A program made the translations under genes and the position numbers. Shown here one piece after another: positions 1-64,000 of a stretch of DNA of 64,000 bases; within the stretch, counting starts at the first letter, position 1; every line of letters begins with the position of its first letter. The stretch comes from Phycisphaerales bacterium (lineage in GTDB: Bacteria; Planctomycetota; Phycisphaerae; Phycisphaerales; UBA1924). The notes below the pieces were generated by a model. The model worked only from the letters and a program-made list of their open reading frames with translations. It was not told where the DNA came from and made no database searches. The DNA lies in contig DASPKU010000015.1 in assembly GCA_035627955.1 (NCBI GenBank), forward strand, positions 62,001-126,000. The letters are read 5' to 3'.

Positions 1-443
1 GCGACGGCGTGACCCGCCCATCCCACGACCATGCCCGAGATGTTGCCCGCGACCTCGCGGGTCTTACCGGTCGCTATCGCATATCCGATGCCAAGGAGAA
101 TCCCCGACACTGCCACCGCCCCCAGAACGATCCCGCCGTTGATGACACCCAGCCACACGCCAAGAGCGCCCATCAGCTTGGCGTCGCCCGCGCCCCCCCC
201 CGCGAACAGGAACAGCAGCACATAGGGGAGCCCAAGGGCGACGCACGCCAGAAGCCCATCCGCAACCCCCGCCACACCGCCCGACCAGGCGGCGAAGGCC
301 AGCCCCGTCGCGAACGTTCCCGCCGTCAGCCAGTTGGGCAGCCGGCGCGCATGCAGGTCCGTCGCCGCACCAACAAGCACGGCCACGGCCGGGACCGCCC
401 ACTGGAGCGCGGGCTGCGAGCTGTTCCAAAGGGTCGTGAGCAC
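1..443 (-). CDS. Prepilin peptidase, A24/CpaA-TadV type (partial, 3' end beyond left edge)
   Basis: This inner-membrane aspartic peptidase would process Flp/Tad prepilins. The frame is open from a GTG at 443 to the window edge (147 codons), and the stop lies outside the window. The GTG is preceded by AGGGAGG at a spacing of 5 nt. Near residue 29 there is a D-L-H-A-R-R-L-P-N-W-L-T segment. About 60 residues later comes GAGDAKLMGALG, containing the GxGD-type second catalytic Asp with the family's following Lys-Leu. Several hydrophobic segments are spaced as in short CpaA-like peptidases that lack the N-terminal methylase domain. Two Flp pilin genes lie just upstream on the same strand, which supports the role. 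The start is GTG, so searches restricted to ATG starts would miss it. The family call is firm; the exact substrate is inferred from the neighbours. Confidence 0.85.
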   Translation of the reverse strand, partial: MLTTLWNSSQPALQWAVPAVAVLVGAATDLHARRLPNWLTAGTFATGLAFAAWSGGVAGVADGLLACVALGLPYVLLFLFAGGGAGDAKLMGALGVWLGVINGGIVLGAVAVSGILLGIGYAIATGKTREVAGNISGMVVGWAGHAV

Positions 444-502
444 CGCATCCTCCCTAATCCGGTGTTCCCGGCCATACGCCCCGCCGGGGGATAGAAACCG
501 AA

Positions 503-524
503 GGGGCACCGTTTCCGGTGCCCC
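503..524 (-). terminator. Hairpin terminator after the pilin genes
   Basis: A perfect 9-bp stem (GGGGCACCG / CGGTGCCCC) closes a 4-nt loop, between the downstream Flp pilin and the prepilin peptidase. Read on the minus strand it is followed by TTCGGTTTCT, a weak pyrimidine tract. It may attenuate read-through from the highly expressed pilins into the peptidase. Confidence 0.6.
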
Positions 525-562
525 TCGGCTGGCTTGTCGAGGCCTCGCGGCCTCTGGCGCGA

Positions 563-730
563 TTAGGCGCCGAGCTCGCTCTTCAGGCCGTTCCACTTGC
601 CGTGGACCCAGGTGCCGATGGCGGCGACGATGGCCACCACGCCGGCGACGATGAGGCCCGCGACGATCGCGTACTCGATGGTCTCGAGGCCGCGCTCATC
701 CTTCACGAAACGGTTCAGAATCTTCGACAT
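563..730 (-). CDS. Flp/Fap-type pilin subunit, copy 2
   Basis: This is a 55-residue Flp-family major pilin of a Tad-type pilus. A short basic leader ends in DERG, followed by LETIEYAIVAG with the conserved pilin Glu and Tyr. A single hydrophobic alpha helix of about 20 residues and a short hydrophilic tail (WVHGKWNGLK) complete it. A24 prepilin peptidases cut after a Gly in such leaders, and the partial peptidase gene lies 120 bp downstream. The ATG at 730 has AGGAG 6 nt upstream. The protein is nearly identical to the next pilin (811-978), differing at about four or five residues, so the pair is a recent tandem duplication. Flp subunits polymerise into thin adhesive fibres. The length is normal for the family. 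Confidence 0.9.
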   Translation of the reverse strand: MSKILNRFVKDERGLETIEYAIVAGLIVAGVVAIVAAIGTWVHGKWNGLKSELGA

Positions 731-810
731 GGCAATCTCCTTCTAGAGTTGTGGCAGGTTGCCCCTGCCGGGTTGGTGTCTGGGGCCACGAGCCCCCTCT
801 CTCCCACGGC

Positions 811-978
811 TCAGGCGCCGAGGCTGGTCTTCAGGCCGTTCCACTTCCCGTGCACCCACGTGCCGATGGCGGCGACGATGGCCACCACGCCCGCGACGAT
901 GAGGCCGGCGACAATCGCGTACTCGATGGTCTCGAGGCCGCGCTCGTCCTTGGCGAAACGGTTCAGAATCTTGGTCAT
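811..978 (-). CDS. Flp/Fap-type pilin subunit, copy 1
   Basis: This is a 55-residue Flp-family pilin and the first gene in the minus-strand group. It has the same build as its neighbour: a basic leader MTKILNRFAK, the DERG processing region, ETIEYAIVAG, a hydrophobic helix, then a short tail ending KTSLGA. The ATG at 978 follows GAAAGGAA. An 80-bp spacer containing a small GGGGC/GCCCC hairpin separates the two pilins. Two near-identical major pilins suggest either dosage or minor compositional variation of the fibre; the sequence cannot say which. Confidence 0.9.
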   Translation of the reverse strand: MTKILNRFAKDERGLETIEYAIVAGLIVAGVVAIVAAIGTWVHGKWNGLKTSLGA

Positions 979-1436
979 GTGACGTTCCTTTCTTCAGCTG
1001 TCCGGCCTGGGAAGTCCCCGCCGGCTCTTCAAGCCCCCCGCCGAGCCGCACGCGCGCCTCTGCTGCCAGGGTTCCCAGGATGCGGGGACAACGTCCCCGG
1101 AATCGCCCCCGCGGCGTTCCCGCCGGCAGAGCCGTTCACGAACCGGTCAACCGCTTTCGTCCTTGAGGTAAGTCCGTTCACCTGAGGCGGTTACCGGGTC
1201 TCCACCCGACCGTTGCCCTCAGTGCGGTGCATGCTGAGCACGCCCAATGTGTACTCACCTTTAGCCGTCCCAACCACCGATCCTGACAAGTCATTGCACA
1301 AAACGGGGCATTAACCTGCACAGACCGCCGATCTTACCATGCGGTGCACGCTTCCAAAGGGTTATTGGCGTCCTCATTCGCAAGTGCGTGATCCGTTTGG
1401 GTTTGCGCACATCGACCAAGCATCCACAACTTTCCC
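979..1436. other. Intergenic region between divergent pilin and TadG-like genes
   Basis: About 460 bp separates the start of the first pilin (minus) from the promoter of the TadG-like gene (plus). I see no convincing coding frame or RNA gene. It must hold the minus-strand pilin promoter, but I could not identify a clear -35/-10 pair there. Confidence 0.5.
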
Positions 1437-1464
1437 TTGAACCCACGGCGTCCTGCCGTAGACT
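1437..1464 (+). promoter_or_regulatory. Predicted vegetative promoter for the TadG-like gene
   Basis: TTGAAC (1437-1442) and TAGACT (1459-1464) are separated by 16 nt, and the ATG lies 30 nt further on. TAGACT recurs as a -10 candidate elsewhere in the window. Confidence 0.5.
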
Positions 1465-1494
1465 CTCCACATCTGCGTGCGGGAGCACTTTCAT

Positions 1495-2724
1495 ATGAAG
1501 GGTGGGCGCCGGGGTATTGCCATCGTCTGGGTGAGCATCGCCATCGTGGTGATGCTTTCGCTCGTTGGCCTCGCGCTCGACACCGGTTACGCCGTGCTCG
1601 TCGGCAACCAGCTCCAGAACGGCGCTGACGCTGCGGCCCTCGCCGGTGCACAAACTGTCGCGACCGACCAGGCCACCGCCCGCGCCCGCGCCTCAACGGC
1701 CGGTGCGGCCAACTCCGCCGCAGGCTCCAGCCTCACCTTCGACCAGAACACAGACGTCGAGGTCGGTTACTTCCACCCCTCGACCAAGGTATTCACCGCT
1801 TCCGGCGTTCTTCCCAATGCGGTCCGCGCCCATGCCCGGCGCACCGGCACCGCCCACGGCGCCGTGCCCCTCCTCTTCGGTGCCGCCTACGGCTCGCCGA
1901 CCATGGATATGACACGCGACGCGGTGGCCAGCATCAACGTCTCCGTGTCGCCCGCGCTCCTCGTGATGGACCCCACCGGCGAGTACGCGCTGGACCTCAC
2001 CGGCTCCGCCCGCATCCGCGTCCCCAACGGCGGCGTCCTCGTCAACTCCAGCCACCCCAACGGCACCCGCCTTGGCGGCTCGTCCATTCTCGACACCCCT
2101 GCGCTCGCGATCACCACCAGCTCCATCCCCGACATCTCCCACCTTACCGGCCAGCTCGCGACCAACCGCGCTCCGCAGTCGGACCCCATGGCGTGGCTTC
2201 CCGAGCCCACCCCCGGCCCCGCCGTCGAGACCAACAAGGTGGTCGTCGGCACCGGCAACACCCGCACCCTTGAGCCCGGCTACTACCCCGGCGGCATCAA
2301 CGTCCGCGGCACGCTCGTCATGAACCCCGGCATCTACATCCTCGATGACGACTTTGAGGCCAACAGCCAGGCCAGCGTCACCGGCAACGGCGTCATGATT
2401 TTCCTTCGCGGCTCCGCCAACATGGGCTTCAACAGCGACGGCATGACCCTTCTGCTCAACCCCCCCACCTCCGGGCTCTACCAGGGCGTCACCATCTTCC
2501 AGCAGCGCGGCAACACCGCCGCGTCCAGCCTCCCCGTCTCCGGCACCGCCATCCCCAACGGCACCATTTACATCCCCAGCGCGCAGCTCAACATCACCTC
2601 CAGCGGCGGCTCGGGCGGCGTCAAGCTCCTCGTCTGGCGCCTCAACGTGTCCGGCTCGGGAACGCTGACCATCACCGGTCAGAACCAGATCTCCACCACC
2701 GGCAACCCGTTCCTGGTCGAGTAG
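1495..2724 (+). CDS. TadG-like pilus assembly / secreted protein
   Basis: The 409-residue protein has one N-terminal membrane helix (about residues 7-29). This is followed by the TadE/TadG-type signature NQLQNGADAAALAGA, in which a short helix leads into a periplasmic or surface domain. The rest is low-charge, Ser/Thr/Asn/Gly-rich and beta-predicted, with repeated short G-x-hydrophobic strands. Putative Flp pilus-assembly proteins of this kind sit at the cell envelope and help fibre assembly. I chose ATG 1495 because GGGAG lies 9 nt upstream; an in-frame GTG at 1477 is an alternative without a ribosome-binding site. Context (divergent flp genes and a prepilin peptidase) supports a Tad role. 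The C-terminal two-thirds has no domain I recognise. Confidence 0.75.
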   Translation: MKGGRRGIAIVWVSIAIVVMLSLVGLALDTGYAVLVGNQLQNGADAAALAGAQTVATDQATARARASTAGAANSAAGSSLTFDQNTDVEVGYFHPSTKVFTASGVLPNAVRAHARRTGTAHGAVPLLFGAAYGSPTMDMTRDAVASINVSVSPALLVMDPTGEYALDLTGSARIRVPNGGVLVNSSHPNGTRLGGSSILDTPALAITTSSIPDISHLTGQLATNRAPQSDPMAWLPEPTPGPAVETNKVVVGTGNTRTLEPGYYPGGINVRGTLVMNPGIYILDDDFEANSQASVTGNGVMIFLRGSANMGFNSDGMTLLLNPPTSGLYQGVTIFQQRGNTAASSLPVSGTAIPNGTIYIPSAQLNITSSGGSGGVKLLVWRLNVSGSGTLTITGQNQISTTGNPFLVE

Positions 2725-2746
2725 CCCCGCGTATCATCCTGCCGAC

Positions 2747-2818
2747 GCGGGCGTAACTCAGTGGTAGAGTGACAGCCTTCCAAGCTGTACGTCGGGGGTT
2801 CGAATCCCCTCGCCCGCT
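2747..2818 (+). tRNA. tRNA-Gly (anticodon TCC)
   Basis: A full cloverleaf is visible. The acceptor arms GCGGGCG and CGCCCGC pair over 7 bp. The D arm contains AGTGGTAGA, the anticodon loop reads CTTCCAA (TCC, reading Gly GGA/GGG), and the T arm is GGGGG-TTCGAAT-CCCCT with one wobble. The CCA end is not encoded. Confidence 0.97.
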
Positions 2819-2855
2819 TTCAGCTTCCAATCACGTGGCGGCATGAAGGGCGCGG

Positions 2856-2884
2856 TTCCCCAACCGTGCCCTCTTCATTAGACT
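2856..2884 (+). promoter_or_regulatory. Predicted promoter of the SWIM/MoxR operon, leaderless type
   Basis: TTCCCC (2856-2861), a 17-nt spacer and TAGACT (2879-2884) precede the GTG start at 2892 by only 7 nt. Transcription would begin at or next to the start codon. The element closely resembles the one in front of the HNH gene at 29296-29326. Confidence 0.5.
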
Positions 2885-2891
2885 CCCCTAC

Positions 2892-4247
2892 GTGCAGCCG
2901 CTCACCCAGCAGCAGGTCCTCGCGCTCGCGCCAGATGCTGCCTCTGCCACCGCGGGGCAGGGGCTGTGTGCGCTCAAGAAGTGGACCAGCGTCGGGCGGA
3001 GCGGGCGGGCCGTGTGGGGCCTGTGCCAGGGTTCAGGCAAGGACCCTTACCAGATCCGCGTGGACCTCACCGGCCCGGCGTTCAAGTGCAACTGCCCGAG
3101 CCGCAAGTTCCCCTGCAAGCACGGCCTTGGGCTGATGCTCCTATGGGCAAAGGAACCCAGCGCGTTCAAGGAGCAGGACGAGCCCGGCTGGGTCAGCGAG
3201 TGGATCGAGGGCCGGGCAGAGAAGCAGGAGAAGAAGGTCGAGAAGGCCAAGGCCGTGGCCGAGAAGCCAGTCGACCTCGAGGCCCAGGCGAAGCGCGCGG
3301 CGCAGCGCGATGCGCGCGTCCGCGAAGGCGTAGCGGGGTGCCGCTTGTGGTTGGATGACCTGTTGCGGCGCGGCCTCGCGGCGGCGCGCTCGGGCAGTGC
3401 GCTGAGCGAGATGGAGAAGACAGCCGCTCGACTCGTGGATGCGCAGGCGCCCGGCCTCGCGGGGTATGTGCGGCGCACACCCGAACTGCTCGTCTCAGGT
3501 GATGGCTGGGAGGCGCGAATACTCGACCATCTCTCGCGGCTGCACCTGCTGCTCGCCGCCGCGGAGCAGCTCGGGTCGCTGCCGCCGGAACTGGGCACGG
3601 ACGTCCGCACCGCGCTGGGCTACACGCAGTCGAAGGACGAGGTGCTGGCCGCCCCCGGCGTGCAGGACCGCTGGTGCGTGATCGCGCAGCTGATCGAGGA
3701 GGAGGACCGGTTGCGCTCGCGGCGGACGTGGCTGCTGGGCCGCGGAACGGGCCGGCGAGCCCTCGTCCTGGACTTTGCTGCGGGGCTCCAGCCGCTGGAC
3801 ACGAGCCTCGTCGCAGGCGTGGAGTTTGAGGGCGAAGTAGGGTTCTACCCGTCGCGCCTGCCGCAGCGGGCACTGATCAAGTCGCGCGATGCGGGCGCCT
3901 CCCTCACCCAACTGCCCGAGGGAGCGGCTGACGGTTCAATCGAGGCTGCGCTCAGCGGCTATGCGGGTGCGCTCGCGCAGCAGCCCTGGATGTTCCGGTG
4001 GCCGATGGTGCTCGCGGGGGGGGGGCTTGTGCAGCACGGCAGCAGATGGCTGATCGCGGACAGCTCGGGTGCGGCCCTGCCAATCAGCCCTGCTTTCGCC
4101 CGCACGCTTCACCTTTGGCGACTCCTCTCAGCCACGAGTGGCAGGCCGGCGCTCATCACCGGCGAGTGGGACGGCGAGAACTTCCTGCCCCTCAGCGTGA
4201 TAACTCCGGCGGGGTACGAGGACGTCGCCCCAAGGGGGGCCGCATGA
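2892..4247 (+). CDS. SWIM zinc-finger protein
   Basis: The 451-residue protein carries a SWIM-type zinc-binding motif at residues 66-77 (C-x-C-x6-C-x-H, in CNCPSRKFPCKHGLGL). SWIM domains bind DNA or protein partners. A Lys/Glu-rich, probably helical stretch follows at about 105-135, then a long helical region. It is the first gene of a five-gene operon; its stop overlaps the next ATG in an ATGA. SWIM proteins next to DUF5691 genes are a recurrent pair in actinobacteria and other phyla. No enzymatic motif is visible, so it is best seen as the nucleic-acid or adaptor component. The GTG start has no Shine-Dalgarno sequence but has a -10-like box 7 nt upstream. Confidence 0.85.
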   Translation: MQPLTQQQVLALAPDAASATAGQGLCALKKWTSVGRSGRAVWGLCQGSGKDPYQIRVDLTGPAFKCNCPSRKFPCKHGLGLMLLWAKEPSAFKEQDEPGWVSEWIEGRAEKQEKKVEKAKAVAEKPVDLEAQAKRAAQRDARVREGVAGCRLWLDDLLRRGLAAARSGSALSEMEKTAARLVDAQAPGLAGYVRRTPELLVSGDGWEARILDHLSRLHLLLAAAEQLGSLPPELGTDVRTALGYTQSKDEVLAAPGVQDRWCVIAQLIEEEDRLRSRRTWLLGRGTGRRALVLDFAAGLQPLDTSLVAGVEFEGEVGFYPSRLPQRALIKSRDAGASLTQLPEGAADGSIEAALSGYAGALAQQPWMFRWPMVLAGGGLVQHGSRWLIADSSGAALPISPAFARTLHLWRLLSATSGRPALITGEWDGENFLPLSVITPAGYEDVAPRGAA

Positions 4248-5731
4248 CGCAAGCTGCCGCACAATCACCGCCGCAGGTGCTCAAGCAGCTGATCCCCGGC
4301 GTGCTCGTCGGCCTCAGCCGCGATCAGCAACAGCCGTCTCTAGTGCTCACCCGCGCCGCCCGCGCGGCCACCCGCGCCCGCGCCGGGTTCAAGCCGGTCC
4401 CCGCGGGCACACCGCTGCCCACCTGCCCAGACGACGCCAGCCCCGCCGCAAGCCCCGGCGCAGGCGCAATCCTCGACCGACTGCTCACCGACCCGGACGC
4501 GGGGCTCATCGAAGAATGGGCCACGCTCGCGCAGGATCGCGGCGTTCGTGTCGCTGACCGCAGTGTCACTGACCTTCTCGAGTGGTGGTCCCGCCAGCCG
4601 CGCCGCTCCGAGGCGGTGTTCGCGGCAACTGGCGCACGCGGCCAGTGGCTCGCGTCGCTCAACCCCGAGTGGCGCAAGCCCGTGGCCGTCACCGCCGTCC
4701 CCGCTCACGCGGACGAGTTGTGGCAGACTGGCACTGGCGCAGAACGTGCGGCCCTGCTGACCACGATTCGCCGCCATGACCCGGCCCGGGCCCTCGGGCT
4801 CGTGCGGTCCACGTGGGCCGATGATGGCGCGGACGATCGGCGCCGCTTCATCGACGCCCTGCTCGCAGACGCGTCGATGCTCGACGAGCCGTTCCTCGAG
4901 TCCGCCCTCGATGATCGGGCCAAGAGCGTCCGTCGTGCCGCTGCGGCCGCGCTGATCACGATCCAGGGTTCCCGCCTGCGCGCCCGCATGACCGCGCTCG
5001 CCCGCACCATCATCAAGGCCGACAAGAAGAAGGGTGCACTCACGAGCGGCGTCGTCATCACGCTGGCTCGTCCGGCGGAGTACGACCAAGCTTGGGACCG
5101 CGACGGCATCGAAGAGCAGCCCTCCGGCGGAGGCGGCAAGCGCGCGTGGTGGACCAGGCAGGTCCTGGCGGGAGCCGATCTCAAAGTCTGGACCGAAGTG
5201 TCCGGACTGCCGCCCGAGCGCGTCCTTGAGAGCTTGGACCAGGACGACGTCACCGACGCGCTCGACGCGATCACCCGCGCCGCGCAGCTCGCCCGCAGCC
5301 CCGAGTGGGCTGGCCCCGTCGCCCGCACGGTGCTCGCACTCGAGCCCAAGAAGGTGCTGGAGCTCACCACCCTTTGGCCACTGCTTACCCAGGATGATCA
5401 GGAGGCCCTCGTATCCCGCATCATCGAGGCCCCCAAGCTCACGTTCTACGACGTGCTCGCCGCGCTCGCGGCCCTCCCCGGCCCCTGGTCGCCCGCGCTC
5501 TCCACCCGCATCCTCGCATTGTTCCAGAAGCACGCGACCTCCAAGAAGCCCGACGCCTGGCTGCTCGCCGGTCCCATCGACGCCATGGTCCGCAAGCTCT
5601 CTCCCACTGCCGTGGACGCCATGGAGCAGACCCTCGCCGCAATGTTCAGCGCCGAGTCCAGCAACACGATCCAGAAGACCATCGACAAGCTTCGCCTCCG
5701 GGCGGAGATGCACAAGGAGTTCAAAGCGTGA
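4244..5731 (+). CDS. DUF5691 family protein
   Basis: The 495-residue protein is helical and Ala/Leu-rich, without membrane segments or catalytic motifs I can recognise. Repeated helix pairs around residues 160-260 (for example a stretch with RAAAAALITIQG) look HEAT-like, which would fit a scaffold. The order SWIM-DUF5691 is the known neighbourhood of this family, whose function is unknown. The start at 4244 overlaps the SWIM stop by 4 bp; the frame is open further upstream, but that part lies inside the SWIM gene. The stop overlaps the GTG of the AAA+ gene, implying translational coupling through the operon. Confidence 0.75.
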   Translation: MTQAAAQSPPQVLKQLIPGVLVGLSRDQQQPSLVLTRAARAATRARAGFKPVPAGTPLPTCPDDASPAASPGAGAILDRLLTDPDAGLIEEWATLAQDRGVRVADRSVTDLLEWWSRQPRRSEAVFAATGARGQWLASLNPEWRKPVAVTAVPAHADELWQTGTGAERAALLTTIRRHDPARALGLVRSTWADDGADDRRRFIDALLADASMLDEPFLESALDDRAKSVRRAAAAALITIQGSRLRARMTALARTIIKADKKKGALTSGVVITLARPAEYDQAWDRDGIEEQPSGGGGKRAWWTRQVLAGADLKVWTEVSGLPPERVLESLDQDDVTDALDAITRAAQLARSPEWAGPVARTVLALEPKKVLELTTLWPLLTQDDQEALVSRIIEAPKLTFYDVLAALAALPGPWSPALSTRILALFQKHATSKKPDAWLLAGPIDAMVRKLSPTAVDAMEQTLAAMFSAESSNTIQKTIDKLRLRAEMHKEFKA

Positions 5732-6834
5732 GCAAGACGGCCGCACCCGCACCATCCCCCGCCACGCTCCGGGACACCGCCGAGCGGCAGTTCGCCGCCG
5801 AGCTCGCGGCGCTCCTGAAGGCCGATGACCGCCCGCGCCCGCCGAAGTGGAGGCTGTCACCCTGGGCCGTGGTCACCTACCTCGTCGGCGGCACGCTTGC
5901 CGACGGCACGGTCATCACGCCCAAGTACATTGGCAATCGCCGCCTCATGGAGATCGCCGTCGCCACCCTCGCCACCGACCGCGCACTGCTGCTGCTGGGC
6001 GTTCCCGGCACTGCGAAGAGCTGGGTGAGCGAGCACATCGCCGCGGCTATCAGCGGCGACTCGACTCTCATGGTCCAAGGCACCGCCGGCACGCCCGAAG
6101 AAGCGATCCGCTACGGCTGGAACTACGCCCTGCTGCTCGCCAAGGGCCCGAGCCGAGAGGCCCTGGTCCACAGCCCGGTGATGCGCGGCATGACCGAGGG
6201 CAAGATCGTGCGCGTAGAGGAGCTCACGCGCGTCCCCAGTGATGTGCAGGACACGCTGATCACGATCCTCTCCGAAAAGACGCTGCCCGTCCCCGAGCTC
6301 AACGAAGAGGTGCGCGCGGTCAAGGGCTTCAACATCATCGCGACCGCCAACGACCGCGACAGGGGTGTCAACGAGCTGTCGAGCGCCCTGAAGCGGCGCT
6401 TCAACACCGTCGTGCTCCCCGTGCCCGAGACGATGGACGAAGAGGTGGACATTGTGCAGCGGCGCGTGGTGCAGATGGGCAAGGCCCTCGAGATCCCCGC
6501 GGAGACGCCCGCGATGGATGAGATCCGGCGCGTGGTCACCATCTTCCGCGAGCTGCGCGATGGGAAGACCACGGACGGGAAGAGCAAGCTCAAGCAGCCC
6601 AGCGGCACGCTCAGCACGGCCGAGGCCATCAGCGTCATCACCAACGGGTCCGCGCTCGCGGCCCACTTCGGCGACGGCAAGCTTCGGGCAGCTGACGTCG
6701 CCAGCAGCATCATCGGCGCAATCATCAAGGACCCCGTGCAGGACCGCATCGTGATGCAGGAGTACCTCGAGACGGTGATCAAGGAACGCGACGGCTGGAA
6801 GGACCTGTACCGGGCGTGCAAGGACGTGATGTAA
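5728..6834 (+). CDS. MoxR-type AAA+ ATPase
   Basis: The 368-residue ATPase has a Walker A GVPGTAKS at residues 91-98, a Walker B-like KIVRVEEL, a sensor-1 segment IIATANDRD and an arginine-finger region ALKRRFN. A C-terminal lid follows. MoxR ATPases act as chaperone-like remodellers with VWA-domain partners, here the gene at 9168-10358. The first Walker B acid is replaced (VRVEE in place of the usual DE after four hydrophobics), so the Glu pair probably serves. The GTG start overlaps the upstream stop (GTGA). The gap to the next gene is 3 bp. Confidence 0.9.
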   Translation: MSKTAAPAPSPATLRDTAERQFAAELAALLKADDRPRPPKWRLSPWAVVTYLVGGTLADGTVITPKYIGNRRLMEIAVATLATDRALLLLGVPGTAKSWVSEHIAAAISGDSTLMVQGTAGTPEEAIRYGWNYALLLAKGPSREALVHSPVMRGMTEGKIVRVEELTRVPSDVQDTLITILSEKTLPVPELNEEVRAVKGFNIIATANDRDRGVNELSSALKRRFNTVVLPVPETMDEEVDIVQRRVVQMGKALEIPAETPAMDEIRRVVTIFRELRDGKTTDGKSKLKQPSGTLSTAEAISVITNGSALAAHFGDGKLRAADVASSIIGAIIKDPVQDRIVMQEYLETVIKERDGWKDLYRACKDVM

Positions 6835-6837
6835 TAG

Positions 6838-9171
6838 ATGCCCGGTGAGCTGCACGTTTTTGGGATTCGCCACCACGGGCCAGGTTCGGCCCGCATGGTC
6901 GTGCGCGCTCTCGAGAAGCTGCGGCCGGACGCGGTGCTGGTCGAGGGTCCGCCCGATGCCGCGCAAGTTCTTCCGCTTGCAGCCGCCACGGGCATGAAGC
7001 CGCCCGTGGCGCTGCTGGTGTACGAGCCTGACGAGCCTCGCAATGCGAGCTACTACCCTTTCGCGGAGTTCTCGCCCGAGTGGCAGGCGATCCGCTGGGG
7101 GCAGCAGAACGCGGCGAGGGTGTCGTTTATCGACCTGCCGCAGGCACTGCGGGGTAAGGAACTGCCGAGTTCCGAGTCCCGAGGGCCGGGTCCCGAGTCC
7201 CAAGGGCCGAGCGACAAGAGCGCGCCAGAGCCCAACTCCGAACTCGGAACCCAGCACTCCGCACTCGATCCTCTCGATCAGCTCGCCCTCGCCGCCGGCT
7301 ACCCCGACGGCGAGGCCTGGTGGGGCCGCCTCATCGAGGAACGTCGCGGCGACCACGACCCGCTCGCCGTCTTCGACGCCATCCGCGAAGCGATGGCCGA
7401 GCTCCGCTCCACCCGCGACACTTCACCACCACACTCGGCGCCCGGCACTCGGCCCTCGGCACTCCGTAACGACCCCGATGAGCCCGCCCGAGAGGCCCAC
7501 ATGCGACGCTGCATCCGCGCCGCCCTCAAGGAGCACGAGCGTGTGGCTGTCGTCTGCGGCGCGTGGCACGCGCCGGTGCTCACGGCGGACGCACTGAAGC
7601 ACAAACCCGTGAAGGCCGACGACGAGGTCCTCAGGCCGCTGACGAGGCGCAAGACCACCGCGACCTGGGTGCCCTGGACCTACGACCGCCTGTCCATGTT
7701 CTCCGGTTACGGCGCGGGCGTGCTCAGCCCCGGCTGGTACGAGCACCTCTGGCTCAACCACGCCCGCTTCTCCGAAACCTGGCTCACCAAGGTCGCGCGC
7801 CTCATGCGCGACGAGGACCTCGACGCATCGCCCGCGAGCGTGATCGAGGCTGTCCGCCTCGCCGACTCCCTCGCCGCTCTCCGCGGCCACTCTATCGCCG
7901 GCCTGCCCGAGCTCAGTGAGGCCACCCTGGCCATCCTCTGCCACGCGAACCCGCTCCCGATGAAGGTCATTGAGCGCAAGCTCATCATCGGCGTGCGCCT
8001 TGGAGAGGTGCCCGAGGACGCCCCCGCCGTTCCGCTCCAGCGCGACCTCGCTGCGGAGCAGAAGTCGCTCCGCCTCAAGGTCACCGCCGACGATCAGCTC
8101 CTCGACCTCGACCAGCGCAAGGACATCGACCTCGCGCGCAGCCGACTCCTGCACCGCCTCGCAATCCTCGGCATTCCTTGGGGCAAGCTCGAGGCCGACC
8201 AGCGTCAACGCGCCAGCTCGTTCCACGAGGTCTGGCGCCTGCAATGGAGGGCCGACTTCGCCGTCGCGGTGATCGAGGCCGCACGGTACGGCAATACGGT
8301 GCTCGACGCCGCGGCCGCCTGCGTCCGCCACCACACCCAGCATGCTTCCAGCCTCGCCGCGCTCACGACGATGCTCGACCACGTCATGCTCGCGGACCTT
8401 CCCGCAGCCGTGGAGCACCTCGTCGCGCGCATCCAGGAGCTCTCCGCCGTCGGCGCAGATGTGGGCACTCTGATGGTGGCGCTCCCGCCGCTCGCACGCG
8501 TGCTCCGATATGGCAACGTCCGCAAAACCGACGCCGCGCTCGTGGCGCCGCTCGTGGCAGGGCTGCTCACCCGGATCTGCACCGGCCTGCTCCCGGCTTG
8601 CGGGGCGCTCGATGACGACGCCGCGCACGCCATGCGGAGCCGCATCGACGACGTGCAGGGCTCACTCTCGATGCTCGACGACCCCGCCCTGACAACCCCG
8701 TGGCACGATGCTCTCCGACGGGTCGGCAACGCCGACATGCACGGCCTGGTTGTCGGCCGCTGCTGGCGCATCCTGCTCGACTCGGGGGCCTCATCGACCG
8801 AGGATGCCTCCGGCCACCTCTCGCTCGCGCTCTCGCCCGGCAACGACCCCGCCAAGGCCTCGGCCTGGCTCGAGGGTTTCCTTGCCGGATCGGGCATGGT
8901 GCTCGCTCACGACGACCGCCTGCTCGCCATCATCGACCAGTGGGTCACAACGCTGCGGCCGGAGATCTTCGATCAGGTCTGCCCGATTGCCCGCCGCACG
9001 TTCTCGAGCTTTGAGCCCCCAGAGCGCCGGCAGATCGGCGAGCGTCTCAAGCGCGCGGGCGCACCCGGCCCCACAACAACCACCCACGCAGCAGCAGTTG
9101 AAGACTACGACCCCGCCCGCGGCTCGCTGGTGGAACCCGTTCTCAACCTCATCCTCGGGAAGGAAGCATGA
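6838..9171 (+). CDS. DUF5682 family protein
   Basis: The 777-residue cytosolic protein begins with HVFGIRHHGPGSA and then PDAVLVEGPPDA, the hallmark N-terminus of DUF5682. These are paired strands with His and Glu that could form an active site, though no activity is established. A long helical C-terminal half follows. It is the largest member of the operon, between the MoxR ATPase and the VWA protein, the usual place of this family. Oddly, the coding sequence is interrupted in frame by arrays of a 7-bp repeat at 7165-7269 and 7433-7467. These encode disordered Pro/Ser/Glu-rich linkers around residues 110-144 and 199-210. Its stop overlaps the ATG of the VWA gene. Confidence 0.8.
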   Translation: MPGELHVFGIRHHGPGSARMVVRALEKLRPDAVLVEGPPDAAQVLPLAAATGMKPPVALLVYEPDEPRNASYYPFAEFSPEWQAIRWGQQNAARVSFIDLPQALRGKELPSSESRGPGPESQGPSDKSAPEPNSELGTQHSALDPLDQLALAAGYPDGEAWWGRLIEERRGDHDPLAVFDAIREAMAELRSTRDTSPPHSAPGTRPSALRNDPDEPAREAHMRRCIRAALKEHERVAVVCGAWHAPVLTADALKHKPVKADDEVLRPLTRRKTTATWVPWTYDRLSMFSGYGAGVLSPGWYEHLWLNHARFSETWLTKVARLMRDEDLDASPASVIEAVRLADSLAALRGHSIAGLPELSEATLAILCHANPLPMKVIERKLIIGVRLGEVPEDAPAVPLQRDLAAEQKSLRLKVTADDQLLDLDQRKDIDLARSRLLHRLAILGIPWGKLEADQRQRASSFHEVWRLQWRADFAVAVIEAARYGNTVLDAAAACVRHHTQHASSLAALTTMLDHVMLADLPAAVEHLVARIQELSAVGADVGTLMVALPPLARVLRYGNVRKTDAALVAPLVAGLLTRICTGLLPACGALDDDAAHAMRSRIDDVQGSLSMLDDPALTTPWHDALRRVGNADMHGLVVGRCWRILLDSGASSTEDASGHLSLALSPGNDPAKASAWLEGFLAGSGMVLAHDDRLLAIIDQWVTTLRPEIFDQVCPIARRTFSSFEPPERRQIGERLKRAGAPGPTTTTHAAAVEDYDPARGSLVEPVLNLILGKEA
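7165..7269 (+). repeat. Heptanucleotide tandem repeats, inverted pair of arrays
   Basis: Seven units of a CCGAGTC-like heptamer fill 7165-7213. After 21 bp, five units of the complementary ACTCNGN heptamer fill 7235-7269, so the two arrays could form a long hairpin. All of it lies inside the DUF5682 gene without breaking the frame. Confidence 0.8.
7433..7467 (+). repeat. Third heptanucleotide array
   Basis: There are five units: ACTCGGC, GCCCGGC, ACTCGGC, CCTCGGC and ACTCCGT. They have the same unit and orientation as the 7235-7269 array and also lie inside the DUF5682 gene. Confidence 0.75.
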
Positions 9172-10358
9172 CGACGCCCCCGCCCATCGACCCGCAGGAA
9201 CGGCTCAAGCGCTGGCGCATGCTCCTGGGCGGCGACGCCTCCGACGGGATCGGTATCCGCCTCACCGGGCGCGACGAGGCAATGGACAACGCCATGAGCG
9301 CGCTCTACGACCCCAAGCCGGGCATGGGCGGCGGCCGGCGCGGCGGGCTCGGCGCGTCGGCCCCCACTGCCGCCCGCTGGCTCGGCGACATCCGCGAGTA
9401 CTTCCCCAGCTCCGTTGTGCGCGTCATGCAGAAGGACGCCATCGACCGACTTGGCATGAGCAGCCTCCTCCTTGAGAAGGAGATGCTCGACGCGATCACA
9501 CCGGACATCCACCTCGTGACCACGCTTATGTCATTGAGTGGCGTGATCCCGCAGAAGGCGAAGGCCACTGCCCGGCTCATCGTGCAGCGCGTCGTTCGCG
9601 ATCTCCAGAAGAAGCTGGACGCGCCCATGCGTCAGGCCGTTATCGGGGCGCTCAAGCGCTCCACCCGCACCCGCCGCCCTCGCCACGGCGAGATCGATTG
9701 GAACCGGACGATCCGCGCCAACCTCAAGCACTACCAGCCCGAGTACAGGACCATCGTCCCTGAGACCCGCATCGGGTACGGCCGCAGGCGGAACGAGCTC
9801 CGCACCATCATCGTGTGCATCGACCAGTCCGGCTCCATGGGCCAGAGCGTCGTCTACTCAGGTGTTTTCGGCGCCGTGCTCGCGTCGATCCCCGCCCTCC
9901 GGTCGCATGTGGTTGCGTTTGACACCAGCGTCGTCGACCTCACCGAGAAAATGGCGGACCCTGTCGACGTGCTCATGGGCGTGCAGCTGGGCGGCGGCAC
10001 CGATATCAACCGCGCGCTCGCCTATTGCGAAACCCTCATCAACCGCCCCCGCGACACCATCTTGGTACTCATCACGGACCTTTACGAGGGCGGCGACAAC
10101 GCCCAGATGCTCAAACGGGCCGCGTCGATCGCCGGCTCGGGCGTCAAGTTCGTCACCCTGCTCGCCCTCGGCGACACCGGCGCCCCAACGTTCGATCAGA
10201 ACAATGCCGCGGCCATGGCGAGCTTCGGTATCCCCAGCTTCGCCTGCACGCCCGACCGCTTCCCCGACCTCATGGCCGCGGCCATCCAGGGGCGGGACCT
10301 CGGCCAATGGGCCGCCGAGCACGACCTCGCTACCGCCCGCCCGCACGCGACCGTCTGA
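9168..10358 (+). CDS. VWA (CoxE-like) domain protein
   Basis: The 396-residue protein has a C-terminal von Willebrand A domain with a complete metal-ion-dependent adhesion site. D219-x-S221-x-S223 (DQSGS) starts at about residue 219, the Thr lies in GGGTD and the Asp in ITDLYEGG. No signal peptide or membrane helix is present, so it acts in the cytoplasm. VWA proteins of this kind are the classical partner of MoxR ATPases, encoded 2.4 kb upstream. The N-terminal 200 residues are helical and family-specific. It is the last gene of the operon: the gene overlaps DUF5682 by 4 bp, and the next gene (rtcR) converges from the other strand only 21 bp beyond. Confidence 0.88.
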   Translation: MTTPPPIDPQERLKRWRMLLGGDASDGIGIRLTGRDEAMDNAMSALYDPKPGMGGGRRGGLGASAPTAARWLGDIREYFPSSVVRVMQKDAIDRLGMSSLLLEKEMLDAITPDIHLVTTLMSLSGVIPQKAKATARLIVQRVVRDLQKKLDAPMRQAVIGALKRSTRTRRPRHGEIDWNRTIRANLKHYQPEYRTIVPETRIGYGRRRNELRTIIVCIDQSGSMGQSVVYSGVFGAVLASIPALRSHVVAFDTSVVDLTEKMADPVDVLMGVQLGGGTDINRALAYCETLINRPRDTILVLITDLYEGGDNAQMLKRAASIAGSGVKFVTLLALGDTGAPTFDQNNAAAMASFGIPSFACTPDRFPDLMAAAIQGRDLGQWAAEHDLATARPHATV

Positions 10359-10379
10359 TCTCGGAGCGCCTCGACCGCC

Positions 10380-11984
10380 TCAGCTCGCGCGCACCACGCC
10401 CGCCGTGCTGCTGTCCCACTTGAGCCCGAACCGCGCCAGGTACTTCCTGAGGCGGTCCGCATCGTTCAGGCTCGTGCGCTGTGCGCGCGACTGACTGAAC
10501 AGCTGACGCCCCGCTTCCGACAAGGTCCCGCACACTGCACACACGGTCAGCACATCCGCCAGTTGCACACGATCGAAACGATCCAGCTTCGATGCCTCCT
10601 GTTCACCGAGCGCCCGCGCGCACGGGTCCTCGCCCGGACCCGCGCCCGACCACCCCTGCCGCAGCCGTCCCACCTCCGCCGCGACGACCTCCTCCGTGAT
10701 CCTCCCACTCGCGGAGAGCGTCGCCATCCGCGTCACCGACGCCGAAAGATCCCGGAAGTTGCCCGCCCAGACCGCATCCGCGCTGGTGGCAAACCGCAGG
10801 TACGCAGCGCGGGCCTCAGTGCTGAACCGAACCGTCCTCCCCGTGCGCTTTGCGTACTGGTTGAGCTCATAGTCCAGGTTCGGCTCGATGTCCTCGACAC
10901 GCTCGCGCAGCGCCGGCAGGCAGAACGTCCACAGGTTGATCCGCGCCAGCAGGTCGTCGCGGAACTCACCCGAGCGCACCCGCGTCAGCAGGTCTCGATT
11001 CGTCCCCGCGATCAGCTGGAACTCGCTCGAGACCTCGTGGTCCGCGCCCAGGGGCATGAACCGCTTCTCCTCGATCGCCCGCAGCAGCATCGCCTGCTCG
11101 TCCAGCCCCAGCTCGCCGATCTCGTCCAGGAACAGCACGCCCTTGTCCGCCGAGCGCAGCAGCCCCGGCCGGTCGCTCGCCGCGCCGGTGAACGCGCCCT
11201 TCCTGTGCCCGAAGAGCGTGGACATCGCCGCGTCCCCGCGGATCGTCGCGCAGTTCACCTCCACGAAGGCCCCCGTCACCAGGTTCCGGTGCCGCCGCAA
11301 CTCGTACACGCGCCGCGCCAGCTGGCTCTTGCCGGCGCCCGTGGGCCCCATCAGCAGCATCGGGTCTGCCGAGTTCGCGGCGACGTGCTCGACCTCCTCG
11401 ATGAGCCGGTTGAACGTCCGGTTCCGCGTCGCGATCCCCGACTTCAGCCCAGTGATGTTGTCCTTGAACTCGCGCTGGAACCGGGCCGCGATGCGGTGGT
11501 ACTTCGACAAGTCCAGATCGATGACCTTGTACTCACCCTCGCTCCCCGCGTGCTTGTTCCGGGGGCTGGTCTGGATCAGCTTCGCCGGGAACTTCCGCGT
11601 CTCGGTCAGCAGGAACAGGCAGATCTGCGCCACGTGCGTGCCGGTTGTGATGTGGATGTAGTAGTCCTCGCGCTCCGTGTCGAAGGGGTACTGGTCCGCG
11701 AAGTCGTGCAGCGCGGTGTACACCTCCTCAAAGTCCCACGGATCGCTCGGGTTGACCAGGTGGCACTTGACCTCCGTCTCCGGCGACACCTGCTTGATGT
11801 CCTCGCACACCGTCCGCGTCAGGCTCTCCGCCATGCGCGGGTAGAGCAGCTCCAGCCGGTCGACCGCGAGGTCCTCCTGCTGACACAGCGACACCGTGGG
11901 CCGCCACCGCTCCCAGCGCTTCTCGTTGCGCCCGGTATCCAGCGTCGTGCCCAGCAGCCCGATCACCACCGTCTTGCGACCCAT
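10380..11984 (-). CDS. rtcR: RtcR, CARF-domain sigma54-dependent activator of RNA repair genes
   Basis: The 534-residue activator has three parts. The N-terminal CARF-type ligand-sensing domain includes HITTGTHVAQICLFLL at about 111-126. The AAA+ sigma54 domain has Walker A GPTGAGKS at 213-220 and the RNA-polymerase-contacting GAFTGA loop at 263-268. The C-terminal part is a putative DNA-binding region. RtcR is held off by its CARF domain until RNA-damage products are sensed, then drives sigma54 transcription of rtc genes. It is divergent from rsr, whose upstream region has a sigma54 promoter (12114-12130). I chose the ATG at 11984 because GGAGG sits about 6 nt upstream; a GTG at 11999 lies in frame within that region. 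Confidence 0.95.
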   Translation of the reverse strand: MGRKTVVIGLLGTTLDTGRNEKRWERWRPTVSLCQQEDLAVDRLELLYPRMAESLTRTVCEDIKQVSPETEVKCHLVNPSDPWDFEEVYTALHDFADQYPFDTEREDYYIHITTGTHVAQICLFLLTETRKFPAKLIQTSPRNKHAGSEGEYKVIDLDLSKYHRIAARFQREFKDNITGLKSGIATRNRTFNRLIEEVEHVAANSADPMLLMGPTGAGKSQLARRVYELRRHRNLVTGAFVEVNCATIRGDAAMSTLFGHRKGAFTGAASDRPGLLRSADKGVLFLDEIGELGLDEQAMLLRAIEEKRFMPLGADHEVSSEFQLIAGTNRDLLTRVRSGEFRDDLLARINLWTFCLPALRERVEDIEPNLDYELNQYAKRTGRTVRFSTEARAAYLRFATSADAVWAGNFRDLSASVTRMATLSASGRITEEVVAAEVGRLRQGWSGAGPGEDPCARALGEQEASKLDRFDRVQLADVLTVCAVCGTLSEAGRQLFSQSRAQRTSLNDADRLRKYLARFGLKWDSSTAGVVRAS

Positions 11985-12012
11985 CACCCACCTCCACACG
12001 CCCGCCGGCGGG

Positions 12013-12028
12013 CCTTATCCATTCGGAT
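12013..12028. promoter_or_regulatory. Palindrome, candidate RtcR upstream activator site
   Basis: TTATCC-ATTC-GGATAA is a perfect 6-bp inverted repeat. It lies 29 bp from the rtcR start and about 86-100 bp upstream of the sigma54 promoter of rsr, the typical distance for an enhancer. Assignment to RtcR is inference. Confidence 0.45.
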
Positions 12029-12113
12029 AACCACTCTATCAGATCGGCTCGTCCGCGCGAGCACTTCCCCGGGTCCACCCTCATTCCCGCCGCAGGAAAG
12101 CGGTTTCGGCCTC

Positions 12114-12130
12114 TGGCACGCCGCTCGCAA
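12114..12130 (+). promoter_or_regulatory. Sigma54 (-24/-12) promoter of the rsr-rtcB operon
   Basis: TGGCACG-CCGC-TCGCAA matches the sigma54 consensus TGGCACG-N4-TTGCW with one mismatch, and has the obligatory GG-N10-GC spacing (GG 12115-12116, GC 12127-12128). The predicted start near 12140 leaves a leader of about 70 nt before rsr. Confidence 0.85.
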
Positions 12131-12208
12131 TGCATCTCCCCATCGCCCGCACGGCCGCAGTGGCCGCGGGATGCCGGGCCCCACCAGGGCCCGAACCGGA
12201 GGTGCCCC

Positions 12209-13786
12209 ATGGCCAACAAGTCGCTCTTCCAGTCCACCCTCGCCCGCCTGCTCCCCGAGGCCGACACCGTCAACGAGGCGCGCGGCATCGCCTACAAGCT
12301 CAGCCCCAAGCAGATGCTCGCGCAGTACGCCGCGACCGGCTGCCTCAACTCCACGTTCTACGCCAGCGCCGAGGACCAGCTCAAGATCGTGATCGACCTC
12401 GCCTCCGCCGTGGAGCCCGAGTTCGTCGCCAAGGTCGCGCTGTACACCCGCAGCAAGAGCCACATGAAGGACATGCCGGCCCTGCTCGTCGCGGTGCTCA
12501 GCGTGGTGTCCCCCGGCCTCATGGCCGAGGTGTTCGACCGCGTGATCGACAGCCCGAAGATGCTCCGCAACTTCGTGCAGATCATGCGCTCGGGCGCCGT
12601 GGCGCGCAAGAGCCTGGGCACCCTGCCCAAGCGCCTCGTGCTCCAGTGGCTCGAGACCCGCACCGACGAGCAGCTCTTCCGCGCTTCGGTCGGCAACGAC
12701 CCGTCGCTCGCGGACATCATCAAAATGGTCCACCCCAAGCCCCTCACCGCGTCCCGCGCGGCCCTGTACGGCTACATCCTCGGCAAGCCCCACAACGTGG
12801 AAGACCTGCCCGAGCTCGTGAAGCAGTACGAGGCCTTCAAGGCGAACCCTTCGATGTTCACCAGCAGCGACATGCCTGACGTCCCCATGGACATGCTGAC
12901 CGGCCTGGCGCTCGAGAAGCGCCACTGGATGGCCCTGGCCCGCAAGGCGTCTTGGCAGCAGCTGCGGATGAACCTCAACACCTTCACGCGTCACGACGCG
13001 TTCAAGGACGGGAGCATCGTGCCGCAGCTGGCCGCGAAGCTCCGCAGCCCCGTGGAGGTGGCGAATGCGCGCGTGTTCCCGTACCAGCTCATGGCCGCGT
13101 ACGCGAACACGGGGGATGACGTGCCGCGCGGCCTGCGCGAGGCGCTCCAGGACGCGATGGAGGTCGCGGTCGGCAACGTGCCGGCGATCGACGGGCGCGT
13201 CTGGGTGCTCCCCGACGTGTCGGGCTCCATGCAGTCCCCGGTGACGGGGCACCGCAAGGGCTCGACCACGAAGGTGCGGTGCATCGACGTGGCGGCGCTC
13301 GTGAGCGCGGCGGTCCTGCGGAAGAACCCGCAGGCCCGGGTCCTCCCCTTCTCCGACGACGTCCTGAAGGCGGACCTCAACCCGCGCGACAGCGTGATGA
13401 CCAACGCCCAGCGGCTGGCGAGCCTGCCGTCGGGCGGGACCAACTGCTCGGCGCCGCTCGCGTGGCTCAACCGCCACAATGAGAAGGCCGACCTGGTGAT
13501 CTTCGTCTCGGACAACGAGTCGTGGGTCGACAGCAAGGGCTTCTCGGGACTCTCCCGCTCGACCGCCACCATGGACGAGTGGGCGAAGTTCAAGCGTCGC
13601 AACCCCGCGGCCAAGCTCGTGTGCCTGGACATCCAGCCCCACGGCTCGACCCAGGCCCATGAGTCCTCCGACATCCTGAACATCGGCGGCTTCGCCGACT
13701 CGGTGTTCAGCGTGATCGCGGCCTTCCACAGCAACACGCTCGGCCCCAACCACTGGGTCGGCGTGATCGAACAGGAGACGATCTGA
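12209..13786 (+). CDS. rsr: Rsr, bacterial Ro60 / TROVE-domain RNA-binding protein
   Basis: The 525-residue protein is an ortholog of Ro60. Residues 1-320 form the alpha-helical HEAT-like TROVE ring that encircles misfolded RNA ends and binds Y RNAs on its outer surface. Residues 330-525 form a VWA domain with a MIDAS motif D336-x-S338-x-S340 (PDVSGS). In bacteria, Rsr works with Y RNAs and exoribonucleases in RNA quality control and is often encoded with rtcB under RtcR. Here it is the first gene after a sigma54 promoter, with CGGAGG 6 nt before the ATG. Four Y-RNA-like structures follow immediately downstream, which strongly supports the assignment. The length is normal. Confidence 0.95.
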   Translation: MANKSLFQSTLARLLPEADTVNEARGIAYKLSPKQMLAQYAATGCLNSTFYASAEDQLKIVIDLASAVEPEFVAKVALYTRSKSHMKDMPALLVAVLSVVSPGLMAEVFDRVIDSPKMLRNFVQIMRSGAVARKSLGTLPKRLVLQWLETRTDEQLFRASVGNDPSLADIIKMVHPKPLTASRAALYGYILGKPHNVEDLPELVKQYEAFKANPSMFTSSDMPDVPMDMLTGLALEKRHWMALARKASWQQLRMNLNTFTRHDAFKDGSIVPQLAAKLRSPVEVANARVFPYQLMAAYANTGDDVPRGLREALQDAMEVAVGNVPAIDGRVWVLPDVSGSMQSPVTGHRKGSTTKVRCIDVAALVSAAVLRKNPQARVLPFSDDVLKADLNPRDSVMTNAQRLASLPSGGTNCSAPLAWLNRHNEKADLVIFVSDNESWVDSKGFSGLSRSTATMDEWAKFKRRNPAAKLVCLDIQPHGSTQAHESSDILNIGGFADSVFSVIAAFHSNTLGPNHWVGVIEQETI

Positions 13787-13827
13787 TGCAGTCAGACAAT
13801 CAGTGACATAGTCCCCGCCTCGCTTGG

Positions 13828-13921
13828 CACGCGGGCGGGGTCCGGGCCGAATGCTCCTGGGACTACATTCAAGTTGTAACGTCTCATGAACACCTCGTCG
13901 GCCCGGACCCCGTCCCGCGTG
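13828..13921 (+). ncRNA. Y-RNA-like RNA, copy 1 (simple hairpin)
   Basis: A very long outer stem pairs 13828-13850 with 13898-13921 (23 bp plus one bulged A), ending in GGGCCGA / TCGGCCC. It is followed by the internal-loop motif AATGC, an inner stem TGGGAC (13858-13863) / GTCTCA (13881-13886) and a 17-nt loop starting TACA. The same order of motifs occurs in the three following copies. The position right after rsr and the bulged Ro-type stem point to a Y RNA. There is no tRNA-like part. Confidence 0.75.
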
Positions 13922-13932
13922 GGATAGCAAAT

Positions 13933-14011
13933 GTCGGTCGGACGCGGCGAATGCCGGTGGGAGTACATCCAACAACCCTCTCACCAACCACTCGTCGCCG
14001 CGGCGGCCACA
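13933..14011 (+). ncRNA. Y-RNA-like RNA, copy 2 (simple hairpin)
   Basis: The outer stem is CGCGGCGA (13943-13950) / TCGCCGCG (13995-14002). The motif ATGCC comes next, then the inner stem GGTGGGAG (13956-13963) / CTCTCACC (13978-13985) with one G-U pair, and a 14-nt loop starting TACA. Its 5' half is nearly identical to copy 3, but the tRNA-like insert is absent. The ends are estimated from the pairing. Confidence 0.75.
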
Positions 14012-14044
14012 GAGAAAGCAAGGAGCAGCGATCACATGATCGAC

Positions 14045-14160
14045 GGTCGGACGCGGCGAATGCCGGCGGGAGTACATTGGTCGCGCGCAAGCGCTCGCGG
14101 GTTCGAATCCCGCCCCGGGTAACCGGGAAGCTCTCGCCAACCTTGTCGCCGCGGAGGACC
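14045..14160 (+). ncRNA. Y-RNA-like RNA, copy 3, with T arm and capped acceptor-like stem
   Basis: The outer stem is GGTC plus CGCGGCGA (14045-14059), pairing with TCGCCGCG plus GACC (14146-14160) across a 3x3 internal loop. The inner stem GGCGGGAG (14065-14072) pairs with CTCTCGCC (14131-14138). The apical part contains a perfect tRNA T arm (GCGGG-TTCGAAT-CCCGC, 14097-14113). Directly stacked on it is a CCCGG/CCGGG helix closed by a GTAA (GNRA-class) tetraloop (14114-14127), which takes the place of an acceptor stem. A D arm is missing. Confidence 0.8.
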
Positions 14161-14188
14161 GCTGAACTTGAGGAAACGAGCGGCCGTC

Positions 14189-14358
14189 GGTGTGCGACGG
14201 TCCACGACGAATGCCCTGATGGGAGTACACCTTAAGGAGGTCCAGGTCGCGGGTTCGAGTCCCGCCAGATCCGCTTCAACACGCACGGGTCTGTAGCTCA
14301 GTGGTAGAGCGGGAAAAAACCTCTCATCGCCCTTCGTCGTCGTGGACCGACACACACC
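14189..14358 (+). ncRNA. Y RNA (YrlA-like), copy 4, with circularly permuted tRNA-like module
   Basis: The outer stem is GGTGTG and GGTCCACGACGA (14189-14210), pairing with TCGTCGTGGACC and CACACC (14337-14358). The inner stem is GATGGGAG (14218-14225) / CTCTCATC (14321-14328). Enclosed in order are a T arm GCGGG-TTCGAGT-CCCGC (14249-14265), an acceptor 3' strand CAGATCC (14266-14272), a 14-nt linker, an acceptor 5' strand GGGTCTG (14287-14293), TA as in U8-A9, and a D arm GCTC-AGTGGTA-GAGC (14296-14310). The two acceptor strands pair over 7 bp with one G-U. This is a tRNA read from its anticodon side, as described for Salmonella-type YrlA tRNA mimicry. It ends 20 bp before rtcB. Confidence 0.88.
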
Positions 14359-14378
14359 AGCCCAATGGAATCATCAAC

Positions 14379-15935
14379 ATGACCACCGACCCCGACACCC
14401 CCAGCTCACCTGCCGTCACGGCCCCCGCCGCGACGACCAGCACGCCGCCCTCACCGTTCATCGAGACCGGCGAGGCCACGGCCATCCTCCCAGTCGCCAA
14501 CGGCAAGACGCCGCCCATCACCGTGATCGCCACCAAGGCGATCCGCGACGGCTTCGACACGCTCTGCATCCAGCAGGCGATCAACTCGCGCCTCGCCCCC
14601 GGCGTCACCGACATCATCCTCAACCCCGACGCCCACGCCGGCTACGGCGCGCCCATCGGCTGCGTGCTCGTCTCACCCACGCACATCTACCCCGGCCCTG
14701 TCGGCGTCGACATCAAGTGCAGCTTGAGCCTGCTCCAGCTCGACATCCCCGAGGACGTCATCGCCGACAAGAAGCTCCGGCGCGCCCTCATCAACGCCAT
14801 CCTCGAGCGCACCCCCACCGGCACCGGCCGCGGCCAGCGCGAGGCCCGCAAGGGCCGCTACGTGGACGCCACGCTCGGCCAGCGTGTCGTAACCGAGGGC
14901 GCCTCCGCGGGCGTGCTCACCGAGCTCGGCATCCCCACCGAGTGGGCCCAGCGCTGCGAGGACAGCCACCACCTGGGCCACGACGGCACCGCTGACGCCC
15001 TGCGCGAGCGGCTCGCCCGCCACACCGCGGCCCCGCAGGCCTACGAGCTTTTCGCCAGCAAGATCCGCCAGCTGGGCTCCTACGGCGGCGGCAACCACTT
15101 CGGCGAGGCCGAGGTCGTGCACGTCGAGGACACCGAGCGCGCCCGCACCGCCGCGGAGGTCTTCGGCCTGCGCGACCGGCACGTCGCTTTCCTCTCCCAC
15201 TGCGGCAGCCGCGGCTGGGGTGCCCTCCTGGCCGACGGCCAGTTCAAGGCCATGAACCAGAAGTTCGCGACCTGGGGCATCCAGCTCCCCGGCGGGGACC
15301 GCCACATGGTGCACGCGCCGCTCGGCACGCCCGAGGCCGACGCGTACCTCGACGACATGGCCATGGGCGCGAACTTCGCGACCGTCAACCACATGCTCAT
15401 CAACGCGCTCGTGCTCGAGGCTTTCCAGGAAGTGCTCCCGGGCACCAGGGGCCACCTCGTTTACTTCATCAGCCACAACATCGCCCGCCAGGAGATCGTC
15501 AACAACAAGCCCGCGTGGGTGCACCGGAAAGGCGCCACCCGCGCGTTCCCCGCGGGCCACCACGCACTGCGCGACACGCCCTTCGCGTCCACCGGCCACC
15601 CGATCCTCCTGCCGGGCAACCCCCAGGACGGCTCGAGCGTCATGGTCGCCGAGCCCGGCGCGTCGCTCTCCTGCTACAGCGTCAACCACGGCGCCGGCCG
15701 CCGCATGAGCCGCACGGCCGCGAACAAGACCCTCGACCAGAGGTCCATCGATGCGAGCTTCGACGCCGCGGACATCCTCACCAACTGCCGCAACTACCCG
15801 CGCGACGAAGCACCCCGCGCGTACAAGGACTTCGAAGAGGTGCTCCGCAGCGTCAAGCAGGCCGGCCTCGCCAGCGAGGTCGCCCGCCTCAAGGCCCGCT
15901 TCGTGATCAAAGACAGCGACAAGGCCGACGACTGA
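14379..15935 (+). CDS. rtcB: RtcB, RNA-splicing ligase
   Basis: The 518-residue GTP- and Mn-dependent ligase joins 2',3'-cyclic-phosphate (or 3'-phosphate) RNA to 5'-OH RNA. Metal-ligand motifs are visible: VGVDIKC (D111, C114), GGGNHFGE, and LSHCGSRGWG. NHGAGRRMSR carries the nucleophilic His that becomes guanylylated. It is longer than E. coli RtcB, with an extra N-terminal 25-30 residues rich in Pro/Thr/Ala. The ATG at 14379 is the sensible start: upstream in-frame codons fall within the Y RNA. No clear Shine-Dalgarno sequence is visible, so translation may be coupled to RNA processing. Co-transcription with rsr and the Y RNAs from the sigma54 promoter is inferred. Confidence 0.95.
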   Translation: MTTDPDTPSSPAVTAPAATTSTPPSPFIETGEATAILPVANGKTPPITVIATKAIRDGFDTLCIQQAINSRLAPGVTDIILNPDAHAGYGAPIGCVLVSPTHIYPGPVGVDIKCSLSLLQLDIPEDVIADKKLRRALINAILERTPTGTGRGQREARKGRYVDATLGQRVVTEGASAGVLTELGIPTEWAQRCEDSHHLGHDGTADALRERLARHTAAPQAYELFASKIRQLGSYGGGNHFGEAEVVHVEDTERARTAAEVFGLRDRHVAFLSHCGSRGWGALLADGQFKAMNQKFATWGIQLPGGDRHMVHAPLGTPEADAYLDDMAMGANFATVNHMLINALVLEAFQEVLPGTRGHLVYFISHNIARQEIVNNKPAWVHRKGATRAFPAGHHALRDTPFASTGHPILLPGNPQDGSSVMVAEPGASLSCYSVNHGAGRRMSRTAANKTLDQRSIDASFDAADILTNCRNYPRDEAPRAYKDFEEVLRSVKQAGLASEVARLKARFVIKDSDKADD

Positions 15936-15957
15936 CGAGAGTGAACTGTTGTCGTGC

Positions 15958-15981
15958 CACCGAGATGTCTTCATCTCGGTG
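15958..15981 (+). terminator. Hairpin after rtcB
   Basis: CACCGAGATG-TCTT-CATCTCGGTG is a perfect 10-bp stem with a 4-nt loop, 22 bp after the rtcB stop. There is no T tract, so it may be a processing or stability element as well as a terminator. Confidence 0.55.
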
Positions 15982-16393
15982 CGCTTCACACACGGAGCAA
16001 CCATGCACGCAAGCAAAAAAATCGCTCCGCTGCTTGACAACGCTGAAATCCCCGGTATTTTCCTCCCCAACCACAGGTGAAACCCATGCAGTGCATTAAC
16101 CCATTGCCCGCATCCTCTCGGTAATCACCGGCCCCCTCACAATGTGCTCGCCCAGCGAGGCCGCGTGGGACGGCCCGATGTTCACGGTGCGCCCCAGGCC
16201 ACACCGTCAGTGATACCGCCACTGGCCAACCCACATTCCTGAGCCCTGACACGGCGATCCTCCGCGCCCTTGCAACACAGGCCGCGTGGTACCGCCGCGC
16301 CCATGGCTCGCACGTTCTCACACCAACCCCGCGCCCGCGGCGTGCGCCATCACTGCGCACCCGCGGTGCACACAACGCGAAAGCGAGTTTCCC
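15982..16393 (+). other. Intergenic region between rtcB and the unknown gene
   Basis: About 410 bp holds no confident gene. A 25-codon frame at 16003-16080 starts at an ATG with GGAG 6 nt upstream and could be a tiny peptide. A strong hairpin at 16335-16366 (CCGCGG, one bulged C, GTGCGC, 7-nt loop, GCGCAC, CCGCGG) precedes the next gene. None of the Y-RNA motifs recur here. Confidence 0.4.
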
Positions 16394-17194
16394 ATGGATG
16401 ATGCCATCCATCTCACCCGCCCCTTCGAGCGCATGGGCGCTCGGGTCCGGCTCTCGACGTTCACCAACGATCCGCGCCGGATCTCGGTGAACATCCTCCG
16501 CGACCGCAAGGGGCAGTTCTTCACCGTCGCGGCCGGCGACGGCGTCCGGCTGTGCGTCCCCCAGGTGCAGGAGGACAAGCGCCACCTGCTCCTGGTCTGC
16601 AAGGTGCTCGGGACCGATTCGGTCCACAAGTACCTCTGCGGTCACGACGAGCGCGAGTGGTTCGCCGCCGCCGTCCCCGAGGACCGCGGCGTCTCCGACG
16701 TCCGTTCCGCGATGGCGGCGCTGATGCCGCCCGAGGTCCGGGCCGAGGCGGCCAAGCGCGGCGTCAAGGGGCGGGAGCTCGGCTCCCGCCACACCGAGGC
16801 GTACCGCCGTCAGGGCGAGTGGTTCTTCCTCCCCCGCGAGGGCTTCACGGTCGACGACGAGTTCGTCAACCGCAACGAGATGCTCTCGCGCGGCGGCGGC
16901 AAACCCCACTTCGCCGAGTTCGGCTACCGCACCGGCGGCGAGAATGTCTACTCCAACCGCGACTACATGCGGGGCGAGTGGCTCAGCGAGCAGCGGTACC
17001 GCCGCCTGATGACCGAGTATCCGGAACTGGCGCGCCGGAACTGGATGTCGGCCCGCATCAACATGCGGGTCTACGTCAAGGGACGCATCCGCCACCCTGA
17101 CCACGCCACCATCAACCTGTGGTGCTGGCACGAGGTGCTGATGAACACCGAGAACCGTGCTGCCGCCATGCAGCACCTGCGCTTCATCGACTGA
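16394..17194 (+). CDS. Uncharacterised protein in the RNA-repair locus
   Basis: The 266-residue soluble protein matches no family I recognise. It is rich in Arg, aromatic and charged residues, with no signal peptide or membrane helix. Residues 1-100 look like a mixed alpha/beta unit (VNILRDRKGQFFTVAAGDG and two short strands). The middle has a stretch with SRHTEAYRRQGEWFFLPREG and two Asn/Arg-rich loops; the end contains NLWCWHEVLMNTENR. The basic, aromatic character would suit RNA binding, but that is speculation. It sits between rtcB and rtcA on the same strand and may belong to the repair pathway. The ATG at 16394 is the most plausible start, with weak ribosome-binding AAGCGAG 8 nt upstream. 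Confidence 0.7.
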   Translation: MDDAIHLTRPFERMGARVRLSTFTNDPRRISVNILRDRKGQFFTVAAGDGVRLCVPQVQEDKRHLLLVCKVLGTDSVHKYLCGHDEREWFAAAVPEDRGVSDVRSAMAALMPPEVRAEAAKRGVKGRELGSRHTEAYRRQGEWFFLPREGFTVDDEFVNRNEMLSRGGGKPHFAEFGYRTGGENVYSNRDYMRGEWLSEQRYRRLMTEYPELARRNWMSARINMRVYVKGRIRHPDHATINLWCWHEVLMNTENRAAAMQHLRFID

Positions 17195-17210
17195 TGAGGC
17201 ACGCTCCCTG

Positions 17211-17238
17211 AGGGCGCTGGTGGAGACACCAGCGCCCT
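17211..17238 (+). terminator. Strong hairpin between the unknown gene and rtcA
   Basis: AGGGCGCTGGTG-GAGA-CACCAGCGCCCT is a perfect 12-bp stem with a GNRA-class tetraloop, 17 bp after the stop. It is followed by GATTCT, with no strong T tract. Confidence 0.6.
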
Positions 17239-17298
17239 GATTCTAACTCTCAGACGCGGCGCGATGGGCGCGCCCGCGATATCGTGAAGGACTCAGCC

Positions 17299-18309
17299 AT
17301 GATCCACATCGACGGCTCACAAGGCGAGGGCGGCGGCCAGATCCTGCGCTCCTCCCTCGCGCTCTCCATGGCCACCGGCAAGCCCTTCCGCATCGCCAAC
17401 ATCCGCGCCGGGCGCGACAAGCCCGGGCTCAAGCGTCAGCACCTCACCTGCGTCCGCGCCGCGGCCTCCATCTGCGCCGCCGAGGTCACCGGGGACGAGG
17501 TCGGCTCCATGGACGTCACCTTCACGCCCAGCGCCGTCACCCCCGGCGCCTACCACTTCCCCATCGGCACCGCCGGCAGCACCACGATGGTGCTCCAGGC
17601 CATCCTGCCGCCGCTGCAGCGGGCCGACTACCCCTCGCGCATCACCGTGGAGGGCGGCACCTACAACAAGGCCGCCCCGCCCTTCGACTTCTTCGCCCGC
17701 GTGCTCGTGCCGCTGCTCAACCAGCTCGGCCCCACCATCACCGCGCACCTGGAGCGCCCCGGCTTCTTCCCCGCCGGCGGCGGCCGCCTCGTCGTGGAGG
17801 TGCAGCCCACCGCCACGCCGCGCCCGCTGGCTCTGCTCGAGCGCGGGCGCGCGACCACCCATGCCGCGCGCGCCATCATCTCCAAGCTCCCCGCCTCCAT
17901 CGGCGACCGCGAGTTGACCGTCGTCGGTGAGCGCCTGGGCCTGCCCGAGGACCAGCTCCGCATCCACGAGGTCCGCGACGCCCTCTGCCCCGGTAACGCC
18001 CTGTGCATCGAGCTCGGCTACGAGCACGTGACGGAGCTCTTCTCCAGCGTGGGCGAGCTGGGCCGCTCCGCCGAGTCCGTCGCCCGCGAGGCAGCCGACC
18101 AGGCCCGCGAGTACATCGCGTCCAAGGCCCCCGTGGGCCCGCACCTCGCCGACCAGCTCATGGTCCCGCTCGCCCTCCTCGCCGGCGGCGAGTACATGAC
18201 CGGCCGCCTGACCGAGCACTCGACCACCAACATCCGCACCATCGCGGCCTTCGGCGGCGAGGTCGTGGCTCGCCCCGACGGCCGCGTCAGAGTGTTCGCG
18301 ATGCGCTGA
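17299..18309 (+). CDS. rtcA: RtcA, RNA 3'-terminal phosphate cyclase
   Basis: The 336-residue enzyme uses ATP to convert RNA 3'-phosphate ends to 2',3'-cyclic phosphates, the substrate form used by RtcB. The N-terminal signature HIDGSQGEGGGQILRSSL (from residue 3) and the C-terminal LTEHSTTNIRT, whose His is adenylylated in the family, are intact. The length is standard. ATG 17299 is preceded by GAAGGA at 7 nt; a GTG at 17284 is less likely. It lies downstream of two hairpins, so it may have its own promoter as well as read-through from rtcB. Confidence 0.95.
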   Translation: MIHIDGSQGEGGGQILRSSLALSMATGKPFRIANIRAGRDKPGLKRQHLTCVRAAASICAAEVTGDEVGSMDVTFTPSAVTPGAYHFPIGTAGSTTMVLQAILPPLQRADYPSRITVEGGTYNKAAPPFDFFARVLVPLLNQLGPTITAHLERPGFFPAGGGRLVVEVQPTATPRPLALLERGRATTHAARAIISKLPASIGDRELTVVGERLGLPEDQLRIHEVRDALCPGNALCIELGYEHVTELFSSVGELGRSAESVAREAADQAREYIASKAPVGPHLADQLMVPLALLAGGEYMTGRLTEHSTTNIRTIAAFGGEVVARPDGRVRVFAMR

Positions 18310-18319
18310 AGCCGCCAAA

Positions 18320-18772
18320 TCAGCGCCGCGTGCGCGCCTTGGCCGTGGGCCCCCACACGCGCCGCTGATCCTCGTCATAGATCGTCACGTCCGGCTTCCC
18401 CGCCGGGCTTACGCCGATGAACAGCCGCTGCTTGCCGCTCACGTCAGTCATGCCCATGCGCGCGCCGCCGCGTGTAGAACCCAGGAACACCCGCGTGGAG
18501 CCGCCATCGTCCACCAGCTTGATCGTCGGCCCCGTCGCACCGACCATCACCTCGAGGGCCAGTTCCCCGTCCTCGTGCAGCATCGCCAGGCTCGGGCCGG
18601 CCCTCCCGCTCGACAACACCGCGCGCACACGCCCGCGCTCATCCACCAGCCGGAACTCCGATGCGGTCACCGACGCCGCAGTCCGCCCCGCCGCGCCCCC
18701 ACGCTTCACGCGCACGCCCGGGCGGTTGACCGCTTTGCCAGACTTCGCGCCCGCCTTGCCGCTCCGCTTCAT
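18320..18772 (-). CDS. Small beta-repeat protein of unknown function
   Basis: The 150-residue protein has a basic N-terminus (Lys/Arg/Gly-rich, about 1-35). It is followed by about five repeats of 20-22 residues of the type F/L-x-LVDE-x-G-x-x-R-A-x-L, each likely a beta hairpin. Similar short proteins occur in many bacteria, and no function is established. The basic tail could contact nucleic acid or membrane. The start ATG at 18772 has GGGGAG about 7 nt upstream; it converges with rtcA, whose stop is 10 bp away. Confidence 0.65.
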   Translation of the reverse strand: MKRSGKAGAKSGKAVNRPGVRVKRGGAAGRTAASVTASEFRLVDERGRVRAVLSSGRAGPSLAMLHEDGELALEVMVGATGPTIKLVDDGGSTRVFLGSTRGGARMGMTDVSGKQRLFIGVSPAGKPDVTIYDEDQRRVWGPTAKARTRR

Positions 18773-18812
18773 GTTCGCTCTCCCCTGACCACATTCCGCG
18801 TGCAACCCGCGT

Positions 18813-19295
18813 TCACTGGTCCTTGGCGGCCACCGAGATCGTCGGCATCAGCGGCATCACCGCCCCGCCCTTCACGCCCTTGCCCCACCGCCGGCGCGTC
18901 TCGAACGCCGCGATGTCCGCGATTGTGGTCGACTTGAGGAACTCCACCTGCTTGCCGCGGTGGGCCGTCCAGAACTTGTGCGCCGGGCACGCCCGCTCAT
19001 CAGAGCACTCCGCCGTGCCCAGCATGCACCGCTTCTGCACGATCGGATCGCCCAGCGCCTGGCACAGGTCAAACAGCGTGATCTCCCGCGGCTCACGCGC
19101 CAGCGTCACGCCCCCGCCCACGCCCCGCTGCGTGTTCACCAGCTGCATCCGCGAGAGTGAATGGATGATCTTCGCCAGGTACGGCCCGGGGATGTCGCAC
19201 CCCTCCGCGACCTCCTTCACCAGCACCGGCTTCCCGCCGGCCGCGGCCACATAACCCAAAGCCGTCGCGGCATATCCGACCGCCTGCGTGAGCAT
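18813..19295 (-). CDS. Rrf2-family transcription regulator with three-Cys cluster motif
   Basis: The 160-residue protein has an N-terminal winged helix; residues 25-70 contain VLVKEVAEGCDIPGPYLAK and the wing RGVGGGVTLAR. Cys90, Cys97 and Cys103 (C-x6-C-x5-C) would ligate an Fe-S cluster as in IscR/NsrR. The spacing differs by one residue from the usual C-x5-C-x5-C. It is divergent from the cbb3 oxidase operon, with a 265-bp shared control region, so it probably senses oxygen, NO or Fe-S status to control respiration. The ATG at 19295 follows GGAGG at 9 nt. The family is certain, the ligand is not. Confidence 0.88.
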   Translation of the reverse strand: MLTQAVGYAATALGYVAAAGGKPVLVKEVAEGCDIPGPYLAKIIHSLSRMQLVNTQRGVGGGVTLAREPREITLFDLCQALGDPIVQKRCMLGTAECSDERACPAHKFWTAHRGKQVEFLKSTTIADIAAFETRRRWGKGVKGGAVMPLMPTISVAAKDQ

Positions 19296-19476
19296 GGACG
19301 AACCCTCCGATCAGCCCCAACTCTACGAATATGTGATCGGCAGGTCAACTATGCTTCCGCGCTTCCGGGGCGCGCGCTCTCGACGGCTCCTGACCGAGCC
19401 GTCCCCTGAACAGGCACACGTTCCCATCTACCCCGTCGATAAAGCTGCGAATTCGAGCCCGCCGCGGATGTCTCCA

Positions 19477-19517
19477 TTGACAAGCAGTTGACTTGTTACT
19501 CATGTATTCAGTAGAGT
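19477..19517 (+). promoter_or_regulatory. Candidate cco promoter and Rrf2 operator
   Basis: TTGACA (19477-19482) and TTGACT (19488-19493) are both -35 candidates. TAGAGT (19512-19517) lies 18 nt after the second. An imperfect inverted repeat ACAAG-N7-CTTGT (19480-19496) overlaps both and could be an operator. The exact pairing is ambiguous. Confidence 0.4.
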
Positions 19518-19560
19518 TCGTCCGCACTGAACCAGGGCCACCTCCGGAGCAGCCACTCCA

Positions 19561-21960
19561 ATGTCACCCGCCATTACCGCTGACCACCCCCACACCGCCC
19601 CCCGCCCCAGCGTGCGCCCACCCGCCGCGCTCGAGAGCTTCTCCTACGACGACGACATCGTCCGCAAATTCCTGCTGATGACATTGGTCTGGGGGCTGGT
19701 GGCCACGCTCGCGGGCGTCGTGATCGCCGCGCAGCTGGTCATCCCCAACCTGCCTTTCGACTGGGCGTTCCTGGGCATGAAGCCCTTCATGCTCCTCAAG
19801 CCGCTGACCGACACCAGCTGGCTCACCTTCGGCCGCCTCCGCCCGCTGCACACCAACGCGGCCATCTTCGCCTTCGCCGGCAACGCCATCTTCGCCGCCG
19901 TCTACTACTCCACCCAGCGCCTCTGCAAGAGCCGCATGTGGAGCGACACGCTCAGCAGGCTGCACTTCTGGGGCTGGCAGGCCATCATCGTCGCCGCGGC
20001 CGTCACGCTCCCCCTCGGCTACACCCAGGGCAAGGAGTACGCCGAGCTCGAGTGGCCCATCGACATCATGATCGCAGTGGTGTGGCTGGGCTTCTTCGGC
20101 ACCAACTTCTTCATGACCATCAAGAACCGGCGTGAGCGGCACATGTACGTCGCCCTCTGGTTCTACATCGCCACCATCGTCACCGTCACCGTCCTGCACG
20201 TCTTCAACAACCTCTCGCTGCCCATCGGCCTCTACCACTTCCTCACCACCGGCGAGTCCATGAGCACAGAGGTGTTCATGAAGTCCTACCCCGTGTACGC
20301 GGGCGTGCAGGACGCCTTCATGCAGTGGTGGTACGGCCACAACGCCGTCGCCTTCTTCCTCACCACGCCCTTCCTGGGCCTCATGTACTACTTCATGCCC
20401 AAGGCGGCCGAGCGGCCGGTGTACTCCTACCGCCTCTCCATCATCCACTTCTGGTCCCTGGTGTTCATCTACATCTGGGCGGGGCCCCACCACCTGCACT
20501 ACACCGCCCTCCCGCAGTGGGCCAGCACGCTCGGCATGCTCTTCTCCGTCATGCTCTGGATGCCCAGCTGGGGCGGCATGATCAACGGCCTGCTCACCCT
20601 CCGCGGCGCGTGGCACAAGGTCTCAAGCGACCCCGTGCTCAAGTTCTTCGTCGTGGGCATCACGTTCTACGGCATGGCGACCTTTGAGGGGCCCATGCTC
20701 TCGATCAAGAGCGTCAACTCGCTCAGCCACTACACCGACTGGACCATCGCCCACGTGCACAGCGGCGCCCTGGGCTGGAACGGCTTCATGGCCTTCGGCA
20801 TGATGTACTGGCTCCTGCCCCGCCTCTTCCAGACCCCGCTGTGGAGCAGGAAGCTCGCCAGCACCCACTTCTGGCTCGGCACCATCGGCATCCTGCTGTA
20901 CATCTCCGCCATCTACTGGGCGGGCATCACGCAGGGCCTTATGTGGCGCGCCTTCGACCAGACCGGCCGCCTCGCCTACCCGGACTTCATCGAGTCCGTC
21001 AACGCCATCCAGCCCCACTACTGGGTGCGCCTCATCGGCGGCCTCATGTACGTCGCGGGCATCGTCCTCGCCGGCGTCAACTTCCTCATGACCTGGCGCA
21101 GCCGCCCCGCGAATTACGACGTCCCCGTGCATCAGGCCGCGGCCCTCGCGCCGCTCGCCAGGGAAGCCCGCTACGCCGACGAGGTCGGCAGCAGCAGGCT
21201 GACCGGCAACATCGAGGCCGGCCGCAAGCTCGACATGTTCCTCCAGGGCACCTGGCACCGCCGCTGGGAGCGCCTGCCCCTCCGCTTCACAGTCTGGACC
21301 ATCATTGCCGTGGGCGTGGCGTCGCTTTTCGAGATCATCCCCACGTTCCTCATCCGCTCCAACGTCCCCACCATCACCTCCGTCAAACCCTACACCCCCC
21401 TCGAGCTCGCCGGGCGCGACATCTACGTCGCCGAGGGCTGCTACAACTGCCACTCGCAGATGATCCGCCCGATTTTCGCCGAGACGAAGCGTTACGGCGA
21501 GTACAGCAAGCCCGGCGAGTTCGTCTATGACCATCCGTTCCAGTGGGGCAGCCGCCGCATCGGGCCCGACCTCGCCCGCGAGGGCGGCAAGCAGTCGGAC
21601 CTCTGGCACTACCTGCACTTCAAGGACCCGGCCCAGATCACCAAGGGCTCCATTATGCCCGCCTACCCGCACCTGCTCGAGGATGAGCTGGACTTCGAGG
21701 CCGTCCAGGCCCGCGTCGACGGCATGGCCATGCTCGGCGTGCCCTACGGCGACGCGGTGAAGGAAGGCCACGCCGCCGCCAGCGCCCGCGAGCAGGCCGC
21801 CCGCATCGGCGAGAACATCGCCCAGCAGGGCGGCCCCGAGGGCGTCGCCACCAGGCAGGTGACCGCGCTGATCGCCTACATGCAGCGCCTGGGCACCGAC
21901 ATCAAGAACGCGCCGGCCGCCGCGCCCGCCGCCGACACCGCGAAGGAGGTTGGCAAGTGA
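19561..21960 (+). CDS. ccoNO: Fused cbb3 cytochrome c oxidase subunits I and II (CcoNO)
   Basis: The 799-residue fusion joins two subunits. Residues 30-510 are CcoN, with about 12 membrane helices. They carry the low-spin heme b ligand in RLRPLHTNAAIF, CuB ligands in WAGPHHLHYTALP, and the heme b/b3 ligands in DWTIAHVHSGALGWN. The C-terminal 240 residues are CcoO, with one membrane helix and a heme c site CYNCH in AEGCYNCHSQMIRP. Together they form the catalytic core of the high-affinity oxidase. Fused ccoNO is known in several phyla but differs from the separate genes of proteobacteria. It begins the operon and its stop overlaps the next GTG. Confidence 0.97.
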   Translation: MSPAITADHPHTAPRPSVRPPAALESFSYDDDIVRKFLLMTLVWGLVATLAGVVIAAQLVIPNLPFDWAFLGMKPFMLLKPLTDTSWLTFGRLRPLHTNAAIFAFAGNAIFAAVYYSTQRLCKSRMWSDTLSRLHFWGWQAIIVAAAVTLPLGYTQGKEYAELEWPIDIMIAVVWLGFFGTNFFMTIKNRRERHMYVALWFYIATIVTVTVLHVFNNLSLPIGLYHFLTTGESMSTEVFMKSYPVYAGVQDAFMQWWYGHNAVAFFLTTPFLGLMYYFMPKAAERPVYSYRLSIIHFWSLVFIYIWAGPHHLHYTALPQWASTLGMLFSVMLWMPSWGGMINGLLTLRGAWHKVSSDPVLKFFVVGITFYGMATFEGPMLSIKSVNSLSHYTDWTIAHVHSGALGWNGFMAFGMMYWLLPRLFQTPLWSRKLASTHFWLGTIGILLYISAIYWAGITQGLMWRAFDQTGRLAYPDFIESVNAIQPHYWVRLIGGLMYVAGIVLAGVNFLMTWRSRPANYDVPVHQAAALAPLAREARYADEVGSSRLTGNIEAGRKLDMFLQGTWHRRWERLPLRFTVWTIIAVGVASLFEIIPTFLIRSNVPTITSVKPYTPLELAGRDIYVAEGCYNCHSQMIRPIFAETKRYGEYSKPGEFVYDHPFQWGSRRIGPDLAREGGKQSDLWHYLHFKDPAQITKGSIMPAYPHLLEDELDFEAVQARVDGMAMLGVPYGDAVKEGHAAASAREQAARIGENIAQQGGPEGVATRQVTALIAYMQRLGTDIKNAPAAAPAADTAKEVGK

Positions 21961-22133
21961 GACTCAGCGACATCCTCGGACACCTCGACCTGACCGTGTG
22001 GCCCAAGATGGCCCTCGTCCTCTTCCTCGCCGTCTTCGCCGGTGTGACCTGGCGCGTCCTCCGCACCAGCCGCGCCGACATCGCCCGCGCCGCCTCGCTC
22101 CCCATCGACGACGAAGGAGCCCCGCATGTCTGA
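21957..22133 (+). CDS. ccoQ: CcoQ-like small membrane protein
   Basis: The 58-residue protein has a single membrane helix at about 17-35 (MALVLFLAVFAGVTWRVL) and a short charged tail. This is the size and position of CcoQ/FixQ, the small stabilising subunit of cbb3 oxidases. The GTG start overlaps the ccoNO stop and its end overlaps the ccoP ATG by 8 bp. It is easily missed because it is short and starts with GTG. Similarity to known CcoQ is positional and structural, not strong in sequence. Confidence 0.75.
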   Translation: MRLSDILGHLDLTVWPKMALVLFLAVFAGVTWRVLRTSRADIARAASLPIDDEGAPHV

Positions 22134-22737
22134 CCACGCCCCCACCACCCCCACCAACTCCAACGCGCCCGGACGCGACCAGCTCACCAGCCACGACTAC
22201 GACGGCATCCGCGAGTACGACAACCCCACGCCAGGCTGGTGGCACGCCGTCTTTGTCGCCACCATCGTCTTCTCCATCTTCTACTTCATGTTCTTCCAGT
22301 TCAGCCCCGCCGCGTGGACCCCCGAGAGCGTCCACGCCAAGGCCGAGGTCGCCAACCTCAAGAAGCAGTTCGCCGAGCTCGGCACCCTCGCCCAGGACGA
22401 GCCCACGCTCCACCGCATGATGAACGAAGTCAAGTGGATGAGCGTCGGCGAGAGCATCTTCAAGGGCTCCTGCGCCTCCTGCCACGCCGACAAGGGCCAG
22501 GGCCTCGTCGGCCCCAACCTCACCGACGACCACTACAAGAACGTCAAGGCCCTGGGCGACATCCTCTCCGTCGTGAACAACGGCGCCGCCGGCGGCGCCA
22601 TGCCCGCGCAGAAGCTCACCCTCCACCCCAACGAGGTCGTCCTCGTCTCCGCCTACGTCGCCAGCCTCCGCGGCCGCAACGTCCCCGGGCGCGCCCCCGA
22701 GGGCGACCGTGCCCCCGCCTGGTCCTCTCCCAAGTAA
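22126..22737 (+). CDS. ccoP: CcoP-like cbb3 oxidase subunit III with a single heme c site
   Basis: The 203-residue protein has an N-terminal cytoplasmic part containing DYDGIREYDNPTPGWW, typical of CcoP, then one membrane helix (about 41-60), and a periplasmic cytochrome c domain with one CxxCH (CASCH) at about 125. The distal Met is probably in GGAMPAQK. Canonical CcoP has two c-type hemes; here only one is present, so the electron entry path is shortened. The Pro-rich C-terminus is short. Confidence 0.93.
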   Translation: MSDHAPTTPTNSNAPGRDQLTSHDYDGIREYDNPTPGWWHAVFVATIVFSIFYFMFFQFSPAAWTPESVHAKAEVANLKKQFAELGTLAQDEPTLHRMMNEVKWMSVGESIFKGSCASCHADKGQGLVGPNLTDDHYKNVKALGDILSVVNNGAAGGAMPAQKLTLHPNEVVLVSAYVASLRGRNVPGRAPEGDRAPAWSSPK

Positions 22738-22762
22738 CCGCCGCCGCGCCTCACGGCCGCTC

Positions 22763-24229
22763 ATGCCCACCACCACCGACCCAACTCCGATCCCCCCCAC
22801 CGTCTACGAGCAGCGCCACGGCACGCTCTCCACCCTCAACGAGGACGGCTCCCGCCGCTGGCTCAACCCCCGCCCCTCCCGCGGCCGCTTCTGGACACGC
22901 CGGCGCGCCGTCGCCTATACCCTCATCGCCCTCTTCACCGCCATTCCTTACATCACCGTCAACGGCCTGCCACTCGTCCTGCTCGACATCGTCCACCGCC
23001 GCTTCACGCTCTTCGGCTACACCTTCCTCCCCACGGACACGCCGCTCTTCGTGCTGCTGATGGTGGCTGTCTTCCTCGCCGTGTTCCTCGCCACCTCCGT
23101 GCTGGGGCGCGTGTGGTGCGGCTGGGCATGCCCGCAGACCGTCTACATGGAGTTCCTCTACCGCCCCATCGAGCGACTCTTCGAGGGCGAGCCCGGGCGC
23201 TCGAAGCAGCCGACGGGCGGCCTCAAGCGCGTGCTGAAGTGGGCCGTGTACATCCTCGCGTCGCTCTTCATCGCCCACACCTTCCTCGCCTACTTCGTCG
23301 GCATCGACCAGCTCAAGACCTGGGTCACCCGCAGCCCCTTCGAGCACCCCACGGCCTTCCTCCTGATGGCCGGCGTCACCGCCGCCATGCTCTTTGACTT
23401 CGGCTTCTTCCGCGAGCAGATGTGCACCATCGCGTGCCCCTACGGCCGCTTCCAGTCCGTCATGCTCGACCGCGGCTCGCTCATCGTCGCCTACGACCGC
23501 AAGCGCGGCGAGCCCCGCGGCAAGGCCAAGCGCGTCTCGCTCCCGGTCCTTGACGCCGCGCCCCAGGGCGACTGCGTCGACTGCCGCATGTGCGTCACCA
23601 CCTGCCCCACCGGCATCGACATCCGCGACGGCCTCCAGATGGAGTGCATCCACTGCACGCAGTGCATCGATGCCTGCGACGCAGTCATGACCAAGGTCGG
23701 CCGCCCCACCGGCCTCATCCGCTACAGCAGCCAGCGCGCCCTGGAGGGTGAGCCCCGCAAGGCCCGCCCGCGCGTCGTCATCTACTCCGCCCTCCTCGCC
23801 CTCATTACCTCCATCTTCACCCACGGCATCATCACCAAGCCGCCGGTCGACATCAACCTCCTCCGCGGCCGCGGCATGCCCTTCAACGAGCTGCCCAGCG
23901 GCCTCATCAGCAACCAGCTCCGCGTCAAGGTCACCAACCGCCTGATGGAGCAGGCGACCTGCACGGTCTCCCTCATCAACGCGCCCGCCGGCGGCCGCAT
24001 CGAGATCGAGTCCTCCCCCAACCCCTTCACTGTCGCGCCGGGCGAGCAGACCACCATTGCCGTCATCGTCCTCCTGCCCCGCGAGGTCTTCGTGCCCTCG
24101 GGCACCTTCGACGCCCGCATCGCCATCGAGACCGCCGACGGCTACCGCACCGAGCACACCTACCGCCTGCTGGGCCCCATGAACAACCGCGTCCGTCGCG
24201 ACGCCCCCAAGGAGCCCAGCCGTGGCTGA
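22763..24229 (+). CDS. ccoG: CcoG/RdxA, cbb3 oxidase accessory iron-sulfur protein
   Basis: The 488-residue membrane protein acts in cbb3 maturation as a copper(II) reductase. Several membrane helices are visible, including one next to VWCGWACPQTVYMEFLYRP. Two ferredoxin-like 4Fe-4S motifs follow, CVDCRMCVTTCP and CIHCTQCIDACD. The C-terminus is an Ig-like beta domain. The start ATG at 22763 lies 25 bp after ccoP. The end overlaps ccoH by 8 bp. Confidence 0.95.
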   Translation: MPTTTDPTPIPPTVYEQRHGTLSTLNEDGSRRWLNPRPSRGRFWTRRRAVAYTLIALFTAIPYITVNGLPLVLLDIVHRRFTLFGYTFLPTDTPLFVLLMVAVFLAVFLATSVLGRVWCGWACPQTVYMEFLYRPIERLFEGEPGRSKQPTGGLKRVLKWAVYILASLFIAHTFLAYFVGIDQLKTWVTRSPFEHPTAFLLMAGVTAAMLFDFGFFREQMCTIACPYGRFQSVMLDRGSLIVAYDRKRGEPRGKAKRVSLPVLDAAPQGDCVDCRMCVTTCPTGIDIRDGLQMECIHCTQCIDACDAVMTKVGRPTGLIRYSSQRALEGEPRKARPRVVIYSALLALITSIFTHGIITKPPVDINLLRGRGMPFNELPSGLISNQLRVKVTNRLMEQATCTVSLINAPAGGRIEIESSPNPFTVAPGEQTTIAVIVLLPREVFVPSGTFDARIAIETADGYRTEHTYRLLGPMNNRVRRDAPKEPSRG

Positions 24230-24728
24230 GCAACCCCGCCGCCTCCCCCGCTGGCCCTTCATCATCATCGCCCTGCTGGGCGTGCAGATGATCGGCGTCC
24301 TCACCATGATGCGCATCGCCGGCGACGACCCCGCCTTCGGCGTCGAGCCCGACTACTACGAGAAGGCCGTGAAGTGGGACTCCACCGCCGCCGCCCGCGC
24401 CAGCGCCGACCAGCTCGGCTGGTCCATCGACGCCACCCTCGGCCCCGTGATCAGCGCGGGCAACGAGCGCGAGCTCCGCGTCACCCTCCGCGACCGCCAC
24501 GGCGCCGCGCTCAACGCCGCCGCCGTCAGGGCCGAGGTCTTCTGCCACGCCCGCTCCGCCTCGCGCCAGGAGGCCGTGCTCACCCCGCTCACCCCCGGTG
24601 AGTACGCCGCCCGCATCGTCGCCCCCCGCGCCGGCCTCTACGAGGTCCGCCTCGACATCGTGTGCAACGGATCCCGCGCCGAGGTCGCCCGCACCATCGA
24701 GATCGCCGAGAAGGCCGCCGCCAGGTGA
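24222..24728 (+). CDS. ccoH: CcoH/FixH family protein
   Basis: The 168-residue protein has an N-terminal membrane anchor (about 12-30) followed by the FixH hallmark PDYYEKAVKWDS and a beta-rich periplasmic domain. CcoH helps assemble and stabilise cbb3 oxidase. It starts at GTG 24222, inside the end of ccoG, and its stop overlaps the next GTG. The order ccoG-ccoH-(safE)-ccoI-ccoS is the usual maturation block. Confidence 0.9.
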   Translation: MAEQPRRLPRWPFIIIALLGVQMIGVLTMMRIAGDDPAFGVEPDYYEKAVKWDSTAAARASADQLGWSIDATLGPVISAGNERELRVTLRDRHGAALNAAAVRAEVFCHARSASRQEAVLTPLTPGEYAARIVAPRAGLYEVRLDIVCNGSRAEVARTIEIAEKAAAR

Positions 24729-25471
24729 CACCCCTCATCGCCGCCATCTTCCTCGCCAGCCTTCTGGGCAGTATGCACTGCGCGGGCATGTGCGGCGCGT
24801 TCCTCGCCTTCGCGATCACCCCCGGCGAGAAGCCTGTGAGCAAGGCCGCGCTGCAGGCCGCGTACCACACCGGCCGCCTCGTCACCTACACGGCATTGGG
24901 GACCCTCGCCGGCGCGCTGGGGCACGCGATCGATCTGGGGGGATCGATCGCAGGCCTCCAGCGCACCGCGGGGGCGCTGGCGGGCACCATGATGGTCGCC
25001 TTCGGCCTCCTCGCGATCGCCCGCGTCATGGGTGTCAGGCTCCCGCGCCCGCCCGTCCCCGCGCTCATGGAACGCGCCCTCACCGCCGGCCACCGCGCCG
25101 CGTTTGACCTCCCGCCGCTCGCCCGCGCCGCCATGACCGGCCTGCTCACCACGCTGCTCCCCTGCGGTTGGCTCTACGCCTTCGTCATCACCGCCGCAGG
25201 CACCGCCAACCCCGCGCAAGGCGCCCTCGCGATGCTCGTCTTCTGGCTCGGCACCCTCCCCGCCCTCATCGCCCTGGGCACCGGCCTCCAGTGCCTCGCG
25301 GGCCCGCTTAAGAGGCGCCTCCCGCTCATCACCAGCCTCGCGGTCGTGTGCGTCGGCGTCTTCACCGTCATCACCCGCATGACCGGCCACCCCCACGGCC
25401 ACGCGCTGCCCGCGAGCGCCATGCTGCTCGAGGAGCACGCGCCAAACCTCCCCGCGGAGTGCAACCCGTGA
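24725..25471 (+). CDS. SafE/TauE-like membrane protein of the cco cluster
   Basis: The 248-residue inner-membrane protein has about six helices. The N-terminal GSMHCAGMCGAF and internal TTLLPCGWLYAF carry paired Cys/His/Met positions. These are typical of the 'sulfite exporter TauE/SafE'-named proteins placed between ccoH and ccoI, which are thought to move copper for oxidase assembly. The His-rich C-terminal loop (GHPHGHA) supports metal handling. It starts with a GTG that overlaps the ccoH stop. Confidence 0.85.
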   Translation: MTPLIAAIFLASLLGSMHCAGMCGAFLAFAITPGEKPVSKAALQAAYHTGRLVTYTALGTLAGALGHAIDLGGSIAGLQRTAGALAGTMMVAFGLLAIARVMGVRLPRPPVPALMERALTAGHRAAFDLPPLARAAMTGLLTTLLPCGWLYAFVITAAGTANPAQGALAMLVFWLGTLPALIALGTGLQCLAGPLKRRLPLITSLAVVCVGVFTVITRMTGHPHGHALPASAMLLEEHAPNLPAECNP

Positions 25472-28053
25472 CAATCACTACAACCATGTCAACGAACTCC
25501 GCCGCGCCGCCCCGTATCTCCGCGTCGGTCGCCTGCACCCACTGCTCGCTCGCGGTGCCCGCCGGCCTCATCGAGCCCGACGCCGAGCACCAGTTCTGCT
25601 GCACCGCCTGCGCCACCGCCTACTCCCTCATCCACTCCTGCGGCCTCGACGCCTACTACCGCCTCCGCGCCGCGACCGAAACCGACAAGGCCCCCGCCAA
25701 GGCCACCGGCAAGCGCTTCAGCGAGTTCGACGACCCCACCTTCACCAGCCTCTACACCAAACCGCTCGCCCACCTTCAAGGTGGGTACCGCACCGCCCGC
25801 CTCATGCTCCAGAACCTGCACTGCGCCGCCTGCGTCTGGCTCATCGAGAAGCTGCCATCAATCGTCCCCGGCGTCATCGAGTCGCGTCTCGACTTCCGCC
25901 GCGGCACCGTCGATCTCACCTGGGACCCCTCGCTCACGCACCTCTCGCGCATCGCCCAGGCCCTCGACTCTCTCGGCTACACGCCCCACCCCAGCAAGGA
26001 CGGCGAGGCCCAGTCGCTCCGCACCATCGAGGACCGCCGCTTCATGAAGAAGCTCGCCGTCGCCGGCGCCTGCGCCGGCAACGTCATGCTCCTCGCCTTC
26101 GCCCTCTACGCCGGCGCCTTCGACACCATGCAGTCCAGCTACGAGCAGACCTTCCGCTGGCTCAGCCTCGTGCTCGGCCTGGTCTCGCTGCTCGGCCCCG
26201 GCCGGCTCTTCTTCAAGAACGCCTGGGCCGCCGTGCGCACCCGCACGCCCCACCTCGACCTCCCCATCACCCTCGCCCTTCTCTCCGGCGGCGTCTTCGG
26301 CACGATCAACGTCATCCGCGGCCACGGCGAGATCTACTTCGACGCCCTCACCGTCCTCGTGTTCCTGCTCCTCGTCGGCCGCTTCTTCCAGGCCCGCCAG
26401 CAGCGCTGGGCTGTGGACTCCATCGAACTCCTCTTCTCCCTCACGCCCACCAGCGCCCGCCGCCTCAAAGACAGCGCCGCCACCGAAGTCCCCATCGAGT
26501 CCCTCATCCGCGGCGACCTCGTCGAGGTCCGCGCCGGCGACTCCATCCCCGCCGACGGCGTCGTCGTCAGCGGCGCCTCCAAGGTGGACCAGTCGCTGCT
26601 CTCGGGCGAATCCCGCCCCGTCACCGTCGCCGAGGGCGACCACGTCGCCGCCGGCGCGGTGAACATCACCTCCACGCTCACCCTCCGCGTCGAGGCCACC
26701 GGCGAGGACACCCGCGTCGGTCGCCTCATGAAGACCATCGCCGACGCCGCCAGCCGCAAGCCCCCGCTCGTCCGCTTCGCCGACCGCATCTCCGGCATCT
26801 TCACGTGGTCGATGCTCGGCCTCTCGGCGTTCACGTTCCTTCTCTGGCTCCTCCGCGCCGACCTCGCGACCGCCCTCGACCACGCCTCCGCGCTGCTCAT
26901 CGTCACCTGCCCCTGCGCCCTGGGCCTCGCCACGCCGCTGGTCTTTACCATCGCCATCGGCCGCGCCGCCCGCCACGGCGTGCTCATCAAGGGCGGCGAC
27001 GCCCTCCAGCACCTCGTCAACAAGGACCGCCGCGGCACACTGTTCCTCGACAAGACCGGCACCATCACCCACGGCCGCATGTCCGTGGTCTCCTACTCCG
27101 GCCCCGAGGACCTCAAGCCGCTCATCGCCGCCGCGGAGCGCCACAGCAGCCACCCCATCGCCAGGGCCCTCGTCGCCGCGTTCGGCGATCTCCCCGCGCC
27201 CGACCCCCACGAACAGTTCGAACGCCTTGTCGTGCGTCAGGTCACCGGCGGCGGCCTCGAGGTCACCGCCTTCGAGCTCAACCGCGAGCCGCTGCACCTC
27301 CGCATCGGCTCACCCGCGTTTGTTGGCGGCAACGCTCACGGCCTCGACGGCCTCGACCCCACCCTCACCCCCGTCCTCGTCTCCGTGAACGGCGAGCACG
27401 CCGCCACCATCGGCCTGGGCGACGCGATCCGCGCCGACTCCCCCGACTCGATCCGCACCCTGCAATCCCAGGGCTGGGACGTGCAGATCCTCTCGGGCGA
27501 CGACCCCGCCTTGGTCCGCTCCGTCGGCCGCGCGCTCGGCCTCCCCGACCACGCCTGCCGCGGCGGCCTCTCCCCCGAGGACAAGCTCGCCATCGTCCGC
27601 GCTTCCACACAGGAAACCACCACCGTCATGGTCGGCGACGGCGTCAACGACGCGGCCGCGCTCTCCGCCGCCACCGTGGGCATCGCCGTCGCCGGCGGTG
27701 CTGAGGCCTCGCTCGCCGCCGCGGACATGTACCTCCAGCGCCCCAGCCTCGCCCTGCTCGTGGACCTCACCACCGCCGCCCGCCGCACCATCCGCACCAT
27801 CCACTGCTGCTTGTGCACCTCGGTCTTCTACAACGCCATCGCCGGCGGCCTCGCCGTGTACGGCCTCATCAACCCCATCATCGCCGCGTTCATCATGCCC
27901 GTCAGCTCGCTCACCGTCCTCGCCGTCGTCTACCGCCGCGCCACCTTCCCCGTGCGCGCGACGAACTCCCCCACCGCTCCCCCACCGCACCCGCTCGACA
28001 CAACCACGCCAACCGCCACCGCTGCGCGCACCGCCGACCTCATCCCCGTCTGA
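25468..28053 (+). CDS. ccoI: CcoI, copper-translocating P1B-type ATPase
   Basis: The 861-residue P1B ATPase exports copper for cbb3 oxidase maturation. A Cys-rich N-terminal metal-binding domain (CTHCSL, FCCTAC) is followed by a heavy-metal-associated domain with HCAACVW. The core motifs are SGES, the transport site TCPCALGLATP, the phosphorylation loop DKTGT, HP in SSHPIARAL and GDGVNDAAAL. The GTG start at 25468 overlaps the previous stop and has GGAG about 8 nt upstream; the ATG at 25486 is an alternative. The C-terminal 30 residues are Pro/Thr-rich. Confidence 0.95.
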   Translation: MTITTTMSTNSAAPPRISASVACTHCSLAVPAGLIEPDAEHQFCCTACATAYSLIHSCGLDAYYRLRAATETDKAPAKATGKRFSEFDDPTFTSLYTKPLAHLQGGYRTARLMLQNLHCAACVWLIEKLPSIVPGVIESRLDFRRGTVDLTWDPSLTHLSRIAQALDSLGYTPHPSKDGEAQSLRTIEDRRFMKKLAVAGACAGNVMLLAFALYAGAFDTMQSSYEQTFRWLSLVLGLVSLLGPGRLFFKNAWAAVRTRTPHLDLPITLALLSGGVFGTINVIRGHGEIYFDALTVLVFLLLVGRFFQARQQRWAVDSIELLFSLTPTSARRLKDSAATEVPIESLIRGDLVEVRAGDSIPADGVVVSGASKVDQSLLSGESRPVTVAEGDHVAAGAVNITSTLTLRVEATGEDTRVGRLMKTIADAASRKPPLVRFADRISGIFTWSMLGLSAFTFLLWLLRADLATALDHASALLIVTCPCALGLATPLVFTIAIGRAARHGVLIKGGDALQHLVNKDRRGTLFLDKTGTITHGRMSVVSYSGPEDLKPLIAAAERHSSHPIARALVAAFGDLPAPDPHEQFERLVVRQVTGGGLEVTAFELNREPLHLRIGSPAFVGGNAHGLDGLDPTLTPVLVSVNGEHAATIGLGDAIRADSPDSIRTLQSQGWDVQILSGDDPALVRSVGRALGLPDHACRGGLSPEDKLAIVRASTQETTTVMVGDGVNDAAALSAATVGIAVAGGAEASLAAADMYLQRPSLALLVDLTTAARRTIRTIHCCLCTSVFYNAIAGGLAVYGLINPIIAAFIMPVSSLTVLAVVYRRATFPVRATNSPTAPPPHPLDTTTPTATAARTADLIPV

Positions 28054-28076
28054 CCTCTGCCCGAAGGGACAAATCC

Positions 28077-28220
28077 ATGTCCGTCCTCTTCATCGTGCTC
28101 CCCACCGCCCTCATCATCGCCGCCCTGGGCGTCTGGGCCTGCATGGCCTCCGCCTCCCGCGGCCAGTTCGACGACCTCGACACCCCACCCCTCCGCGTCC
28201 TCTCCGAAGAAGCCGACTGA
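28077..28220 (+). CDS. ccoS: CcoS, cbb3 oxidase maturation protein
   Basis: The 47-residue protein has one N-terminal membrane helix (LFIVLPTALIIAALGVWA) followed by the CcoS signature GQFDDLDTPPLRVL. CcoS is needed to insert redox cofactors into cbb3 oxidase. It ends the operon; a ribosome-binding GAAGGGA is about 9 nt upstream of the ATG. Confidence 0.9.
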   Translation: MSVLFIVLPTALIIAALGVWACMASASRGQFDDLDTPPLRVLSEEAD

Positions 28221-28228
28221 AGAGTTTT

Positions 28229-28387
28229 CACCACAGAGACACTGAGACACAGAGAAGAAGCGGAAAGAAGACCGAAGGGGAAAGACCAGACCGAGACAAG
28301 CCATCCTCAAGCAATGAAAAAAGGCCCGGACTCAACAGCCCGGGCCTCATTCAAATGCCTTCCTCTGTGCCTCTGTGTCTCTGTGGT
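28229..28387. repeat. Inverted repeat with CACAGAG arms between ccoS and the convergent gene
   Basis: The left arm at about 28229-28253 (CACCACAGAGACAC, then TGAGACACAGAG) is matched by an inverted right arm at 28363-28387 (CTCTGTGCCTCTGTG, then TCTCTGTGGT) with a few mismatches. CACAGAGACACAGAG-type sequences are a widespread intergenic repeat in planctomycetes and related phyla. The central spacer carries a terminator. Confidence 0.7.
28322..28347 (-). terminator. Intrinsic terminator for the minus-strand gene at 28399-29097
   Basis: AGGCCCGG (28322-28329) pairs with CCGGGCCT (28340-28347) around a 10-nt loop. Read on the minus strand the stem is followed by TTTTTT, a textbook rho-independent terminator. 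Confidence 0.8.
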
Positions 28388-28398
28388 TCAGTTCTGCC

Positions 28399-29097
28399 TC
28401 AGGCGGCGAGCTTGCCGCTCGTCTCCACGCCGCTGCTCGCCGTGAACGTGAACCCCGGCCCCGCGCCGTACTGGATCACGCCGAAGTTGGACTCCTTGCT
28501 CACCTGGTTGCCGCGCTGCCCGCGGACCATGTAGAACAGGCTCGCCCCGCCGGTCGTGACCGGACTGGGCACGCCGCCATCGACAAAGCTCCGCACCCGC
28601 CCCGCGATGGAGCCGATCTGCGACCACGCGCCGTTGTCGCCCACGCGCCGCCAGACCGTGAAGAACTGCCCGTGGGCCGTGCTGCCCTTCCACTTGATGG
28701 TGACCGTGCCGTCGGCATTGGGGTCCGCGACCACGTCCTCGCCGGGCGTGGGTTCGCCGGCGGGGGTGGGCGGCTGCGGTGCGGGCAGCATGGCCACGTT
28801 CCACAGGTTCGGGTTGGCGGTCGACTCCGCCTGGATGCGGATGCGGTCGATGCACTGCTGCATGATCGCCCGCAGCGTGGTGCACGACACATCGAACGTG
28901 CCCGTCGCCGCCCGGCTCGCCAGCCGCGCCGTGTTCATCGCGTCCTCGTCGGTCTCCGTCTTGTCCAGCTGCGTCTCCAGCTGTGTGGTCAAGGCCGTGG
29001 TCAAACCAAGGGCCACAGCGTTGGCCTTGAGGGCGTTGAGGTGGTCGCGCACAAAGTTCACCATCTCGGTCTTCGAAGCAGGAATGATCTCGGCCAT
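28399..29097 (-). CDS. Cytosolic fibronectin-like protein of planctomycete type
   Basis: The 232-residue protein has a helical N-terminal half (MAEIIPASKTEMVNFVRDHL onward) that contains two helices and a Cys. A Pro-rich linker follows (about 135-150), then a beta-sandwich-like C-terminal domain (DGTVTIKWKGS, FTVWRR, FYMVRGQRG) resembling fibronectin type III. Proteins with this two-part build recur in Planctomycetes and have no known function. The start at ATG 29097 has GGAG 9 nt upstream. An in-frame upstream extension with a lipobox-like AVGGC is open but lacks a supported start. Confidence 0.7.
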   Translation of the reverse strand: MAEIIPASKTEMVNFVRDHLNALKANAVALGLTTALTTQLETQLDKTETDEDAMNTARLASRAATGTFDVSCTTLRAIMQQCIDRIRIQAESTANPNLWNVAMLPAPQPPTPAGEPTPGEDVVADPNADGTVTIKWKGSTAHGQFFTVWRRVGDNGAWSQIGSIAGRVRSFVDGGVPSPVTTGGASLFYMVRGQRGNQVSKESNFGVIQYGAGPGFTFTASSGVETSGKLAA

Positions 29098-29295
29098 TGG
29101 TATCGACTCCAACAAAGCCGCCATTCCCTTGTGAGCGCACCCCCCGACGGCAAGGAGTCCCGCGCCCGCGACTGCCAACTCGAACACCAGGCAACCGCGG
29201 CAGGAGAGGGATCGGGCTATTCGCGGGGCAACTTGACCAGCAGGATTCGAGAAAGTGCAAGAAAACGCGGGGCGGACAGGCGGCGCAGACGGACC

Positions 29296-29326
29296 TTCCC
29301 CATACCTGCCCTCTTCTATATAGACT
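29296..29326 (+). promoter_or_regulatory. Predicted promoter of the HNH gene, leaderless type
   Basis: TTCCCC (29296-29301) and TAGACT (29321-29326), spaced 19 nt, lie 9 nt before the TTG start. The interval shares TGCCCTCTTC with the promoter at 2856-2884. The rest of the 240-bp gap from 29098 holds nothing else I recognise. Confidence 0.5.
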
Positions 29327-29335
29327 GGCCCCCGC

Positions 29336-30115
29336 TTGGCCACCCGCTACCACGCCATCATCGCCTACCCCGAGATGTCCTACCGCGAGGGCATGACCCT
29401 TCAGAAGGGCATGAACTTCCTCGCCCACAAGCCCTACTCCATCATCCTGATGAGCGTCCGCAAGGGCGCCCCCTACCAGGACCAGTGGCACGAGGCCACC
29501 GGCGTGCTCGAGTACGAGGGCCACGACGTCCCCAAGTCCTCCCTCCGCGGCAGCCCCGACCCCAAGCGCACCGACCAGCCCCTTGCCCTCCCCAGCGGCA
29601 AGCTCACCGAGAACGGCCGCTTCTTCCAGGCCGCCGACGAGTACAAGGCCGGCACCAAGCCCGCCCGCATCGTGCAGGTCTACGAGAAGATCGCCGACGG
29701 CATCTGGTGCGACCGCGGAAAGCACGAGCTCATCGACGCCGAGATCAAGGACGTCCCCATCGGCCGCGGCCGCACCCGCAAGGTCTGCCGGTTCCACCTC
29801 AAACCCTCAACCGCCATGGTCCTCGACCCCGAGGAGGACCGCGAGCTCTCCCTCTCCCGCCAGATCCCCACCGCCGTCAAGGTCGAGGTCTACAAGCGCG
29901 ACAAGGGCGCCTGCGTCAAGTGCGGCAAGAAAGAGAACCTCCACTACGACCACGACTTCCCGTTCAGCAAGGGCGGCACCAGCCTCACCCCCGCCAACGT
30001 CCAGCTCCTCTGCATGAACTGCAACCTCAAGAAGTCGGCCAAGATCATGGCGATCGGACCGTGGTTGCTGGCGCCACTTGCGGTGGCAATGTCGGTCGCC
30101 TCCAAGCATGCTTAA
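29336..30115 (+). CDS. HNH endonuclease with an N-terminal possible modified-base-reading domain
   Basis: The 259-residue protein has a C-terminal HNH nuclease module (about 180-240). C193/C196 and C226/C229 form a structural zinc site around H203-Y-D205-H206-D. The N-terminal 170 residues include ATGVLEYEGHDVPK and FFQAADEYKAG..VQVYEKIADGIW. These are loosely reminiscent of SRA-like domains that read modified cytosine in Mcr-type restriction enzymes; this resemblance is weak and needs a structure search. The start is TTG 29336 with a -10-like box just upstream; an ATG at 29373 is an alternative. It borders the Detocs-like operon, and a role in DNA restriction is likely. Confidence 0.75.
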   Translation: MATRYHAIIAYPEMSYREGMTLQKGMNFLAHKPYSIILMSVRKGAPYQDQWHEATGVLEYEGHDVPKSSLRGSPDPKRTDQPLALPSGKLTENGRFFQAADEYKAGTKPARIVQVYEKIADGIWCDRGKHELIDAEIKDVPIGRGRTRKVCRFHLKPSTAMVLDPEEDRELSLSRQIPTAVKVEVYKRDKGACVKCGKKENLHYDHDFPFSKGGTSLTPANVQLLCMNCNLKKSAKIMAIGPWLLAPLAVAMSVASKHA

Positions 30116-30136
30116 CACGTGCGCGTCCCTAGTCGA

Positions 30137-31360
30137 TCACTTTGCGTTACCAATGAGCATCTGCAGCGAGAACTCATACAAGTACTGGGCCGCCATGAAT
30201 GCTGCAAGCTCCTGGTACTCATCGGCCTTGGCGGAATCGCCGAAATCGCACACTCCCTTGATCGACAAGGGGAGGGGCCGTGGCCTCCGCGCCATTCTCG
30301 CCGCCAAGAACAAAGCGAACGTCTCCATCTCTATGCCCACGAGCTTTCTGTTGCGAGCGATCACATCGTCCACCACGGGTCGGTGCGCCACCACCGCAGC
30401 ACCCGAGGCAACAGGCCCGATCGCAGTCTTCGCGCGCGGGAACGCGATATTCCCTCGCCATCGTGAGGCGATACGCCCGAGGGTCGGACCGTCGAGCCCA
30501 AAATAACTGAACCGGTTCTTGAGCGATGGATCAACCGGCAGTGACACGGGAGCTGGCGCAAGAGTCACCTCGCCATCCTCACGCTGGTGAATCTTGCCAC
30601 TGCCATAATCCCACGTTTGGTCTGCGATGAGCAGGTCGCCTGGAGCTCCCTTAACCCCGGCAGCGATACCAACCATGGCCAAGTATCGGGGTCTGTAAAC
30701 CTCGCACACCTTCATCGCGTGTGCGGCAGTTGCCGGCATTCCCATTTCGACGGCCGCGCTAGCAACGACGCTAAGTCGCTTGCCATCACGTTCGAAGACC
30801 CCGCGGTGGTAGATCGAGTCGTCTCCATTCACCTGTTCGACCACCCAGGAGCCTTCGAGTTCGAGTACCGCGGTCAACTCAGGACGCTCCAGCGCGGTCA
30901 CAATGGCAAGGTCCAGGCCGAATCCGCTAGCCGCCCTCCCAGCCTTGGCTTCGACGATGTGAATCACCTTAGACTCAATCATCTCTCGCCACCCTACCGA
31001 CGCTGGGTCGTAGTGGATAACGTGCCACAACAAATCGCCAAACTCCTTCACGAACTGGATTTGCAGCTCGGAGTAGGCGGTCAGACCTATGATGTGGTCT
31101 GGACGCTTCCCCGCGCCGCTATTGAGCGACCGCAGAAGCCCGGCCCCGCCATTGGAATCAACCTTGCCACCCTTCCGAATTGGCAAGCTGAGATCAAGCA
31201 CCATAAGATCATATTGAGATTGCTCAAGGGCCTTAAAGGCCGCTGACACATCCGCCGCCTCTGTCACCTCACACGACTCACTGCCGGCGATCCCTCGCAC
31301 CAACGCGACGACGTCCTTACGTTTTTCATCATTATCGTCGACCACGAGAACAGAGATCAT
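30137..31360 (-). CDS. dtcC: DtcC-like effector: receiver domain fused to nucleoside phosphorylase
   Basis: The 407-residue protein has an N-terminal receiver domain with acidic pocket D8/D9 and phosphoacceptor D56 in LMVLDLSLP. A purine-nucleoside-phosphorylase superfamily domain follows from about 155. It shows MVGIAAGVKG, VGIEMETFAL (the substrate-Glu motif) and IKGVCDFGDS. In the published Detocs system, the effector of this build cleaves ATP to adenine and ribose-5'-triphosphate once phosphorylated, aborting phage infection. It is the last gene of the operon, with the start overlapping the dtcB stop (ATGA). The function is inferred from architecture and order. Confidence 0.85.
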   Translation of the reverse strand: MISVLVVDDNDEKRKDVVALVRGIAGSESCEVTEAADVSAAFKALEQSQYDLMVLDLSLPIRKGGKVDSNGGAGLLRSLNSGAGKRPDHIIGLTAYSELQIQFVKEFGDLLWHVIHYDPASVGWREMIESKVIHIVEAKAGRAASGFGLDLAIVTALERPELTAVLELEGSWVVEQVNGDDSIYHRGVFERDGKRLSVVASAAVEMGMPATAAHAMKVCEVYRPRYLAMVGIAAGVKGAPGDLLIADQTWDYGSGKIHQREDGEVTLAPAPVSLPVDPSLKNRFSYFGLDGPTLGRIASRWRGNIAFPRAKTAIGPVASGAAVVAHRPVVDDVIARNRKLVGIEMETFALFLAARMARRPRPLPLSIKGVCDFGDSAKADEYQELAAFMAAQYLYEFSLQMLIGNAK

Positions 31361-31818
31361 TTGAGACTCCGAGACTTTGCGATCAACCCCGCAAGCTCTG
31401 CGCGCCAACCTGCTTCCGAAGCGCTGTAGTACACTGTTCCGATATACGTGCCCGCGAACTGCTTCTCGAGCAGCACCTTCAACTCCGGGAGCGTGATCCT
31501 ACCCTCACCTGGGGCAAAGAACGACTCGAACCCAGTCACAATGATCACTTTGGTCCGGATCCCCATTCGCACCACTTCCGCCAGTATCTCCCTTCCCGCA
31601 TAGGCGCGGGGCCGGCCTCCCGGTGCCCCGTCCTGCACATCGAAGGTCGGCATGGTCATATCGAGCAGCACCAGGTCAGGTACCGTCTCCACAATCTGCT
31701 CTAAGCCGCTCTGATAAGACCTCCGCTGCGCAATCTCGGCATCTCCGAGCTCAGCACGCACCAGATCGGTGATCTGCCGGAGTTTGGGAAGATCGTCCTC
31801 CACGACCAGTACTTTCAT
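31357..31818 (-). CDS. dtcB: DtcB-like stand-alone receiver protein
   Basis: The 153-residue response-regulator receiver has acidic residues E7/D8/D9, phosphoacceptor D53 in VLLDMTMP, the conserved Thr in VIIVTGFE and a Lys candidate near 112. No output domain is present. In Detocs, the corresponding lone receiver serves as a phosphate sink that buffers accidental activation of the effector. It overlaps the neighbouring genes by 4 bp at both ends, so the three proteins are translationally coupled. Confidence 0.85.
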   Translation of the reverse strand: MKVLVVEDDLPKLRQITDLVRAELGDAEIAQRRSYQSGLEQIVETVPDLVLLDMTMPTFDVQDGAPGGRPRAYAGREILAEVVRMGIRTKVIIVTGFESFFAPGEGRITLPELKVLLEKQFAGTYIGTVYYSASEAGWRAELAGLIAKSRSLK

Positions 31819-34800
31819 GCCCGTACCCTTTCAATCGGAAGTGCCATACGAGAACAGAACTGCCTCGCGTCGTTGACCCACCAGCGCACCGAGTAGCTGT
31901 CGCCAAGCTCAAGGTCATGTCGCATGATCCGGTGAAGCTTGAAGAAGCCGGTGCCACCTTCCGTTCGCACAGGGATCTCGCCGGCCTCTGTCAAGCGCTG
32001 CTCAAGTTCATTGAGCTTCTCCTGGATCGACTCGGGCGACGGAGAATCTGGGACCGGACTGTTGAGCTCCACCACTAGCGATTCTCCTTCGATCATCGCT
32101 CGGATTGCGACCAATGCCTCACTTCCAGACGAGTGCCGCACAACATTCTCGACTAGAATGTGGATGGCATCGAAGAGGGGCGCAAAGTGCTTCCCGGAAC
32201 ACAACCCCTCGACGTGAACGTCGACTTCGGCTTTGAGGCTGACTGATCGAGCCGAGCGACCAACCATAGTTGTGACCGTCTCCACCAAATCGACGAAGCG
32301 GAAATCGGGCATTTCTCTTTCGTTGACGATTCGGAACCAATCAGCCATCGCGGTGAGTGCGTTGTGCAGTTCGGTGTTGCACTGGACTACCGCTTGACGG
32401 AAGGCCCCGCGAAGGTCAGGCGCTGCCTGGAGTACGTCGGATTGGCATCGCTCCATAGCTGCAAGGAACATAGCAAATAACTCGTCAGTGATCCTTGCTC
32501 GTACCCGCTCTAGAATCTGCTCCGTCCGCGAGGTCAACTCTGCGATACACTGAGTCACAAACTCGGCCAGCGAGGTCGTCTTGGCCAGTGTGATAAACAT
32601 TTGGGTCAACTGGTGGTCATCGTAGCTGAAATCGAACATCCCCTTTGCGTCGGCGGTGTTCTCTCGCAGTTGAATCCACTCATTCTTCACCCGGTCGATA
32701 ATCGCATCGACAGCCGCTGAGAAGGCGGCTAGTGCTTTCTGAACACCGTCCCTCACGGACTGGGGCGCGCTCTCGAGATGTGCGGCCCAATGTTCGTTCA
32801 CACGGTACTCACCATCGGTGTTTCGCCGAGTAACCAGGTTTAGGGACTCGAACGTACTTCTGAGATGGCCGCTCAAGGTCCCGTGGCGGATCCGAATGCT
32901 CAGGTATGAATCGAGTCCGTGCTCATTGCTCGATACAAATTTCGCACGCAATTCGTTGAACATCTGAGTGCAAAGCACTTGGGCCGTATCGCCTAGCACC
33001 AGTTGGGCACGGCCTTGTCCAACATCCAGAATGGCCATGGATACCCGGCGAAGGTGAGCCCCGAGCTGAACGTGATCGCGGAATCGCTCAAATGTGGGTT
33101 GAATAGCCGTCTCGAGCGACTTGCGAATCCCCGACACATCGACGTATATCTTGCTTGCGTCGATGTGCTTTATTCCCTTTCGGATCACGCTTCGGCGGCT
33201 GAGCTCCGTGATCTCGGCGAAGTACTCGTCGCTATGCGAGGGATCCGCCTTCATCAGAAACTGGCATATGTTGATGCGTTCCTGTTCAAGGGCGTCGAGG
33301 CTCTCAAAACGATATGAGTGGTCCAAGACCTCCAACACGCAAACGTGGCGTAGCAAAAAAAGAAGCGGAGGTGAAGGAGCCTCAGTCTGACTCAATATGT
33401 CGCTCGGAATTCGGCGACCCGATTTCCGGAGAAAATCGTCCAACGCCGTGAATACCTTGTAGGCGTTCTGTAGCTGCCCCCGGTCCGTGTGGCGAAGGTA
33501 GAATATTATTGGCCAGGAGACACTACCCTTCTCCGCCTTGCCCTCTAGATAGCGGGCTGTCAACTCCTCGAAATGAAGCGCTGGCGCAAGCGAAGGCTGG
33601 GCGAAATAGGCATCGACCGCGATGTCCGCGGCCGAGGTGTACCTGCCGAGCAGATACTCCGTGAGAACAAGTCCAGCGAAGGCATCTTCCAAAACTGTGA
33701 TTCGGCCGTCCGCAATCTCCTTCAATGCACGATATTTGGCGGCGGCCCCCTCGAGGTCGCCATCGCGCTCGCATTGACGCGCCTCATGCTTCAACGCTCG
33801 CTCACGAGGAATGTCGGTGACTGAGTGCAAGCCTCCGAAAAGACGAACGGCGGTCGGAGCGGCACCTACGCTTGCGCATGCCGACAGGAAGCGATCGACC
33901 TCACTCCGCGAGCGGTACAGTCCGCCGAATCGTGGCGTCAGTTCGCATTGGTTGATTGCGAGGAATCTGGAGGCGTCCATTCCGTTCGGGGATGGTCGAT
34001 ACCGCGTACAAAAGGCGTGCACCTGTAGCCCGAACTGCGTGCAGTCGAACATGTAGGCCACCTTGTGCAGATAGCGCAATGCCACATCTGTTGACGGGGT
34101 TTTGGCGACAACGTGATATAGAGCCCACAAAACCTCAGTTGAAACACTGCTGTCCTTGACTGGCTCTGCCAGTCCGGCGTTCGCGGCGGCCTTTGCGAAA
34201 AGCTCGTGGAACTCGAACGCGTGAGGAAAGGCCGCAGCTCCCGCGCGTGCTACCTCAGAAGCCTTCGGATAATCTCCCTTCGTGTAATACTCAACCGCAT
34301 CAAACAGCATTGTCCCACGCTTGGTAGAAACGATCCCCGCTCCTGGCTCACAAAGCTGGTGTAGGTTTGCGATTCGCTGGTCGGGGATGGCTGACCGAAG
34401 TATGGCAAGAAGGTCTCGCGTGCGCGGTGGCGCATTCCAGACGCCTTTCGCGGCAGTCGCCTGGAGCAGACGCACGGCGTGATCGTAAGCGTCCACAAGG
34501 GAGTGCTGGCCCGTGTACCACAATGAGAATGCATCGGACTTGGTGGGATCGGCCGAGAACAGCAGCACTTTCAGCCGGAAGTACGCAAGAATTGGTGCAA
34601 GCTCGGGCTTGCCTTCGTGTTGTTGAATGACTGAGTTGAAGAATTGGTCGAACGCTGCCGGGTGAGCTTTCGGTTCCAATCGCTGTGCGACAAACTCCAA
34701 GAGCAATCGCACGTTGTTATACTGGGCTTCCTCTTGGAAGGTCTGCACTGTTTTTCGGAGCGCCGCCAAGCCCCCCTCGATCGCACTCACTAGCATTCTG

Positions 34801-35282
34801 GCTTCGGCATACCAAAGCGAGCATCCAACCGAATCTTTCAACCGATCCAAGCAGTCGCTCGCGCCCTTCAGATCGCCCTGAAGGATCAGTGCTTCAAACT
34901 CGGCTTTCAAAGTGACAAATCGACCGACCTTGTCGGAGAATACGACTGCCTGAGCCATTACCCATACCCACTCCGCGTCCTCGAGGCGTAGGTTCACACC
35001 TGATCGAGTAGAGGAAAGTACTTCGGCCATGGACTGCGGGAACGGCCTTCCCATCGCCCGCAGTGTCAAGCCCGCGTCAGTGGCGACCTTGCGGGCAACC
35101 GCAAGGACCACCTCCACTGCTTCATTCTTCAGGTCGAAAATGACCCTGCCGATGTCGACGTTGCTGCGAGCGAGCCGGTTCGAATAGGATTGGGAGACCC
35201 CGTGGGGCAGATGAGGTACAAGTGCCTGTGGGGGAAGACTAGCCATCACTGGTGTCCACGACGAGATTGGGGGTAGCGACAC
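31815..35282 (-). CDS. dtcA: DtcA-like large sensor with histidine-kinase C-terminus
   Basis: The 1155-residue protein has no membrane helix. About 900 N-terminal residues form helical, TPR-like repeats, the presumed sensing region. A C-terminal kinase core follows: an H-box-like ELHNAL at about residue 973, an N-box VENVVRHS and a G2 box EGGTGFFKLHRI. The missing G1-type Asp motif makes the core divergent, but the His and Asn are there. In Detocs, DtcA senses infection and passes phosphate to the receivers. The start is uncertain: GTG 35282 has TATTCT 10 nt upstream (leaderless-like), while ATG 35246 is an alternative. Base composition is lower in GC than the surroundings, suggesting horizontal acquisition. 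Confidence 0.82.
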   Translation of the reverse strand: MSLPPISSWTPVMASLPPQALVPHLPHGVSQSYSNRLARSNVDIGRVIFDLKNEAVEVVLAVARKVATDAGLTLRAMGRPFPQSMAEVLSSTRSGVNLRLEDAEWVWVMAQAVVFSDKVGRFVTLKAEFEALILQGDLKGASDCLDRLKDSVGCSLWYAEARMLVSAIEGGLAALRKTVQTFQEEAQYNNVRLLLEFVAQRLEPKAHPAAFDQFFNSVIQQHEGKPELAPILAYFRLKVLLFSADPTKSDAFSLWYTGQHSLVDAYDHAVRLLQATAAKGVWNAPPRTRDLLAILRSAIPDQRIANLHQLCEPGAGIVSTKRGTMLFDAVEYYTKGDYPKASEVARAGAAAFPHAFEFHELFAKAAANAGLAEPVKDSSVSTEVLWALYHVVAKTPSTDVALRYLHKVAYMFDCTQFGLQVHAFCTRYRPSPNGMDASRFLAINQCELTPRFGGLYRSRSEVDRFLSACASVGAAPTAVRLFGGLHSVTDIPRERALKHEARQCERDGDLEGAAAKYRALKEIADGRITVLEDAFAGLVLTEYLLGRYTSAADIAVDAYFAQPSLAPALHFEELTARYLEGKAEKGSVSWPIIFYLRHTDRGQLQNAYKVFTALDDFLRKSGRRIPSDILSQTEAPSPPLLFLLRHVCVLEVLDHSYRFESLDALEQERINICQFLMKADPSHSDEYFAEITELSRRSVIRKGIKHIDASKIYVDVSGIRKSLETAIQPTFERFRDHVQLGAHLRRVSMAILDVGQGRAQLVLGDTAQVLCTQMFNELRAKFVSSNEHGLDSYLSIRIRHGTLSGHLRSTFESLNLVTRRNTDGEYRVNEHWAAHLESAPQSVRDGVQKALAAFSAAVDAIIDRVKNEWIQLRENTADAKGMFDFSYDDHQLTQMFITLAKTTSLAEFVTQCIAELTSRTEQILERVRARITDELFAMFLAAMERCQSDVLQAAPDLRGAFRQAVVQCNTELHNALTAMADWFRIVNEREMPDFRFVDLVETVTTMVGRSARSVSLKAEVDVHVEGLCSGKHFAPLFDAIHILVENVVRHSSGSEALVAIRAMIEGESLVVELNSPVPDSPSPESIQEKLNELEQRLTEAGEIPVRTEGGTGFFKLHRIMRHDLELGDSYSVRWWVNDARQFCSRMALPIERVRA

Positions 35283-35348
35283 GCGTGCACAGAATAGTCC
35301 ATTCAGCCGAATATTGGCGTTAGTTGCGCCTCTGGTGGTGCGGCGGCA

Positions 35349-35567
35349 TCAAGCTGCTGCTAAGACGCCCCCGGTCCAGCCGCAGAGCTCGAGCTCGTCG
35401 TCCTCGTAGAACACGCTGCCCTCGTCGTCCTGGATGACCCAGCGATCGCCGGCGTTGCGGTTGAGGAGGTTGACGGTCGTGAGCGGGGGCTGGCCGGACT
35501 CGAAGGCGTCCTCACTCGCGTACCCGCAAATCGCTTCCTGGGAGAACGGGGCGGCGAGCCCTGCCAC
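35349..35567 (-). CDS. Small acidic hypothetical protein
   Basis: The frame of 72 residues begins at GTG 35567, 8 bp beyond the stop of the NERD gene on the same strand. The sequence VNLLNRNAGDRWVIQDDEGS, then an acidic run EDDELEL, looks like a real globular fragment with strand-rich, acidic character. No family is recognised. It may be translated together with the NERD protein. Confidence 0.4.
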   Translation of the reverse strand: MAGLAAPFSQEAICGYASEDAFESGQPPLTTVNLLNRNAGDRWVIQDDEGSVFYEDDELELCGWTGGVLAAA

Positions 35568-35574
35568 TGCGCGG

Positions 35575-36702
35575 TTAGGACGTCCAGAATACCACCTCCG
35601 CCCCGCACCCACCCTTCGCGGCCTCACTATAGGGCGGGCACGCCCGGTAGAACTCCCCCCCGCGTTTGTGGATGGTGGCGTGGGGGTTGCCGCACTGGGT
35701 GCACACGCGGGACAGGGGGGTGTACTTGCCGCACTCGTCGCAGAGGAGGCAATAGTCCCGGCGGTAGACGGGCTGCACGTTGATACTGCGGCAGTGGCGG
35801 CAGGTGAGGGCCTCGGGTCGGTGCTCGCGTTGCGGGGTGGCCTGCCGCGGGGCGGTGACTGTCTCGCGCCCGCCGGGCAGGAATGCCGCGGCGGGCTCCA
35901 CGATCCCCGGGCGGACTCCACGGGGTCTGGCTGCCTCCTTGTCCGCACTGTTGAGCTCGTCGGCTTCGTCGGGCGAGATTCTGTGCGGCGGCGTGTGCAC
36001 CTTCAGCAGGTGGTACTTGATGCGGGCGAGGGCGGCGTCGCTGAGGTTGTAGATGCCGCGGTCGTCGTTGAGGTCCTCGTTGGCGAGGGCGCTGCGAAGG
36101 GCGCCCAGCACGCCCGCGCGGCGGCTGTGCGACTCGACTTCCTGGCGAACCCGCTCCACGACCTTCTCGGCCTTCATGACCGTGCCCTCGTGCGCCTTCG
36201 CCCCGGGTCCCTCGACACGGGCGTTGTTGGCGAGGGCGACCAGCGTCACGATGGGGAAGTGCTTAAAACCCTGCTGGAGCATGCCGAGCATCTTGTCCAG
36301 CAGCGGCGGCTCGGCGTTCTGGAGCAGCAGGCGGAGCGACTCGGCCTGGCGCTTGGCCTGCTCGATGGGGGAAGGCATGTTGATGCCGCGGCGGGTGTTG
36401 CCGCCGGGGCAGCGGGTCCACTGGTCGTGCCTGTCGACGTGGAGCACACCGTAGTCGGAGCCCGTGGCCTTGCTTTCGACGATCACCATGCCGTGCCGGT
36501 GCACGATGAGGTGGTCGATCTGCGTGTGGTCGTTGTCGCTGGATGTGCGCGGGGCGGGGAAGCGGAGGCCGTGGTAGATGTGGATGTCGGGCGCGTCGGC
36601 GAAGGCCCGGCCCAGGTCGTGGGCAAGCTGCTGTTCGGCGGCGTGGCCGCGGGCGGCGTTCGCGTCGGCGGGGCGGGAGGGGTCAAAGGGCAGGGGGATC
36701 AT
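35575..36702 (-). CDS. NERD-domain nuclease-related protein with C-terminal zinc ribbons
   Basis: The 375-residue protein has an N-terminal NERD domain (about 15-140) with the endonuclease-like core IDHLIV and VIVESKA (D63, E76, K78 as the putative metal-binding triad). A helical middle follows, then a Cys-rich tail with CRHC, CLLCDEC, CTQCG and a last Cys cluster, like topoisomerase-type zinc ribbons. NERD proteins are suspected DNA-processing nucleases. It neighbours the Detocs-like operon and HNH gene. The start ATG 36702 has a -10-like TAGACT 8 nt upstream and no Shine-Dalgarno sequence. Confidence 0.85.
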   Translation of the reverse strand: MIPLPFDPSRPADANAARGHAAEQQLAHDLGRAFADAPDIHIYHGLRFPAPRTSSDNDHTQIDHLIVHRHGMVIVESKATGSDYGVLHVDRHDQWTRCPGGNTRRGINMPSPIEQAKRQAESLRLLLQNAEPPLLDKMLGMLQQGFKHFPIVTLVALANNARVEGPGAKAHEGTVMKAEKVVERVRQEVESHSRRAGVLGALRSALANEDLNDDRGIYNLSDAALARIKYHLLKVHTPPHRISPDEADELNSADKEAARPRGVRPGIVEPAAAFLPGGRETVTAPRQATPQREHRPEALTCRHCRSINVQPVYRRDYCLLCDECGKYTPLSRVCTQCGNPHATIHKRGGEFYRACPPYSEAAKGGCGAEVVFWTS

Positions 36703-36710
36703 TGGCCGCG

Positions 36711-36716
36711 AGTCTA
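36711..36716 (-). promoter_or_regulatory. -10 box (TAGACT) of the NERD gene
   Basis: TAGACT on the minus strand lies 8 nt before the start codon. No convincing -35 hexamer is seen 16-18 nt upstream. Confidence 0.4.
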
Positions 36717-36735
36717 CCGACCTTGATCCGAAGTC

Positions 36736-37374
36736 CTATGCCGCGGCCATCGTCATCGTGCTGCGGGTGCAGGGGCCCAGCACTTTGGAGCGGATGACGG
36801 GGGGCTGGCGTTCGGCGTTTGGGTCGCGGTCCAGGAGTTTCAGCCAGGAGGCGCGGGCGGCGGGCGCGGAAGTAGGCTTGGTGGTGGAGGGGTGCTTGGT
36901 GAACTCGTAGATCGCCCCCGCGGCGGTGATGGCGGGGATGCTGTAGTTGTTCTGGCCGAACGAGAGCAGCCACACCCGCGCGGGGCGGAGGCGGGCGAGC
37001 AGCTGCTCGAGGGCGGGGACGCTGGCGAGGTACTGGCGGTGCGAGGGGGCGTAGCGGCCGTTGAAGGAGGTCAGGGAGTCGGCGGGGTCGATGGTGTGCG
37101 CGGGCGGGCCGAAGTTGGCCAGCGCGACCTGGTCCCACCAGGCGCGGCGGCCGGGGGCGGGGGTGCGGGCGGTCGCGAAGCCGGTGCCCGCCTCGTAGAC
37201 GCGGGAGAGGAAGAGTGAATCGGAGAGGCCCAGGCACCAGCGCTCGATGGCGTGGCGCAGGGGCGTGGGCGTGGGGGTGGGGCGGGCCAGCCACGACTCG
37301 CCCAGGATGAGCACGCGGCCGCGGGTGTTCTCGTAGTTGCGGCCGATCCAGAGGTTGGTGGGCGCGGTGTCCAT
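36736..37374 (-). CDS. Conserved hypothetical protein, possibly uracil-DNA-glycosylase-like fold
   Basis: The 212-residue protein starts near MDTAPTNLWIGRNYEN, followed by RVLILGESWLA. That LILGES strand-loop resembles the motif of phage and bacterial proteins sometimes placed in the uracil-DNA-glycosylase superfamily. The remainder is helical with a Trp/Phe-rich middle (WWDQVALANFG, VWLLSFGQNNY). I cannot assign an activity. It lies upstream of and in the same orientation as the NERD gene, 33 bp away. The frame is open further upstream into the repeat region, but the ATG at 37374 is the first reasonable start. Confidence 0.55.
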   Translation of the reverse strand: MDTAPTNLWIGRNYENTRGRVLILGESWLARPTPTPTPLRHAIERWCLGLSDSLFLSRVYEAGTGFATARTPAPGRRAWWDQVALANFGPPAHTIDPADSLTSFNGRYAPSHRQYLASVPALEQLLARLRPARVWLLSFGQNNYSIPAITAAGAIYEFTKHPSTTKPTSAPAARASWLKLLDRDPNAERQPPVIRSKVLGPCTRSTMTMAAA

Positions 37375-37509
37375 GCTCAGGCTATCGGTCGTTGCGGGGC
37401 GGGGGTTGAGGCCGGGGGCTGTTGGTTCGGGTTCGGGCGGCGGTTGTGGGTCGCGATCACCACCCACCCGCGTTGCCGCGGCAATAACGCGGTTGGACGT
37501 GGCCGGCAA

Positions 37510-37699
37510 CGACCGCCGGGCACCGTTCAGCGACCGGCGGGCACCGTTCGATCGCTTCCGGGCACGGTTCGATCGCTGCCGGGCACGGTTGGATCGCCGC
37601 GGGGTGCGGTTCAGTCACTGCCGGGCACGGTGAAGCGACCACCGGGCACAGTTCGATCGCATCCGGGCACGGTTGGATCGCTGCCGGGTGCGGTTCGAC
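37510..37699. repeat. 21-bp tandem repeat, about nine units
   Basis: Degenerate units of CGCTGCCGGGCACGGTTCGAT (20-22 bp each) follow without gap from 37510 to 37699. The rest of the 37375-37858 interval has no gene I can support. Since 21 bp is seven codons, all frames show heptapeptide repeats without a credible start or domain. Confidence 0.85.
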
Positions 37700-37858
37700 G
37701 ACCCGCGGCCACACGGCCCGGGGCGGTCGGGGCACACGGGGGCGGGGGACGAGCGGGCGCGCGGCGGCGTGGGGATGGATGGGGGGCTTGCGGGGGCGGG
37801 TACGCTGCGGCGGCCCGTCCGGCGGGCGTGTCCGGTCGACTACCGAGGGACCTCAACG

Positions 37859-39370
37859 ATGATGTGCAGCGTGCGGCGGAAGGTGAGCGTGGGGGTGGGG
37901 GTGGGGGTGGGGGCGGCGGTGCTCGCGGGTGCGGCGGTGGGCCCGGCGGCGTGGGGGCAGCCGTGCGCGGCGGTGTTCTCGTACGCGGGGGCTTCAGCGG
38001 CGCCGCCGAACCCGGCCGCGGTGGCCGCGGGGGACTTCAATGGCGACGGGCTGCCGGACCTCGTGGTGTCGCACGGCGCCGGGTCGTCGGTGCTGCACGG
38101 GGGCGGTGCTCAGGGGCCGGGCACGTTCCAGCCCGCGGTGCTCGCGGCGGACCAGTCCTTCACGGCGTACGCGGTGGGCGACTTTGACGGCAACGGCCGC
38201 ATGGACTTCGCGGGCGTGACCGGCGCCACGCTGATCGTGGCCCTCGCGCAGCCGGGCGGGGGCTTTGTCCGCAACGGGTACAGCGCGGGCGGCACGGCGA
38301 CCGGGATCGCCGCCGCGGACTTCACGCTCGACGGCCGGCTCGACCTGGCGATCTCCACCACCAGCGGCGTGTCACTCTTGGAGGGCACGAACGTCGGCGG
38401 CGCGGGCTCGTTCACCGCGGCGCCGATGCTGGCCGCGGGCGCGAGCAACGCGGTGGCCGCGGGGGACTTTAGCGGCGACGGGCGGCCCGACCTGGCGGTG
38501 GGCCGCACCGGCGAGGTGCGGGTGTACTACGCGGGGCCAGGGCTGGCCTTCACGATGGGGCCGGCGACGGGGGCCTTCGGCGGGGCGCACCGCATCACGG
38601 TGATGGACTTGAACGGCGACGGGCGGCTGGACCTGATCGCGGCCAGGCAGAACAGCGCCCCGTGGGTCGCGGTGTCGACGCAGACCAGCGCGGGCGGGCT
38701 GACGACCACCTTCGAATCCTCCGGCACCTACGCGGGCGTGGTCGCCATGATCCCCGGCGACTTCAACGGCAACGGCGTCATGGACGTGCTGCTGCACGCC
38801 AACGGCGCGACCTACGTGTGGCCGGGGACGGGGACGGGGCTGGGCACGCCGGCGCTCGTGAACAACTCGGTCGCCTACGGCGGGCTCGCGGTCGCGGACT
38901 TCAACCTGGACGGCAAGCCCGACTGGGCGGGGAGCGTGGGCAACCAGAACCAGGTGCGCGGGTTCGTCAACACGACGCCGCGGGGGCTGACGCTCGTGCA
39001 GCAGCCGCCCGCGCGCACGTTTATCAGCGAGGGGCAGCCGGTGTCCATCGCGGTGCAGGCGACGGGGGACGGGCTGACGTTCCAGTGGCGGCGCGACGGC
39101 GTGGACCTCGCGCCCGGCGGCGACCACGGCTTCACGGGCGTGAACGCCGCGACGCTGCAGAGTTCGAGCGCGCGGCTGTCCGACTCGGGGGCGATCTTCG
39201 AGTGCGTGATCGCGGGACCCTGCGGCGGGCAGACCACGCGGGCCGCGGTGCTGGTCGTCAACCCACCACTGCCGACCTGCGGCAGCCAGGACTTCAACGG
39301 CGACGGGGACTTCGGCACCGACGCCGACATCGAGGCGTTCTTCCGCGTGCTTGGCGGGGGCAGCTGCTGA
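37859..39370 (+). CDS. Secreted FG-GAP/VCBS repeat protein with GC-type dockerin tail
   Basis: The 503-residue protein has a signal peptide (residues 1-35, Val/Gly/Ala-rich with cleavage near AAWGQP). About seven FG-GAP/VCBS repeats follow, each with a calcium-loop D-F-N-G-D-G-x-x-D (AGDFNGDGLPDLVV, GDFDGNGRMDFAG, MDLNGDGRLDLIAA and others), predicting a beta propeller. An Ig-like domain (about 385-465) comes next, then a tail with DFNGDGDFGTDADIEAFF ending in Cys. This GC-type dockerin tail is used for surface or extracellular anchoring in Phycisphaerae. The start is ATG 37859 with GAGGGA 8 nt upstream. The ligand is unknown. Confidence 0.88.
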   Translation: MMCSVRRKVSVGVGVGVGAAVLAGAAVGPAAWGQPCAAVFSYAGASAAPPNPAAVAAGDFNGDGLPDLVVSHGAGSSVLHGGGAQGPGTFQPAVLAADQSFTAYAVGDFDGNGRMDFAGVTGATLIVALAQPGGGFVRNGYSAGGTATGIAAADFTLDGRLDLAISTTSGVSLLEGTNVGGAGSFTAAPMLAAGASNAVAAGDFSGDGRPDLAVGRTGEVRVYYAGPGLAFTMGPATGAFGGAHRITVMDLNGDGRLDLIAARQNSAPWVAVSTQTSAGGLTTTFESSGTYAGVVAMIPGDFNGNGVMDVLLHANGATYVWPGTGTGLGTPALVNNSVAYGGLAVADFNLDGKPDWAGSVGNQNQVRGFVNTTPRGLTLVQQPPARTFISEGQPVSIAVQATGDGLTFQWRRDGVDLAPGGDHGFTGVNAATLQSSSARLSDSGAIFECVIAGPCGGQTTRAAVLVVNPPLPTCGSQDFNGDGDFGTDADIEAFFRVLGGGSC

Positions 39371-39528
39371 GGCTCACGGACGGCGCTCGCGCTGCACGCG
39401 GGAGGCGGAGCGGCCGCGCCCGGACTCGGCGTTCGATCGGCGGGCGTTGGCGCTGTGGATCAGCGGGTGTTCCGCGGGGGTGGGCGGGTGGAAGGTGCCT
39501 TGGGGCGGGGTCTCTCGGGCGGGCGCGG

Positions 39529-40791
39529 TTACTCCGGGCCTGGCATCGTGTAGTGGATGCGGACGCCCAGAATCTTGGGGTCGCCGGCCCAGGTGAGGAT
39601 GAAGGCGCGGATGTAGTAGAACGAGTCGGGGTCGACCGCGTGCGGCGTGCTCAGGGTGACCGTGTGCTGGGCGGGAGTCGTGGACTGGCCGGAGCTGTTG
39701 GTGGCGATGACGGCCACGATGGTGCCGCCCCCGAGGGTGCGGCGGTTGACGCTGAGCGAGAAGTTGGACGTGCTGTTGTCGAGGTAGTGGAACGTCGCGC
39801 CGGTGATGACCGCCCCCTGAGGAAGCGTGAAGGGTGCGACGAGGTTGTCGTCGCTCTGCGTGCCGTTCCACGCCCCGTCGGGGCCCGAGGTGGTCTGGCC
39901 GTTGCCCACACGGCGGAACTCCATCGGGCTGATCACCAGCGAGCGCGCCTGCGGCGCGGGGTAGCTGAACGTGGGGGCGGTCGCGGGGCCGCTGAGGGTG
40001 AGGGCGTTGGCACGGGCCGGGCCGTTGACGTCGAGCATCGCGGCGGGGGAGGGCTGGTTGATGCCCACATTGCCCGATGCGAGCACCACGAGCGGCACGC
40101 TCTCGCCCAGGACCACGCCCCACGCCTCGGCGCTGGTGCCAAAGCCGGAGTAGAACGTCGCGGCGCGGGGCTGTCCCATCACGCTGTGGGCGTAGACAGA
40201 GGCGCTGGTGGTGTCGAGCGTGTTGAGGAACACGCCGCCCGAGCCCGCGCCGGCGGGCAGGTCCACGCCGAAGTAATCCGCGGGGCCGATGGGCTGGTCG
40301 CGGTTGATGAACGCACGTTCCACCCCCGGCTGCGTGCGGAGGATCGAGGGGTCGACCGGCAGCGCCAGCGGCGGGCGCCACGATTCGTGCACGGCCTTGA
40401 TCGCCAGCGGCGCGGGGGTGAGCGGCTGGCGGGGCGTGAGCGTCTGGTACGCGCCCACTCCCGCGGGGCGGGCGGCAACCTGCAGGTACCGCGGCGCCTG
40501 CGGGCCGGTCGTGAACGCGAACTCGCCGAAGTCGGGGTGGATGGTGAACAGGCCGTTCTCGACGGCGACGGCGGGGAGCGTCACCGTGGGCGCGAGCTGG
40601 TTGCCGCCGGCCACCGCGTCGAAAAGGCGGAGCTCCAGGTCGTAGTGACCGGTGGCGGGCGTGCCGGCCTCATCGAGGCGGCCCTGGTAAGTGATCGGCT
40701 GGGCGATGAGCGTGCGGGGGGCCACGATCACCACTATCACGGCGGCAAGCATCCCCAGCAGGGCGGGACCGATGGGCAGCGTTCGGTTCAT
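39529..40791 (-). CDS. Secreted planctomycete protein, tail-fibre-like
   Basis: The 420-residue protein has an N-terminal signal/anchor helix (about 8-28) followed by ITYQGRLDEAGTPATGHYDL, a signature of a large secreted family in planctomycetes and other environmental bacteria. The middle part has GNVGINQPSPAAMLDVNG, a motif shared with phage tail fibres and adhesins. The beta-rich C-terminal region is of unknown fold. The protein is probably exported and may be an adhesin. It converges with the FG-GAP gene. A TAGGCT box 7 nt before the ATG is a possible -10 element. Confidence 0.7.
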   Translation of the reverse strand: MNRTLPIGPALLGMLAAVIVVIVAPRTLIAQPITYQGRLDEAGTPATGHYDLELRLFDAVAGGNQLAPTVTLPAVAVENGLFTIHPDFGEFAFTTGPQAPRYLQVAARPAGVGAYQTLTPRQPLTPAPLAIKAVHESWRPPLALPVDPSILRTQPGVERAFINRDQPIGPADYFGVDLPAGAGSGGVFLNTLDTTSASVYAHSVMGQPRAATFYSGFGTSAEAWGVVLGESVPLVVLASGNVGINQPSPAAMLDVNGPARANALTLSGPATAPTFSYPAPQARSLVISPMEFRRVGNGQTTSGPDGAWNGTQSDDNLVAPFTLPQGAVITGATFHYLDNSTSNFSLSVNRRTLGGGTIVAVIATNSSGQSTTPAQHTVTLSTPHAVDPDSFYYIRAFILTWAGDPKILGVRIHYTMPGPE

Positions 40792-40798
40792 GGCGTTC

Positions 40799-40804
40799 AG
40801 CCTA
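40799..40804 (-). promoter_or_regulatory. -10-like TAGGCT box before the secreted protein
   Basis: TAGGCT on the minus strand is one mismatch from TAGACT and lies 7 nt before the ATG at 40791. The supporting evidence is only the recurrence of the spacing. Confidence 0.25.
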
Positions 40805-40897
40805 CCGGGTGGCCGCGCGGCGGCAATGGCTTTCTTTCCGCCTTCCTATCTTCGCGGCTTCGTTCCGCCTTCGCGGCCTCCGCGTTGAAGGCCCGTA

Positions 40898-42061
40898 TCA
40901 CTGGCGGGGCTGCGCGGTGGTCGAAACGGGCGCGGCGGGGTGGGGGTGGATGCCGGTGGTGGTGATGGTGATGGGTTTGATGTGGCCATGGGTGTCGAAG
41001 GTCATGGGCTCGATGCAGACCTCGCGGTGGTCGCGTTCTTTGGTGCCGGCGGGGCGGCGGTGGTAGACGATGGCCCATTGGTCGCTGCCCTCTCCGCCTG
41101 CGGCGGGGCCGGGGAGGCGGAGGACGGAGTGGTGGCCGGCGCCGGTGGCGATGGATGGGTCCTGGATCAGCACCTTGCCGACGCGGTTGAAGGGGCCGAG
41201 CGGGGAACCCCCACCGTCGGCGATGGCGTAGGCGACGCTGTAGTCGGGGCCTGTCCAGCCGCCCTCGGACCACATGAAGTAGAGCTTGCCGTTGCGGCGG
41301 AACATCATGGGGCCCTCGACGTAGCCCTCTGGGGTGATCTCCTTGAACGTCGTGCCGTCGGCGAAGGGGATAAGCGAGCGGAAGTCGTCGGCGAGTCTGG
41401 CGATGTTGCAGTGGCGCCAGCCGCCGTAGACGAGGTAGTGCGTGCCGTCGTCGTCCTTGAACACGAACTGGTCGATGGGCTGGGCGCCGTTGTGGAACTC
41501 GCCGACGAGCGGCTTGCCGATGAGGTCTTCGAAGGGGCCGTCGGGCGTGTCGCTGACGGCGACGCCGATGCCGCCGAGCTCGTTGCTGTTCTGGATGTCG
41601 TTGGCGCTGAAGAAGAGGTAGTAGCGGCCGTGCTTCTCGATGGCGGCGGGGGCCCACATGGCGCGCTTCGCCCAGGTGACCTGCTTGGTCGAGATGATGC
41701 GCGGGTGCCAGGTCCAGTGGATGAGGTCGGGCGAGCTGAACGCGTCGAGGTGCGTCTGGCGGGCGTAGGGCGCGGAGTAGGTCGGGTAGATCCAGTAGCG
41801 ATCGCCGAAGCGCACGGCCTCGGGGTCGGCGTACCAGCCGGGGAGGATGGGGTTGCCGGACCACGCTCGGACGTTTGTGGAGCGGGTGACCTGCTCATAG
41901 ATGGCTGCCGCCTCTTCGTCAGTCAGAGCGGCGGCGACGGGTTCCCCTTTGCGCCACCCGGCTGCACCGTTCGGACGCGTGCCGTCGAGTTTGCAGGCGC
42001 AGCCCATAGCCGTGAGGATGGTCGCGAAGAAGACCGCGGCGATAGTGATCTCGGTCCGCAT
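40898..42061 (-). CDS. Glycoside hydrolase family 43-like lipoprotein
   Basis: The 387-residue protein has a lipoprotein signal peptide with a lipobox near LTAMGC (lipidated Cys about residue 21). A five-bladed beta-propeller glycosidase follows. The three acidic catalytic residues of GH43 are visible as YADPEA (general base Asp), IDQFVF (pKa-modulating Asp) and VEGPMMF (acid Glu). Activity on arabinan, xylan or related polysaccharides is expected; the substrate cannot be told. The ATG 42061 follows GGAAAGGG at 5 nt; a GTG at 42067 is an alternative. The ThrE-like gene lies 12 bp away upstream. Confidence 0.88.
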   Translation of the reverse strand: MRTEITIAAVFFATILTAMGCACKLDGTRPNGAAGWRKGEPVAAALTDEEAAAIYEQVTRSTNVRAWSGNPILPGWYADPEAVRFGDRYWIYPTYSAPYARQTHLDAFSSPDLIHWTWHPRIISTKQVTWAKRAMWAPAAIEKHGRYYLFFSANDIQNSNELGGIGVAVSDTPDGPFEDLIGKPLVGEFHNGAQPIDQFVFKDDDGTHYLVYGGWRHCNIARLADDFRSLIPFADGTTFKEITPEGYVEGPMMFRRNGKLYFMWSEGGWTGPDYSVAYAIADGGGSPLGPFNRVGKVLIQDPSIATGAGHHSVLRLPGPAAGGEGSDQWAIVYHRRPAGTKERDHREVCIEPMTFDTHGHIKPITITTTGIHPHPAAPVSTTAQPRQ

Positions 42062-42073
42062 GTTCACCCTTTC

Positions 42074-43330
42074 CTACAAGGCGCGGCGTGGCGGGACGGC
42101 GGCGTTGGCGAGCAGCAGGCCGACGACGAGCGCGACCATGATGACGAACATCGTGACGGCGGTCTCGACCCCCATGACCACGTTCTTGCCCATCAAGGTG
42201 GTCAGGCTGATGAGGCCCACGGCCCCGGGGACGAGGATCATGAGGCCGGGCAGGAGCGTCGTTGCGGCGGGGCGGTCGGTCAGGCGGGTGAAGATGTTGC
42301 TGGCGATGCCGACGACGAGCGCGCCGCCGGCAGCGCCGAGCTCGGGGCCGACGGCAAGGCCGGCGTAACGGGATGCGTAGAAGGCGAGGAAGACCGCGGC
42401 GGTGATCCAGGGGACGTCGCGGGCGACGCCCTTGAAGATCACGATGAGCGGCCAGGGGATTGCGAGCAGCGCCGCGGGCAGTGCCCACCAGGGGAGCGGT
42501 GCGGACTCGCCGGAGGCCGTGAACTGGAGGACGGTCGCGAGCTTCTGGCCGATGGCGACGCCGAAGACGAGCAGCAGGAACGTCATCGACGCGCCCATGA
42601 GGCGCGAGGTGCCGGCGACGAGGTGCTTTGTGGCGAGCTCGTTCATGCCCAGGGTGAGGGAGAGGCCGGGGAGGAGGACGATGAGCCCCGCGAGCATGAC
42701 GGTCTGGGGCGAGAGGGGTGTGAGCCACTCGGCGCAGACCATCGAAAGAAGGGCCGCGAGGGCGCCGGCGGCGAACTCGATGACCCAGGCCCAGCGCGTG
42801 CGCATGCCGCCGAACACGGTGAGCGTGCCGAGGGTGAGGCCGACGGCGGCGGCGCAAACGAGCTCACGCCAGCCGCCGCCGAAGAAGATGGAGACCGCGG
42901 CCGAGGACCCGGCAAAGGCGAGGGCGGTGAGCCACGGTCCGTAGCGGGGCCTGGCGGCGAGCTCGATGCGGATGCGCTCGGTTCCCTGTGCGGGCGTGAG
43001 GGTTCCGGCGGCGACCTTGAGGAGGATGGTGTTGAGGGCGCTGAGCCGCTCGAGGTTGACGCCGCCGGATTCGACGCGGATGAGGTGGGTCACGTCCTCG
43101 CCACCCTCGCCCCCGCCCTCGCCCGCGCCCGTGTCGATCGAGGCGAAGACGCCGGTGGGCATGGCGAAGACCTGGGCTTTGACGCCGAGGGCCTGCGCGC
43201 ACTGCGAGATGGCGTTCTCGAGGCGGTTGGCGGTGGCGCCGTAGGTGGAGAGCGCGCCCGCCATGGTGACGAGGAACTCGCCCCGTTCGTCCTTGTGCCT
43301 GGCCGCGGAACGTTCGATGGCCTCGATCAC
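42074..43330 (-). CDS. ThrE-family threonine/serine exporter-like protein
   Basis: The 418-residue membrane protein has an N-terminal soluble domain (about 1-120). This is followed by about ten membrane helices in two blocks, with GLIVLLPGLSLTLGMNELAT and GLMILVPGAVGLISLTTLM, matching the ThrE/ThrE_2 two-domain arrangement of amino-acid exporters. The GTG start at 43330 is the best candidate, though no Shine-Dalgarno sequence is visible and the frame is open far upstream. The substrate (Thr, Ser or another small molecule) is not defined. Confidence 0.82.
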   Translation of the reverse strand: MIEAIERSAARHKDERGEFLVTMAGALSTYGATANRLENAISQCAQALGVKAQVFAMPTGVFASIDTGAGEGGGEGGEDVTHLIRVESGGVNLERLSALNTILLKVAAGTLTPAQGTERIRIELAARPRYGPWLTALAFAGSSAAVSIFFGGGWRELVCAAAVGLTLGTLTVFGGMRTRWAWVIEFAAGALAALLSMVCAEWLTPLSPQTVMLAGLIVLLPGLSLTLGMNELATKHLVAGTSRLMGASMTFLLLVFGVAIGQKLATVLQFTASGESAPLPWWALPAALLAIPWPLIVIFKGVARDVPWITAAVFLAFYASRYAGLAVGPELGAAGGALVVGIASNIFTRLTDRPAATTLLPGLMILVPGAVGLISLTTLMGKNVVMGVETAVTMFVIMVALVVGLLLANAAVPPRRAL

Positions 43331-43825
43331 GGGGGACCGTAGGAGGAGGGAAGGCAGGTACGCGGAGTTCCGCGGAAGGGCGGAGTTGCGCGGAGGGGGA
43401 GTTTGGGTGTGCGGCTTGAGTGGGGTTGAACTGTGCGGTTGATGTGGTCGGGTGTGGTTGAGGTGACCGCGCGTGCTGATCGAGCAAGGGTGTGCTGAGA
43501 GTGGGCGGGCAGCGTTGGTGGTTGGGTGCGATGGGCTCGTTTGCCGGGTTGTGTGGATCGATCTGTGCTCGGACCCATTGGGGGAGGACGGGGAGTGCAC
43601 GGAGTTGATTGAGGCAGGCGCGGGCGGCGCCGCGGCGGAGGGCTGCGTCCGCCGCTTGAGGCCGCACAGGTTCCGTACAGATGGCCTGCATGGGCGGGAG
43701 AATACCAAACGCATTCCGAATCGCAAGTGTTCTCTGGATGGAACAGGAGCACCGGTCGGGAGACCGGTGCCACCAGGAGCTGTAAAGACGTGTTTCTGCA
43801 CGTTTCTTTTGTCGTTTCCGAAACA
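43331..43825. other. Intergenic region between thrE-like gene and unknown gene
   Basis: Nearly 500 bp without a supported gene. It contains a perfect 9-bp hairpin GCACCGGTC-GGGA-GACCGGTGC at 43749-43770. The right end is AT-richer, leading to the promoter of the next gene. Confidence 0.5.
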
Positions 43826-43854
43826 TTGACTGAGCCGGTGCGAACCTCTAGTCT
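43826..43854 (+). promoter_or_regulatory. Predicted promoter with -10 box just before a GTG start
   Basis: TTGACT (43826-43831), a 17-nt spacer and TAGTCT (43849-43854) make the best -35/-10 pair in the window. The GTG start is only 9 nt later, so the transcript would be leaderless or nearly so. Confidence 0.65.
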
Positions 43855-43863
43855 GGAGCCCCT

Positions 43864-45108
43864 GTGACGACCTTTGCAACACCAACTCCCTCGCACCCCT
43901 CGGCCCCGAACACGTTCGAGGCGGACACGGTGCAGGCACTCGCGATGGTGCGCGCGACCTTCTCGCAGCTCGTCGAGGCCAAGTGCCCGGGCAACCCGTC
44001 GGTGTCGGATATCGCGGACACGTTCGGGATCCACCGCAAGCTCGCGTGGCAGGTTGGCAAGGTCGCGTACTCAGCGGACCCGTTCCACGCGGCCAAGCAC
44101 ATGCCCAGCGCGAAGAGCACCGAGGTCTGGCTGAAGGCAGCGGCCAGGGCGGGCTGCGAGACGCCGGTCGTTGAGAGCGCGACGGCGGCGGCGACGCGGT
44201 TCCACTCGCTCGCGGCGACGCACTCGCGGACGGAGCAGGAGTTCGAGATGCTGCTCGAATCCTGCACGCGCGCCGACGACGCCGCCCACATGAAGTGGCG
44301 GCAGCAGTCGTTCCACGGGAACAGCTTCGTCTGGGGCGCGCACTGCAAGGTGCTGCTCTCGCTGTCGGTGCTGCACCCCTCGGCCGACAAGCCCCACTTC
44401 TTCCACATCGCGCAGCTGCGCGGGCTCATGGGGTTCCGGCAGACGCGCCAGAACGTCAAGTGGCTGGTGAGCGCGTCGGTCGTTGCAGACGACGCCGCGA
44501 AGGCGAACACGGGCTTGCAGCGGATGCCGCTGGACCCCGCGGCCGCGGGGGAGCACGGGGGCGTGCCGGTGATCCCCCGCTTCTGCTCCAACCCCATGCC
44601 CAAGTTCTCGCGGCGCGTGGTCGGCGGGATGACGTACGACGAGTTCGTTTCCGGTCCGATCGGGCAGACCGGCGAGCGGACGCTGGTGACGGGCGAGGTG
44701 ATCCGCAACCTGGGGGCGGCGCACGCAACGGAGCACGACAAGGTCGCCCACTTCGGCGCGAGCGTGCGGATCCCTGCCGAGGTGTTCCACTACGACATGT
44801 TCGTGCACCGCTCGCTGTTCGGGCCGGTGCAGCGCGAGCTGGTGATGTTCAGCGACCTCAACTCGAACATCGCGTTTGCGCCCTCGGACACGCTGCCGAT
44901 CCCCGAGCGCGTGCAGGACCTTGGGCGCGGGATCGGTCTGGCGCAGACGCCCGACCTGCCCGGGTACCAGGAACTGGCCGCGAGCGTGTTCCAGCTGCTG
45001 GGCGAGAACCCCGACGAATACGAGCTGTACCGCGCCCGCGTGGCGTACCCGCCGATGCCTACGAGCGTGATGTTCCGGCACCCCTTGCCGGAGCGTGCGC
45101 CCGAGTGA
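43864..45108 (+). CDS. Uncharacterised protein with possible N-terminal helix-turn-helix
   Basis: The 414-residue soluble protein is of unknown family. Residues 25-70 (TVQALAMVRATFSQLVEA..PSVSDIADTFGIHRKLAWQVGK) fit a helix-turn-helix followed by an extended region. The rest is mixed alpha/beta with conserved-looking aromatic clusters (NSFVWGAHCKV, VFHYDMFVHRSLFG). No enzymatic motif is seen. A GTG start is used, with a strong promoter directly upstream. It may be a transcription regulator with a large ligand-binding domain, but this is only a guess. The next gene starts 43 bp downstream. Confidence 0.6.
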   Translation: MTTFATPTPSHPSAPNTFEADTVQALAMVRATFSQLVEAKCPGNPSVSDIADTFGIHRKLAWQVGKVAYSADPFHAAKHMPSAKSTEVWLKAAARAGCETPVVESATAAATRFHSLAATHSRTEQEFEMLLESCTRADDAAHMKWRQQSFHGNSFVWGAHCKVLLSLSVLHPSADKPHFFHIAQLRGLMGFRQTRQNVKWLVSASVVADDAAKANTGLQRMPLDPAAAGEHGGVPVIPRFCSNPMPKFSRRVVGGMTYDEFVSGPIGQTGERTLVTGEVIRNLGAAHATEHDKVAHFGASVRIPAEVFHYDMFVHRSLFGPVQRELVMFSDLNSNIAFAPSDTLPIPERVQDLGRGIGLAQTPDLPGYQELAASVFQLLGENPDEYELYRARVAYPPMPTSVMFRHPLPERAPE

Positions 45109-45151
45109 TTCCCGCTGGAGAGATCAGAGAACCGTACTCAGGAGAATGATG

Positions 45152-45988
45152 ATGAAGAAGACCGTCCTTGCCCCCCTCGCACTGCTCGCCCTCGTGTCCG
45201 GCGCGCCGGCACTTGGCCAGACCGTGTCCACCTTCGAAGGTCTCGCCGAGAACTTCTACGGCGGCACGTTCACCCACGACGGCATCGTGTTCCGCGACTG
45301 CAACAACGTCGGGGGCGTGTTCCCCACGGGCGAGACCTTCGTGCCCGAAGACATCGGCTTCGACTTCATCATCGAGAACAGCACGTACTTCTACAACGAC
45401 TTCCTTACGTGGGGCAGCCCGGTCAACACCCTGACTTTCGGGACCGCTTACGTGGTGGGCGACAACCTCTCGCTGGGCGCGTTCGCCAAGTGCTGGATGG
45501 ACCTGCCGCAGGCCGCGAACACGCTGACGTTCGACATGGCCTACTACGAGAACGGCCCGTGGGGCGGCATCCAGTTCATCATGGAGGCCTACGACAACGA
45601 CGTGCTGGTGGACACGGACGTGATCACGCTCGCCGACGGCGGCGGACGCGACAACATCATGACCAACACGATGACGGTGTCGGCGCCGTCGTTCAACAAG
45701 GTGTACCTGCGGGCGAGCTACAACGGCCAGTTCTCGGCGCCGCGCCTGATGATCGACGACCTGACCGTCACCTACAACCAGGGCGGCCCCACCTGCGGCC
45801 CGCAGGACTTCAACGGCGATGGTGACAGCGGCACCGACCAGGACATCGAGGCGTTCTTCGCGTGCCTGGGCGGCACCTGCTGTGATACGTGCTGGAGCGC
45901 CGGCGCCGACTTCAACGGCGACGGCGACATCGGCACCGACCAGGACATCGAGGCGTTCTTCCGCGTGCTGGGCGGCGGGACGTGCTGA
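45152..45988 (+). CDS. Secreted protein with two GC-type dockerin repeats
   Basis: The 278-residue exported protein has a signal peptide (KKTVLAPLALLALVSGAPALGQ, cleavage after about residue 23). A beta-rich domain of unknown type covers about 25-210. It ends with two calcium-loop repeats, DFNGDGDSGTDQDIEAFF and DFNGDGDIGTDQDIEAFF, separated by a Cys-rich link and ending in Cys. The repeats match the tail of the FG-GAP protein at 37859-39370, which has only one. Three consecutive in-frame ATGs occur at 45146, 45149 and 45152; the last has AGGAG 7 nt upstream. Confidence 0.82.
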   Translation: MKKTVLAPLALLALVSGAPALGQTVSTFEGLAENFYGGTFTHDGIVFRDCNNVGGVFPTGETFVPEDIGFDFIIENSTYFYNDFLTWGSPVNTLTFGTAYVVGDNLSLGAFAKCWMDLPQAANTLTFDMAYYENGPWGGIQFIMEAYDNDVLVDTDVITLADGGGRDNIMTNTMTVSAPSFNKVYLRASYNGQFSAPRLMIDDLTVTYNQGGPTCGPQDFNGDGDSGTDQDIEAFFACLGGTCCDTCWSAGADFNGDGDIGTDQDIEAFFRVLGGGTC

Positions 45989-46017
45989 GTTGACGTAAGA
46001 ACTTGAGCTTTCTCGAG

Positions 46018-46044
46018 AGAGGGCGCCGGCGGGCGCCCTCTTTT
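46018..46044 (+). terminator. Intrinsic terminator after the dockerin gene
   Basis: AGAGGGCGCC (46018-46027) pairs with GGCGCCCTCT (46032-46041), followed by TTT. It lies 30 bp after the stop. Confidence 0.8.
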
Positions 46045-46210
46045 CGTTGCGTGCTCGATCTTTCTTGGGATTTTCCACGGCGCGCGTTCGCGTGTTCACC
46101 CGCCCCGCTGCGGCGGCGATCACGCGTTCTTGGCACCGGGGGTGTCGAGGACGCCACCCCCGGCGAGGTCCGTGCGCGGCCTCCGCCGCGACAGGCGCGA
46201 TGCGCGTTGG

Positions 46211-46323
46211 GAACTCGATGCTTACGCGATCGGCTCTTTTGAGAAGCTCAGCCAGGCGTCGGACCCGAAGAACTCGATCGCTTGCGCGATCGGCTCCTTA
46301 GAAGCTCAGCCGATGCGTCGGAC
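46211..46323. repeat. 54-bp direct repeat overlapping the 3' end of the VWA gene
   Basis: Copy A (46211-46264) and copy B (46270-46323) are about 80 percent alike. Both run GAACTCGAT, GCGATCGGCTC, AGAAGCTCAGCC, GCGTCGGAC. Copy B includes the last codons and stop of the minus-strand VWA gene; copy A is a decayed duplicate just downstream of it. Confidence 0.8.
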
Positions 46324-48996
46324 GAGGATGTCGAAGGGGACCAGGCAGAGGGCGCCCATCAGCAGCCAGGGCCAGAGGCGGAGCTGCTCGGTGCTCTTCT
46401 TCTCGGGGAGCTTGAGGGCGACCTGGCCGACGCGGGCGACGTCGCCGAGGGAGCGGGCGGTGATCTGGTCGAGGGTTTCGGTCGAGACGCCGAGGGTGCG
46501 GAACTCGGGTGAGAACGACTGAACGTAGCCGAAGGGGACGGTGGCGCTCTCGCCGTCGGGGTTGGCGGCGACGTCGGGGAGGCGCCAGGCGAACTGGTGG
46601 GAGCGGCCGTACTCGCCGCGGGGGACGACGGCGCTGAAGAGGCCGGGGGCCTCGCGCTTCACCTCCACGGCCTTGGCGCCCGCCTGGGGGTCGTAGGACA
46701 TGAGCTCGAGCACGCGGTCGGTGACGAAGTTGCCGGCGGGGTCGCGGAGGTCGGCGGTGAGGCGGATGGCGTCGTCGCGTTCCTCGTGCGCGACCTCGAC
46801 TTCAATGTCCTTCATCACGTCTCGCCCGGCGACGCTGCGGACGATCTGGGCCCACAGCTTGGCGAACTCGGGCCAGCGGATCCAGTCTTCGGCCCAGCGG
46901 GGCTTGGTGTCGGAGGTGAACGCGGCCGAGCGCCCCAGGCCGTAGCGCCACTTGGCGAGGATGGGGTCTCCCGCGTCGGAGATGAGGATGGTCTTGGCGG
47001 CCTCGCGGGCGGAGGTGGCGACGTAGCCGCCGAGCGGGGGCAGCTCGTCGACGTCGATCTCCTCGAGGGATTCGTCGTCGGTCATCTGCGAGACGACGAC
47101 AAGGCGCTCGACGAGCATGCTGTTGCTCGCCCGCAACGCCTCGCGGGTGAAGATCTGCGGGATGGAGTAGAAGTCGTTGGTGAAGTAGGCACGCCCTCCG
47201 CCCGCGCCGGCGATCTGCTCGAGCAGCTTCTGGTCGGCGCCCTCGCCGATGCCGACGGTGGAGATGGTGATGCCGTCGCTGGCCATGAGCTGGGCGATGT
47301 CGGGGTAGCCGAAGCCCTGGGTCTGGCCGTCGGAGAGGATGATGACGTGCTTCTTGCGGGCGGAGGACTGCTGCAGCATCGTGTGCGCGTCCTCCATGCC
47401 GGGGTAGAGGAACGTGCCGCCGCCGGCCTCGAGGGAGGAGATGCGGTCGTTGATGGTGGCTCGGTCGCCGGCGCTGGTGAGCTCGAGCAGGATCTCCGCT
47501 TCACTGTCGAAGCCGACCACCCCGATCTGGTCGCGGGGGTTGATGGCCTCGGCGGTGGCGACGGCGGCACGCTTCGCGAGCTGGATCTTGACCCCCTCCA
47601 TCGAGCCGGACTTATCGATTACGAGCACAATGGCGAGCGAGGGGCGGTTGAGGTCCTTCTGGATAGGCATGCGGACGGGCAGCACTTCTTCGATGGGCGT
47701 GTTGAAGTACCCGCCCAGGCCGAAGGACTGGTCGCCGCCGAGCATGACGAAGCCGCCGCCGAAGTCCTGCACGTAGGTGCGGACCATCTGCATCTGGCGC
47801 TGGGTCAGGCGGTCGGCGGGGACGTTGCTGAGGATAAAGGCGTCGAAGCCCAGGAGGTCGTCGAGGGTGGAGGGCACGCCGGAGGCGGGGCGGGTCTCGA
47901 CCTGCACGCCCTCGAGTCCCAGGGCGCTGCTGAGGTAGCTCTGCTGGGCCTCATCGCTGTCGACGTAGAGGACGCGCATCTCGCCGGGGACCACGGCTAC
48001 CGCGCGGACGCGGTTGTTCTCCACGCGCGTGTCCTGCTCGGCACGCACGGCGACGTCGATGGTGTGGAAGCCCTTCTCGCGGAAGTAGAGGCCGGGGAGG
48101 GCGATGGTGTTCTCGCCGGGCTTGAGCTGGCGCGACTCCTCGGCGATCGCGAAGCCGTCGCGGTAGACGACGAGCCTGGCGGGGGTGGCGACGGTGCTGG
48201 CGACGCGCAGCTCGGCGGTGAAGCCCTGGTTGATGCGGAGGCCCGAGGGGAGCGTGAGCTCGGCCGCGGCGACCTCGGCGGGCATGGGCTTGTCGAGGGC
48301 GACAGTGTGGAGCTGGCAACCCGCATCGAGGGCGGCGCGGTAGGTCTCCTGCCAATCCCCACGGTTGAAGTTGGCGTCGGTGAAAAGGTAGACGGCGCGG
48401 CCTTCGCCGACCTCGCCGGAGTTCATGGCGAGGCGGAGGGCGGCGCGGGCGTCGGTCTGCTCCCCCACTACTTCCTTGCGGAAGGACTCGATGGCGGCCA
48501 CGCGCTGCTGGAGGGCGGCGCGGTCCTGCTCGGGGGCGTTGTCGGTGACGAGCTTGGCGAGCTGCGTGTTGAGCGCGGTCAGCTGGGACTCGTGCGCGAC
48601 GAGGTCCTTGTGGGCGTCGGTCCAGCCGCTCCAGTCCTTCTGGCGGTCGACGAGGATGCGCGGGCGCTCGCCAAAGAGCACGACGCTGGCGCGGTGGCCC
48701 TTGCCGGAGGCTTCCTTGGCGAGGCGGTCGATATCGGCGAGCGCGGCCTCGAGGTTGTCCTTGCTCACGCTGCGGGAGACGTCGAGCAGGTAGAGCAGGT
48801 GCTGGGTGCCGGTAGTGCGCTCGAAGATGGGGCGGGCGAGGGCGGCGATGAGGAGGGCGGCGATGCAGACGCGGAGGAGCACGCTGGCGGTGCGGTAGCC
48901 GGCGTCGAGCTGGGCGTAGCTCTTGCGCCAGAACCACAGCACCCACAGCAGCAGCAGCGGCAACGCGAACCAGACCCAGCCGGCCTCCATCCGCAT
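46306..48996 (-). CDS. BatB/BatA-like VWA membrane protein with glutamine-amidotransferase-like fold
   Basis: The 896-residue protein has two N-terminal membrane helices (about 6-23 and 37-55) and a first VWA region (LLYLLDVSRSVS). The central part (MRVLYVDSDEAQQSYLSSAL, GGGFVMLGGDQSFG) resembles the amidotransferase-like fold of BatA-type proteins. The second VWA domain has a full MIDAS (VLVIDKSGSMEG, GGGTFL, ILSDGQTQG). A membrane helix lies near the C-terminus. It probably faces the periplasm and works with the MoxR ATPase and DUF58 protein encoded upstream. The ATG 48996 is 2 bp after the previous stop. Confidence 0.85.
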   Translation of the reverse strand: MRMEAGWVWFALPLLLLWVLWFWRKSYAQLDAGYRTASVLLRVCIAALLIAALARPIFERTTGTQHLLYLLDVSRSVSKDNLEAALADIDRLAKEASGKGHRASVVLFGERPRILVDRQKDWSGWTDAHKDLVAHESQLTALNTQLAKLVTDNAPEQDRAALQQRVAAIESFRKEVVGEQTDARAALRLAMNSGEVGEGRAVYLFTDANFNRGDWQETYRAALDAGCQLHTVALDKPMPAEVAAAELTLPSGLRINQGFTAELRVASTVATPARLVVYRDGFAIAEESRQLKPGENTIALPGLYFREKGFHTIDVAVRAEQDTRVENNRVRAVAVVPGEMRVLYVDSDEAQQSYLSSALGLEGVQVETRPASGVPSTLDDLLGFDAFILSNVPADRLTQRQMQMVRTYVQDFGGGFVMLGGDQSFGLGGYFNTPIEEVLPVRMPIQKDLNRPSLAIVLVIDKSGSMEGVKIQLAKRAAVATAEAINPRDQIGVVGFDSEAEILLELTSAGDRATINDRISSLEAGGGTFLYPGMEDAHTMLQQSSARKKHVIILSDGQTQGFGYPDIAQLMASDGITISTVGIGEGADQKLLEQIAGAGGGRAYFTNDFYSIPQIFTREALRASNSMLVERLVVVSQMTDDESLEEIDVDELPPLGGYVATSAREAAKTILISDAGDPILAKWRYGLGRSAAFTSDTKPRWAEDWIRWPEFAKLWAQIVRSVAGRDVMKDIEVEVAHEERDDAIRLTADLRDPAGNFVTDRVLELMSYDPQAGAKAVEVKREAPGLFSAVVPRGEYGRSHQFAWRLPDVAANPDGESATVPFGYVQSFSPEFRTLGVSTETLDQITARSLGDVARVGQVALKLPEKKSTEQLRLWPWLLMGALCLVPFDILVRRIG

Positions 48997-48998
48997 CG

Positions 48999-50963
48999 TT
49001 ACTCCGTCCACCGCAGGTGGTAGCTGAGCCATTCGAAGGCCACGCCGAACGCGGCGACGCAGGCGAGCAGGGTCCAGGGCATGGCGCCGAGCAGGCCGCG
49101 GGAGAGGCCGAGCTTCTGGGCGGGGTCCTCGGCGGCGGCGGCGACAGCGATGCGGGATTCGTGCTCGTCGCCGATGTTGATGGCGGCGAAGGAGGCCTCG
49201 TCGCCGACCTGCACGCGCAGGGCGCCGGGGGTGAAGGTGCCGTCGTAGGTGAAGGTGCCGTCCTTGACGGGGAGGTCGAGGTCCACCTGCTTGCCGGCGG
49301 AAAGGGCCTTGGCCGCGAGCTTGGTGGTGTTGGCGGGCAGGGTGCGCACGGGGCGGACGGTCTCGCCCACGGCGTAGCCGCTGCGGAGCCACGAGGGGGC
49401 CTCCTCGTGCATGAAGGAGACGGTATTGCGGAGCAGCAGCGGGAAGGCGTTGCGGAAGGGCAGGTCGCTGGCGACGACGTCGAAGGCGAGGCAGAGCACC
49501 TGGCGGGAGGGCTGATCGACGAGGAAGAGGAGCGGGTCGCCGTCCGCGGAGTTGGCGAGCACGCGCGCAGGCTGCTTGAGCGTGGCCTTCTCGCCCTTGG
49601 CGACACGCGCGCCCTGGAGGGTGACGTGCTGCATCAGCGGGTGCGGGCGCGGTACGACATGCAGCGAGGGCTCGGCGATCTCGCCGCCCAGCGTGCCGAG
49701 CTCGGCGGGGCAGCCGTTGACCACGACGAAGCGGCCGATGGCGGGGAGCTTGTCGGGGGTCCAGCCGTTGAAGATGACGAGGTCGGGCTTGCGGATGGTG
49801 GTGTCGATGCTGGCGGTGTTGTTGGTGCCGGGCTGTGCTTCCGCGGGCTTGCTGGCGGCGTGGGCGGCGTCCCACGCCGCGGCGAACTGCGCGGGCGGGA
49901 GCGTGAGGCTCTCCTCGGCCCACACCAGCTCGTTCATGGAGCCGAGGGCCTGCTCGAAGAAGAAGGCGCTGTCGCGCGGCGTGACCAGCCAGACGACGGC
50001 GGGGCGGATGGGCTCGAGGATGGCGTAAGCCTCGTTGTCGGCAGCGAGGGCGTCGGCGCGGTCGATGGAGGCCCGCAGCACGCCGCCGGTGGGGGCTTCG
50101 ATGGCGACAACCTTTTCCCACGTTGCGCCGGGCTCGATGCTGGCGAGCTCGACGGACTGGCTGCGGCCGTCGACCTCGAGCGTGACCGAGGTGTCCACCT
50201 TGACGTCCGACGCGTTCACCAGCGTGATCAGGGCCTGGTAGTTGCCGTTCTGGCGGTGCGGGCGCACGGCGAGCTGGCCGATGCCGATGTTGTCGGTGCT
50301 CGTGCCGATGGGCCAGTAGATGAGGCCCGGGTTCGAGGTGGCAAGCTGCTGTACGGAGCCGGCGGCGCCGTCGCTGATGACGACGATGCAGGGGTCGTTC
50401 TTGCCGGCGGTGAGCTGCCCGGCGAGCTCCACGCCCGCGGCGACGTCGCCCTTGCCGCCGAAGGGCGTGACCTTGCCCGCGGCGGTGCGGACGGCCTTGG
50501 CGTCGAAGGTCCAGGCCTGGAGGACGCGGGGCTCGCGGCCGGCCTCGATGAGCAGCCACTCGTCGGCGACGGGGCGGCCGCGGCTGATCTCCTCGACGGC
50601 CTTCCTGGCGAGGGCGAGGCGAGTCTCGCCTTCGCTCGCGCCGTCGTCCTTCTCAATGGCCTGCATACTGGCGGAGTTGTCGATGACGACCGCGATGGCG
50701 CGGGGCTTGATCTTCCCGAGCGAGAGGATGGGGTTGCCCAGGGCGAGGATGAGGCAGGTGACGATCACGAGCCACAGCAGCATGGACAGCAGCCGCTTGA
50801 GACGGTTCCAGAGGGTGTGGACTTTGGTCTGGCCAGCGAGGGAAAGCCAGAAGTCCAGCGCGGGCACGGTGGCGCTGCGGCGCTTGATCTTGAGCAGGTA
50901 GAGCGCGACGACGCCGCCCGCGACCACGAGGAACCACAGCGCCCACGGGGCGAGGAGCGTCAT
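48999..50963 (-). CDS. BatA/VWA membrane protein
   Basis: The 654-residue protein starts with the BatA hallmark: LLAPWALWFLVVAGGVVALYLL (first helix), LKIKRR, and a second helix about residues 58-77. A VWA domain follows, with VVIDNSASM (Asp and Ser ligands present), CIVVISDGAAG and an Ig-like stretch. A C-terminal membrane helix sits next to ALRVQVG and PWTLLACVAAFGVAFEWL. The ATG overlaps the DUF58 stop (ATGA). It lacks the usual GTF-like motif that would make it an aerotolerance protein in the narrow sense; the role is inferred from the locus. Confidence 0.85.
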   Translation of the reverse strand: MTLLAPWALWFLVVAGGVVALYLLKIKRRSATVPALDFWLSLAGQTKVHTLWNRLKRLLSMLLWLVIVTCLILALGNPILSLGKIKPRAIAVVIDNSASMQAIEKDDGASEGETRLALARKAVEEISRGRPVADEWLLIEAGREPRVLQAWTFDAKAVRTAAGKVTPFGGKGDVAAGVELAGQLTAGKNDPCIVVISDGAAGSVQQLATSNPGLIYWPIGTSTDNIGIGQLAVRPHRQNGNYQALITLVNASDVKVDTSVTLEVDGRSQSVELASIEPGATWEKVVAIEAPTGGVLRASIDRADALAADNEAYAILEPIRPAVVWLVTPRDSAFFFEQALGSMNELVWAEESLTLPPAQFAAAWDAAHAASKPAEAQPGTNNTASIDTTIRKPDLVIFNGWTPDKLPAIGRFVVVNGCPAELGTLGGEIAEPSLHVVPRPHPLMQHVTLQGARVAKGEKATLKQPARVLANSADGDPLLFLVDQPSRQVLCLAFDVVASDLPFRNAFPLLLRNTVSFMHEEAPSWLRSGYAVGETVRPVRTLPANTTKLAAKALSAGKQVDLDLPVKDGTFTYDGTFTPGALRVQVGDEASFAAINIGDEHESRIAVAAAAEDPAQKLGLSRGLLGAMPWTLLACVAAFGVAFEWLSYHLRWTE

Positions 50964-51892
50964 GCCAGCAGCCTCCCGTGCTGGAGGACGCGCCGGACGA
51001 ACTCGTCGAAGGCGACGTCGGTGTGGGCCTGGTCAAAGCCGATCGAGTACTTCATCGAGTAGGCACGGAGGTCGGTGGAGAGCCCCTCGTACGCGGCCTT
51101 GTACTTCTTGAGCAGCCCATCGGTGATGGTGAGGTTCTGCTGCTGGCCGGTCTCGGCGTCGACGAGCTTGAGCTCGCCCCGCAGCGGCGGGTCGCGCTCC
51201 CAGGGGGAGACGACCTGCACGACGTGCATCTGGTGCTTCATGAAGCGGAGGCGGTCGAGGCCGGCGCGGGCGCGCTGGAGGCCGTAGAAGTCGGAGATGA
51301 CCACCACGATGCCGGGGCGGCGGACGCGGGACATGAACATCTGCGCGGTCTTCTCGAAGTCGGTCGCGGGCGCGGTGGTCAGGCCCTCGAGGTAGTCCAT
51401 GACGCGGAGCACGGGGCCCTTGCCGCGGAGGCGGGGCATGCCCTGCGCAAGCCCCTCGTCAAAGGGCAGCACGCTGGCGGAGTCCATGTTGGACATGCCG
51501 ATGTACGCGAGGGCCGCGGCGATGCGGCGGGCGTGGTCGAACTTGTTGGGCTCGCCGAAGTTCATGGAGGTGGAGCGGTCGAGCAGCACCCAGAGGTCCA
51601 GTTCTTCCTCCTGGCGGAAGAGCTTGATGAAGAGCTCGCCCAGGCGGGCGTAGGCCATCCAGTCAACGGTGCGCGGGTCGTCGCCGGGAGAGTACTCGCG
51701 GAAGTCCTTGAACTCGATGCTCGCGCCCTTCTTGATCGAGGGGCGCATCGCGGCGCGCCGGCCGCGGACGAGCTGGCGGGCGATCAGGTTCAGCGTCTCG
51801 AGTTTCTTGAGGAAGTCGGCATCGAACAGCGACGAGCCGTTGCGCCCGCGCCGTCCTGCGCCTGGTTCCTTGATCGCTGTGTCGCTTGGCAT
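50960..51892 (-). CDS. DUF58 family protein
   Basis: The 310-residue protein has the DUF58 signature EYSPGDDPRTVDWMAYAR at about 75-92 and a VWA-like continuation (WVLLDRSTSMNFG, IVVVISDFYG). DUF58 proteins are the standard partner of MoxR ATPases in bat-like clusters. ATG 51892 follows AGGA at 6 nt; the upstream MoxR stop is 26 bp away. Its end overlaps the BatA gene by 4 bp. Confidence 0.93.
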   Translation of the reverse strand: MPSDTAIKEPGAGRRGRNGSSLFDADFLKKLETLNLIARQLVRGRRAAMRPSIKKGASIEFKDFREYSPGDDPRTVDWMAYARLGELFIKLFRQEEELDLWVLLDRSTSMNFGEPNKFDHARRIAAALAYIGMSNMDSASVLPFDEGLAQGMPRLRGKGPVLRVMDYLEGLTTAPATDFEKTAQMFMSRVRRPGIVVVISDFYGLQRARAGLDRLRFMKHQMHVVQVVSPWERDPPLRGELKLVDAETGQQQNLTITDGLLKKYKAAYEGLSTDLRAYSMKYSIGFDQAHTDVAFDEFVRRVLQHGRLLA

Positions 51893-51918
51893 TGCTGTCC
51901 TGCGCAACCCTCGAACAC

Positions 51919-52929
<1,011 letters not shown>

Positions 52930-53031
52930 GACTTCCCCGTGCCACGGCCGTGCTCTGACGGTCGTGTTCGCTTGACGACCCGTGCCACGATCATGTCCTC
53001 ATGACCGTGCCTTCAACGCTGGAACCCCGCC

Positions 53032-54618
53032 TCACTCCGCCGGCTTCTCCTCGCCCGTGCTCTCACTGCTCTTTTCCTCCGAGCCCTTCTCCTCCGGTTC
53101 CTGCGGCCGGATGGCCTTGAAGTACCGCTTGAGGTACTCGCGCTGCGAGACCGGCATGCTCTCGAGGTCGAGGTCGGCCTCGGCCTTCTGCACGAACTCG
53201 GCGTACATCTCCTCGTATCGCTTGCCGCTGCGGGCCTTCTCGTCAGGGGACACGACCTTGAACGTCGCGCTCTCGCCCTGCTGCTCCATGAGGTCGGTCA
53301 GCTCGGGCGTGCGCTTCTCGTCGCCCTTGTTGAGCTTGCCGCCGTCCCACTTGGCCATGGAGCCCCAGCCGGCTTTGAGGCCGCCGCGCCCCGCGCGCTT
53401 GCCAGGCTTGTCGCCCGGCTTGTCGCAGAAGCCGCCCTCGCACTCCTCGCAGCCGTCCTCGCAGCCCTGGCACTTGCCCTGGTTCATGCGCCGCTTGAGC
53501 TCGTCGAGCATGCTCTTCTGCTTGCTCAGGCGGTCGCTCTTCTGGTACTTACCGGCGTTCTTCTTCATCTGCTCGCTGAGGCGCTTGAGGGCCTCGGAGA
53601 GCTCCTTCTTGTTCATCTTGCTCGCGGCGCTGGCCGCGTTCTGGCACTCGCTCTGGAGCTCCTTGTCGGCGTCGAGCTGCTCGGCCAACTCCTGAAGGTC
53701 CTGCGCCATCGCCTCCATCTCTTCGGCATCGAGGGCCATCTGGTCCTCGCTCATCTTGCCGGCGGTGGCCTTGAGCTCTTCGCTGGCGCCCTGGTACTCG
53801 CCGGCCTGCATCTTGGCCGCGAACTGCTTGAGGGCCTCGCTGCGGGTCATGGCCTTGGCGGCCTTCTTGAGGGCGAGCTCCTTGGCGCTGATCGCCTTGC
53901 GCTCTTTCTCGACCTTTTCGCTGAGGCGGGCAATGTCCTTGAGCGCGTCCTTCTTGTCCGGGTTCTCCTTGAGCTTCTCGGCGAGCTTCTCCAGCTCGCG
54001 CTGGAGCTCCTCGTCTTCGGGGGTGAGGGGCTTCTCGAGCTTCTCGAGGTCCTTCTTGAACTCATCGGAGATCTGCGCCCACTCGTCGGGGCTGATCTCC
54101 GGCGTCACCGCATCGGCGGCCTGCAGCTTGGGCTGCGGCAGGACCAGCAGCATGACGAGCAGCACCAGCGCCGGAACCGGCGCCCACCGTGCCGTGCGCG
54201 GCACGCGCACGGGCAGCGCCGCCGCGGGGGCGGTGCCCCGCACGTGCGCGATGGCATCCTCAAGGACCAGGGCCGCACGCTCCTTGTGCGGGTCGTTGAC
54301 GAGCTGCAATGCGCTGGCGAAGCGGTCCTGGCTTTTGCCGGCGGCGTCGAGCGCCCGGGCCAGCGCCAGGTCGCTGATGGGCCGCAGCATGCCGGCCGCG
54401 GCGCCGACCAGCACGCCCGCACCCATCACAAGAGCGGCGACCGTGACCACGCGCGGGATCTCGGTGATCCCGCCCAGCCACATCGCGAGCGCGACGACGC
54501 ACGCCAGCCCGCCGCCGACGAGCAGGCCGTCAACGCCCCAGCGGAGGGCATTGAGCCCGCGCTGCCGCCGCCGCAGACCCGCCAGGAGGACGCCGATGGT
54601 TCCAGCTGCATCGCTCAT
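53032..54618 (-). CDS. Coiled-coil membrane protein with Cys-rich loop (DUF4175-like)
   Basis: The 528-residue protein has three membrane helices (about 25-48, 58-76 and 147-162). A very long charged region of Lys/Glu-rich heptads follows, about 180-360, typical coiled coil. Near residue 384 it has a tight cluster CQGCEDGCEECEGGFC with five Cys and several acids, likely a metal site. The C-terminus is acidic and disordered. It resembles DUF4175-type proteins that accompany MoxR/DUF58 loci in planctomycetes, function unknown. Its ATG overlaps the stop of the giant TPR gene, so the two are coupled. Confidence 0.75.
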   Translation of the reverse strand: MSDAAGTIGVLLAGLRRRQRGLNALRWGVDGLLVGGGLACVVALAMWLGGITEIPRVVTVAALVMGAGVLVGAAAGMLRPISDLALARALDAAGKSQDRFASALQLVNDPHKERAALVLEDAIAHVRGTAPAAALPVRVPRTARWAPVPALVLLVMLLVLPQPKLQAADAVTPEISPDEWAQISDEFKKDLEKLEKPLTPEDEELQRELEKLAEKLKENPDKKDALKDIARLSEKVEKERKAISAKELALKKAAKAMTRSEALKQFAAKMQAGEYQGASEELKATAGKMSEDQMALDAEEMEAMAQDLQELAEQLDADKELQSECQNAASAASKMNKKELSEALKRLSEQMKKNAGKYQKSDRLSKQKSMLDELKRRMNQGKCQGCEDGCEECEGGFCDKPGDKPGKRAGRGGLKAGWGSMAKWDGGKLNKGDEKRTPELTDLMEQQGESATFKVVSPDEKARSGKRYEEMYAEFVQKAEADLDLESMPVSQREYLKRYFKAIRPQEPEEKGSEEKSSESTGEEKPAE

Positions 54619-57600
54619 TTGATCAGCCCCTGTGCTTCCGCGGCCAGCTTGTCACCCGGGTTCGTGTACAGCGCCTGACGCGCGAGCCTCTCGCCGAGCG
54701 CCTTGTCCCCCGCCTTGCCCGCGGCCAGGGCCGCGTAGTAGATGGTCGGAGCGTCGTACGCCTCTTCGCCCGCCACCCGCTGGGCCGCACGCCAGGCCTC
54801 CAGGGCCTCCGCGTGCCGGTTCAGCTTGTACAGGCAGTGTACCGCAATCGCCCCGTTCTGATCGCAGGTGGGGTCCAGACGACGCGCAGTCATCACCGCG
54901 TCCAGCGCCTTCGCGTAGTCCTCGCCGTACTGCTTGCTCATGTACAGATCGGCCAGCTGCGACCGCAGGCTCGCGTCAGCCGGGCGTTCCTTGATCTGAG
55001 CCAGCAGGAGCTGCTCCTGTGCGGCAGCTGTTTGGTGTGCCTCCGCCTTCTTGCCCGCGCGGTGGAGGGCGTAGGCCTTGGACGCGAGCAGGTGCTCTTT
55101 GGCTTTGGGGTCGGTCTCCTCGGCCATTTCCTTGTCGAAAAGGCGGGCGGCGTCGGTCCAGAGCCCGTGGCTGTAGTACGCGCTGCGGAGCTCGTCGAGG
55201 GTGAGGTCCTCCTCGCGGACGCGGGCGTCGAAGCGGACGCCGATCAGGTTGGCGAGCACCGGGATGGTGGGCGCGTCGTACATGCCGCCGCCGTAGTAGC
55301 GGCCGTAGTTGTAGTTGTACTGGTACCCGCCGTAGCGGTACATCATGGCCGAGGAGCCGTACGACATCCACGCCCGCCGGGCCTGGCGGCCGTCCTCGCC
55401 GTCGATGTTCATCGTCAGCTCGGGCTTGAGGCGGCGGGTGTTGGGCCGCTCCTTCACGCACTGGGCCAGCAGCTTCTGCTCGAGGGCGTCGGCCTCCGCG
55501 GCCTTGCCCAACTTGCGGAGCATGACGAGGCGCGCGAGGTCCACGTCGTTCTTCATCGTCGACGAGGACTTCTCGGCCTTCGCGAGCACCGCCTCCAGCT
55601 TGTCGAAAGCCTTGGTCTTGTAGCACGCCCACACGTAGTACGTGAGCTGCTCGGAGGAGATGATCTTGTCGGGCTCGTAGGCCTTTTCGATAAGCGCGAT
55701 CACCTTCGCGGCGTCCTTGCGGGCCATCGCATAGGCGAGCAGCTGCTGGAACGTGCGGGTGCCGCCCCAGCCCTGGCCCACGCTCTGCTCCAACGCCTCG
55801 AAGCGCGCCGCGACGGCGGGGTCGAGCAGGGCCAGCTCCCAGAGCTGGTCAACCTCGCCGCGCACGGGGATCGCGGGCGGCTCTTCCTCGTCCCACACGG
55901 GGGTGCGGAGGGCGGCGCGGATGCGCCACAGCTCCTGCGCGGCGTTGCTGCTGCCGTAGTACCAGCGCCAGGGGTCGCGGGTTGAGCTGCCAAGGTCGGG
56001 CGTGTCGGCGGAGAGCAGGGAGGCGAACAGCGCGTTGGCCAGCTTGCTGCGCCAGGCCGCCGCGTCCTCGCCCTTGCCGATGGCCGCGGCGGCGGCGCCG
56101 GCGGTCCCCCACTCCTCCTGCGGGGTGCGGGCGGCGAGCGTGGCGTAGGCCTGGTGGGTGAGCTCGGCGTGCCCGCACTGCCACAGCAGGGACCGGACAC
56201 TGGACTGCCAGTCGCCGCCCTGCTGGTCGTAAGGGTCGCGGTACGAGTAGGACGACCGCATGTACGGGATGCCGCCGAAACCGGCGTAGCGCGAGGAGTA
56301 CGAGTAGGAGTACGAGTAGGAGTACTCGTCGCTGTAGCCGCCGCCCTCCATGCGACGCTGCATCGCCTTCATCGCGGTGCGCAGTTCGTCGGCCTTGCCC
56401 ATGCGGGCGAGCAGCTCGCACGCGTGCCCGCCGTAGACCTGCCACAGCGTGCCGTAGGTCTGCACGCCCTGCGGACCCTGCGAGTGCTCCATGCCCTGCC
56501 ACATCTGGCCGCCCGCGGCCCCCGCCATGGCGATCTGCGAGGTGCCCATGCGGCTGGCCTGGTCGAGCATCTTCCGGGCCATCTGCTGGAGCGAGGGCTC
56601 GTCGTGCTTGTACCACGCGGTGTGGCGGCGGGGCTCGAGCCACGCGACCAGCGTGCTGGTGGTCTTCTGCGCGAGCGCGTCGTCGCCGGCGAGCCCCGCC
56701 GCAAGGATGAGGCCGCGGAGGGCTTCGACCGAGGGCGTCTCGCCCGAGGTAAGCGCGGTGAACGCCTGCACACCCGCCTTGGGGCCTTGCGTCGCGAGCA
56801 CCATGAGCGCGGTGTCGGCGGGGCGGTCGCTCCTGGCCTTCGCGCCCTCGGCCCCGAGGCGGCACACAGCGCGGTACCAGGGGCTGTCGATGCTCAGCAC
56901 CTGCTCGGTCTTCCAGAAGCGGTCGAGCGCGAGGGCGAGTGCCTCGTCCTTCTTGCCCGCCGCGAGGTACACCTTCAGCAGCGACGAGAGCGACTGCGGC
57001 GGGATCTCACCCGAGGCGTGCATCTTCTCCATGCGCGAGACGACGCCCTCGAGCTTGCCCAGGCACGCCAGCAGCATGGCCGCCTGCTCGGGCTCCTGGG
57101 TCTCGGCCACGTCGGCCGCGAGCACGGGCTCGAGCACGGCGATGGCCTTCTCGGCGTCGTCCTTCAGGAAGTGCACGAAGGCCTCGTGCAGGGCCCAGCG
57201 CTCCTTGCGGGCTGGGGCGTCCTTCTTGATCTCCTCCAGCAGGGCGAGCGCCTCGTCGTGCTTGCCGAGCTGGCAGCACGCGTGGAAGTGCTCCATCTTG
57301 ATCGCGAGATCACCGGGCTTGGCCGCCTGCCAGCCCGCGAGGGCCTGCTTGAGGTCGGCCCACTTCGCGCCGCGCTTCTGCAGGCTGATGACCAGCTGCG
57401 AGAGGCGGGCGTCGGTCGGGTCCTTGGCGGAGTCCTCGGCGAGCTTCTTGAGCGTGGCCTCGTACAGGCCGTGCCGGGTCAGCAGCTCGAAGATGGAGTC
57501 ACCGAGCATGCTGCCCTGGCCGCGCTCCAGCTGCTCGTTGCCGCCGCGCTGGGCGTACATCTGCTCGTACATCGAACTCTGATCGGCGCTGGAGTCCCAG

Positions 57601-60600
57601 CGGTAGCTGCGGACGAGCAGGTCGATGGCGTCCTGCACCTTGCCCGACTCCGCTACCATCGCGGCGTACTGCGTGATCATGTTCCGCCCGTAGCTGTTAT
57701 CGCTGGCGACGATCGCCTGCCGCATCAGCTCAAGGGCGCGGTCTTGTTTCCCATCATCCCACATCAGCATCGAGAGGCGCGGCAGCTTGCCCTCCACACC
57801 CTCGCCGTCGCCGCCGACGAGGTACAGCCGCTCGGCCTTCACGCGATCGCCCAGCTTGAGGTAGATCGACGGCAGCAGGTCGTCGCCGCTGCCGCCCCAG
57901 TAGCTGCTGTAGCGCGACGAGTAGCCGCTGTAGTACGGGTTCGCACCGGGGCCCGTGGGCGTCATGCCCGCGCCGGGCTGGGCCTGACGCGTACCCGCCG
58001 CGGCCTCCTTGAACTGCTTGCCCGCGAGCACCAGCTTGAGGCGGTCGCGGTACTGCGCGATGGTGGTCTGGTTCGAGCGCTTGAGGTAGCTGAGGGCCCG
58101 CGCCGCTTCCTTCCAGTCGCCCTTGCGCTGCTGCACCTTGGCCCACAGCTGCCAGGTCTGCGGGTCGTGGGTGCCCGCGTCGATCTTGGGCTTGAGGGCC
58201 TGCTCCAGCATGTTCCAGTCGCCGGTGAGGGCGCCGAGCATCACGCGGTACTCGCCGGCCTTGTCTCCGGCTTCCTTCTCGAGGTAGTCCATGACCGCCG
58301 GGTCGGCGGCGAGCATCGCGGCCCACTCGGTCATCGGCGCCGTGGTCTCGGCGGGCTCCTCCTCCTCGTCGGCGCCGTAAGGGTTGTAGCCGCTGTAGGA
58401 GTAAGAATTGCGGCGGGAGTCGCGCGGGTCCTGCACGCCGGTCTTGTTGAACACCTCCAGCATGTGCGGGAGCATCGCCATGCGGTCTGCGCGGGCGTAC
58501 GCGAGTTCCGCCAGCCCAGTGCGGGCCAGGATGTTGTCGGGGTCGAGCTCGACGGCGCGGGTGAAGGCCTTCTCGGCCTCGTCCCAGGCCTCTTTCTCTT
58601 CGTACTGGCGGGCCAGCGTGACGTGCGTGCCCGGCTTCTGGAGGTTGGCCCGCTCCAGCCACTTCGCCACGGCCTTTTCGCGCTCGCCCTTCTCCCACAG
58701 CAGGTCCGCCAGCAGGGCGCGGTAGCCCTGGTAGTCGTGCTCCATCGAGCCGTCGGCGGAGACGTCCTTCTCCTGCAACTCCAGCAGCTTCTCGTACGAC
58801 GCGATCAGCTCATCCAGCGGCGCGGTCGCCTTCACCAGGCTCACCTTGGTGGCCAATGCCTGCGCCAGCAGCGCGGGGATCTTCTCCGCCTCGGCGAGCA
58901 CGCTCATCACGTCTTCGTGGCGGCCAGCTTCTGAGTAGGCCGTGATCAGCGACTGGTAGTTGCTCCAGTCGTTGGGGTTCTTCTGGATCTTCTCGCGCAT
59001 GAACGCGGCGTACTTGTCGAGCTGGCCGGTCTTGCGGGCCATCATCGCCAGCATCTGCGTACCGTCGCCGCCGCCGCGGTAGCTGTAGGGGTCCTGCTCG
59101 CCGGTCTGGTGCTTCGCGGCCTCGGCGATGGCGTCGAAGGCCGCCTCGGGCTTGCCCTCGAGGGCGGCAATCGCGGCGCGGAACTGCAGCAGCGCCGGCA
59201 GCTTCACCTTCTGCACCGCGAGGGCATCCTCGACGAGCTTCTTGGCCTCGTCCGTGCGCCCGCGCACCAGGCAGATGGTCGCGTACGCGGTCTTGGTCTC
59301 CTCGATCTTGGGGTCGATCAGCTTGGCGTAGGTCTCGAACGCCTTGTCCTTGTCACCCTTGTCCCAGTACACGTCGCCCAGCTTGCAGAGCATGAACGCA
59401 CGCGGGCTCTGCAGGGCCGCGTACGCCGCGTACTGCGCGGGCATGCCGGGCATTGTGACCTGCTTGGGCTGGTTGTTGATGAACTTCTCGGCGAGCGCGA
59501 CGGCCTTGTCGTAGTCCTTCCTGGCGAGGGCCGCGTCGATCTGCTTGGCCACCATGCCCTGGTCGGCGTTGCCTTCGTCGACCTGCTTCTCCGCCATTGC
59601 GTCGGCCTTGTCGGGCCGGCCCAGGCTGCGGTGCAGGCCCATCACGAGCTTCACGGTGTTGGCGTCGGTCGGGGCCGCGGCCCGCCGCTCCTCGACCAGC
59701 TTCTCGACCTCCTCCGCGAGCTTGGGATAGAGCGCGAAGACTGTCTCGAGCGCCTGGAAGGGGCTGCCGGCCTGGTCGTTGTACATGCCGTACACGCCGC
59801 CGTACTGCACCTGCTGCTTGCTCTGCTCCGCCACGGCGTCCATGATCTTCTTGGCCGCGCCGGGGAAGTCGCCCTGCAGGGCCATCGCCTGCGCGACCGC
59901 GAAGTTGGTCTCGTCGCCGCCGTAGGGGTTGCGCCGCTGGCTGCTCTTGGCCTTCTGCAGCATCGCCACGGCCTCGTCGTACTTGCCGAAGTACTGCAGC
60001 AGCGTGCCGATCCGCACGTACGACGCGGGGTCGCGGGGGTCGCCCTGCTCCTTCACGATCGTGAGCGCCTCCTCGTCCTTGCCGGCGGTGAGCAGCTCGT
60101 CCACCAGGCGCCAGCGCAGCACGCGCTTCTTGCGGTCATCGCTCTCTTTCTCGATCTGCAGCTTGAGGGCGGCGACGAGCTTCTCGCTGTCGCCCTTGAG
60201 CGTGTAGACCTCGACGAGCAGCTCGTGCAGCCCCTCCAGGTGCGGGGCGTCCTTCGCGAGCTGCTCGAGGATGGCGGCGCTCTTCTCGACCTCGAGCGAG
60301 TAGTAGTACGCCTTGGCGAGGCGCAGCTTGGTCTTGAGATTCTCGGGCTGGGCGGCGCTCTCGGCCTCCAGGCTCGCGAGCGTGACCTCGGGGGCGGCGC
60401 TCTGGGGGCTCATGGCGTTGATGCGGCGCTTGACCTCGGCCAGGGTGCCAAGGTCGGAAAGCCCGCGCCGGAGCATGCGGTTGCACACCTCCACCGCGAG
60501 GTCCTTCTTGCCCGCGGCTTCCAGCGAGTCGGCGAACGCCAGCTGCACGCGCTCGTCGGCGGGGGCGTAGACCGCCAGCGTCCGCAGCACGGGCAGCATC

Positions 60601-63600
60601 TTGCCCGTCAGCTGCCGCTGCTGGATCAGCTCCGTCACCTGCCGCACCAGCTCGTGCCTGCGCCCGGTCGCCTCCCCCACCGCCCGCTGCATCGCGTCCC
60701 CCGCGGCGATCTCGTTCTTCTCCGCCAGGTAGAGCTGCGCCAGCCGCATCCAGCTGGTGGAGCGGTCCAGCTGCCCGCCCGAGCCGTAGCCGTACCCGTA
60801 CCGCGAGTTGCTCCAGCGGTAGCTCCAGTTCCAGTAGTCGTTGCGTGCCGAGGACAGCGGCTGCGGGCGGCTGGGCGTGATCGCCAGGTCCCGCATGCCC
60901 CACTCCCGCGCCTGCTTGGCCAGGCGAGTCTTGCACTCCAGCACCTTCTTCTCCCACGCGATCGCCTCGTCCATCTTCTGGCGGGCCTGCGCGACCTCGC
61001 CGAGTGTCTGCAGCAGGCCGAGCTCGTCGGGGAAGTCGGTGCAGTAGCGCTCGTACACCTTCTGGGCCGCGTCCCAGTCGCCCGAGCGGTCCAGCACTTC
61101 CGCCAGCTTGCAGGCCGCGGCGAAGTAGGCGACGCTCGACTTCAGCGGGCTCTCGCTGCTGGCCTTGAACGCCGCGGCCGCGTCCTCGAAGCGCTTGGTG
61201 TACAGCTCCTTCAGCTTGTCGTAGAGCTTGTACTCGTCGGCCACGCGCCGGGCGCGTGCCTCCTGATCGGTGTCACGCAGGAAGTCGTACAGCTGCACCA
61301 GGGCGTCGCGCTTGCTGAACGCCTCGACGATGCTGCTGAACGCCTTGTCAACGGCTCCCTCTTCGCCGTACCACGAACGCTGGGCCGTGCTGCTCAGGTA
61401 GACCTGTTGGAGCAGCGGGTCGCCCGCCACCTTGCCCGCCGCCTTGAGCCCCTCCTGGTAGAACTCGTACGCGAGGTCCTCCTGCTTGTGCAGCTGGGCG
61501 GTGTCGCCGAGCATGGTCCAGCGGTCAACATCCGGGCCGCGCTTGGGCGTGAGCTCCTTCCAGATGCCCCTGGCCTCCTCCATCCGCTCGGTCTCGGCGA
61601 GGATGGTGCCGAGGGTGAGCTTGGCCCGCAGGTAGCCGGGCGTCTGCACGCCCGTGCCGTACCAGCTCCAGCCCGCGCCCAGCGTCCACTTGTCGGCGAT
61701 GTCGGCCAGCAGGTCCTCGGTGACGCGCAGCTGGAGCTCCAGCGGCAGCGTGCGCACGAACTCGCGGCGCACGCGCTCGATGGTGCCCGCGCGCATCCCG
61801 TCACGCTGCGCCCCCAGCAGCTCCACCAGCTTCCGCCCGTGCGGCTCCGCCTCCTTGTACTTCTCGCCGCTCACCAGCAGGTCGGTGAGCACGCCCAGGG
61901 CCAGCGTGTCGTTCCCGTCCGCCTGCACCACCCGCGTCAGCAGCTGGGCCGCCTGATCGGTGTTGCCCTCGGCCTGCCTGATGACCGCCAGCTCCAGCAG
62001 CTCATCGCGGGTCAGCTCCTCCTGCTTCTTCGCGTTCAGGCGCGAGAGCTCCGCATCGCGCAGGGCCGGCTTCCGCGCGATCAGGTTGTACTGCTCGACC
62101 CTCAGGTGGTCGCGCTGGCTGCTCTTGCCCAGCCACGCCTGGTGCTCGACAGGGTACTTCGCCGTCTCCAGCTCCCGCAGCATCTGCAGCGCCAGCTCCG
62201 GCTTGTTCAGCTGCGAGCCCAGCAGGTCCGCGGCCTTGTCCTTCAGCACCGCGTTGTCGGGCTGCGCCGCGATCGCCTTCGTCAGCACCTCCTCGAGCTC
62301 AGCGATCAGGCCGTTCTCCATGAAGAACGCCACGCCCCGGTCGAGGTTGCTCTTGGCCTGCTGCCCGTAGCCGTAGCCGTAGTACGAGCTGTAGTACTGC
62401 GAGTAGGCCGCGCTCTGCATGGCCGACGAGTAGCTGCCGTAGCCGCCGGCGTTCTGCTGCGTCTTGTCCTCGCCCACCCCCGCGCTGAACAGGCGGGCGG
62501 CGACGCTGGCCGCGCCCGCGCGGTCGCCGCTGCGCAAGAACGCCGTCGCCAGCTTCTCGATGTTCCACACGTTGCCAGGCTCGAGGTCCAGCAGCCGGCG
62601 TGCCGCGGCCAGCGCCTCGGGCGTCTTGCCCGCCGCCTCCAGCGCCGCCACGAGGTTGCGGTGCAGGGCGTAATCGTCCGGTTTCTGCCGGATGCCCTCC
62701 TCGAGCACGTTCACGGCGTCCTCAAGCAGGCCGTTGTTCTTGAGCAGCGTGCCCGCGTACATCTTGTGCTGGATCTGCTTCCACAAGCGGCGGGCCTGCT
62801 CCACCTGCCCGCTCTCAAACTGCGTCTTGCCCAGTTCGCCGAGCACGTAGTCGCGGTCGATCTGCGGGAACCGCAGCACCTTCTGGTACCCCTCGATCGC
62901 CTCGTCAAACTTCGCCAGCCGCCGCAGCAACTCGGCCCGCGCCAGCGACAGGTCCACGTCGCGGGCGTTGTGCCGCAGGACCATGTCCAGCAGCTCCATC
63001 GCCCGCCCGTACTCGAACTCGCTCACCAGCAGCTGCGTGAGGGCCCGCGCCACCAGCGTGTTCTGCGGGTCGGTCTGCACCTGCTGGTGCAGCTCGTCGA
63101 TGAGCTCCTCGAGCGTGCCCAGCTGCGTGCACGTCTCGTGCAGCTTGGCCAGCGCCTCCTGCGCGCGGTCCATGTCGGTGCGCTGCAGGGCCACCGCCTT
63201 GAACGCCGCGGCCGCCTCCTCGTACCGCCCCGCGCCCGCGAGCGCCTTGCCGTAGTCCAGGCGGGCCTCGTGACGGTCGGGCTGGGCCCGAAGGGCCTTC
63301 TCGAAGTACGGCAGCGCACGGTCCGCCTCCTCCATCCGAACCATCTGCTCCGCCACCGCGCACTGCGTGGCCACGTTGGTGGGGTCCGCCGAGGCCATCG
63401 ACTCCAGCGTCGTCACCGCGCCGGCCTTGTCGCCCGAGCGCACCTTCACGTCCACAATCGCCTCGTAGAACTGGCGGGCCCGCTGCGGGTGCATCTGGAT
63501 CAGCTGCGTGTACGTCCCGATCGCCGCGTCGATGTCGCCCGTCGCGTCCTGCAGCTTCGCGAGCTGCGTCAGGGCCTGCTCGTGCCCGGGCTGCACCTTC

Positions 63601-64000
63601 AGCACCGCGTCCAGCGCGGCCCGCATGGTGGTGAAGTCCCGCTGCGTGTCCGCGGCCTTGGCCAGGATCAGCCACGCCATCACGTCGTCAGGCTTCGCAC
63701 TCGTCCGCTCCTTCTCCGCCTTGACCAGGTCGTCGAGCTTCTGCGCCGAGGCGTACATCGAGACCAGCGTCGACACCGCCTCCGCCTGCTGCACCGCGCC
63801 CTGCGCCTTGTCCACCAGTGATCGCCGCACGGCCAAGGCCTGCTCCAGTTGCCCGCTGCTGATGAGCAGCTCGGCCTTCACCGCCGCGTACTTGGCCTGG
63901 TCGGGCGCGATCTCGCACGCCTTGCTGATCGCGGCGAGGGCCGCGTCGAGCTTGCCCAGGCTCCGCAGCGCCCCCGCGAGCGCCGCCTGCACAGTCGCGT
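54615..64000 (-). CDS. Giant tetratricopeptide-repeat protein (partial, 5' end beyond right edge)
   Basis: At least 3,100 residues are visible, and the start lies to the right of the window. The sequence is almost wholly degenerate TPR-type helix pairs (A-x-x-Y/F, L-x-x-A-L-x-L, P at the end of the second helix). At least six Tyr/Gly/Ser-rich, probably disordered stretches interrupt it (around 62340-62450, 60775-60840, 58350-58410, 57880-57945, 56215-56345 and 55270-55370). No enzymatic domain is seen. It is the first visible gene of the MoxR/DUF58 operon and ends with an ATGA overlap. It probably serves as a scaffold for the VWA/MoxR system; whether it is exported depends on the missing N-terminus. 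Confidence 0.85.
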   Translation of the reverse strand, partial: ATVQAALAGALRSLGKLDAALAAISKACEIAPDQAKYAAVKAELLISSGQLEQALAVRRSLVDKAQGAVQQAEAVSTLVSMYASAQKLDDLVKAEKERTSAKPDDVMAWLILAKAADTQRDFTTMRAALDAVLKVQPGHEQALTQLAKLQDATGDIDAAIGTYTQLIQMHPQRARQFYEAIVDVKVRSGDKAGAVTTLESMASADPTNVATQCAVAEQMVRMEEADRALPYFEKALRAQPDRHEARLDYGKALAGAGRYEEAAAAFKAVALQRTDMDRAQEALAKLHETCTQLGTLEELIDELHQQVQTDPQNTLVARALTQLLVSEFEYGRAMELLDMVLRHNARDVDLSLARAELLRRLAKFDEAIEGYQKVLRFPQIDRDYVLGELGKTQFESGQVEQARRLWKQIQHKMYAGTLLKNNGLLEDAVNVLEEGIRQKPDDYALHRNLVAALEAAGKTPEALAAARRLLDLEPGNVWNIEKLATAFLRSGDRAGAASVAARLFSAGVGEDKTQQNAGGYGSYSSAMQSAAYSQYYSSYYGYGYGQQAKSNLDRGVAFFMENGLIAELEEVLTKAIAAQPDNAVLKDKAADLLGSQLNKPELALQMLRELETAKYPVEHQAWLGKSSQRDHLRVEQYNLIARKPALRDAELSRLNAKKQEELTRDELLELAVIRQAEGNTDQAAQLLTRVVQADGNDTLALGVLTDLLVSGEKYKEAEPHGRKLVELLGAQRDGMRAGTIERVRREFVRTLPLELQLRVTEDLLADIADKWTLGAGWSWYGTGVQTPGYLRAKLTLGTILAETERMEEARGIWKELTPKRGPDVDRWTMLGDTAQLHKQEDLAYEFYQEGLKAAGKVAGDPLLQQVYLSSTAQRSWYGEEGAVDKAFSSIVEAFSKRDALVQLYDFLRDTDQEARARRVADEYKLYDKLKELYTKRFEDAAAAFKASSESPLKSSVAYFAAACKLAEVLDRSGDWDAAQKVYERYCTDFPDELGLLQTLGEVAQARQKMDEAIAWEKKVLECKTRLAKQAREWGMRDLAITPSRPQPLSSARNDYWNWSYRWSNSRYGYGYGSGGQLDRSTSWMRLAQLYLAEKNEIAAGDAMQRAVGEATGRRHELVRQVTELIQQRQLTGKMLPVLRTLAVYAPADERVQLAFADSLEAAGKKDLAVEVCNRMLRRGLSDLGTLAEVKRRINAMSPQSAAPEVTLASLEAESAAQPENLKTKLRLAKAYYYSLEVEKSAAILEQLAKDAPHLEGLHELLVEVYTLKGDSEKLVAALKLQIEKESDDRKKRVLRWRLVDELLTAGKDEEALTIVKEQGDPRDPASYVRIGTLLQYFGKYDEAVAMLQKAKSSQRRNPYGGDETNFAVAQAMALQGDFPGAAKKIMDAVAEQSKQQVQYGGVYGMYNDQAGSPFQALETVFALYPKLAEEVEKLVEERRAAAPTDANTVKLVMGLHRSLGRPDKADAMAEKQVDEGNADQGMVAKQIDAALARKDYDKAVALAEKFINNQPKQVTMPGMPAQYAAYAALQSPRAFMLCKLGDVYWDKGDKDKAFETYAKLIDPKIEETKTAYATICLVRGRTDEAKKLVEDALAVQKVKLPALLQFRAAIAALEGKPEAAFDAIAEAAKHQTGEQDPYSYRGGGDGTQMLAMMARKTGQLDKYAAFMREKIQKNPNDWSNYQSLITAYSEAGRHEDVMSVLAEAEKIPALLAQALATKVSLVKATAPLDELIASYEKLLELQEKDVSADGSMEHDYQGYRALLADLLWEKGEREKAVAKWLERANLQKPGTHVTLARQYEEKEAWDEAEKAFTRAVELDPDNILARTGLAELAYARADRMAMLPHMLEVFNKTGVQDPRDSRRNSYSYSGYNPYGADEEEEPAETTAPMTEWAAMLAADPAVMDYLEKEAGDKAGEYRVMLGALTGDWNMLEQALKPKIDAGTHDPQTWQLWAKVQQRKGDWKEAARALSYLKRSNQTTIAQYRDRLKLVLAGKQFKEAAAGTRQAQPGAGMTPTGPGANPYYSGYSSRYSSYWGGSGDDLLPSIYLKLGDRVKAERLYLVGGDGEGVEGKLPRLSMLMWDDGKQDRALELMRQAIVASDNSYGRNMITQYAAMVAESGKVQDAIDLLVRSYRWDSSADQSSMYEQMYAQRGGNEQLERGQGSMLGDSIFELLTRHGLYEATLKKLAEDSAKDPTDARLSQLVISLQKRGAKWADLKQALAGWQAAKPGDLAIKMEHFHACCQLGKHDEALALLEEIKKDAPARKERWALHEAFVHFLKDDAEKAIAVLEPVLAADVAETQEPEQAAMLLACLGKLEGVVSRMEKMHASGEIPPQSLSSLLKVYLAAGKKDEALALALDRFWKTEQVLSIDSPWYRAVCRLGAEGAKARSDRPADTALMVLATQGPKAGVQAFTALTSGETPSVEALRGLILAAGLAGDDALAQKTTSTLVAWLEPRRHTAWYKHDEPSLQQMARKMLDQASRMGTSQIAMAGAAGGQMWQGMEHSQGPQGVQTYGTLWQVYGGHACELLARMGKADELRTAMKAMQRRMEGGGYSDEYSYSYSYSYSSRYAGFGGIPYMRSSYSYRDPYDQQGGDWQSSVRSLLWQCGHAELTHQAYATLAARTPQEEWGTAGAAAAAIGKGEDAAAWRSKLANALFASLLSADTPDLGSSTRDPWRWYYGSSNAAQELWRIRAALRTPVWDEEEPPAIPVRGEVDQLWELALLDPAVAARFEALEQSVGQGWGGTRTFQQLLAYAMARKDAAKVIALIEKAYEPDKIISSEQLTYYVWACYKTKAFDKLEAVLAKAEKSSSTMKNDVDLARLVMLRKLGKAAEADALEQKLLAQCVKERPNTRRLKPELTMNIDGEDGRQARRAWMSYGSSAMMYRYGGYQYNYNYGRYYGGGMYDAPTIPVLANLIGVRFDARVREEDLTLDELRSAYYSHGLWTDAARLFDKEMAEETDPKAKEHLLASKAYALHRAGKKAEAHQTAAAQEQLLLAQIKERPADASLRSQLADLYMSKQYGEDYAKALDAVMTARRLDPTCDQNGAIAVHCLYKLNRHAEALEAWRAAQRVAGEEAYDAPTIYYAALAAGKAGDKALGERLARQALYTNPGDKLAAEAQGLIK

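Follow-up and report, generated by a model that had tools for sequence, protein, structure and literature searches.

Five genes lie close together on the forward strand at positions 2892–10358 of the 64,000-nt stretch of DNA analysed here, which we refer to as the window. The genes, and a possible promoter element in front of them, are as follows:

2879..2884, + strand: TAGACT, possible leaderless −10 box (from the sequence; 7 nt before the GTG of the SWIM gene)
2892..4247, + strand: SWIM zinc-finger protein (GTG start, 451 aa; ORF and CxC-x6-CxH motif)
4244..5731, + strand: DUF5691 HEAT-like repeat protein (ATG start, 495 aa; Pfam and fold matches)
5728..6834, + strand: MoxR AAA+ ATPase, YehL subfamily (GTG start, 368 aa; Pfam AAA_5 and identity to YehL)
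6838..9171, + strand: DUF5682 protein, YehM-like (ATG start, 777 aa; Pfam, identity to YehM and structural model)
9168..10358, + strand: VWA_CoxE protein, YehP-like, with intact MIDAS (ATG start, 396 aa; Pfam and identity to YehP)

Three of the junctions between these genes, as read from the sequence, are 4-bp overlaps (ATGA, GTGA and ATGA), and a 3-bp gap precedes the DUF5682 gene, which confirms the coordinates and the tight packing of the five ORFs described in the first-pass annotation of this DNA. Pfam scores are 332 bits for DUF5691, 837 bits for DUF5682, 133 bits for AAA_5, and 176 bits for VWA_CoxE. The same annotation proposed that the operon is driven by a leaderless promoter. The TAGACT box stands in favor of this idea: of the window's 1741 ATG/GTG codons in + orientation, only 4 have a TAnnnT element 5–8 nt upstream. 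Against it, a promoter scan upstream of the operon found no sigma-70 promoter, and we regard a putative leaderless promoter at the SWIM GTG as plausible only. Further upstream of this GTG, a tRNA-Gly gene ends at position 2818. A tRNA-borne mobile island was considered and rejected: the 3′ end of the tRNA-Gly has no second copy in the window, and most of 21 other loci have no tRNA directly 5′ of the set. Elsewhere in the window, G+C content drops to 0.56–0.61 between positions 30000 and 36000, compared with about 0.69 in the remainder, and GC skew switches sign; a 1155-aa ORF (31815–35282, − strand) lies inside this low-G+C stretch. Positions 54615–63992 (− strand) contain a very long ORF, of 3125 aa.

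The MoxR protein has an intact Walker A motif in the alignment, while its Walker B motif, flagged as modified in the first-pass annotation, carries E-E instead of the usual D-E (R-x-E-E-L-T-R). This substitution is present in 81 of 81 aligned homologues, and it might lower ATP hydrolysis. The VWA protein (VWA_CoxE, 176 bits) retains its MIDAS, with DxSxS...T...D conserved (D, S, and S in 81 aligned rows, and D in 81), in keeping with its initial designation. The zinc-finger call for the SWIM protein also holds, even though its SWIM Pfam score of 19.0 bits is just under the 19.6 cut-off: the CxC-x6-CxH motif is kept in 65/65 homologues that have letters at that place. A model of a fused SWIM homologue has a pLDDT of 88, and a beta-rich C-terminal half is predicted for the SWIM protein. 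Comparison of this protein with HIN/OB domains gives Foldseek probabilities of 0.85–0.89 at a weak E value of about 0.15; the C-terminal half may therefore resemble the tandem OB folds of HIN domains, which we offer as a lead only. The proposed HEAT-like scaffold is borne out by fold comparison, in which DUF5691 matches alphaRep/HEAT solenoids (Foldseek probability 1.00).

Three of the five proteins have homologues encoded by the yehLMPQ operon of Escherichia coli MG1655. MoxR is 41% identical to YehL over 352 aa (E 2e-78), DUF5682 is 30% identical to YehM, and the VWA protein is 35% identical to YehP, with the three genes in identical order. Seven MoxR subfamilies are recognised, and YehL represents one of them (PMC3893208). 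Because of the homology of MoxR, DUF5682, and VWA to YehL, YehM, and YehP, the five-gene operon is assigned, on sequence grounds, to the MoxR YehL-subfamily sets. The E. coli operon also includes a SWIM protein, YehQ, although its gene comes last there and first in the window set, and YehQ gives no significant alignment with the window SWIM protein beyond the SWIM motif, such that the two are not treated as orthologues. Two further differences are that the E. coli control genome yielded no DUF5691 match, and that a large DUF4132 gene, yehI, is located upstream instead. Among 5426 E. coli genomes, 5162 (95%) carry at least 80% of yehLMPQ. The genome-reduced strain DGF-298 is without yehLMPQ (PMC10652928), and the operon is therefore dispensable in the laboratory. 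In the literature searched, no function is described for yehLMPQ, and yehM appears only in lists: it is among copper-evolved mutations (PMC12409786), and Shigella sonnei lineages have a deletion involving yehM (PMC12795559).

The set is widespread. DUF5682 has at least 567 relatives in GTDB representative genomes, and we surveyed the loci of the best 80 of these using profiles built for this analysis. The order SWIM-DUF5691-MoxR-DUF5682-VWA is found in most of these 80 loci; 59 of them have enough flanking sequence, and 53 of those 59 contain all five genes. The set occurs in Planctomycetota, Cyanobacteria, Chloroflexota, Pseudomonadota, Verrucomicrobiota, Armatimonadota, Bacteroidota, Actinomycetota, and Acidobacteriota; Deinococcota and Rhizobium also appear among plasmid records, and about ten phyla are represented altogether. 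Within Planctomycetota its distribution is patchy, with the set in 33/343 genomes and in 3/61 close relatives.

Several observations show that the five genes are one functional unit, as the first-pass annotation supposed from a single locus: they occur together across loci, and they are co-inherited in Planctomycetota. Full-length DUF5691 is found in 11 of the 343 Planctomycetota genomes, all 11 of which also have DUF5682 (Fisher p about 8e-13, relative to all DUF5682 carriers and with phylogeny ignored). In one genome (G083), DUF5691 and DUF5682 are 347 kb apart, and wherever DUF5682 is solitary at its locus, DUF5691 is kept elsewhere in the genome (6/6 such genomes). Since co-inheritance persists without linkage, a joint function is strongly supported. 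Natural variants indicate which parts can be exchanged. DUF5682 and VWA form a single ORF in four loci (L009, L126, L128, and L129), and five loci have a SWIM-DUF5691 fusion. Other planctomycetes have a different protein in place of DUF5691 between SWIM and MoxR, with a HEAT_2 match in some of them, and in locus L136 a SWIM-HEAT_2 fusion is located 3′ of the VWA gene. DUF4132-like proteins are found with MoxR-DUF5682-VWA in Streptomyces and in two planctomycetes. From these variants we derive a recipe of MoxR, VWA, and DUF5682, mostly supplemented by SWIM and HEAT-like proteins. The only recurrent direct neighbor of the set is DUF4132, seen in loci of the Chitinophaga type as well as in E. coli and Streptomyces. 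A planctomycete genome (G330; L126, 1957–16000) has two distinct MoxR-DUF5682-VWA sets separated by about 8 kb, and in one of them DUF5682 and VWA are fused.

The N-terminus of the DUF5682 protein was described in the first-pass annotation as having conserved His and Glu residues, and indeed R11, H12, and E36, as well as E81, D99, E167, R218, and H244, are invariant in 34 diverse members; these residues persist in both subtypes, solitary copies included. Structure prediction, which had been suggested as a check, yielded an AlphaFold model of the whole protein with a mean pLDDT of 88. The N-terminal 300 residues of the model follow the order strand-His, helix, strand-Glu, with a strand-GAWH further on, and residues 430–745 form an alpha-solenoid according to structure matches. 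Fold searches were less productive for the N-terminus: with the whole 777-aa model, Foldseek and VIA report the solenoid alone, and the absence of TIKI structures from these results excludes nothing. A sequence search of solved structures with DUF5682 gave no match. Profile comparison points to a specific relationship. With a DUF5682 profile built from the 34 diverse N-termini, and TraB/ChaN-like profiles built from planctomycete genomes, hhalign probabilities are 71–84% for TraB and 90% for ChaN, versus 0.2–0.4% for controls from four unrelated families. The erythromycin-esterase profile does not match (0.6%), and for type I DUF5682 members alone, the probabilities for TIKI-type profiles fall to 3–21%. 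In a Pfam scan of the 34 members, TraB_PrgY_gumN is matched by four (best E 0.0012) and is the sole other family matching more than one; ChaN is matched by one. Thus, the N-terminus (residues 1–300) is a well-supported candidate for a remote relative of the TIKI/TraB/ChaN families, an assignment backed by sequence profiles, the order of the motifs, and predicted secondary structure rather than by three-dimensional comparison, because whole-model searches report solenoids alone.

Enzymes of the TIKI superfamily use His and Glu residues, although the catalytic set is missing in some members (PMC6254334). This precedent, and the fact that the exact catalytic set of DUF5682 is putative, leave room for a catalytically dead, TIKI-like scaffold in a machine that would only remodel. 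We consider this very unlikely, given that H12, E36, H244, and E81 are invariant in the 34 members of both subtypes, and scaffolds rarely keep such residues.

The reading we favor is that the five genes specify a single protein machine driven by ATP, in which a MoxR-VWA remodeller is coupled to a hydrolase of the TIKI type and the SWIM and HEAT-like proteins act as adaptors; we judge the chances of this being right and wrong to be about equal. The YehL-type MoxR ring and the VWA protein would form a remodelling pair of the usual kind, MoxR-VWA pairs being chaperone-like remodellers (PMC3893208, PMC7159879). The VWA protein would dock the ring onto DUF5682, a link drawn from the natural DUF5682-VWA fusions, on the basis of which physical coupling of these two proteins is well supported. 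The TIKI/TraB/ChaN-like domain of DUF5682 would be the sole catalytic candidate besides the ATPase, most likely cleaving a peptide or ester bond, and the C-terminal solenoid would serve as a binding platform. SWIM and the HEAT-like DUF5691 would handle recognition, delivering a specific protein or nucleoprotein as the target. Finally, ATP hydrolysis would either remodel the target or open the hydrolase. A more ambitious version, in which MoxR-VWA powers or gates a TIKI-fold peptidase acting on SWIM/HEAT-chosen targets, and which would make the set a new class of ATP-dependent machine represented in E. coli by yehLMPQ, is put forward tentatively, and we think it rather unlikely to hold in full.

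The main rival to the remodeller-hydrolase reading is a maturation chaperone, in which DUF5682, or a different enzyme, would be activated or loaded with a cofactor by MoxR and VWA, in the manner of NorQ-NorD, CbbQ-CbbO, and CoxD-CoxE. This would cast DUF5682 as a client enzyme and not as an effector gated by ATP. The CoxE type of the VWA protein fits this idea, as does the presence of DUF5682 at some loci without its neighbors, and complex maturation has been credited to MoxR proteins (PMC3893208). It is also in line with NorQ being, together with midasin, among the solved structures closest to MoxR by sequence; NorQ-type solved relatives match MoxR much more weakly than YehL does. Against the idea, no substrate-enzyme or cofactor gene recurs beside the set among the neighbors examined, and genomes with a solitary DUF5682 still hold DUF5691. 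On balance, we consider a maturation chaperone with DUF5682 as its client unlikely.

The first-pass annotation hinted that the set might be an NTP-dependent conflict system, which would make DUF5682 an anti-phage effector and SWIM/HEAT the sensor. A few matches lean this way. The bpMoxR model for ternary conflict systems gives MoxR a weak match (27.8 bits against a cut-off of 27), the PDC-S62 candidate model is matched by 3/30 SWIM/HEAT proteins (best E 4.8e-9), and the PADLOC models SWIM_XIII and HEAT-ARM_XIII show that SWIM/HEAT pairs exist in a candidate defence system. The patchy distribution in Planctomycetota could also fit. However, the five window proteins have no meaningful PADLOC match, third components and variable effectors are missing, and the components do not vary as conflict-system effectors do. 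The suggested check on co-location with defence islands came out negative: PADLOC families matched by 120 neighbors number 8, versus 43 for 120 random ORFs, in a control that covered Planctomycetota with simple ORF calls, and an association with defence islands is accordingly rejected for that sample. No relative was confirmed in viral contigs; all 94 pattern matches in IMG/VR proved not to be relatives, which rules against a phage origin. An unannotated faecal “Bacteriophage sp.” record, possibly a bacterial contig, encodes a 29% identical protein. Near-universal conservation had been named as an observation that would speak against a conflict role; it is seen in E. coli, where 5162/5426 genomes have the yeh genes, but not in Planctomycetota, where the set is patchy. 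Taken together, the five-gene set does not resemble a system devoted to phage defence, and we regard a conflict function as distinctly improbable. Most likely, the set plays an accessory part in stress or in processing.

Directly downstream of the set, at window positions 10380–15935, are genes for RtcR (− strand), a Ro60/Rsr-like protein (+ strand), and RtcB (+ strand). A sigma-54-like site (TGGCACGCCGCTCGCA, 12114–12129) is located upstream of Ro60, and four tandem YrlA-like Y RNAs lie between Ro60 and RtcB (13844–14346), with scores of 53.5, 36, 25, and 25 bits, each of which falls short of the Rfam gathering score. At the corresponding place, locus L017 has a single, above-threshold YrlA (74.6 bits) beside a predicted tRNA-Arg. 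The set could conceivably be a partner of this RNA-repair locus, acting on damaged RNA-protein complexes. It adjoins RtcR/Ro60/RtcB in both the window and L017, albeit on different sides, and RtcR is somewhat more common in Planctomycetota with DUF5682 (9/32 vs 41/311, p 0.03). Nonetheless, p rises to 0.06 once the window is excluded, adjacency is seen in no other locus or genome examined, the sigma-54-like site is upstream of Ro60 only with none upstream of the operon, and the E. coli yeh region is without an rtc gene. We therefore treat the RNA-repair locus as a neighbor, a partnership being highly improbable.

At least hundreds of bacterial species carry the set, and, as the first-pass annotation had surmised, no function for it is described in the literature searched, where we found no mention of DUF5682 or DUF5691. 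The component families are already known, as is the MoxR-VWA operon as a kind; what appears to be undescribed in the literature searched is the assignment to TIKI, the recipe of five parts, and the dispersed co-inheritance. The TIKI-like domain in DUF5682/YehM points to H12, E36, and H244 (window numbering) as residues to mutate, and since this can be done in a laboratory strain, a long-standing y-gene question becomes directly testable.

Comparison with other known systems places the set among MoxR-VWA operons while setting it apart from each. NorQ-NorD, CbbQ-CbbO, and CoxD-CoxE likewise combine a MoxR ATPase with a CoxE-like VWA protein, but the MoxR of the set belongs to another subfamily, and the set adds SWIM, HEAT, and TIKI-like proteins; we know of no counterpart of the SWIM/HEAT pair in those three systems. 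The PADLOC SWIM_XIII/HEAT-ARM_XIII proteins, which we take to be accessories of type XIII retrons, also place a SWIM protein beside a HEAT/ARM protein, whereas the five-gene set has no reverse transcriptase, and neither model matches the window SWIM protein, DUF5691, or 28 further SWIM/HEAT proteins. A separate HEAT-ARM and SWIM pair that does match SWIM_XIII (E 8e-189) and HEAT-ARM_XIII is found in locus L037 (17112–20644), about 4 kb downstream of a five-gene set, with no visible reverse transcriptase in the 22-kb locus. MoxR-vWA ternary conflict systems (PMC7159879) share the MoxR and vWA core and a chaperone-like logic, but a Pfam search of the five window proteins finds no VMAP, iSTAND, beta-propeller, or variable effector domains, and the five-gene set is uniform across phyla. 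DUF5682 resembles the TIKI/TraB/ChaN families in having a His that ends strand 1, a Glu that ends strand 2, and a GxxH after a later strand, as well as in its N-terminal profile, which is similar to those of TraB and ChaN; it differs in being fused to a solenoid of ~300 residues, in its tie to MoxR-VWA, and in having no match to the erythromycin-esterase branch. The logic of the proposed MoxR-VWA/TIKI machine would be analogous to that of AAA+ proteases, with an unrelated catalytic part. If catalysis is confirmed, this would be, to our knowledge, the first MoxR-VWA machine tied to a TIKI-type hydrolase fold.
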